IMG/VR virus record: IMGVR_UViG_3300047202_000028
Coordinates: 1-30,458 of that record
Strand: one strand, 5' to 3'
DNA length: 30,458 nucleotides
DNA from: a virus
Shown here piece after piece: positions 1 through 30,458 of this stretch. A program made the position numbers and the translations under genes. The stretch's first letter is position 1. Each line of letters starts with the position of its first letter. The notes beneath the pieces are model-generated. The model made no database searches and was not told the origin of the DNA. It saw only the letters and a program-made list of their open reading frames with translations.

Positions 1-99
1 CTTCTTCTCGCATACCAAACAAATCATCACATAAAAAGGCATCTGTTGGTTAACCCTCTTTTCCACTTTCCAGCTTGCTTTAGGACAGTTTTCATTCAT
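1..99 (-). CDS. Partial gene running off the left edge
   Basis: The first 33 codons of a gene that leaves the window. It opens with ATG at 99, which overlaps the TGA of the 90-aa membrane gene in an ATGA junction, so the two are probably translationally coupled. The visible part begins MNENCPKASWKVEKRV and later has ICLVCEKK, so three cysteines are seen, two of them as CLVC. This may be the start of a zinc-binding motif, but too little is present to name a family. Its position after a holin-like gene would fit a lysis or late accessory gene. Confidence 0.5.
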   Translation of the reverse strand, partial: MNENCPKASWKVEKRVNQQMPFYVMICLVCEKK

Positions 100-368
100 T
101 TCTTTATCAATGACTCTATTGTCGCCAACCTCTCGCAAATCTTCCTTTCAATGGAAGCGTGGTGGGTAAGGTGGTTGGTATTATAGACAAGGGATGATAC
201 GGTTAAGTCTTTAACTGTCTCCCTGATGTCTTTTATCTCATCTTTCAGCCCGTTTAGTATGAACATAACCAATGCAAGCAATATGGGCGTGATAAACCTT
301 AAAATTGGACCCCAACCATTGATTGAGTCTTTTGTCTTTTGACTAACCATACTCTCCTCACTCTCCAC
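96..368 (-). CDS. Small membrane protein, holin-like
   Basis: A 90-aa protein with one hydrophobic segment at about residues 19-41 (WGPILRFITPILLALVMF is its core), followed by a charged amphipathic stretch at about 42-90 that looks like a coiled coil. One membrane helix plus a cytoplasmic coiled coil next to tail-fibre genes resembles XhlA-type haemolysin/holin accessory proteins of phages. That is an inference from shape, not from a diagnostic motif. The 90-aa form starts at GTG (368). An ATG at 350 with GAGGAG just upstream gives 84 aa and is an equally plausible start. It overlaps the partial left-edge gene by 4 nt. It might instead be a spanin component or a structural membrane protein. 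Confidence 0.6.
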   Translation of the reverse strand: MESEESMVSQKTKDSINGWGPILRFITPILLALVMFILNGLKDEIKDIRETVKDLTVSSLVYNTNHLTHHASIERKICERLATIESLIKK

Positions 369-386
369 TCCCTATTCCTATTGTGC

Positions 387-1853
387 CTAATTTGAACAAC
401 CATAACCTACTGTTGAACCGCCGCCACCGCCTGCCGCCGTATTATCGTCTTGGTCAACGCCGATGTTCCATTGGTAGTCGCCTGTCGCTCCTGGTATTGT
501 TTGTAAAAAACCTATCGCTAGTGCAGGAGAACCAGATTGCAAGGTGAAATCGCCACCTACGGCACTGGTGAAAAGAGGGTCTGCGGTTGAGTCGTGTGCC
601 CCCGCAGTAATAAAATAAAGCCCTGCTGTGCCATTGCCGTTATAGAGGTTATAATCAAAATAGGTATATATCCTATTACCAGACCCGACCCTATTAAAAC
701 CATATCGTCCGTTACTGACAGCCATATTATTTGTAAGCACTTGGTCTAATAAAACCGTGGTTGAACTCCGTGCAAAAACAAATCCGTCTGTTGTAACCCC
801 TGTATTATTGTAGGTTATACTATTAAAAAAATAAACTTGTCCACCGCCGTTGCCGAACCCGTGTCCGCCATTTGATTCACTAATACTGTAAATAACATTA
901 CAATAACCTGATGTCCCAGATTGGTAGCCGCCTTCGCCTGTATTATCGTGAATATAACAACCCTGATAATGACAATTTACAGCCGAGGTATCATTAGCGG
1001 CATCCCCATTGGTGTTAATCTCGCAATTTATATATATCCCACTTACACTTGAGCCATCAAGTGTGCCGTTGTTTATTTTGCAACTAATAAAAACCGACCC
1101 CCCTGCGACATTTGAGGTTGTTGAACGCCTGAAACGAATATTATAAAAGAAATTCATAGTTCCAGCCCCCGCAACACAGTTAGTTGTGTCAGGAATTGCG
1201 TTGTCGTCGCTATCTCCGTCAATATCTGGTCTTGTATCACCTAAAGGAGCGTCTGTTCGTGAGGACTCATAACCTATCCACTTAATTGGAGTAGAAGTTC
1301 CACCTGATACTGATAAAGTAAACACATACGCATTCTCCCCAACCTTGACATATCTGCCGTTTTTGATATAGATAGTGTTGCCTGCAACAATTATGGTAGA
1401 GATGGTGTTAGGATGGTCAACCGCACCGCCAAGATACCAGTCGCCACCTGTCTTTGCCCCATCAGTTCCGCAAGCACTGTCAAGGGTAGCGGTATTGGCA
1501 GAGGTATCTACGATTAAATAACGCCCAAGAGTGAACCCGTCTCCCGCTTCTGTTATGTTTATAATATTACCTTCATCTGCGGCGACGAAATTGTGAGTTG
1601 CGGAAGCGATTACTGGAGCAGCGGCATCTCCATCAGCACAAGTAAGGTCAGTTCCACTATCTTCGGCGGCATTTTGTTGTGAAAAGTCTGTGCCAGGAAC
1701 GGCAACGCCAGAGTCAAAACCGCCACCTCCTGTTGTCGCACCAGTTGTTCTTACTTCCCAAACAGTCGCTGCACCTAAAGTCGCAAATGCACTATTTGTT
1801 AAGACGCAAGATAACCAAGTTATAACTATCAAGGTCGTTAGTCGTTTCAACAT
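387..1853 (-). CDS. Secreted beta-helix protein, putative tail spike/fibre
   Basis: 488 aa. Residues 1-25 form a clear Sec signal peptide: MLKR, then a hydrophobic core, ending NSAFA before TLG. The rest is rich in Gly, Asn, Ser and Thr. From about 225 to 390 it has repeated short strands of the type 'VFISCKI', 'IYINCEI', 'HYQGCYI' and 'VYFFNSI', the pattern of a right-handed parallel beta-helix as in pectate-lyase-like phage spikes. A GGGGGS stretch lies close to the C-terminus, which ends YGCSN. The start is well set: GGAGGTAGGAG precedes the ATG. The first 62 nt overlap the end of the upstream gene in another frame. A signal peptide is unusual for a virion fibre, so it could instead be an exported surface protein or polysaccharide-binding factor. 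Confidence 0.65.
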   Translation of the reverse strand: MLKRLTTLIVITWLSCVLTNSAFATLGAATVWEVRTTGATTGGGGFDSGVAVPGTDFSQQNAAEDSGTDLTCADGDAAAPVIASATHNFVAADEGNIINITEAGDGFTLGRYLIVDTSANTATLDSACGTDGAKTGGDWYLGGAVDHPNTISTIIVAGNTIYIKNGRYVKVGENAYVFTLSVSGGTSTPIKWIGYESSRTDAPLGDTRPDIDGDSDDNAIPDTTNCVAGAGTMNFFYNIRFRRSTTSNVAGGSVFISCKINNGTLDGSSVSGIYINCEINTNGDAANDTSAVNCHYQGCYIHDNTGEGGYQSGTSGYCNVIYSISESNGGHGFGNGGGQVYFFNSITYNNTGVTTDGFVFARSSTTVLLDQVLTNNMAVSNGRYGFNRVGSGNRIYTYFDYNLYNGNGTAGLYFITAGAHDSTADPLFTSAVGGDFTLQSGSPALAIGFLQTIPGATGDYQWNIGVDQDDNTAAGGGGGSTVGYGCSN

Positions 1854-2403
1854 CTTCTCCTACCTCCACAAATTTTCCATTTAGTTTATCTTCTTGAATC
1901 TGATTACTTATAATGATTTCTTTCATACCGTTGCCCAAATCTTTCTCTGATTTTTTAATTCGTTTAATCTGGGCATTATTGCATCCCTGTATTGTCCAAG
2001 TCGGGTCGGTTTCTACATTGATTAAATTACAGTCTATAAAGGTCAAATTTTTACCTTCAATCGCTTTCGTATGTGGAGCTTTTTGGGTGAAGTTGGTATC
2101 TCTGATTATTATTCCGTCAGAGATTATGACTTTATGATAAGAGTAGTTTCTGCATTTAGGAGTATATTCAACTGTGCCTCTGTCAAAATCATTCTGGTAA
2201 TCATTCTTTAGCGGTTTAAGTTCTTTATGAATTAGTTTTCTTCCTTGTTCTTTTAAGGTTTTCTCAACCTCTATTCTTTCATTTTCATTAAGTATCTTAT
2301 CTTCCGCAATATCCTTCTTCTTTAAAGTAAAAGTAGAAGTAAGGGGAATATCTTTAGCCCAACATACCGAAGTCAATAAAAAGAATATAATCAAAAACCT
2401 CAT
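1792..2403 (-). CDS. Secreted protein of unknown function
   Basis: 203 aa with an N-terminal signal peptide (MRFLIIFFLLTSVCWA, then KDIP). Residues 20-75 are highly charged and probably helical. From about 80 on there are short strand-like repeats such as VIISDGIIIRDTNF and NLTFIDCNLINV, which suggest a short beta-solenoid. No enzymatic motif is seen. A good ribosome site (GGGAGGG, 3 nt before ATG 2403) supports the start. Its last 62 nt overlap the start of the beta-helix gene in a different frame, so the two are likely coupled and may work together at the tail tip or cell surface. I do not recognise the family with certainty. Confidence 0.6.
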   Translation of the reverse strand: MRFLIIFFLLTSVCWAKDIPLTSTFTLKKKDIAEDKILNENERIEVEKTLKEQGRKLIHKELKPLKNDYQNDFDRGTVEYTPKCRNYSYHKVIISDGIIIRDTNFTQKAPHTKAIEGKNLTFIDCNLINVETDPTWTIQGCNNAQIKRIKKSEKDLGNGMKEIIISNQIQEDKLNGKFVEVGEDVETTNDLDSYNLVILRLNK

Positions 2404-2412
2404 CTTCCCTCC

Positions 2413-2454
2413 CTATTCATAAATAGTAATGACTGCTTGTTTGGTTAAGTCCAT
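2413..2454 (-). CDS. Possible 13-aa peptide between two fibre genes
   Basis: A minimal ORF reading MDLTKQAVITIYE, whose ATG overlaps the stop codon of the upstream 383-aa gene. It fills the 50-nt gap before the 203-aa gene. It may be only a reinitiation passenger with no product of its own. Confidence 0.15.
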   Translation of the reverse strand: MDLTKQAVITIYE

Positions 2455-3605
2455 CATTCCCTCACTATTATTGTCGCCTGTGGCACTGTGGCGGCTGTAA
2501 CATTAAATCCGTATCTTTCCCCCGCTAAAAATGAAGTGTTGAATGAACCTAAAGAAGTGTCCTCATTGTAAGAAGTCCCTGTGAGGGTAATCGGCTCTGT
2601 CCCTGAACAGTTGGTATAATTGGCTTCGGTGTAGTTCGCCGCCCCCGCCCCGTAAGTTACTTTCTTGACTACCGCCGAGAAATTCCCCACTGTGCCGTTT
2701 GAGTCCACTTCCCAAGCCCCTGCGGTGAAGTTACTCATTGCCCTCGCATAAGAATACCAGCCAGGAGAGATAGCACCGCCACTCGTATTTATAATGGTGT
2801 AAATAATGTAATGGGGATTATTATCCCAGTCAGTCCTCTCTGCGGCGGTGATGTGGATGGTAGAATTACCTGTGTGCGTTGTGAGAGTGGTATTAGTGGC
2901 ATAGTCTAAAGCTACAATGTCAGTCTTGTTAAAGAAGTTTGTCAGAGTAGGTAAAGCAAGAGTATCGGTCTTATTATAGAAGTTTGTAAGAGTAGCTAAT
3001 GCGACTGTTTCAGTCTTGTTGTAGAAGTTAGTTAAAGTTGGCAAGGCGAGTGTATCTGTTTTATTGTAAAAGTTAGTCATAGTGGTAGTGGTAGTTTCAT
3101 TGGCGTAAATCCCAGAGCCGATTATCGCCTGTATCTCTGCGGAAGTATCTACGGTGGGGTCAACTTCGGTAGTAATTACATCTGTTATGGCTATTCCGCT
3201 ATCTTTAATTTCTTCGTTAGAAGCTCCGTAGACTGTTATATTCCCTTCTGTGGCGGTGGAGTTGGCGGTTACATTGCCAGAGCCAGCAGGGTTATCCCAA
3301 GTGTATACACCTGCCCCGTCATTTTTAAGGTATCCTGCGGCGTTAGGGATGCCGTCAAAAGAACCTGTATTATTCCATTGGATTTCGGTAGCGTTGCCAC
3401 CTGGAGTGCCGCCACCCCCCACAGTTATATTTATTGTTCCGTCTCCATTGTCTACGTGATTAACTCTAATCTTATAAGGATTAACTGGGCTTGAGTCATT
3501 AGCCTGAGTTATAGTCAGGGGTGCCCTTTCAAAGTCTATTGTTTGAGCAAAGACTAAGAAAGGAAATAGAATAAATAGTGATGTTATAAAGATTTTTTTA
3601 AGCAT
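2454..3605 (-). CDS. Tail-fibre-like protein with signal peptide and repeats
   Basis: 383 aa. Residues 1-20 form a Sec-type signal peptide ending FLVFA before QTI. The body is Thr/Asn/Gly-rich. Residues 70-110 resemble the 'NATEIQWNNTG..' modules common in environmental phage fibres. Residues 177-236 hold four 15-residue repeats. They are followed by a segment with HITAAERTDWD (about 253-263), a motif I know from the ends of repeat shafts in many phage fibres. The C-terminal 120 residues are probably a beta-rich tip. The start has AGGA 6 nt upstream of ATG 3605. It is likely a receptor-contact or decoration fibre; the signal peptide is the odd point, as in two neighbours. Confidence 0.65.
   Translation of the reverse strand: MLKKIFITSLFILFPFLVFAQTIDFERAPLTITQANDSSPVNPYKIRVNHVDNGDGTINITVGGGGTPGGNATEIQWNNTGSFDGIPNAAGYLKNDGAGVYTWDNPAGSGNVTANSTATEGNITVYGASNEEIKDSGIAITDVITTEVDPTVDTSAEIQAIIGSGIYANETTTTTMTNFYNKTDTLALPTLTNFYNKTETVALATLTNFYNKTDTLALPTLTNFFNKTDIVALDYATNTTLTTHTGNSTIHITAAERTDWDNNPHYIIYTIINTSGGAISPGWYSYARAMSNFTAGAWEVDSNGTVGNFSAVVKKVTYGAGAANYTEANYTNCSGTEPITLTGTSYNEDTSLGSFNTSFLAGERYGFNVTAATVPQATIIVRE
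2898..3077 (-). repeat. Four 45-bp tandem repeats in the fibre gene
   Basis: Four consecutive 15-residue units based on TNFYNKTDTLALPTL (residues 177-191, 192-206, 207-221 and 222-236 of the fibre). Units 1 and 3 are identical in protein but differ at synonymous bases. Unit 2 has TETVALATL and unit 4 has FFNKTDIVALDYA. Synonymous drift between identical peptides points to selection on the protein repeat rather than very recent DNA duplication. Such repeats usually form a trimeric shaft. Confidence 0.85.
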
Positions 3606-3655
3606 ATTTTTCCTGCGGAGTTAGTTACTGTTACTTTTTTTGTGTTATCTGCCAT
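3584..3655 (-). CDS. Possible 23-aa peptide ahead of the fibre gene
   Basis: A short ORF reading MADNTKKVTVTNSAGKICL then KKSL. ATAGGA lies 8 nt before its ATG at 3655. It runs into the start of the 383-aa fibre gene in another frame across an A7 run. The Thr/Val/Asn-rich sequence looks like the N-terminus of a small virion protein, but the ORF is too short to be sure. It could be a leader peptide coupling translation to the fibre. Confidence 0.2.
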   Translation of the reverse strand: MADNTKKVTVTNSAGKICLKKSL

Positions 3656-3682
3656 TGACAAATCCTATTTTTATGGTATACT
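3655..3682 (+). promoter_or_regulatory. Near-consensus sigma70 promoter, plus strand
   Basis: TTGACA (3655-3660) is a perfect -35 box and TATACT (3677-3682) a near-perfect -10 box, separated by 16 bp. TG at 3674-3675 gives an extended -10 (TGGTATACT). It points rightward, against all other genes, inside one of the few real gaps of the window. Transcription would begin near 3689, which is exactly the ATG of the small plus-strand ORF. Confidence 0.65.
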
Positions 3683-3688
3683 TTAAAT

Positions 3689-3853
3689 ATGATAATTGTT
3701 TGGATAATAGTTGGTATATTCAGCATATCCTGCATCCTTGGACTATTCTGCATATTCTTTAGATTTTGTATCTACCCAATAATTGATTGGTGGGATACCA
3801 AGAAATCTAACTCACTAACCACTTGTCCAACTCGTCCCTTGAAAGAGGAATAA
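3689..3853 (+). CDS. Small plus-strand membrane protein, leaderless candidate
   Basis: 54 aa, the only well-supported candidate gene on the plus strand. Residues 2-32 are almost wholly hydrophobic (Ile, Val, Phe, Leu, Trp, Cys), enough for one membrane-spanning helix. They are followed by DWWDTKK and a polar tail ending LKEE. The ATG begins 7 nt after the -10 box of a near-consensus promoter, so the mRNA would have no leader and no Shine-Dalgarno site. The last 47 nt are antisense to the 3' end of the 343-aa gene. Possible roles are a holin or antiholin-like peptide, or a superinfection-exclusion membrane peptide. No homologue is recognised. Alternatively the promoter makes an antisense RNA and the ORF is incidental. 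Confidence 0.45.
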   Translation: MIIVWIIVGIFSISCILGLFCIFFRFCIYPIIDWWDTKKSNSLTTCPTRPLKEE

Positions 3854-4838
3854 TATTCCCAAAGTTATCTATGGTAAATGCCCCTGCTTTCCTTGCTTTT
3901 TCTAATTGTTGAGACATATTTATTGCTTGTAAAACCCCAGGTGTTACCATAAACATTCCCCCCATACTTCTCAAGAACCTACCAATGAAAGGAATATCCC
4001 CAGGCAATTCCGCCATTTTACTCGCTGTTCTATAACCACGAATGTCCTTAACTGTTTGTTTTGGTAATACTTTTTCTGCCGCTATTTGCCCCTCTGCTCC
4101 ACCAAATTTATTTTTTATGGCATCAAGAACCTTGTTGAATTTAAAATAATTTTTAACCTGACTATATGGTTCTATGAACTTCTTATAAGTAGCCCTGACT
4201 GTTTCCATTTCTGGGAAAGCGTCAAGTTGTGCCCCCTTAATGTTATTAATGGTATCTAATAAATCAAGATTATTAGCCCTTATATTCTTTGGGACTTTTG
4301 TGTTCATATAGTTGATAATCTCTTGTGATTGTTGTAAGGTAATGTTGGGAGACATCGGTTTAACTTTTTTGACCATATCTCTCAAAAACGGAGTTCTTCT
4401 CATAACCCCCTTGACTTCTGGAGCCATTTCGTCAAAATTATTCACAATATCATCTACGACATTCTGGAGACTTACCACTCTTGTTGGATTTTTTGCAGTG
4501 AGGCTTTCTAATTGACCACCAAATTCTGCAATCTTATTAGTATGTGCTTCAACAAATGCCTCCCTAACTTGTTTAGCAAAATTCGCACCTTTTTGTGAAT
4601 TTATCACCTTTGGAAAATTGGCAAGACCTTGAGTAACTATTCCCACGCCCCTACCAACTTTCTGGGGAATACCAGTCTTAAGTAAACCATATCCTGCCCC
4701 AGCAGCGGCACCTACTCCAGCAACTCCACCAAGAATATCACCAAGACCAGTGGATGGTTTTGATTCACCCTTAGTAGCATATTGTCCCCATTCATCAGAT
4801 TGGGAATCTACTGCGTATTTATCCCATTCATCAACCAT
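3807..4838 (-). CDS. Putative internal virion/ejection protein C
   Basis: 343 aa. The N-terminus has two copies of a D-E-W-(D/G)-x-Y-A motif (residues 3-9 and 15-21), followed by a Gly/Ala-rich hydrophobic stretch at about 32-52 (GLGDILGGVAGVGAAAGAGY is its first part) that could insert in a membrane. The middle is charged and probably helical. A second hydrophobic patch lies near 288-305 (GRFLRSMGGMFMVTPGVL). It is the third of three consecutive genes with this helical, membrane-active look, as seen for podovirus ejection proteins (P22 gp7/gp16/gp20 or T7 gp14-16 by role). No lytic enzyme motif is seen. Assignment rests mainly on position and composition. Confidence 0.5.
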   Translation of the reverse strand: MVDEWDKYAVDSQSDEWGQYATKGESKPSTGLGDILGGVAGVGAAAGAGYGLLKTGIPQKVGRGVGIVTQGLANFPKVINSQKGANFAKQVREAFVEAHTNKIAEFGGQLESLTAKNPTRVVSLQNVVDDIVNNFDEMAPEVKGVMRRTPFLRDMVKKVKPMSPNITLQQSQEIINYMNTKVPKNIRANNLDLLDTINNIKGAQLDAFPEMETVRATYKKFIEPYSQVKNYFKFNKVLDAIKNKFGGAEGQIAAEKVLPKQTVKDIRGYRTASKMAELPGDIPFIGRFLRSMGGMFMVTPGVLQAINMSQQLEKARKAGAFTIDNFGNIIPLSRDELDKWLVS

Positions 4839-4839
4839 T

Positions 4840-5760
4840 TTATTTAAGTCCTTTTGCTTTCATAAAGGCATCTACTTTATTGGAAGGTATCTTGTAATTT
4901 ACTCCCCCTACCGTAAACTCACTAAATCCTTGTTTTTGTCTTACACTTCGCAAGTCATTAACCATTCCAAATAACTTCTGGAGTTTTAACTTCCCTGATT
5001 CATAACTATCAAAAAGTGTAGGAAGTAAACGGATAACTGCTCTTTGTTCATATTCAGATAAGTTACCTACATCTCCCATACCACGAGCCAACTGTGCCCT
5101 AACTCCTTGCACGAAATCTGAATATGCTTGGTCTTGTCTCTGAGCATCCGTAGCACCCAAACCTTTCTTAACGACATCCCATAACCCTAATGCTGGGACT
5201 AATCCTGTTCCCGTAATTTTTCCCTTGTAAGGAGAGGTATTTAACCATTCCTTTTCCATAGTTTTTCCGACAGTTTCCAATCTGGTTGCTTTACCTAATG
5301 CAACTTCATTTTCTTTCTGTTGTGCAATTTGTGCCTGTTCGGTTACTGGATTCGGTTTATAACCAGTCGGTCTACCATATATATCCAACTTTTCTGGGAC
5401 ATAATCTCCCTGTCCGCCCACGTTCACACTTCCCTCACCTGCGGGCAAGTTAAGTGGTCCTTGGGTTTGTCCCCCCTGCCCTGCAAATAATGTTGGTTTC
5501 GGACCACCCGCTTCATACATCGCCTGTTGAGCCGTAGCAACTTTACCCATTTCCAATATATTATCAAAGGCAGTCCTATCCTCCAACTCAACTACTGTCT
5601 GCCCCGTTACTGGATTGATAGTTTGCTTGACTTTATACTTACCGCTCTCAAGTGCTTTCTGGACTTTCTGTTGAGTTTTCTGTTTCTCTTGTTCCGCCAA
5701 AAACCCAGACAATACTTGAGCACCAGAGTTTACTCCATTTAAAATATCGTTGATAGGCAT
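4840..5760 (-). CDS. Putative internal virion/ejection protein B
   Basis: 306 aa from the ATG at 5760, which sits in a TAATG overlap with the upstream gene and has GGGAGG 6-7 nt before it. A longer reading to 5799 would overlap that gene and lacks such a site. The protein is helical and polar, with a Gln/Lys-rich coiled-coil region near residues 25-40, a Pro/Gly-rich linker around 85-130 and a helical C-terminus. It lies between two other ejection-type proteins, immediately upstream of the 343-aa gene (1-nt gap). I recognise no catalytic residues. A virion DNA-ejection role is inferred from context. Confidence 0.5.
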   Translation of the reverse strand: MPINDILNGVNSGAQVLSGFLAEQEKQKTQQKVQKALESGKYKVKQTINPVTGQTVVELEDRTAFDNILEMGKVATAQQAMYEAGGPKPTLFAGQGGQTQGPLNLPAGEGSVNVGGQGDYVPEKLDIYGRPTGYKPNPVTEQAQIAQQKENEVALGKATRLETVGKTMEKEWLNTSPYKGKITGTGLVPALGLWDVVKKGLGATDAQRQDQAYSDFVQGVRAQLARGMGDVGNLSEYEQRAVIRLLPTLFDSYESGKLKLQKLFGMVNDLRSVRQKQGFSEFTVGGVNYKIPSNKVDAFMKAKGLK

Positions 5761-6410
5761 TAGAAACCTCCCAAACTTGATAGACCTGAAGTAGCCCAAG
5801 AATTATTTGCTATATTGCTTGTTCCACCTAACGATGTTGCCGTCGGAGAACCTCCAAAATTAAACTTCGCCAATAGACTCCCTATACTTGACCAGTCTAT
5901 ATTTGAACTCTGGGGGACATAGGAAGTGGGTGAGACATAAGATTGAGAAGGTGTCTGTCCTATAAACGACATTCCCTGGTTCAATGAAGTATTCCTTAAG
6001 TTCTCAAGGGTAGATAACTGGGTAGATGCCTTGTTGTTTAATAAATCGCCGTATAATCTATCCATCACCCCAGAATTAAGCATATTTTTTGAGGCACCAT
6101 AGGCACCCAAAGACTCCCCAGCTTGGTCATAGTAACGACCTAATGCTTGTGAAGTAGCTTCTGGCAAGGTAGTGGCATTTAACCCACTTTTAATCTGCCC
6201 AGAAATCAAAGGCAGTAATTCCTTGTAATAAGGTAAATATGCTGCCATTTGTTGTTTCTGCGGCTCTGTATAATCATTAGCCGCTTGTTGTTGGGCTTCA
6301 GCCGCTTTACTCGCAGCCTTTGACTGCTGAGAAGAAGCCGCAGCCCCTATTCCTGCCGCCCCTAATGCACTTGCCCCCATTATTAGAGCAGCAGTTGTTC
6401 CGATTGCCAT
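5760..6410 (-). CDS. Putative internal virion/ejection protein A
   Basis: 216 aa. Residues 1-25 are a hydrophobic Ala/Gly stretch (MAIGTTAALIMGASALGAAG opens it). It is followed by an Ala/Gln/Lys-rich helix (AASKAAEAQQQAAND), then a helical region with YLPYYKELLPLI, and a Ser/Gly/Asn-rich tail. This 'A-rich N-terminus, QQ-rich helix, loose tail' plan is common among small podovirus ejection proteins placed after the tail genes. The N-terminus is not a cleavable signal peptide by pattern but could span a membrane. GGAGG lies 6-7 nt before the ATG. Confidence 0.55.
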   Translation of the reverse strand: MAIGTTAALIMGASALGAAGIGAAASSQQSKAASKAAEAQQQAANDYTEPQKQQMAAYLPYYKELLPLISGQIKSGLNATTLPEATSQALGRYYDQAGESLGAYGASKNMLNSGVMDRLYGDLLNNKASTQLSTLENLRNTSLNQGMSFIGQTPSQSYVSPTSYVPQSSNIDWSSIGSLLAKFNFGGSPTATSLGGTSNIANNSWATSGLSSLGGF

Positions 6411-6422
6411 TTCAAACCTCCT

Positions 6423-6878
6423 TTAGATAATCTTAAGATAGTGATATTCCATAAGTCTATACTTGTTTATTCCATATAACCTTGATAAAGTTTCCTTGTT
6501 CATATTTTCCATATGTATCATTGAGACAAAGTTAGCACCCTTATTCTTACATTCGTTCTCAAATGCTTTCAGCAACCGCATAGCCAGAGAACCCTTCCTT
6601 TCTTCTTTGGTTATGAACCAAATGGTTTCCTCGGCTAACTTCTGTTTATTATCAAATATTGAAGTCCCTATCACTCCAGCGATTAAACCTACTATCCTAT
6701 TTTCTTTTTCGGCGACGATATGAATATGCTTATTTATAAATTCATTTATCGTGTTATCAAGTGTATTCCAGTCAAAGGATAATCCGAACTCTTTTAATCC
6801 TTCCTCGTAAAATTCGTAAATGAGGAGTTTGACAGAATCCTTATCATCAAACCTTGCTGGTCTAAGTAAGATTGACAT
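6423..6878 (-). CDS. GNAT-family N-acetyltransferase
   Basis: 151 aa, the normal length for a single GNAT domain. It starts with the typical LLRPARFDDKDSVKLLI helix, continues with strands HIHIVAEKENRIVGLIAGVI (about 51-70), and has a motif A region WFITKEERKGSLAMRLLKAF at 87-106, where the acetyl-CoA pyrophosphate loop would lie (E-R-K-G-S-L-A in place of Q/RxxGxG/A). GNAT genes among phage tail genes are common in podoviruses and may acetylate a virion or host protein. The acceptor cannot be told. The start overlaps the 71-aa gene by 17 nt. Confidence 0.8.
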   Translation of the reverse strand: MSILLRPARFDDKDSVKLLIYEFYEEGLKEFGLSFDWNTLDNTINEFINKHIHIVAEKENRIVGLIAGVIGTSIFDNKQKLAEETIWFITKEERKGSLAMRLLKAFENECKNKGANFVSMIHMENMNKETLSRLYGINKYRLMEYHYLKII

Positions 6879-7077
6879 ACCTCAATGTGCTGTTAATCTT
6901 CGTGTATATCCTTATCGTCGCACCAGAATAATATCCCTGAAGTTCCCCCTCCCCAATAGTTTCGGTAGTGGGTAGAGTAGTAACTATCTTCATAAGATAC
7001 GGAGTCTGAAAGGCAAGACGGTGTATCTCATTATGCTTGGGTGATTCTTCTGGTAAAACCTCAAAATTTTTACGCAT
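6862..7077 (-). CDS. Small tail-region protein, unknown
   Basis: 71 aa. It is translationally coupled (TAATG) to the fibre-like gene upstream and overlaps the GNAT gene downstream. The sequence holds a helical N-terminus (EESPKHNEIHRLAFQTPYL) and a strand-rich second half (GYYSGATIRIYTKINSTLRY), compatible with a small beta-sandwich virion protein. No family is recognised with certainty. Confidence 0.55.
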   Translation of the reverse strand: MRKNFEVLPEESPKHNEIHRLAFQTPYLMKIVTTLPTTETIGEGELQGYYSGATIRIYTKINSTLRYVNLT

Positions 7078-7673
7078 TAGGCTCTAATTTCTGTTATCGT
7101 TATACTTGAAAGGCAAACTCCACCAAATTTCCTTGCCCCACCTACCCCATTAAATGTTATAGTACCTCCTGCCGCTTCTCCAGCCCTGACCCTAAATGTG
7201 GTTTCAGATGTTGTCCCCGCAGTCATATAGTAAGTAAATACAACACACTCCATAACAGCGGTAGAATATGAATATGCGTTTACTGCTATAAGTGCGTTAG
7301 CCGTTGCATCTTGAAATAATGCGACTATGGGATAACCTGCCCCAGCTAAAGAAATATTACAAACTACATCTATTCTTAATTTATTGGTTGCAGAAGTTGG
7401 TGTTACCGCAAGAGTCATAAACTCGGCTCCCTCTGTAATTTGAGGGATAGTATCGTCATTAGGAAGGGCTGTATTCCCTGTAGCCACCGCACCAGTTTGG
7501 GTATTGACGACTTGTTGCTTCTCATCCACATATTTTTTGGTTGACGCTTGCATATCTGTTGTCGGAGTGGGAACAATGGGAGAGGAACTAAAAGTCTTTA
7601 CCCCAGCGATAGTCAGTGTATCATTTTCTATTTTTTCTATCGCTGCTGAAACTGTTAATGTCTGTAATGCCAT
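7077..7673 (-). CDS. Fibre-like virion protein
   Basis: 198 aa. Residues 1-60 contain the shaft-like motif TDMQASTKKYVDEK, which I associate with the N-terminal joining regions of many phage tail or head fibres. After it comes a Thr/Ala/Val-rich beta-domain (residues 75-198) with no enzymatic motif and no signal peptide. It directly follows the nozzle gene (10-nt gap) and precedes the small 71-aa protein, so it is probably a fibre or adhesin attached to the tail. A head fibre is the alternative. Confidence 0.65.
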   Translation of the reverse strand: MALQTLTVSAAIEKIENDTLTIAGVKTFSSSPIVPTPTTDMQASTKKYVDEKQQVVNTQTGAVATGNTALPNDDTIPQITEGAEFMTLAVTPTSATNKLRIDVVCNISLAGAGYPIVALFQDATANALIAVNAYSYSTAVMECVVFTYYMTAGTTSETTFRVRAGEAAGGTITFNGVGGARKFGGVCLSSITITEIRA

Positions 7674-7683
7674 ATTACCTCCC

Positions 7684-10050
7684 TTAAAATCTTGGTGGTT
7701 TGACAGTAAATAATAGAACCAACCTTTTAATTGTTAATTGAGTAGAATCACTTTTGTAAAATCTAAGTTTTATCAATTCCCCAAAAGAGTCATAGGGAAA
7801 ATTAGCAGTATATTTTGAGGTATAAGTAGCCAAGTTTATGTATGTCTGGGCAACCCCGTCTTTAATAAAAGTGCTTGATTCCGTCCCCCTGTCCAAAGAG
7901 TAATAAACATACAGATTTCCCGAAGATTCTGATTCATATTCAACCCTTATTCCACGAAATCTTTTAATCTGTCTTGGGGAACCCAAGTCTAATTGCCCCA
8001 TCTGAAAATTGAAATATATCGCAGTTTCTGTCGGAGTCCCACAACCTGCAAATATCTTTATCACATACCCATTATTTAGGAATAGCTTAGGGGTGGCAAC
8101 CACATCGGTATCGTTTGTGTATAAACGAACCTTGTATTGGATATATTTTGCAGCAGTAATTGCTGATATATCCGAACCATTAGGGTCTGTGTATGGACCC
8201 TCCCAACTTGCTGCACCTACCGCTCCCGTGCTCACCCCAGTCCTAATCCAAAACTGGACATCTCCGTTAGTGCCTAAACTTTCATTCCACATCAACCTGC
8301 TCAATGCTGAAGCGTTAATCTCTATGTAATCCGAAATCAACATCCCTGATGGAGAAACCGTTTCGTCCTCAGCCGCATAATCTTGGACTTCTTCGGATGA
8401 GGTATCTAAAGTAGACACTATTAAATTTCCCACATCATCATCTAATTCGCTTTCATCAAGCGTTAAGATAGGATTAGTTTCCGTCCCTAAAGTATATTCT
8501 ACCTGTGTTTCTACCCCAGCACTAAGTTCTGACTGTAACTTGTGGACAACATCGTAAGTCCCCTCACCTGAATCTTCACGATAACAAACTCCTATCTGTG
8601 AATCTCCTGTATATAATTCTCCCCTGTCTTCGCTTCCATACCAAGAACAGAAACAATTTATATCTTTCCCGTCTGTAACAAATGCTTGGCGTTGAAAATC
8701 ATAAATCAACTGGGTGTCGTTATAACCGTGTTCAAGGTTTTTATCCGTGAAAGTGAGTGAATATTTCCCTTCGTGATAAATCCCCTCACATTCGGTTATG
8801 CGGTTACTTAAAATCTTGTTTATCTCTATTGAAACCTTATCGGAAATATTCTGTGCGAGTTGCCCGTTAAAAAGCATCAGTTGTTTTCCAAGTTCGCCTA
8901 ATCTTGAGACAAAAATTACCCCATAAGGACTTTCCGAAATAGTGTATGGAGCGATACAACCATTATAGGAAAAGGGTTCCGAAACCGACCAGTTTACTGG
9001 GTCGCCGTCTGTATAAATTTTCCTTATGGTATTATTCTTTAAGACGCATAACGCACCTGTGGGGTCGTGTGCCAATCCAGTATTTTCGTCTCCGTCATCT
9101 TGGGCGATGTCTATGTAATTGAGTGCAGGAAATATATCGGGATAACTCGTTCCAGAAGCGATATGGGAATAGTAAACCCTTGACTTATTGCCTGAATATC
9201 CCGTTAAAAAAATCCTGTCCTTATGTAATGCAGCATATTTGCATATTGGAGGAACCCCATTATCAGTTGGTGCCTGAGTAGTAGTATCTAAATCAGCGTC
9301 AGCAGTGTTGTCATTGTATTTTGCCCCCGTAAGATATGCCTCTACTTGTGCCTTTGTATGTCTTGAATGATAGTAATAGGTTGAACCATCTACCAAAGTT
9401 CGGTAAATCCTCATATGAGTTGCGTTGACTGGTGTGGTTTCAAAGTCATATAAGTCAATGGAATCGGAAGCGTCCACGGCTACCGCTAAATACCCACCCC
9501 TTGAGGATTGCTGATAACTGTCGTATTCCCAAGTAAAATAATACTTGTAAGTTCCTACCGTAAGGACTCCTGTTGCGTTTTTGGCACCCGTAGGTGCGGC
9601 AGCCATAGCCTTGCAACCCATAACATCAGAAGTCGCTGAAGTCCCTGCTGTTTTCATATTTGCATCTATACCGTTAAATAGGTAATGGAAATTTTTATAA
9701 GTTACCCCCCTGTATCTTCTACCTGAAGTTACGGTATCTAAGTCAGAAAAACTCCCCGCAGAATCAGAACCTACTTTTAACTTAGTATCATATACGGAAA
9801 GGAAGTATCTATTTGTTCCGATGTAAATTCTTTTTACATACATTACGGGATTGCTTCCTAAGGAAGCGACATTATACTGAGCCCTATTATCACGGACTTT
9901 TATCCCACCCACATCATCTAATCGGGCATTTTTGACTATATCTCCCCCGCCAGCAGGTATGTTAATATCAGTAAGAGAATTTATCAGACCCTTAGAAAAG
10001 TCTTTTATCTCATACTGGAGCAAATTTTCGTCAAAGGAACCTAAACTCAT
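7684..10050 (-). CDS. Large tail nozzle-like protein
   Basis: 788 aa from ATG 10050, which forms an ATGA overlap with the adaptor gene; the longer reading would need a TTG at 10062. The N-terminus (DFSKGLINSLTDINIPAGGG, residues 11-30, then NARLDDVGGIKVRDNRAQYN) is the pattern I know from podovirus nozzle/T7 gp12-type proteins: residues describing 'no ... where the values are set', then repeated strand-rich blades. Blocks such as RIYIGTNRYFLSVYDTKL and NFHYLFNGIDANMKT suggest a beta-propeller-like core. The C-terminal 250 residues are beta-rich. It follows the adaptor directly, as expected for the short-tail assembly. Confidence 0.75.
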   Translation of the reverse strand: MSLGSFDENLLQYEIKDFSKGLINSLTDINIPAGGGDIVKNARLDDVGGIKVRDNRAQYNVASLGSNPVMYVKRIYIGTNRYFLSVYDTKLKVGSDSAGSFSDLDTVTSGRRYRGVTYKNFHYLFNGIDANMKTAGTSATSDVMGCKAMAAAPTGAKNATGVLTVGTYKYYFTWEYDSYQQSSRGGYLAVAVDASDSIDLYDFETTPVNATHMRIYRTLVDGSTYYYHSRHTKAQVEAYLTGAKYNDNTADADLDTTTQAPTDNGVPPICKYAALHKDRIFLTGYSGNKSRVYYSHIASGTSYPDIFPALNYIDIAQDDGDENTGLAHDPTGALCVLKNNTIRKIYTDGDPVNWSVSEPFSYNGCIAPYTISESPYGVIFVSRLGELGKQLMLFNGQLAQNISDKVSIEINKILSNRITECEGIYHEGKYSLTFTDKNLEHGYNDTQLIYDFQRQAFVTDGKDINCFCSWYGSEDRGELYTGDSQIGVCYREDSGEGTYDVVHKLQSELSAGVETQVEYTLGTETNPILTLDESELDDDVGNLIVSTLDTSSEEVQDYAAEDETVSPSGMLISDYIEINASALSRLMWNESLGTNGDVQFWIRTGVSTGAVGAASWEGPYTDPNGSDISAITAAKYIQYKVRLYTNDTDVVATPKLFLNNGYVIKIFAGCGTPTETAIYFNFQMGQLDLGSPRQIKRFRGIRVEYESESSGNLYVYYSLDRGTESSTFIKDGVAQTYINLATYTSKYTANFPYDSFGELIKLRFYKSDSTQLTIKRLVLLFTVKPPRF

Positions 10051-10745
10051 TCCACACCCCAACTGTCTACATTACCTAAATAACTCGGTGAACCAAGATG
10101 ATAAGGTCTAAAAATCTCATTCACTACTTCCTCATCTTTATTTACCCAAGAATTTGCCTCTCTCAAGAAATTAAAATACTCACCCTTAGCACCTTCCGCC
10201 TGTTGGTATTCACCGATAGATTGTTTCGCTTTCCAAATCATAAACAGGATTATTCCCTCGTGTAAGTCCACAAAGTCAGTTCTTGAATTAAACGGGTCAG
10301 AAGCATCACCTGCCATCTGGGTAGGCATAGCGTAATAATAGACTAAAAGCCCGCTAGTCTTGTTGGCACTTGGTGTAGGATATAACCCTAAATAGTCTCC
10401 TCTTTTATAGACTGACCTGGGGTCTCCAGTATCGGAGTTCCGCCACCCTGGAACATAAGTTTCTAACCAACTCATATTGATAATCTTTAGCGGAGAATAA
10501 TCAGTCCCATCGTAATAATATACTCCCGCAGATAAATCAAGTTTAAGAAACAGGGAAAAATTAGTAGTTAGACTATACTCACGTGTTCCAGAGAGCAAGT
10601 TTATACTCCCAGATGTGGGGAATAACTCTAATGTCCTTGCTATATTATTCGCACCTCTTTGCGACCACAAATCCATCTGCGTTGTTAAGACAGGTGAATC
10701 TGGCATCCTTTGAGAAAATTCAGTTCTTATTTGTGCCCTTGTCAT
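10047..10745 (-). CDS. Head-tail adaptor protein
   Basis: 232 aa. The helical N-terminus (RAQIRTEFSQRMPD... then QMDLWSQRGANNIARTLELF) and the following strands (INLLSGTREYSLTTNFSLFL, GDYLGLYPTPS) match the SU10-like/T7 gp11-like adaptor (gatekeeper) proteins that bind under the portal. A helical region with FVDLHEGIILFMIWKAKQSI near 160-180 is also typical. It is coupled by ATGA to the nozzle gene, the usual order in podoviruses. It is separated from the capsid gene by the 12-kb sugar block, which is unusual. Confidence 0.75.
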   Translation of the reverse strand: MTRAQIRTEFSQRMPDSPVLTTQMDLWSQRGANNIARTLELFPTSGSINLLSGTREYSLTTNFSLFLKLDLSAGVYYYDGTDYSPLKIINMSWLETYVPGWRNSDTGDPRSVYKRGDYLGLYPTPSANKTSGLLVYYYAMPTQMAGDASDPFNSRTDFVDLHEGIILFMIWKAKQSIGEYQQAEGAKGEYFNFLREANSWVNKDEEVVNEIFRPYHLGSPSYLGNVDSWGVE

Positions 10746-10753
10746 ATCTCTCC

Positions 10754-11815
10754 TTACAGAAAACTTTTAAGTGTGTCTAAGTATGTCTTGGAAGTGATTT
10801 CCACATTATAATCTTTTTTTACTTTCTGGTATGCCATCTTGCCAATATGTTTCCTTAATTCCTCTGACTGGATTAACTTTTTTAAGCAGCCATACCACTC
10901 ATCTTCTTCTTTGACTAAGAATCCTGTTTCTCCGTGTTCTATACATCTATAAGATTCCACATCAGAAGCGACGGTAGGTATTTTTAATGCCGACCCCTCT
11001 AACCACCTAAGATTTGACTTTGCCCTGTTAAACTCCAAGTCTCTTAAAGGGGCGATATTTATATCGGAGTTCATAAATTTGAGTTCTTGGGGATAGTCGT
11101 TGATGTTTGTCCATTTATGGTAATCTTCAAATATTATCCGTTTATGATTGAGATAGGGTATCTCATATCCCCCATATCTAAAATGGAACACGACGTTAGG
11201 AAACTCAAATAGTATCTTAGGGACTACGTTCTTGATAAGTCTTAAATTTATCTGGTGCCCCGCCCCACCTTCCCAACCGATTTTGATATACTTGCCCTTT
11301 TTCTTGCTTTTTAACTTATCCCAAATCTCAAAATCTATGGAATTTGGTATCACAAAAATCTTGGAGTTCTTGGGAGCAAAAATTTTCTTTAAGTAATCGG
11401 TAGAAACTATGACCCCGTGAGACTTCCTAATTTGCTCATCTCCCCACAACTCCACGTTTGTCCCTGGACCGACTAACTGGAAATTGGGTGAACCTGAATT
11501 TATGGCGTAGGGATTATCGTCATATTCGGCAAGTATGGGTTGTTTGTAAGCATCCTGTAAGGCTAAAATTAACGCTATCGCCTTTTGGGTGTGGATACCT
11601 TGAAAAACTACTATATCGCTCTGGAAAACCAACTCATTGATTTCCTCTATAAATTCCTCTTTCATTTCCTTTTCCCAGAAACAACTCAAACCAAAGTTGG
11701 GTCCCCAATAAGTAAAGGCTACCTCGTGTCCCATTCGCCTTAAATACTTGACGAAATTTTCCATACGATAAAAAACAACTGGAGAGTTTAGTGTTGGAAC
11801 GAATAGTATCTTCAT
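10754..11815 (-). CDS. Glycosyltransferase, GT-B fold (GT4-like)
   Basis: 353 aa, a full-length GT-B protein. The N-terminal Rossmann half starts MKILFVPTLNSPVVFYRMEN and carries LRRMGHEVAFTY. The C-terminal half has IKIGWEGGAGHQINLRLI (nucleotide-sugar side), then NIAPLRDLEFNRAKSNLRWL and EGSALKIPTVASDVESYR, where the E-rich nucleotide-binding loop of GT4 enzymes lies, and a final helix. It would transfer a sugar from a nucleotide donor to a growing glycan in the cytoplasm. It is the last gene of the sugar block, coupled by ATGA to the methyltransferase upstream. Donor and acceptor cannot be read from sequence. Confidence 0.85.
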   Translation of the reverse strand: MKILFVPTLNSPVVFYRMENFVKYLRRMGHEVAFTYWGPNFGLSCFWEKEMKEEFIEEINELVFQSDIVVFQGIHTQKAIALILALQDAYKQPILAEYDDNPYAINSGSPNFQLVGPGTNVELWGDEQIRKSHGVIVSTDYLKKIFAPKNSKIFVIPNSIDFEIWDKLKSKKKGKYIKIGWEGGAGHQINLRLIKNVVPKILFEFPNVVFHFRYGGYEIPYLNHKRIIFEDYHKWTNINDYPQELKFMNSDINIAPLRDLEFNRAKSNLRWLEGSALKIPTVASDVESYRCIEHGETGFLVKEEDEWYGCLKKLIQSEELRKHIGKMAYQKVKKDYNVEITSKTYLDTLKSFL

Positions 11816-12339
11816 TTTTTTAACGTTCCTTTACATATCCACCAATCTGATATTTCCCAATTCTTCTGCCAATCGTCGTCTTGTTTAATAGTGATTATTT
11901 GCAAGTTATTTTTATTTGCAAATTCTGTTACTGCTTGTTTAACCCCATAATGAGGTTTATTGAAATCGTGCCCTGCAAATATACCATTAACTTTAGGATA
12001 CCAACATTCAAGGTCTTTCTTTACTGCTTCGTATCTGTGGTCGGAATCTATATAAATATAATCAAAAAAACCATCTGGGAAAAGGGTTGATGCTAATTCG
12101 GAAGTAGTGTTAAAAATATGTATCTTATCACCAAAAGGTGCTAATCTATTTAACATATCTTTTTTATAGGTATTCTGTTCTTGTTGAGTGATTTCTTGAT
12201 AAGGCATATAAGAATCAACCAAATATAACTCATTAACTACTTGCACTATTTCAAGGGCATTTTTTCCATCTCTTACACCTATCTCTATTGCTTTGTTAAT
12301 CTTGCCTTTTTCAAGAGCATACTTTAATGAACTCCTCAT
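11812..12339 (-). CDS. SAM-dependent methyltransferase (MT24-like)
   Basis: 175 aa from ATG 12339, chosen because it overlaps the preceding stop as ATGA. A GTG at 12408 would add 23 residues over the upstream gene. Motif I is AIEIGVRDGKNALEI (about 17-31); DYIYIDSDHRYEAVKKDL carries the acidic residues and the DSDH motif typical of methyltransferase family 24. GIFAGHDFNKPHYGVKQAV continues the fold. Such enzymes methylate hydroxyls of sugars or small molecules using S-adenosylmethionine. Placement between another methyltransferase and a glycosyltransferase suggests O-methylation of the glycan. Confidence 0.8.
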   Translation of the reverse strand: MRSSLKYALEKGKINKAIEIGVRDGKNALEIVQVVNELYLVDSYMPYQEITQQEQNTYKKDMLNRLAPFGDKIHIFNTTSELASTLFPDGFFDYIYIDSDHRYEAVKKDLECWYPKVNGIFAGHDFNKPHYGVKQAVTEFANKNNLQIITIKQDDDWQKNWEISDWWICKGTLKK

Positions 12340-12971
12340 TTCTCTAATATCCCCCAAAACGTCCTGTATGGTCGTTCCCACACAATGCACTCGTCGTCTA
12401 TTTCCCACATAATTTTTTTCATATCACCAAACCACTCATTCAATTCTTTTTCTTCTACCCCGTAGAGGTGGTAAACATTTAATTGGTCTCCTGTGCGTAG
12501 GTGGACGTGGATATATAATCTTCCGCCAGTCTTTAATAATCTCTTGTATTCACTTGCTACCCTTGCCGAGTTTTCTGGCTTGAAACAATGGTCTAAGGTG
12601 TTAAGACTGAACACAACATCAGCGTAATTGTCTGGTAATGGGACTCTTTTACCGTCCTCAACTAAATACTTTCCGTCGTAAGACCAAACACCGATTTCTT
12701 TGTATTTGTTTATCAGGGGATCAATAGCTATCTTTTCTTTGGCATCTATCAGGCTCAACACTCCCCCGAAAGCACCGCACCCTATCTCTATAACAACTTT
12801 ATCCTTTGTATCTGGGGTTAATCTCTTTAAATAAATCTGGTAACGGTTCAAACTCTGGTCTTTGTCCTTTTTAGTTTTCCAGTCGTCAAGTATGGCTTCC
12901 ATCCTGATTTCTGGGGAATATTCAATAGTTTCTTTTGTGTCTTTATCGTAAAAATTCTTTACTACAAGCAT
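12336..12971 (-). CDS. SAM-dependent methyltransferase (MT11-like)
   Basis: 211 aa. The SAM-binding motif I is VVIEIGCGAFGGVLSLI (59-75), the acidic end of strand 2 is IAIDPL, and motif II/post-I is DVVFSLNTLDHCFKPENSAR, followed by the RLLKTGGRLYIHVHLR strand typical of class I methyltransferases. The substrate is unknown; a sugar is likely given neighbours. Its start lies within the end of the NodB-like deacetylase gene (10-nt overlap) and its stop overlaps the next methyltransferase gene (ATGA). Confidence 0.8.
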   Translation of the reverse strand: MLVVKNFYDKDTKETIEYSPEIRMEAILDDWKTKKDKDQSLNRYQIYLKRLTPDTKDKVVIEIGCGAFGGVLSLIDAKEKIAIDPLINKYKEIGVWSYDGKYLVEDGKRVPLPDNYADVVFSLNTLDHCFKPENSARVASEYKRLLKTGGRLYIHVHLRTGDQLNVYHLYGVEEKELNEWFGDMKKIMWEIDDECIVWERPYRTFWGILEK

Positions 12972-13435
12972 AGTTTTTTCTCAAGTTGTGTAAACCTATC
13001 TTCGTCTATGAATGTCCACCAATGGAAGTTGTAAACTTCTCCTCCGACCCTATTATCCACTTCAAGACCAAGTTCCCTGCAAACTCCCCCTAAATCATCA
13101 CTGGACTTATTCCAGGGCGGATAATAAACCTTTATTATTTTGGGTTCATATTTACCCCGTTGTATATGAAAATTCCAGTAATCAAGTGATTTTTGTATCG
13201 TATTTCTAATGTGTTCAATAGGTGTGTTGGAAATATCCTCGTGTATCCACCCGTGAAGTCCGATGTCTAAATTAGGTGCAGTCATTAACCAATACCAGAT
13301 AACTTTATTATCCCAAAGTCCTCGCATCTCAACTGAGACCGTGTGTATCTTGTTATATTTTATAAATAAGGAGTGTATTCTTTGGAGTAAATGAATATCG
13401 GTATATCGGTTAATGTCGTCGTCTCGCCACTTCAT
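12962..13435 (-). CDS. NodB-like polysaccharide deacetylase, short
   Basis: 157 aa, shorter than the usual 190-200 aa NodB domain. Metal and catalytic motifs are in order: WRDDDI (Asp5-7, motif 1), GLHGWIHEDIS (His61 and His65, motif 2 HxxxH), VYYPPWNKSSDDL (104-116, motif 3 normally RxPxW or RPPW), and NFHWWTF with His138 (motif 5). This family removes N- or O-acetyl groups from polysaccharides or small sugars with a divalent metal. It overlaps the GT4 gene upstream by 26 nt. The Arg of motif 3 is replaced by Tyr, so activity is likely but not certain. Confidence 0.75.
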   Translation of the reverse strand: MKWRDDDINRYTDIHLLQRIHSLFIKYNKIHTVSVEMRGLWDNKVIWYWLMTAPNLDIGLHGWIHEDISNTPIEHIRNTIQKSLDYWNFHIQRGKYEPKIIKVYYPPWNKSSDDLGGVCRELGLEVDNRVGGEVYNFHWWTFIDEDRFTQLEKKLCL

Positions 13436-14264
13436 CGTATACTTGTGCGTATTGTTTGCTTATTTCGCCCCACCTGTAATTAGTTTCTATAAATTTCCTT
13501 GTCTTGACCTGGTTCTTATTACGGAACTCTCTCAGGGCGTTGTAAAGTGGTTCATATCCGTCATCTATTATGGTTATACCCTGTAAATCCTTCCATATCC
13601 CGCTTCTACGCATAATCACGGGAACATCCATAGCCATCGCCTCTAAAACGACATTTGAACATCCCTCGGTTAGCGAGGGGTGGACGAACACATCCAAAGA
13701 ACGATACCAGTCAGGCATACTATCGTGTGGAATATGGTCTCCTTGGAATGTAAATCTTTCTAATCGTAAACCGAGTTCCTCGCACACTTTGGCTAAATCA
13801 AAAAATCCCTTGTTTTCTGCTGGGTTTCCCACAAACCCCACTACTAATCTTTTGGGTCCCTTGAAGATTTCTAAATCAACCCCATTGGGTATGAATTTAC
13901 AATGGTATTCTTCGGCTATTTTCCTACTTACGGAAGTTACATACGCTACTGATTTAATCAACTTCTCAAGCCTTGGGAGGTCTACTGAATAACCTTGTAA
14001 TAGGGAACGCTCGTTGATTATAGTAAGAACGGTCTTTTTAAAAGCGTCTTTGCGTTCAAGTATCTCGTAATACTGGTCAACCTTTCCAGTATAGTTAAAA
14101 TGTATAATGTCGTATTCGGGAATTAGTTTCTCTATTTGTTCCTGATTTCTTATTCCCCCTACGATGTCAAAATCATATTCTCGGATATGTTTTTTTAACG
14201 CCTTACATCTATTGTATGCTGACCAGTCAATATGAGTATGGTCGGGGATAAGCAATATCTTCAT
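13410..14264 (-). CDS. Glycosyltransferase, GT4 family
   Basis: 284 aa, short for GT4 because the N-terminal half is compact. The C-terminal domain is canonical: FIPNGVDLEIF (125-134), VVGFVGNPAENKGFFDLAKV (141-160) and the E-x7-E motif with Glu200 and Glu208 in LTEGCSNVVLEAMAMDVPVI. This loop holds the nucleotide-sugar. It works in the cytoplasm, making a retained-configuration linkage as known for GT4. It is coupled to the preceding GT gene by ATGA and overlaps the deacetylase gene downstream by 26 nt. Acceptor and donor are unknown. Confidence 0.88.
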   Translation of the reverse strand: MKILLIPDHTHIDWSAYNRCKALKKHIREYDFDIVGGIRNQEQIEKLIPEYDIIHFNYTGKVDQYYEILERKDAFKKTVLTIINERSLLQGYSVDLPRLEKLIKSVAYVTSVSRKIAEEYHCKFIPNGVDLEIFKGPKRLVVGFVGNPAENKGFFDLAKVCEELGLRLERFTFQGDHIPHDSMPDWYRSLDVFVHPSLTEGCSNVVLEAMAMDVPVIMRRSGIWKDLQGITIIDDGYEPLYNALREFRNKNQVKTRKFIETNYRWGEISKQYAQVYDEVARRRH

Positions 14265-15079
14265 TTACATAATTGTTTGAATAGATTAACGTGTTTATCC
14301 CTGAAATTATCCCACTTGAAATTTTCTATGTCTTTAGTCTGTTGGGTTTCTATGGTTTTGAATATCTCCAATGCCCCCTCCAAGTCTTTATAAACCAAAC
14401 AAGGAACCTCTCCCGCATAACCTACATCGGTGGTAATAACTTGTTTCCCGCACGCCTTTACCTCTAACAAAACATAAGGACCGCCCTCCATATCGGAAGT
14501 GATAAGTAAATAATCAATGGAGTGGTAAAAATCAGGCATCCTCTCATATGGTCTATGACCGAGTTTTACAACTTTTGGATGGTTGATAAAAGTTTCTTCC
14601 CACCTATCCCCGCAAATGTAAAATTTAAAAGTATCACTTGTCTTGTTTACGATTTCTTCCAATAACTCTACGTTTTTTCTTTTCTGTAATATGGCGACTA
14701 TGCCTATCTTGATATTCGGCTTGAATACATCACTATCCACAGCCATTGAAATCAATGATTTGTTGGGCTTATCGTATTGGTCGTAATACCTTTTGCTTTG
14801 GAAAACAAGATGGTCAGCATATTTATAGACGTATTCCCAAGTGTCTTGAGGATGGTGCATATGAACTACTTTTATCAGGTTACTTCTTAATGTATCCTGT
14901 TTGAACAAACCTGCGTGTAAGTAATATCCTATATCCCCTAGATAAAACGACTTTGATGGAAGCCTGTAAAGATTGAGAGTAAGATTGGGTTCTTTTATCC
15001 TTAAAAGTTGATTTTCAAACTCCAAGAACCACGTATAATGTGCTTTGCTATCAGTTGAACTGAATACATCTACTATCAC
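14261..15079 (-). CDS. Glycosyltransferase, GT-B fold, GT4-like
   Basis: 272 aa. It starts at a GTG (15079) that overlaps the upstream methyltransferase stop as GTGA; no good alternative ATG is present near the N-terminus. Residues 125-145 (IGIVAILQKRKNVELLEEIV) and 153-180 (FYICGDRWEE..KLGHRPYERM) match the donor domain, and E-x7-E is at Glu198 and Glu206 in DMEGGPYVLLEVKACGKQVI. The N-terminal acceptor domain is reduced to about 110 residues. It is the second of two adjacent GT4-like genes of similar plan (the next is at 13410-14264), which could act one after the other on the same chain. Confidence 0.85.
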   Translation of the reverse strand: MIVDVFSSTDSKAHYTWFLEFENQLLRIKEPNLTLNLYRLPSKSFYLGDIGYYLHAGLFKQDTLRSNLIKVVHMHHPQDTWEYVYKYADHLVFQSKRYYDQYDKPNKSLISMAVDSDVFKPNIKIGIVAILQKRKNVELLEEIVNKTSDTFKFYICGDRWEETFINHPKVVKLGHRPYERMPDFYHSIDYLLITSDMEGGPYVLLEVKACGKQVITTDVGYAGEVPCLVYKDLEGALEIFKTIETQQTKDIENFKWDNFRDKHVNLFKQLCK

Positions 15080-15717
15080 TTTGTTCCCTTAAATGCTATC
15101 CATTGGGGATTTTTATAAACATAACTTGGAGCCTTGGGGTCAAAAGAAAAGTAGATATTTTCAGTTTTTACATCTTTAAAGTGTTTTGATAAGTCTTTCC
15201 TTAGTTGTTTACCATCAAATATCCTCGTATGATAGGCGTGATGTTCTGTGCCTTTCTGAGCGTTTCTACCGTCTGGGTGGGGAACTGAACCTATCACTAA
15301 TCCGCCATTTTTAAGCACCCTCTTGGCTTCACCTAAGACCTTGCTTACATCAAACACGTGTTCTAAAATCTCGGAAAGAATAGCCACATCAAAATATTCA
15401 TCTTTAAAGGGTAAACTCTCCGCCCTTGCTACCTTCGCTATAATCCCCTTCTGGCAAGCCAAGTTTACAAGTTCAGGGTTTACGTCCACACCATAGACGA
15501 TACTGCCCTTCTTGTGCCTTAAAATAGTCCTTTCAAGACCGCCAGAGTTGCATCCTATCCCTATAACTAAGGGTTTGGTATCGGGAATCCAATCCATTAA
15601 CTGTTTTGTTCTCAACCAACCGTTGTGGGTAGGAACGAACTTTCCTTCCCTGTCCGTGTCTATGTGATAACCTTCGTGAGCCTTTACTGCCTCATCTTCT
15701 GAGTTAAATACGGGCAT
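15076..15717 (-). CDS. SAM-dependent methyltransferase (MT11-like)
   Basis: 213 aa. Motif I is LVIGIGCNSGGLERTIL (50-66), followed by VYGVDVNPELVNLA and FDVAILSEILEHVFDV, the classic sequence of a class I methyltransferase. The downstream strand is RVLKNGGLVIGSVPHPDGR. The N-terminus (EDEAVKAHEGYHIDTDREGK) resembles sugar-associated methyltransferases found in phage glycan loci. It overlaps the GT2 gene upstream by 14 nt and the GT gene downstream by 4 nt. It probably methylates a sugar or glycan end; the target is not known. Confidence 0.8.
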   Translation of the reverse strand: MPVFNSEDEAVKAHEGYHIDTDREGKFVPTHNGWLRTKQLMDWIPDTKPLVIGIGCNSGGLERTILRHKKGSIVYGVDVNPELVNLACQKGIIAKVARAESLPFKDEYFDVAILSEILEHVFDVSKVLGEAKRVLKNGGLVIGSVPHPDGRNAQKGTEHHAYHTRIFDGKQLRKDLSKHFKDVKTENIYFSFDPKAPSYVYKNPQWIAFKGTK

Positions 15718-16402
15718 TTATACCAAACTCCTTGTAGATTTTAACCTTTTGCTTTCTGGCTTCGTTTATATCCCTGAACGTATTAAGATGGCTCAAGTCC
15801 ACCTTTGTAAGTAAAATATTGTCTATATACGAAAATTTATATCCCGCCAAAAATAATTCTATGAATAACGCCTCGTATTGGTCAGTATGCTTGCAATCAG
15901 TCCTATACTTATTCTTTAATACAATTTCTTTCCTGTATGCCACCGTAGGGTGGCTTATCCCACGAGGGTAATTCTTGTAATCATAAGGAAAAGCCAACTG
16001 TGTGTGTATGGGACGACCTTGTGAATCTACCAGATTTACCGAGTGATAAAGTAAGTCTGTCTTGGGGTGTTTTTTAAAATACTTATATACTATCTCGGCT
16101 TTGCTACTGTGGTAAATGTCCCCAGCGTCGGTTACACAGATGATGTCGCTTTCAGCACACTTATTCCCCTCATTACGGCACCAAGCACCCCCCATCCATT
16201 CTGTGGTATTAAACACCCTGAATCTATGGTCTCTATATTCATAGAACTTCATCAACTCAAGGGTGCTATCCGTAGAACAATCGTCAAAACAGATAATTTC
16301 TATGTCTTTTAGGGTCTGGTTTTCCAAACTCTTAAAGGTCTGTGCTATGAAAACCCCGCAATTCCTCGCTGGCAATACAAAACTAATCTTCGTCTTTGGC
16401 AT
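15704..16402 (-). CDS. Glycosyltransferase, GT2 family (variant DXD)
   Basis: 232 aa, a single GT-A domain. The donor-binding start is ISFVLPARNCGVFIAQTFKS (6-25), followed by DIEIICFDDCSTDST. The metal site reads ICVTDAGDIYHSS, so the usual D-x-D is D-A-G-D here. That spacing differs from its paralogue at 19438-20178 (VADSDDAY) and may change metal use. HPTVAYRKEIVLKNKYRT matches the paralogue's LTVGYRKEIILKYPY. It is likely a cytoplasmic glycosyltransferase using a nucleotide sugar. It overlaps the ParB-like gene upstream by 20 nt. Confidence 0.82.
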   Translation of the reverse strand: MPKTKISFVLPARNCGVFIAQTFKSLENQTLKDIEIICFDDCSTDSTLELMKFYEYRDHRFRVFNTTEWMGGAWCRNEGNKCAESDIICVTDAGDIYHSSKAEIVYKYFKKHPKTDLLYHSVNLVDSQGRPIHTQLAFPYDYKNYPRGISHPTVAYRKEIVLKNKYRTDCKHTDQYEALFIELFLAGYKFSYIDNILLTKVDLSHLNTFRDINEARKQKVKIYKEFGINARI

Positions 16403-16784
16403 CTATGAATTTAATAGGCATATCTTCTAACTCTAAAATATCGGCAATAGCCATACGGTGATGTCCGTTAAGTATTATCCATTTGTTTAATGGGAGTCCA
16501 TCATCACGCTTTCTCTGAATTGATATTGGAAACTTTAAACCATTTCTCCTTATATCTACATACAATAGACAGAAAGTGATATACTTATCTTTATTCTTTT
16601 TTTGGCAAAATGAACTGTCATCAAGTATCTTTACTGCTTCTTCCCAGTAGTTAAGTTTGGGATTATAAAGGATTTCTTTTAATCTATCCCTTATTTCAAG
16701 CATAGATTTTATTTCTCCAATAGTTTCTCTAATCTTTTCTAAAGACTGTTCACTAAGGTTTTTTTTCAGTTCGCCAATGTTCAT
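16383..16784 (-). CDS. ParB-like nuclease-domain protein
   Basis: 133 aa. The second half (about 84-130) reads FPISIQRKRDDGLPLNKWII then LNGHHRMAIADILELEDMPI, which matches the ParB/sulfiredoxin-like domain, where the G-H-H-R segment is the phosphate-binding motif (GxxR in ParB). The N-terminal 60 residues are helical (LSEQSLEKIRETIGEIKSML). There is no partition-type DNA-binding helix-turn-helix and no ParA neighbour, so a plasmid-partition role is unlikely. Small ParB-like proteins lie in phage glycan loci and may act as nucleotide-dependent switches or kinases. That function is a guess. Confidence 0.7.
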   Translation of the reverse strand: MNIGELKKNLSEQSLEKIRETIGEIKSMLEIRDRLKEILYNPKLNYWEEAVKILDDSSFCQKKNKDKYITFCLLYVDIRRNGLKFPISIQRKRDDGLPLNKWIILNGHHRMAIADILELEDMPIKFIDAKDED

Positions 16785-17211
16785 ATTTTTTAGGATATAA
16801 GTTCGTAAGTGCCTCTAACGTAACGAGGGCAAATTCTTCAAATTCTTCTTTAGTCATATGGAAGCGGTTGTTTCGGTAATGGAAGTGAATCATATCGCCT
16901 TCAAACTGGGGGTCTTGTAGTTCTATCTGGAATAACCCTGCATCGTATTCTGAATTTCTTGGGAGTTCATTAAGCCTATGAAGTAAGGCAAATTCACCTG
17001 GTCCGCACTTTCTCTTACCACCTTCCACCCAAGATTTGTAACTCTGTGCTATGCCCTTACAGAAAATCTCATATTCACCAGTCCCGAATAAAACCCTCAA
17101 GTTCCTTATGTGTAAATGAAATTCTTGTGCTAACTCTGTCTGAAACCAAACTGGTGCTAACTTGGGTTGTCCGATTTCTTTTGTGGCTAAAACCTGTAAA
17201 TTATGTCCCAA
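16753..17211 (-). CDS. Unknown protein in sugar block
   Basis: 152 aa. It begins at a TTG (17211) with AGGAGA 6-7 nt upstream, which fixes this start; it overlaps the formyltransferase end by 11 nt. Notable segments are MIHFHYRNNRFHMTKEEFEE (about 111-130), three histidines near each other then an acidic helix, and FALLHRLNELPR. The pattern HIHYRNLRLEFT/EEFEEFA recurs in small proteins of glycan loci that I have seen without a fixed function. A metal-binding or small-ligand role is possible but not shown. It overlaps the ParB-like gene downstream by 32 nt. Confidence 0.55.
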   Translation of the reverse strand: MGHNLQVLATKEIGQPKLAPVWFQTELAQEFHLHIRNLRVLFGTGEYEIFCKGIAQSYKSWVEGGKRKCGPGEFALLHRLNELPRNSEYDAGLFQIELQDPQFEGDMIHFHYRNNRFHMTKEEFEEFALVTLEALTNLYPKKYEHWRTEKKP

Positions 17212-17848
17212 GTGAAGTCTCCTTTAAATAGATTTTCTTTCCGTCCCCGCAAACGATAAAAGCGTTGGGATATGGGTCATCTAAGGCACGCACAAAGTCG
17301 TGTATCTGTTTGGCAGACCTGAATTGGAAATCGTCGGGTTTGAGTTCACTTTCTTCTGGTGTCCTGCGTTTATAGACAGTCGTCTCTCCTACCTGTGGAG
17401 TTCCTGTAAAGTCGGGATATTGCTGTAAGACATCTTCTATCAAGACAATCCCTTTCTCCACTATCTCCCCGAAAATGTTGTTTAGTTTATTTTTCAGAGA
17501 TATTTCTACTTGTCCCAAGATATTCCCAGCATCTATCTCATCAGTTACACGGAATAAGGTTATCGCACCCTTTTCCTCGCCATTTATTATTTGATGTTGT
17601 AGCGGACTACCACCTCGGTATTTAGGCAAAGGTGAAGGGTGAAGGCACAAGGTCGGGATATAGTTATGAATGGCTTTAGGGACTATCCAAGACCACCCTA
17701 CGAGTAAAATCACATCTGGGTCAAACTCCAGACAATACATATCTAATGTTTCGGGTGTCTTGACTATCTGCTTCTCATAAGGTAAGTGGGAAAACAACCA
17801 TAAAGCCCATTCCCTATACCCGCAACAAAATATCCTTAGTTTATCCAT
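17201..17848 (-). CDS. Formyltransferase-fold protein, sugar N-formyltransferase candidate
   Basis: 215 aa with the Fmt/PurN fold that uses N10-formyl-tetrahydrofolate: VILLVGWSWIVPKAI (46-60), then LCLHPSPLPKYRGGSPLQHQ (67-86) and TLFRVTDEIDAGNILG (97-112). His70 and Asp106 match the catalytic His and Asp. The usual Asn two residues before the His is Cys68. It lacks the C-terminal OB-type tRNA-binding domain of true Fmt in full length, so a tRNA role is unlikely. The adjacent PIG-L deacetylase (13-nt overlap) would supply a free amine, which this enzyme could formylate. I favour an amino-sugar acceptor. Confidence 0.75.
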   Translation of the reverse strand: MDKLRIFCCGYREWALWLFSHLPYEKQIVKTPETLDMYCLEFDPDVILLVGWSWIVPKAIHNYIPTLCLHPSPLPKYRGGSPLQHQIINGEEKGAITLFRVTDEIDAGNILGQVEISLKNKLNNIFGEIVEKGIVLIEDVLQQYPDFTGTPQVGETTVYKRRTPEESELKPDDFQFRSAKQIHDFVRALDDPYPNAFIVCGDGKKIYLKETSLGT

Positions 17849-18426
17849 CTTAATATCTTGAACGCCTCAGCATAATCGTATCCGCTCTGATACCCCCTGA
17901 ATTTAGCCATTAACTTAATCATTTCGGGAGAGCGGTGAGAACGCACCTGCGAAGTGTGTAGTTTGTAACCCTCAATCTTTTTATCTATGTCAAGTTTAAC
18001 AAAGTAATTGGGATTAAATTCTTCCTTATCCCACAAGTTGTGGTGGATTTCTTCATAGACTAAGACCTTCTTGACAAGGAAATTCTTATCGTGGTGCCTT
18101 AAAGCCGTGAAACAAGCCTCATAGACCGTCCTGTGGTCTTGGTTATAGGACGGGTGAGGGATATAGATTTCATCGGGCTTTAGTTTATTTATGAATACTT
18201 GGACAGTATCTAAGATGTTCTGAAATTTGTAATTATCAACAAGATGGTCGCAGATAAAATTGTTATAGTTGAAAAACTGGCGTGCCTTAGTTAACTCACT
18301 TATCCGAGTTTTTTTGTCTACTATATGAAAATCGTTAATACCCAAGAATACGACATAGGCATTGTCTAATACCGAACTGCATCCCAATACTTCATCGTCG
18401 GCGTGAGGCGAAATAATTAGTCTCAT
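17836..18426 (-). CDS. PIG-L/LmbE-family N-deacetylase
   Basis: 196 aa. The zinc site is clear: SPHADDEVLG (His8, Asp10, Asp11, Glu12) and IPHPSYNQDHR (His91, Asn95, Asp97, His98, Arg99). These are the two family motifs; Asp10 is the expected general base and His8, Asp11 and one His of the second motif bind zinc. The family removes acetyl groups from N-acetylglucosamine-type sugars (GlcNAc-PI, mycothiol precursors, glycopeptides). It is coupled by ATGA to the radical SAM gene and overlaps the formyltransferase gene, which suggests a short de-N-acetylation and N-formylation path. Confidence 0.88.
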   Translation of the reverse strand: MRLIISPHADDEVLGCSSVLDNAYVVFLGINDFHIVDKKTRISELTKARQFFNYNNFICDHLVDNYKFQNILDTVQVFINKLKPDEIYIPHPSYNQDHRTVYEACFTALRHHDKNFLVKKVLVYEEIHHNLWDKEEFNPNYFVKLDIDKKIEGYKLHTSQVRSHRSPEMIKLMAKFRGYQSGYDYAEAFKILRWIN

Positions 18427-19457
18427 AAGAAGTTTTTGTGTCCTCGTGAAGATTTCAGATAAGAAAGGACTTCGTTATATTTTGTGTATCGGCAAGGAGG
18501 ACACCTATTCACGTTTATCTTCTTGATTACTTCCTGCCTCTCCTGCCCGTTCCAAATCTCCTTAAAACTATTCCTGAATAAATCTCCAAGACAATACTGA
18601 GGAAGCCCCCTTAATTGGCAACATAAATACATCTTCCCGTTTGCCGCTATCACACCCAAAAGATTATGCCCCATACACTCGTCAAAGTTTTTGTCCTGAA
18701 AGTGGAGTTCCTCAAACCTATGGATTATGGGATAGACCTTAAACTTATCGTCAGTATATTTGGCTATGGAGTCGTGAACTTGCCTACGCATCTCAATTAA
18801 AATCTTTTCAGATAATTCCATTCCCCTCATAAATACTGGTCGTATCTGGATATAAGTCGCACCTGCTTCTTTCACTAAGAAAGTGGCGGAGAAAATCTCA
18901 TCATAATTGTAGGGATGAACTAAGAAAGCCGTTCCTATATCAAGGTCAGGGCTAAGATTACGTAGATACCCTATCCAATTAAGGACTTCTCTTAAAGTAT
19001 TGCGTCTGGGTTTGTGTAACTTAACATAGGTATCTTCTTCTCCCGCATCCAGACTTACTCTTACAAACTGGCAGGTCTTGGTTATCGCCTCACATTTGTC
19101 TTTGTCTAACAGCCCCCCATTAGTAACGAGGGCAACTTCCATACCTTTTTCCCTGACAAAGTGCAAGGCAAGGGCTATATCGGGGTGAGTGAGGGGTTCT
19201 CCCCCGCCTGTAAAAGTTACGGACTTAACCCCTGCCTCTGCAAGTTGACTTATAATATCCAGTAACTTATTAGTCTCTAAGTAACACTTTTCCCTATTCC
19301 TGAACTTACCGCTTATACACCACACGCAAGAATGGTTACAGATATTTGATGGGTCTATCTCACAGGAAATTGGATAGACTGTTTCACCCTTGGCTATTTT
19401 GACCAGTGTTTCGGGGTGATTTAAAATCTTGTAAGGACTAAATATCTTTGAGTTCAC
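18423..19457 (-). CDS. Radical SAM/SPASM-domain enzyme
   Basis: 344 aa. The 4Fe-4S cluster motif is C-x3-C-x2-C at Cys40, Cys44 and Cys47 (NICNHSCVWC), followed by FTGGGEPLTHPDI (82-94), the SAM-amine 'GGE' motif. The C-terminal cysteines at 261, 279, 280, 289, 319 and 322 form a SPASM-type auxiliary cluster region. Enzymes of this class oxidise, epimerise or rearrange sugars and peptides. Because it lies among glycosyltransferases, a sugar substrate is most likely. The start is a GTG with GGAG 7 nt upstream, inside the end of the GT2 gene (20-nt overlap). A peptide substrate gene is not visible nearby. Confidence 0.88.
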   Translation of the reverse strand: MNSKIFSPYKILNHPETLVKIAKGETVYPISCEIDPSNICNHSCVWCISGKFRNREKCYLETNKLLDIISQLAEAGVKSVTFTGGGEPLTHPDIALALHFVREKGMEVALVTNGGLLDKDKCEAITKTCQFVRVSLDAGEEDTYVKLHKPRRNTLREVLNWIGYLRNLSPDLDIGTAFLVHPYNYDEIFSATFLVKEAGATYIQIRPVFMRGMELSEKILIEMRRQVHDSIAKYTDDKFKVYPIIHRFEELHFQDKNFDECMGHNLLGVIAANGKMYLCCQLRGLPQYCLGDLFRNSFKEIWNGQERQEVIKKINVNRCPPCRYTKYNEVLSYLKSSRGHKNFL

Positions 19458-20178
19458 CCATCAACTCCATCTTCTTCTGTTTCTTGTCGTGCAAATACTG
19501 TTTAAATTTTTCGTCGTGCCCGTTATTGTAGGCATTGTTATAAACCCTATATACCGATATTGGTTCTGTGGTGAAGCAACTCTTTACCTTTGCCTTTATA
19601 AGCAGGTTGTATAACATCCCCCAATCTCCTACGCCCGCCTCCGAATTGTAAGGGTATTTGAGGATGATTTCTTTACGGTATCCAACCGTAAGATGACCAA
19701 TATAGAAAAACCCTTCCTCTTTAAGTCGTCTTTTTGAAAACTTCGTAGCGAGCAGGTAGTTTGGTATCCCTCGTTCAAATTCCCCAAATCTATTTCGTTG
19801 GTAATAGGAACCGTAAAACAAACCACATTCCTTTTCTTTGGTAAGGTATTCATAAGTAAGTTCAGCCCTCTTGGGCATATAGGCATCATCACTATCTGCC
19901 ACGCATATTATTTCTGATTGTGCTTCTTTATTTCCGATATTCCTTGTTCGGTCAATCCTCTCCGCAACCGCCAAATCACACGGTTCAAGGTAGATTTTCC
20001 TAACCCGCTTGTCTTTATTGCAGAAATATTCAATAATATCCCGTGAATCGTCGGTAGAATCGTCGTCAACTACGATAAGTTCAATGTCTTTTAGTGTCTG
20101 GGTCAATACCGTTGTAATCGCCAAAGAAATATAAGACGACTTATTCCTGTTTGGCATCACAAAAGTTACTAATGGCAT
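19438..20178 (-). CDS. Glycosyltransferase, GT2 family
   Basis: 246 aa, one GT-A domain: VTFVMPNRNKSSYISLAITT (4-23), ELIVVDDDSTDDSRDII (33-49), and the metal-binding VADSDDAYMPK, then HLTVGYRKEIILKYPY and GDWGMLYNLLIKAK where the acceptor-side acidic residue lies. It has no membrane helices, so it acts in the cytoplasm. It is clearly related to the gene at 15704-16402 (shared LKDIE, IICV..D, GYRKEI(I/V)LK blocks), so the block holds an old duplication. Its ATG shares a TAATG overlap with the 101-aa gene upstream. Confidence 0.87.
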   Translation of the reverse strand: MPLVTFVMPNRNKSSYISLAITTVLTQTLKDIELIVVDDDSTDDSRDIIEYFCNKDKRVRKIYLEPCDLAVAERIDRTRNIGNKEAQSEIICVADSDDAYMPKRAELTYEYLTKEKECGLFYGSYYQRNRFGEFERGIPNYLLATKFSKRRLKEEGFFYIGHLTVGYRKEIILKYPYNSEAGVGDWGMLYNLLIKAKVKSCFTTEPISVYRVYNNAYNNGHDEKFKQYLHDKKQKKMELMGELKDI

Positions 20179-20483
20179 TATTGTTGTTTTTCTTCTACCT
20201 TTTTAAGTATTTCTTCGGGAGTCATCTCATCGGGAGTTTTATCGGTTGCCCCCGCTTCCCTGATTTCAAGGTTAAAAAAATGGTGTTTCTTTCCCCCACC
20301 TATATCTCTTTCAGTTATTCCCACAACCCTAACGACTATATTCATACTAAATATCTCATTGATATTTTTAGTCCGTAAATCCCTTACCATATCAGAGGAT
20401 ATTTCTACTTCTGGATATTTGTCTTCAACCTTATTTTGGTAGGGGCTATCTAAAATCCTTTGTTTTATTGCAGTAGAATCCAT
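20178..20483 (-). CDS. Small protein of unknown function
   Basis: 101 aa. Residues 45-75 read as strands (FSMNIVVRVVGITERDIGGG then KHHFFNLEIREA), the rest is charged, and the C-terminal tail is acidic and helical (TPDEMTPEEILKKVEEKQQ). No motif for an enzyme is seen. It sits between a secreted small protein and a GT2 gene, with 10-nt and TAATG junctions. A virion accessory role is as likely as a sugar-related one. Confidence 0.5.
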   Translation of the reverse strand: MDSTAIKQRILDSPYQNKVEDKYPEVEISSDMVRDLRTKNINEIFSMNIVVRVVGITERDIGGGKKHHFFNLEIREAGATDKTPDEMTPEEILKKVEEKQQ

Positions 20484-20493
20484 ATTTTCTCCT

Positions 20494-20820
20494 TTACCTT
20501 GTTACTTCCCACACCCTAATTTCTGTTGTTCCTGTGGCAACAATTCCATAAATGGGGTCGCTCTTATCCTCAAATTTCCCATACATAGCGGGTGGAAAAG
20601 GCAAACCGACAGTTGTATTCACTGTTGGACTAAAACCAAGATAGGCAGTTGTAGTCCCATTGTTATAAAGCACGCACTTACGCCTATTTGTGTCCCTTGG
20701 TAATATCTCGGTAGTGGTATTAGTTGCTGTTACTGATTTTACGGAATCGGAAGCAAACAGAATACTCGTAAAAAACAATAAACCTAAACCTATAATTACA
20801 ATCCCTATTCTTTCTTTCAT
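20494..20820 (-). CDS. Small secreted beta-rich protein
   Basis: 108 aa. The N-terminus is a Sec-type signal peptide (MKERIGIVIIGLGLLFFTSI, then LFA before SDSVK). The mature part of about 84 aa is Thr-rich and strand-forming: SVTATNTTTEILPRDTNRRK, CVLYNNGTTTAYLGF, then TTGTTEIRVWEV-type strands. This resembles the small 'NNG..ayLG' beta-sandwich proteins that phages use as capsid decoration or fibre modules. A signal peptide makes direct capsid use odd. It overlaps the end of the 532-aa glycosyltransferase by 4 nt. Confidence 0.55.
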   Translation of the reverse strand: MKERIGIVIIGLGLLFFTSILFASDSVKSVTATNTTTEILPRDTNRRKCVLYNNGTTTAYLGFSPTVNTTVGLPFPPAMYGKFEDKSDPIYGIVATGTTEIRVWEVTR

Positions 20821-22415
20821 TTTTCCTCACTGTCTTTAAAAATAAACTCTTTCCCCTTATCCAGAATGGTGTAGATTATATTTTTGTAATTACCTTTATC
20901 TAAAATCTGTTTGTAATAGACCCTCCCAGCTTCTATATGTTCTGGTTTGGGGTTTTTCTTTACTTCACGTATCTTTTCTATCAATTCAATCTTTGACTTG
21001 CCATAGTCGTCTTTGTCCACACTTAACTTTATATATTCCATATGGGGCATTTCAAAATTAGTGATTACCTGCCTACCGCCCAAAAGGAAATGAATAGGTG
21101 TATGAGGAAAACCATCGTGAACGCTTATCCTAACGTTTATGGAACATAATTTGATGGCTTCTCTTATGTTAATAAATGGCAAGTATTCTATGTTTTCTTC
21201 CTTTGCCTTTTTCCCGCCACCAAAAAACTTAAAATCAACATCAGGCATTGACTTGGCTATATCTAAGAGAAAATCCTCATTGTGCATAAGGTTTGTATCA
21301 GAGTAATAAATCCCAACCGTAAACTTTTCGGGTAATGGTATATCTTCTGGAATTTCCTCGCAAAGAGGCATATATACTTTGTGTGCCTTAATCCCTAACT
21401 CTCCAAGTTCCTTCTCTAAAAATTCAGAATTACATAATTGAACGTCTATATGGCTAAGAACCTTATCTCGCATATATTTGAGTGTTTCCCAGTTAAATCC
21501 CGTCCTTAACTGATAAACGTCAGTTCCTATCCACTGGACTACCTTTAAACAATCTTTAGGGGCGTTCTGGAATATTTTGGCGTGGTTTTGGACAGCCAGA
21601 GGATAAAACCCCATTATGTAAATCATCTTGTATTTGTGTTCAAACATAGAAGGCATCTGGACTAATGTAGTCCCTTGGTGTGCCCCTATATAATCTGCAC
21701 CCAGAATCTTAGCTCTTTGTATTGACTGATAAGGTGCTCCAAGTGAAGAAACACAAATTGGTCTTTCCTTGACATTATTCAATAGTTTTATACGGGAAAC
21801 TTTCTCCAGATATGTAGCACCCTTTTTCCCGCTTATGCTGTTATCATCTGTGGGTTCTGTCATAAAGACATAATCCTGCAAGTAAAAACCCTTGTATCCC
21901 TCTTTGGTAATCCTCAAAAACAAATCCCAGTCTTGGAAGTATTCAAGGTTCTCGTCAAATCTGGGGAATATCTCACGTTTCATAGGAGACATCGTAGAGA
22001 TATAATTTGCCGAGTTTAATAAATAAGAGTCAAACGGTCTTGAGGGAAAGACGTTTAAACTTTCTACGTTCCACCGATAGCCAGAATAAACAAAAGAACA
22101 ATCAGGATTATCTTCAAATGAATCCTTGATTAACCTGAGCATACCTGGAAGTAAGATACAGTCAGCGTCAAAGAAAAAGACTATCTCCCCAGTGGATTTA
22201 TCAAATCCATAGTTGCGTTTAGCCGAGGCACCCTCTTGCTCAATCTCATAATAAAGAACATTTAATTCCTCACAAATCTTCCTACCTTCTTCGTTTTCCT
22301 TGCTTACTACAATAATCTCTCGGTCTGTGAAATCTTGTTCTTGGATTGAAACTATACATCTTTTAAGAAACGTATTATCCTTTTTGTGTAAAGGAATAAT
22401 TATGGAAAATCTCAT
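20817..22415 (-). CDS. Two-domain glycosyltransferase (GT-A plus GT-B)
   Basis: 532 aa. Residues 1-210 are a GT2-type GT-A domain: FSIIIPLHKKDNTFLKRCIV, EIIVVSKENEEG, the D-A-D metal motif at 83-85 (VFFFDADCILLP) and EYFQDWDLFLRI at 158-169. Residues 218-525 form a second, GT-B-like domain: QWIGTDVYQLRTGF, VQLCNSEFLEKELGEL, FTVGIYYSDTNLMHN and FGGGKKAKEENIEYLPFI, ending in a helix. Such fusions let one protein make two linkages in turn. The start has GGAGGT 3 nt upstream of a TAATG overlap with the gene before it. The C-terminal E-x7-E is not clear, so the second domain could be inactive or a different GT-B family. Confidence 0.85.
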   Translation of the reverse strand: MRFSIIIPLHKKDNTFLKRCIVSIQEQDFTDREIIVVSKENEEGRKICEELNVLYYEIEQEGASAKRNYGFDKSTGEIVFFFDADCILLPGMLRLIKDSFEDNPDCSFVYSGYRWNVESLNVFPSRPFDSYLLNSANYISTMSPMKREIFPRFDENLEYFQDWDLFLRITKEGYKGFYLQDYVFMTEPTDDNSISGKKGATYLEKVSRIKLLNNVKERPICVSSLGAPYQSIQRAKILGADYIGAHQGTTLVQMPSMFEHKYKMIYIMGFYPLAVQNHAKIFQNAPKDCLKVVQWIGTDVYQLRTGFNWETLKYMRDKVLSHIDVQLCNSEFLEKELGELGIKAHKVYMPLCEEIPEDIPLPEKFTVGIYYSDTNLMHNEDFLLDIAKSMPDVDFKFFGGGKKAKEENIEYLPFINIREAIKLCSINVRISVHDGFPHTPIHFLLGGRQVITNFEMPHMEYIKLSVDKDDYGKSKIELIEKIREVKKNPKPEHIEAGRVYYKQILDKGNYKNIIYTILDKGKEFIFKDSEEK

Positions 22416-23008
22416 TACACCTCCAATTTAAAAATTTGGTCTCCCACGTGCCCTATGTCAAGTGTGGTATTCACGTATATCCTATATCCTGCTTTTCTCG
22501 CCTCTTTGCAGAACATAATATCTTCCGAGTAGTCTCCCCGATAAAAGAACCAGGGATAAGGGAGTTCTTGGAATACTTTTTTTCGTATTAACATTACTCC
22601 TGTCCCGACTGCATCAACTTCTATGATTTCCGTAGTCCTGTCCGCTTTTTCCGCCTGGACAAGAACCTTGTCATTGTTGAAATAAAATATATTGGGTGGG
22701 TGGGGTTTAACTCTGCCTGGATATAAAACCCCCACTATATCCTTTGAATTAAAATAAAGACGGTGCAAGGTATCTGGGGGGAAAGTCATATCAGCGTCTA
22801 TGAAACAAATGTAATCTACATTACTCGCCAACCCAGCCCTTACCAAGTCATTTCTTGCGTAGTGTATCTGCCTACTGCCGATTACTATTGAATACTGGAG
22901 TTTAAATATGGGATTTTCTCTCCAATAGTCCAACATATGAAGGAGACTATCAACCGTATGTGCTTTAAAACTCTCTAATACTGGTATCCCTAAAAATATA
23001 GTTTCCAT
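22415..23008 (-). CDS. Glycosyltransferase-like GT-A protein
   Basis: 197 aa. The metal motif is D71-A-D73 in YICFIDADMTFPPDTLHRLY, followed by DIVGVLYPGR, a strand with VDAVGTGVMLIRKKVF, and YSEDIMFCKEARKAGYRIYV where the acidic S-E-D stands for catalysis. This is the Anp1/GT-A-like plan of many phage proteins next to capsid genes. The N-terminus (IFLGIPVLESFKAHTVDSLL) opens the nucleotide-sugar fold. It is the first gene of the sugar block. No Shine-Dalgarno site is visible; the hairpin at 23016-23042 sits 7 nt before the start codon. Confidence 0.82.
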   Translation of the reverse strand: METIFLGIPVLESFKAHTVDSLLHMLDYWRENPIFKLQYSIVIGSRQIHYARNDLVRAGLASNVDYICFIDADMTFPPDTLHRLYFNSKDIVGVLYPGRVKPHPPNIFYFNNDKVLVQAEKADRTTEIIEVDAVGTGVMLIRKKVFQELPYPWFFYRGDYSEDIMFCKEARKAGYRIYVNTTLDIGHVGDQIFKLEV

Positions 23009-23015
23009 AGTTAAG

Positions 23016-23042
23016 TTGCTGGTTTTTTAAGGAAACCAGCAA
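23016..23042 (-). terminator. Hairpin after the capsid gene, no U-tract
   Basis: A perfect 10-bp inverted repeat (TTGCTGGTTT at 23016-23025 and its complement at 23033-23042) with a 7-nt loop, lying between the capsid stop and the first sugar gene. No T-run follows it on the minus strand. It could be a weak or Rho-linked terminator, an RNA-processing site or a stabiliser of the capsid message. It lies where the next gene's ribosome site should be, so it may also damp that gene. Confidence 0.5.
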
Positions 23043-23055
23043 AACCTTGATTCTG

Positions 23056-24804
23056 TTACATTGTCCCGTTGTTAACCAATATAACACCAGCAGATTTATT
23101 CAAAATCTTTGCAGCCATCGTGATTTTGAAACCTACTGATGCAGCCTGGTTAATTGGGTCAGCAGTTCCAGCAGAGCCGAGTTGTTTGACGAACATCTCA
23201 TAACCCTTCTGTTTATTACCCTGACCAGATATTTCAGTAACTCCGTATGCGTGAGGACCAAATATAATCGTCCCATACACAGTTCCTGAGTTAGTCTGCA
23301 TCGTGTCAGCAGTAATAGCGTAAGAAGGAGCATAAGTTGATTCAACGAACCTGACTCCACCTACCTGCCCGATTTCACCTTTATACATCAATTCAGGTGA
23401 ACTGTATTTCTGCCATCCTTTCCATCCAGAAGCGGTCATAATTGAATACGCCATCTTCGGGTGGATAATACCAACATATAAACCATCATCAAACGGGTCT
23501 ACATTGTTGTTTCTTAACCACATAGCAGCGTGTTGAACCTGCTTCACGGTCAAACCTGAAGTGGTCATACTCGCTACGGTGGAAGAAGTTGCTAACCTGG
23601 CGTTGTTATGAAGTAGGGCAAAACCTTCTTGGTTTGAAGCACCTAAATCAATACTGCCAGAGTAGCATCTCACGTTCTTGCCAGTTGCCAGTAAAGCACT
23701 GGTTAAAGCAGACCTTGCGGCTGCTGTTTTAACGTGGAAACCAATCTGTGAGTGAATATACGTGTCTACTGTCGCAGCAGCTTTTTCACCCATCAATGTT
23801 GCGGCATCTTCAAGTAAGGGGTCAATCGCTGTCATTATCAGTAAATCAGAAACTCTTGCATAAGCACCTCTCTGAATCAAGGTGGCACTTAACGTGGAAG
23901 CCGACAGGATTACCTGTGCGGGAACCGTCAATTCGGTCATATTGGTTGTTACCGCAGATTGGGTAGCGAACCTATACCATTGAACAGTTTTCCCACTTTG
24001 TGCGGGTAGAGGTTTTTTATCGCCGAACTCATAAAATCTGAGTTTCGGTAACATTCTCTCTAAGCCTACTTTTTCATAGTCAGTATTGTTGCTCGTTCTT
24101 AAAGAACGGGATTGAGCATTTCTGTCAATCTCTGGATGTTTCCATCCAGCTCAGACCATATCTTCATTTCCTCAAAAGGAAAGGTCGGCGTATGGTCGTT
24201 GAAGTTACTGTTCTTTATTCCTAATTTGATTTCTTTAAGTTCTTGCAACATATCCAATTCATCCAGTTTGTAAGATTTGTTATTGGTATTGGATTTATTG
24301 CTAATCCTACTTTTAGTGAATTTTAAAACAATTTCAGCTTGTTCTTTTTTTTCACCAACCATAAAAGGTATTAGTAATTCTAAAAACCTTTCTACTCGTT
24401 TATGACCAGCGATTGTAATATCCCAACAACGTCTATTCTCTTTTTGTCTTTTTTTAATCCCAAGATGATAAGCAAGACCTAAAGATTTTAGGATTACTAC
24501 ACAAGCATTTATTATCTTTTCATCACTATTAGTAATTGAAACTCTTGGGGTATGGATTCGGTAAGTATCGGATATATTGTTATTCATCCCTACACTACCT
24601 TCACCCTCAAAAATTCCAGTCAACCAAGAAATATTAAAGAGCAGTCTTACTTGCTGATTGTCCATTGTAATATCCTTTCGGTTTTCGCATAATTAGCACG
24701 ATTGGTTTTAGGAGTTTCCAGCATATAGCCAACTTTTCACCCAATTTTATTTAGGTGATAATCAGCGTGCTTAAACCAGCACCTGATGTTCTTTGTCCAG
24801 CCAT
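23056..24804 (-). CDS. Major capsid protein, N4-gp56-like, split by an intron
   Basis: Join of exon 1 (24804-24753, 52 nt) and exon 2 (24080-23056, 1025 nt) gives 1077 nt, 358 aa plus stop. Spliced, the N-terminus reads MAGQRTSGAGLSTLIIT, then YYEKVGLERMLPKLRFYEFG and DKKPLPAQSGKTVQWYRF, the run known from N4-gp56 family capsid proteins (...YYxKxxLERALPxLxFxxFGxKRPLPxxSGKT...). The rest keeps the family plan (QRGAYARVSDLLIM, GEIGQVGGVRFVEST). Unspliced, only a shortened ORF from ATG 24054 exists, without the conserved N-arm. Exon 1 begins directly after the scaffold stop. As the most abundant virion protein, it depends on efficient splicing. Confidence 0.85.
24081..24752 (-). other. Group I intron (672 nt) in the capsid gene
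   Basis: Hand-drawn core: P1 is exon UCACCU (24758-24753) with GGGUGA (24742-24737), giving the required U-G pair at the splice site. P3 is GUUGGC (24733-24728) with GCCGAC (24189-24184). P4 is UGCUG (24723-24719) with CAGCA (24656-24652). P6a is CUGCUCUU (24644-24637) with AAGAACAG (24215-24208), 7 of 8 paired. P7 is GACCAUA (24197-24191) with UAUGGUC (24160-24154). P8 is a 6-bp hairpin at 24182-24167, P9 a 7-bp stem with GAAA loop at 24149-24132, and a further hairpin lies at 24108-24094. The intron ends in G at 24081. The context GCUGGAAACUCC matches the family's P/P4 region. The 3' site was chosen by capsid frame and homology pattern; P10 is weak. Confidence 0.85.
24099..24665 (-). CDS. 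LAGLIDADG homing endonuclease inside the intron
   Basis: 188 aa with one LAGLIDADG-type motif, WLTGIFEGEGSVGM (14-27), where Glu20 or Glu22 would be the metal ligand. It then has CVVILKSLGLAYHLGIKKRQ and AGHKRVERFLELLIPFM, the usual saddle-strand regions of the LAGLIDADG_1 family. With a single motif it should act as a homodimer, cutting an intronless capsid gene to spread the intron. AAAGGA lies 9 nt before the ATG. The first codons form the 3' strand of P4 and the last 40 or so codons encode P7, P8, P9 and half of the last hairpin, so protein and ribozyme share bases. Confidence 0.88.
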   Translation of the reverse strand: MDNQQVRLLFNISWLTGIFEGEGSVGMNNNISDTYRIHTPRVSITNSDEKIINACVVILKSLGLAYHLGIKKRQKENRRCWDITIAGHKRVERFLELLIPFMVGEKKEQAEIVLKFTKSRISNKSNTNNKSYKLDELDMLQELKEIKLGIKNSNFNDHTPTFPFEEMKIWSELDGNIQRLTEMLNPVL

Positions 24805-24806
24805 AG

Positions 24807-25706
24807 TTAATATCTTTCTATTCTTTCTAATCCAGCACGTTTAGCCAGTTCTTTGGAGTTTAATTGCGTGTCCGTCAAATCAGGTTGAGGTTCTTCTGGT
24901 GTCTTGGTTGGATGTTCCACCTGAGCCGCCTGTTTCTGTTTTTCTATCTCTGCTACTTTTAATTGAATCTCGTTTGCTTGGTCTTTCAAGAGTTGGTCAA
25001 CTTTCGTCCCCTTTATCAGATTGTAGACAGTCTCAACTGCGGCTGGATTCTGTTTTGATTTAGCATCCATCCGAGAGAGATAATTGTCTATCTCATCCTC
25101 TAACTGGTTAAAGTCTGACCGAGACCTTAACTTGCGTTTCTGGGACTCCACCGCCTTATCCGCTTTGATTTCATCAATAGGTGAAAGTCCTTTTTGGACT
25201 AACGCCTCTGCCATCTCGGCTTGAATGATAAGGTTGGCTCTTATCGGACCTACTTGTGCCTCAAGTGCATTGTAACGGTTCTCAAGTATAGTCAGAATGT
25301 CTGACTGAGGGACTTCCTTTTGCGGTGATGTTATCACTGGAGGCGGGACATTTTTCATCCCCGATATGTTACCAGTGGCATCAAAATCCACGTAAGGGTC
25401 TAATACCTCACGATACTTGGAACGCAGTTGTGCCTCTTGGGTCGTCTTTTTCTCCAATTCCTGATAAGCCTTTAACACGTCATCCTGTGTCTTGAACTTA
25501 CCGAGAATCAAAGGAGATTCTTCTTTCCCCGTTTCGGGGGTGATTTCCTTTTTTTCTTCTGTTACTTCGGGTTTTACTTCTTCCTTTACTTCTGGTGTTT
25601 CTGTTGCTTCTTCCTTGGCTTGTGGTTTTGCTTGTCCTTCATTTATAACATCTCTTAATTTCTCTAAAGGGGCATCCTGCAAGTTCTCAAGTTTTATTTC
25701 TTCCAT
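24807..25706 (-). CDS. Capsid scaffolding protein candidate
   Basis: 299 aa. The N-terminal third is very acidic and Glu/Lys/Pro-rich (tandem KEEVKPEVTEEKKEI-type residues at about 35-60). LGKFKTQDDVLKAYQELEKK (68-87) is a segment I know from phage scaffold and head-assembly proteins. The remainder is predicted helical with coiled-coil potential. It lies just upstream of the capsid gene with 2 nt between, the standard scaffold place. A scaffold role is inferred from context and composition. It has no protease motif. Confidence 0.75.
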   Translation of the reverse strand: MEEIKLENLQDAPLEKLRDVINEGQAKPQAKEEATETPEVKEEVKPEVTEEKKEITPETGKEESPLILGKFKTQDDVLKAYQELEKKTTQEAQLRSKYREVLDPYVDFDATGNISGMKNVPPPVITSPQKEVPQSDILTILENRYNALEAQVGPIRANLIIQAEMAEALVQKGLSPIDEIKADKAVESQKRKLRSRSDFNQLEDEIDNYLSRMDAKSKQNPAAVETVYNLIKGTKVDQLLKDQANEIQLKVAEIEKQKQAAQVEHPTKTPEEPQPDLTDTQLNSKELAKRAGLERIERY

Positions 25707-25943
25707 TTACTCCTCCTCTATCACTTCGTCAGTGAGTTTATAGCCTAATCGTTCTTTAATCTCATCTATCGTATCAAGCCCGCCTTGTATCTTGTAATAT
25801 CCGCTATCACGTGTCTGTTTTCTGAGCTTGGAATATTTTTCCTGAAATAACTCATCAAATAGTTTCTGGACTACCTTCCAACCCTCGGTAGTCATAGTCT
25901 GGTGTAATAAACTTGCCTCGGAGATATTCAATACTTTTTTCAC
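25707..25943 (-). CDS. Small protein of unknown function
   Basis: 78 aa. It starts at a GTG (25943) in a GTGA overlap with the transglycosylase stop. It is charged and helical: SEASLLHQTMTTEGWKVVQK, LFDELFQEKYSKLRKQ, then GLDTIDEIKERLGYKL and an acidic end. Genes of this size between portal and scaffold are common in podoviruses, and small helical proteins with 'T..GWK(V/I)(V/L)' are often found there. No function is known to me. Confidence 0.6.
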   Translation of the reverse strand: MKKVLNISEASLLHQTMTTEGWKVVQKLFDELFQEKYSKLRKQTRDSGYYKIQGGLDTIDEIKERLGYKLTDEVIEEE

Positions 25944-26314
25944 TTATTTAGAATCCCCATTATGTTGTGAATATAGTTTACGGTCTCTGTTGGTAGTGGT
26001 TTATTGTTCTTGACATTACCTATCCCGAAATTATAACTTGCTAATATGTTCGGTATAGTAACTGGTAGTTTATAATGGTTTAACATTAAAGGAATCCTGT
26101 CGTATAAATACCAGTTAGTAACCTGCATATTCTTTTGGACATCTTTCATTTCCTCAAGAGTATATTTAGTCTTATTGAATTTATTGAAATCCTCTAACGC
26201 CACTTGGGTAATCTGACCCAACCCAGTCGCCCCAGATTTAGGATTTACCGCATTGGCATTCCAGTTACTCTCTACTTGGATGACGGCATCCAATAATGAC
26301 CCAGGAATATCCAT
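25940..26314 (-). CDS. Lytic transglycosylase (SLT domain)
   Basis: 124 aa, a single goose-lysozyme-like SLT domain. Catalytic Glu15 lies in LLDAVIQVESNWNANAV. GATGLGQIT (28-36) and ILASYNFGIGNV (about 98-109) are the other family motifs. It cuts the glycan backbone of peptidoglycan with formation of a 1,6-anhydro end. Because it lies between the portal and the scaffold and has no signal peptide, it is likely carried in the virion for DNA entry rather than used for lysis. It starts 1 nt after the portal stop. Confidence 0.88.
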   Translation of the reverse strand: MDIPGSLLDAVIQVESNWNANAVNPKSGATGLGQITQVALEDFNKFNKTKYTLEEMKDVQKNMQVTNWYLYDRIPLMLNHYKLPVTIPNILASYNFGIGNVKNNKPLPTETVNYIHNIMGILNK

Positions 26315-26315
26315 A

Positions 26316-28217
26316 TTAACCTCCTGGTATCATACTTCCCGCACCAGACCTTACTTGGTTCATTCCCATACCCTGACCAGTCATCTGGTTTATAACACTT
26401 GAAATATCAATTGGAGATGCCCCACCTCCGCCACCACCTTGGGCTTTTGCTTGCATCATCATTTGTTGCATCTGTTGGGCTTTTTGTATTTCCGCCCTTA
26501 ATATCTTTTCAACATCTTCTCGGTCCTCAAAACCTAACGCCTCATATAACTTCATCCAGAACTTCACGTAAAGTTCCCCTGGGGGAAGTCCTGAAGTTCC
26601 AAGTGCCTCAATGACCCGTGAGATGTTCATAACTTTCATCTGTTGGTCTAAAGCGTAGCGTGAACCTTTTGCCCGAAACTCGTAATCTCCAGCGATAAGT
26701 TCGGGAGTATAGACTTGGGGTTTTCCCTCGGTGTCAAAGATTTTGTATCCTGGGGTCAAGAATTGTAGGTTTAATTCGTAATACTTCTCCCACACGGGTT
26801 CAAGGACCATCTTCTCAACGAAGTTCAAATTCAACTTAATTTTCTCGTGAGCCATACTCTGGAGTAACATAAGCCCAGATGAGGTCCTGTGGACATCTGC
26901 TCCACCAGCTCCTGGTTGGAGGGATTTTACCGCCCCAGTTACTTCCTCTATGCCGTTAGTAAGTACTTGTGCCTCCACCATCGCCCCTGCGGTAACATCT
27001 GGACACACATCCCACTCTTTTGCGTTAATCCCACCTGGTCTTAGACGTAACCTTGCTCCAGGTTTTCTTTCAAACATATTTATAATCTTGGGGTCAATAG
27101 CACCTTCCTCAAACATAAACACTGGCTGTAAGACTTGGTTGATGTTATCAATCCTCTGGTTACGTTTATCATTTAGTTCTTCCTGCATACACTCGGCTAA
27201 CTCTGGAACTCCGATACCATAAAACTCTCCGAGAATAGGAAGCCATACGCCTTTGACATAAAGACTCTCAACATTCCAATAAGGAAATGCCTCATCCCTT
27301 ACAACGATTTCTCGGTTGGCTATCGTTAATAACCAAGGTTCCATCTTGTCGGTCTTTTCGTTATACCAAGTTGTTTCGCACTCTAAGAGTTCAACATAAC
27401 CCGATAAGTCTTTAGCACGTTCTTTTTTTAAAGTTGCCGATGCCTCAAATGAGGGTTCGGTAATCCCTAAACTCTGGAGACGTGAATGAGGAAATTCATC
27501 GGGAGACGGAAAAGATGTTCCCACGACTTTTTCTTTGTTTACGTAATTCTTGCCTTTCCTGAAATCATCTACTGACTTAACTGACCTGAATACCCTCGCC
27601 CCGTCAGTTATATTCACCGCTTTTGCTTCGGGGTAAAAATCAAACAAGTCAACCACCTCAAACACTGGTCCGTCATACTTGACGATTTCTTTAGGGACTT
27701 TCTTGTAACCAGTGAGGACTTTCTCAATAATCTGTTGGGGGTCGCCAGTCTTGACTGCACCCTGGACTTCTTTGGAGACGTTCTCCACAATCTTTTCTAA
27801 AGTAAAACGGGTCTTTGACTTTACCTGCCAACTGACCTTCCCAATGGACGTTCCCCTTACAAGCAACTGGATACAGAACAAAACATATTGGGTAAAGAAG
27901 TCAGACCGATACATCTGGGAACGTATCAGATTAGAAACATTCTTGTTTGAGGGGACTACATCAAAACTGGGGTCAACGGCGAAAGTGTTATTGATTACCC
28001 TCGCTAATAAAGTCATTACCGATTTATAAGTTTCGGGGATGAATAAATTGGACATCCAATCGTATTTCTTAGTCCCTGGGACGGAGAAAAACAAATCATC
28101 CCAGTCAGTGAATTTCTCCCTCATCTTGGAATAGTAATCCCTACTCTCGGTATATTTGTCTATGACAAACCTTACCTTCGGGTCGTTGGGTTCTTTTGGT
28201 TCTTTCTTCTTCGGCAT
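26316..28217 (-). CDS. Portal protein
   Basis: 633 aa. The N-terminal region (VRFVIDKYTESRDYYSKMRE then DDLFFSVPGTKKYDWMSNLF) is the pattern of P22/T7-like portal proteins. The helical centre has GIGVPELAECMQEELNDKRN (about 334-353) and NQVLQPVFMFEEGAID, the long helix region of portals. The C-terminus is Gln/Met/Gly-rich (QQMQQMMMQAKAQGGGGGG), which probably forms a flexible barrel tail. Twelve copies form the DNA channel at one capsid vertex. Its ATG shares a TAATG overlap with the 51-aa gene. Confidence 0.88.
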   Translation of the reverse strand: MPKKKEPKEPNDPKVRFVIDKYTESRDYYSKMREKFTDWDDLFFSVPGTKKYDWMSNLFIPETYKSVMTLLARVINNTFAVDPSFDVVPSNKNVSNLIRSQMYRSDFFTQYVLFCIQLLVRGTSIGKVSWQVKSKTRFTLEKIVENVSKEVQGAVKTGDPQQIIEKVLTGYKKVPKEIVKYDGPVFEVVDLFDFYPEAKAVNITDGARVFRSVKSVDDFRKGKNYVNKEKVVGTSFPSPDEFPHSRLQSLGITEPSFEASATLKKERAKDLSGYVELLECETTWYNEKTDKMEPWLLTIANREIVVRDEAFPYWNVESLYVKGVWLPILGEFYGIGVPELAECMQEELNDKRNQRIDNINQVLQPVFMFEEGAIDPKIINMFERKPGARLRLRPGGINAKEWDVCPDVTAGAMVEAQVLTNGIEEVTGAVKSLQPGAGGADVHRTSSGLMLLQSMAHEKIKLNLNFVEKMVLEPVWEKYYELNLQFLTPGYKIFDTEGKPQVYTPELIAGDYEFRAKGSRYALDQQMKVMNISRVIEALGTSGLPPGELYVKFWMKLYEALGFEDREDVEKILRAEIQKAQQMQQMMMQAKAQGGGGGGASPIDISSVINQMTGQGMGMNQVRSGAGSMIPGG

Positions 28218-28372
28218 TATCGTTTCCTCTTTTTACTTTTTTTGACCCTTTCAGGTAAAGATGAGATATTGGGAGTCTCGTTAGTCCACTTCTTGGCTTC
28301 CTTCATTGAAATCTCACCCTTCTTCGCCATAGCGAAAAACTTTCTCATTTGTGCTTTTGAACGGAACGGCAT
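28217..28372 (-). CDS. Small conserved-looking protein before the portal
   Basis: 51 aa, beginning MPFRSKAQMRKFFAMAKKGE, then ISMKEAKKWTNETPNISSLP and a basic end (ERVKKSKKRKR). The start of type 'MPF.SKAQ.RKFFAM...G.IS...(K/E)W...T...LPERV' is one I recognise from many small phage proteins near terminase and portal genes, often without a known function. It is preceded by AAGGAG and a 5-nt spacer, just inside the end of the HNH gene. It ends in TAATG with the portal. Its basic tail suggests nucleic-acid binding. It fills the whole gap between HNH and portal. Confidence 0.75.
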   Translation of the reverse strand: MPFRSKAQMRKFFAMAKKGEISMKEAKKWTNETPNISSLPERVKKSKKRKR

Positions 28373-28373
28373 A

Positions 28374-28877
28374 TTATCTCCTTGTAAGCATATGACAATT
28401 TATACAAAGCGTTATTCCGTTTTGTATATCAAATCTTAAATCTGGATAATCCTTAAAAGATTTTATGTGATGAACCTCTATCTTAATGTTTTTCTGTCCA
28501 CACCTTTTACAAGTCCATCTATCCCTAATCAGAATAGTTCTCCGCCAATTATCATATGCAGGAGAATTTCTAATTTTGATACATTCTTGACTTATTCCAC
28601 CCTTCCAACGAGGATTCTTACTTCCAGTGATATGGGGGTTCTTTTTACCTTTCCAATAACAATTAGACTTTTGTCCCTTTTTATAAAAGAATGGTTTTAA
28701 TCTTTCTCTTGTTTCTTCTTTCCATTCTTTAGTGTGTTGTTTTCCAAAGAAATGATTTTTCTCCCCAATCTTAGCTAAACTTAATTTAGGGTAATGTTTT
28801 CCTAATCTCGTTAATCTAATCTTTTGGCGAGTTTCTTCTGTTCTTGGAGACCCCACGTGGGGGTGTGGATTACCCAT
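28374..28877 (-). CDS. HNH homing endonuclease with NUMOD3-like repeats
   Basis: 167 aa from ATG 28877, which overlaps the terL stop by 8 nt. A longer reading to 28934 uses GTG and enters terL further. The first half has NUMOD3-type DNA-binding repeats (RKIRLTRLGKHYPKLSLAKI-like segments, then HFFGKQHTKE, KNPRWKGG). The second half is the HNH nuclease: CKRCG, then IEVHHIKSFKDYP with the two His, FDIQNGITLCINCH with the Asn and the second zinc Cys pair. No intron signs are seen around it, so it looks like a free-standing homing gene between terL and the small 51-aa gene. Confidence 0.85.
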   Translation of the reverse strand: MGNPHPHVGSPRTEETRQKIRLTRLGKHYPKLSLAKIGEKNHFFGKQHTKEWKEETRERLKPFFYKKGQKSNCYWKGKKNPHITGSKNPRWKGGISQECIKIRNSPAYDNWRRTILIRDRWTCKRCGQKNIKIEVHHIKSFKDYPDLRFDIQNGITLCINCHMLTRR

Positions 28878-30276
28878 ATTTTGTCCACTTTCTGCTGGAT
28901 TTTTTTTCCTGGATGTAGGCATCACCATATCCACCAGTATAAATTGGGTCTGAAGCCGCTATATACCTAAAGGCATCGCACAAGTGGTCCATTACTTTTT
29001 TAGGATGTTCCTTGACGTTCTTATCGTCCTGATGATATAAATACGTGTCCCACCTATACCTCGTTAATTCTTTAATTGTCGCCATACAGTCATCAAAGAT
29101 ATATAATTTAGGTTTATTGGTTTTATCGTTAATCTTTAGTAATGACTTGACTTTATTGATTCCAAACGATACGTCGTTATTGGCGGGTTTGGTATAAATC
29201 CCGAAACGTGAATACTCGTCCCTTAAAGACTTGAGTTCAGGATGTGCTGGATTTCTATTACACGCAGAGGGGTCAATAAAGGTGCAAGTGATTTCATCCA
29301 GACCTGTCCGAATCTTAATATTCTTGGCATTGTCCTCTACGTTGGTGTCTACCTGATACATCTCATCATAAATATAGTGGTCGTTGTCAGGAGAGACCGC
29401 CCACCAGATGACTGCGGTTGGATTGTTAATCCCAGGGTCTACCCCTCTGAACTTCGTCCAGTCAGTAGGTATGTTGAAACGCTTGACTACGTGTGTTTGG
29501 CGGTCAAACTCCTTGTAAACGAGTCCAGCGAACTCCACGAACTTGCCTTTTAAACGTGCTTCTTTTTCCTCGTCATAAAACGACTTCTCTAATTTAGCTA
29601 ATTCATCCCTATCAATATAAGGATTCTCGTAAGTAGACATTAGGAAACACTCTATGTCTGGGTTTTCTCCAAGAGTCCATGGTTCATAGAGCTCATCATA
29701 AACCCACGACATCCCATGAAGCGGAGTCTCGGTCAGAATTATCGTCCCTTTAGTGTCTACTATCCTCATCCGACACTCCTGCCAGACAGAGTATTCGGGT
29801 TCCTCGTCAAACCAGATAAAATGCTTCTTGGTCCCCTGGAATTTCTCCCAACCAGAGTCTACTGACTTAAAACCTATGGTAGAACCATTAGTCAGTTCAG
29901 CGACCTTATCGGTCTCGTGCCAGTCTTTTAAGTAACGGTCTCCAATCAGTTTCCTGAATAAGGGTTGGGTGATGTCCCTTGAAGCTGGGAAGTCAAGAGA
30001 AACAACCCAAATATCTACTGGAGGTTTAGGGGTCTCCCTTAATGGATGAGTCCCAGTTGCCCACCAGATGACTTCCTGTGCCCCTGCGGTAGTTTTACCA
30101 GAGCGGTTGCCACCGAAAAGCCCTTTTATGCGGGCAGAGGATTTGTGGAAACGCCTGGTAGTGTCATTTATGGGTTTATAAGTCAAGAACGGAGTTCTCT
30201 CAAGTTTATCCAAAAAATATAGTTTAGTCTGTTTGTCTCCTTTTACTAAAGTGTCTATGTATTCGTTAATATCCAT
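28870..30276 (-). CDS. terL: Terminase large subunit
   Basis: 468 aa. The ATPase has Walker A GGNRSGKTT (55-63) and Walker B HFIWFDEEP with Asp157-Glu158 (152-160), then the coupling motif ILTETPLHG (180-188). The RNase H-like nuclease domain has Asp280 in RGVDPGINNPTAV, Asp335 in FIDPSAC and Asp430/Asp434 in VMDHLCDAFRYIA. It packages DNA into the prohead and cuts it, docking at the portal. ATG 30276 is the first possible start because an in-frame TAA lies just upstream. It has no Shine-Dalgarno site, and the CIRCE-like element stands 3 nt before it. The small terminase is not in the window. Confidence 0.93.
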   Translation of the reverse strand: MDINEYIDTLVKGDKQTKLYFLDKLERTPFLTYKPINDTTRRFHKSSARIKGLFGGNRSGKTTAGAQEVIWWATGTHPLRETPKPPVDIWVVSLDFPASRDITQPLFRKLIGDRYLKDWHETDKVAELTNGSTIGFKSVDSGWEKFQGTKKHFIWFDEEPEYSVWQECRMRIVDTKGTIILTETPLHGMSWVYDELYEPWTLGENPDIECFLMSTYENPYIDRDELAKLEKSFYDEEKEARLKGKFVEFAGLVYKEFDRQTHVVKRFNIPTDWTKFRGVDPGINNPTAVIWWAVSPDNDHYIYDEMYQVDTNVEDNAKNIKIRTGLDEITCTFIDPSACNRNPAHPELKSLRDEYSRFGIYTKPANNDVSFGINKVKSLLKINDKTNKPKLYIFDDCMATIKELTRYRWDTYLYHQDDKNVKEHPKKVMDHLCDAFRYIAASDPIYTGGYGDAYIQEKKSSRKWTKYG

Positions 30277-30279
30277 AGT

Positions 30280-30306
30280 TTAGCAGTCTGGCAGAGAGAG
30301 TGCTAA
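30280..30306. promoter_or_regulatory. CIRCE-like HrcA operator in front of terL
   Basis: Plus strand: TTAGCAGTC, 9 nt, GAGTGCTAA. On the terL strand: TTAGCACTC-N9-GACTGCTAA. The CIRCE consensus is TTAGCACTC-N9-GAGTGCTAA, so 17 of 18 arm bases match with exactly the right 9-nt spacer. CIRCE is the binding site of the HrcA repressor that controls groESL and dnaK in many bacteria. It ends 3 nt before the terL ATG. No other copy is seen in the window, and no hrcA gene is present. A convincing -35/-10 pair for terL was not found. Confidence 0.75.
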
Positions 30307-30362
30307 TAGCCTTTATTTGCGATTTAAGGGGCATTTAAGACAAGATAAGTGAGGAAGTGTAG

Positions 30363-30413
30363 TCAGATGTCCTCCTCGGGTGGATAAATCTCTGGTTTAG
30401 GTTCTTTGCTCAT
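30363..30413 (-). CDS. Possible 16-aa peptide upstream of terL
   Basis: Short ORF MSKEPKPEIYPPEEDI, with only a weak ribosome-site-like GGA upstream. The Pro/Glu-rich sequence resembles small phage peptides near terminases, but the length gives little support. The 56 nt between its stop and the CIRCE-like element hold no other recognised feature. Confidence 0.2.
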   Translation of the reverse strand: MSKEPKPEIYPPEEDI

Positions 30414-30458
30414 ATTTTGACATTCCAAAAATCAGTTCTAAGTGAATGTAGATACAGT

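Follow-up and report, generated by a model that had tools for sequence, protein, structure and literature searches.

The activity of the repressor HrcA depends on the chaperonin GroEL. For chlamydiae this dependence is supported by published work (PMC12038028). The operator of HrcA is the CIRCE element, a class I inverted repeat (TTAGCACTC-N9-GAGTGCTAA) whose consensus and usual place at the groE and dnaK operons have been described (PMC3842655, PMC545781). The HrcA/CIRCE system is widespread, yet absent from some gamma-proteobacteria (PMC545781). In Lactobacillus plantarum, predicted HrcA sites are also found before non-chaperone genes, but most of these showed no significant change upon deletion of hrcA (PMC3842655), which is a warning against inferring function from a sequence match alone. 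In the open-access literature we found no paper joining the CIRCE element, phage and terminase; nor did we find CIRCE described as a phage late-gene operator, judged mostly by titles and abstracts.

Here we analyzed a CIRCE-like repeat on the complete linear virus record IMGVR_UViG_3300047202_000028, which belongs to an uncultured phage and comprises 30,458 bases (the window, analyzed over its whole length). The repeat is located on the minus strand at 30280..30306, directly before the terminase gene terL. In terL orientation the order is TTAGCACTC-TCTCTGCCA-GACTGCTAA-ACT-ATG, and the plus strand of the repeat reads TTAGCAGTC TGGCAGAGA GAGTGCTAA. The promoter-side arm TTAGCACTC (30298..30306, minus strand) is perfect and the spacer (30289-30297) has the exact CIRCE length of 9 nt. 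The gene-side arm GACTGCTAA (30280..30288, minus strand) carries one substitution at 30286, where the plus strand has G in place of the consensus C; this is the sole departure from CIRCE. The match of 17 out of 18 arm positions with exact spacer, as given in a preliminary description, was thus reproduced with identical coordinates. When scanning the window for CIRCE with up to three mismatches we found this site as the single match, while shuffled sequences gave 0.01 on average. With at most one mismatch, the expected number of copies per window is 2.6e-5 for independent bases and 1.5e-5 under a first-order Markov model, figures that apply to a single window and a single motif and are to be read against a scan considering many windows and motif types. 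The earlier estimate of about 2 in 100,000 per window was right, since it agrees with the recomputed range of 1.5-2.6e-5. Two other explanations of the sequence were rejected. An intrinsic terminator would consist of a G+C-rich hairpin and a T run, and the repeat is not among the terminator-like sites of the window. The arm GACTGCTAA resembles the anticodon loop of tRNA-Ser; the window contains no tRNA gene, however, and none overlaps the virus-contig sites described below.

The identification of the neighboring gene as a phage terminase is borne out by matches to PHROG 2 (E 2.7e-38) and Pfam PF03237. terL (28870..30276, minus strand) codes for a large subunit of 468 aa and is followed on the minus strand by a gene for an HNH homing endonuclease, the portal gene (26316..28217, minus strand; PHROG 332/1216) and further on the major capsid gene (23056..24054, minus strand; PHROG 1357), the latter two belonging to the same gene run downstream of terL. 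Genes for LAGLIDADG and NUMOD3/HNH homing endonucleases at 24099-24665 and 28374-28934 adjoin the capsid and terminase genes. A large block with genes of the glycosyltransferase, methyltransferase, radical SAM/SPASM, formyltransferase and PIG-L deacetylase kinds occupies 10754-22415 within the phage structural region.

The start of terL is supported by the related phage L278, whose TerL is 80% identical from residue 1. An alternative, longer start placing the repeat inside the gene was rejected because of this conservation and because of an in-frame stop just upstream of terL, formed by the TAA of the right arm (30280-30282 of the plus strand). The repeat also lies within a putative 22-codon ORF (MPLKSQIKAISTLSARLLNYGY; 30266..30334, minus strand) that overlaps the start of terL by 11 nt. 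In its arm bases, spacer length and position at a gene start the site resembles the HrcA operator. It differs in its gene, a phage terminase being neither chaperone nor heat-shock regulator, and in its arrangement. A CIRCE is expected to lie in the leader, between the promoter and the ribosome-binding site. Here only the 3 nt ACT (30277..30279, minus strand) separate repeat and start codon; there is no Shine-Dalgarno sequence between them, and no sigma-70-like promoter was found on the terL strand, with the reservation that the promoter type of phage and host may be a different one. Many other genes in the window do have a Shine-Dalgarno sequence; terL of L278 likewise has none.

Looking for the repeat before terL in relatives had been proposed as a check in the preliminary description, which named its absence from close relatives as a refuting outcome; this outcome was obtained. 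Close relatives were found by a scan with the capsid protein, the closest one with an intact terL start being L278 (44,422 bases). It shares most of the window at 70–77% DNA identity, with 80% identity for TerL and 83% for the capsid protein. Throughout the 44.4-kb record of L278 no CIRCE with up to three mismatches was found, and 19 related records contained no CIRCE-type site. TerL as a single query retrieved no relatives from the virus and genome collections; more distant TerL relatives were found by a search with a two-sequence alignment, and about 40 distant terL leaders contained no CIRCE either. Conservation before orthologous genes, as expected of a CIRCE, was absent in all three sets. 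As the closest related phage does not have the site, a role in the control of packaging is unproven.

In L278 a 162-aa ORF overlaps terL in the same manner as the 22-codon ORF of the window, so that coding sequence runs into terL, and further upstream are an epimerase gene and a gene for a small HTH protein looking like terS. This places terL inside a gene run, and an operator at terL would therefore sit within that run. Also in L283 (TerL 50% identical) the upstream reading frame continues into terL. In the window the 180 nt upstream of terL cannot be aligned to L278 and the overlapping 162-aa gene is missing, from which it follows that the repeat lies in lineage-specific sequence. Such a pattern could be left behind if non-homologous DNA, carrying the end of a CIRCE-controlled promoter from a chaperone region of host or phage, was joined upstream of terL. 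The repeat would then be a relic that may still bind HrcA, with no selected control of packaging. That phages do carry CIRCE-controlled Hsp20 and GroES genes speaks for this course of events; yet the 152 nt available upstream of the repeat, up to the contig end, show no sign of either a chaperone gene or a CIRCE promoter, and we consider it quite unlikely.

We then consider the substituted form of the repeat itself. A scan of bacterial and archaeal genomes for the exact variant TTAGCACTC-N9-GACTGCTAA yielded at least 115 stretches, and about 100 of the 115 matches listed have a heat-shock gene as neighbor (groES/groEL, hrcA, rpoH, htpG, hsp20, clp, dnaK). A pattern-based sort assigned 89 of these 115 matches: groES 28, groEL 16, hrcA 15, rpoH 10, htpG 7, hsp20 7, clp 5 and dnaK 1. 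Reading the remaining listed matches by eye added about a dozen more (hrcA, hsp20, rpoH, groES, ftsH). Among the matches listed the distance between repeat and gene start, with starts called mechanically, is mostly 10–90 nt; distances of 3–9 nt were also seen, chiefly at hrcA. The frequent location beside heat-shock genes indicates that the single substitution is compatible with a working CIRCE. It also bears out the earlier assignment of the window repeat as a CIRCE-type sequence, since these copies have identical arms including the substitution.

In virus contigs the exact 27-mer of the window gave no match. A pattern allowing G or C at the substituted position was found in at least 119 stretches and two control patterns with the same arm dinucleotides in none, an enrichment for which the collection size is approximate and which includes many related contigs, some of them possibly bacterial. 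The matches listed comprise 52 perfect and 72 variant sites, which fall into 49 clusters of similar sequence. Clusters bearing the variant were noncoding in about 23 cases and coding in 4 among the matches listed, the former number including L016 and L120, which in fact overlap short coding sequence. Since phage genomes consist mostly of coding sequence, the noncoding copies are mostly not due to chance. CIRCE-type sites occur on virus contigs more frequently than by chance and are often located away from chaperone genes, a result that stands even if the copy in the window is idle.

Among the virus-contig sets are genes for phage Hsp20 and GroES as well as one irrelevant coding family. On phage-type contigs a perfect CIRCE precedes Hsp20 genes in L003, L031, L065, L067, L074, L076, L087 and L114. 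Like the repeat in the window these sites are directly upstream of a gene on a phage-type contig; unlike it they belong to a gene for a small heat-shock protein, are perfect and recur across related contigs. Perfect copies were also seen beside Hsp90/HtpG genes on phage-type contigs (L058, L088). Tandem CIRCE arrays of 2–4 copies occur in intergenic regions of L069 (5424-5548; G005 17792-17965), L077, L098, L117 and L021. The genes next to the arrays had no Pfam or PHROG match where tested, and the array in G005 has a spacing of 49 bases.

Another group of sites belongs to an actinophage-like family, in which the variant TTAGCACTC-N9-GACTGCTAA with variable spacer is adjacent to GTTTAAAC repeats and accompanies non-chaperone genes (L007, L010, L013, L018, L022, L028, L032, L043, L051, L064, L078, L080, L095, L102, L105 and L115; L029, L040, L066, L083 and L090). 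That several phage families, such as this one, keep the asymmetric variant at non-chaperone places would fit an operator bound by some other regulator, perhaps encoded by the phage, with a site similar to CIRCE. Alternatively the repeat could act as a hairpin in translation control, and its arms do pair in the centroid structure of the folded RNA. However, HrcA sites beside the heat-shock genes of bacteria have the same arms and spacer length, and we identified no gene for a repressor in the window. The C-C mismatch weakens the pairing and the minimum-energy fold does not contain the hairpin; with an ordinary fold of the region (z -0.45) a stable RNA hairpin is not supported. We regard a different regulator or a hairpin as the least probable of the explanations considered.

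A tangible possibility is that the repeat is a look-alike without function, which arose by chance in a rapidly evolving leader or a short segment of coding sequence and was singled out by screening many windows and motifs. A large scan should turn up events with a frequency of 1e-5 at some place. The repeat is conserved in no relative, lacks a Shine-Dalgarno or promoter arrangement and lies in a region of ordinary RNA folding, and most of the L. plantarum sites mentioned above, which lie before non-chaperone genes, gave no significant response to the deletion of hrcA. L016 and L120 carry the same arms near terL as well; because these repeats overlap short coding sequence, we rejected them as independent cases of CIRCE before terL. 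Against a chance origin stand the noncoding copies of the exact variant in virus contigs, which are far above chance, and the position of the window copy at a gene start.

Overall, the base rates in virus contigs, the location in noncoding sequence where a gene begins, and the fact that the variant occurs naturally indicate that the repeat is probably a genuine, lineage-specific CIRCE-type sequence. We lean towards an operator of the CIRCE or HrcA type that would have arisen or been acquired recently in this lineage just before terL, an explanation to which we give more weight than to any other, if somewhat short of even confidence. That the repeat also works on terL is less likely than that it is a genuine operator. 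The preliminary description had suggested that the site controls terL and couples packaging to stress. This is not supported by our analysis: the site is absent in relatives, its cramped position leaves no room for a ribosome-binding site, no promoter is recognizable and terL is probably internal to an operon. The link between packaging and stress is undemonstrated, and the repeat may be a recently acquired working site at terL.

The data establish the sequence, its position, the presence of the same variant at heat-shock genes of bacteria and the enrichment of such sites in virus contigs, whereas an HrcA in the host, its binding to the repeat and any effect on terL are inferred. In principle the repeat could bind the HrcA repressor of the host. 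HrcA on the repeat would lower transcription of terL and the genes downstream, in the manner of a roadblock or of a leader operator. Once GroEL is occupied by unfolded protein, be it upon heat or during folding of the capsid, HrcA would lose activity and the block would be lifted. If HrcA does bind, the phage would read the level of free chaperonin in its host to time DNA packaging, and capsid folding would be linked to packaging without a sensor made by the phage.

A second late gene with a CIRCE directly in front was found in an unrelated phage. L116 (record G032, 15,247 bases) carries a perfect CIRCE at 6412-6438, located 18 nt before a major-tail gene (PHROG 807), which is followed by genes for a tail protein and the tape measure. 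No other CIRCE is present in this 15.2-kb record. As in the window the element lies directly before a late structural phage gene; unlike in the window the repeat is perfect and a ribosome-binding site (AAGGAAT) is located between it and the ATG. It is conceivable, if unlikely, that several phage lineages have recruited the HrcA/CIRCE system of their hosts for non-chaperone genes, including packaging in the window and the tail in L116, so that late functions would be set free once folding capsid or tail proteins saturate GroEL. As a candidate for a late-gene CIRCE, the site in L116 is superior to the terL site of the window.
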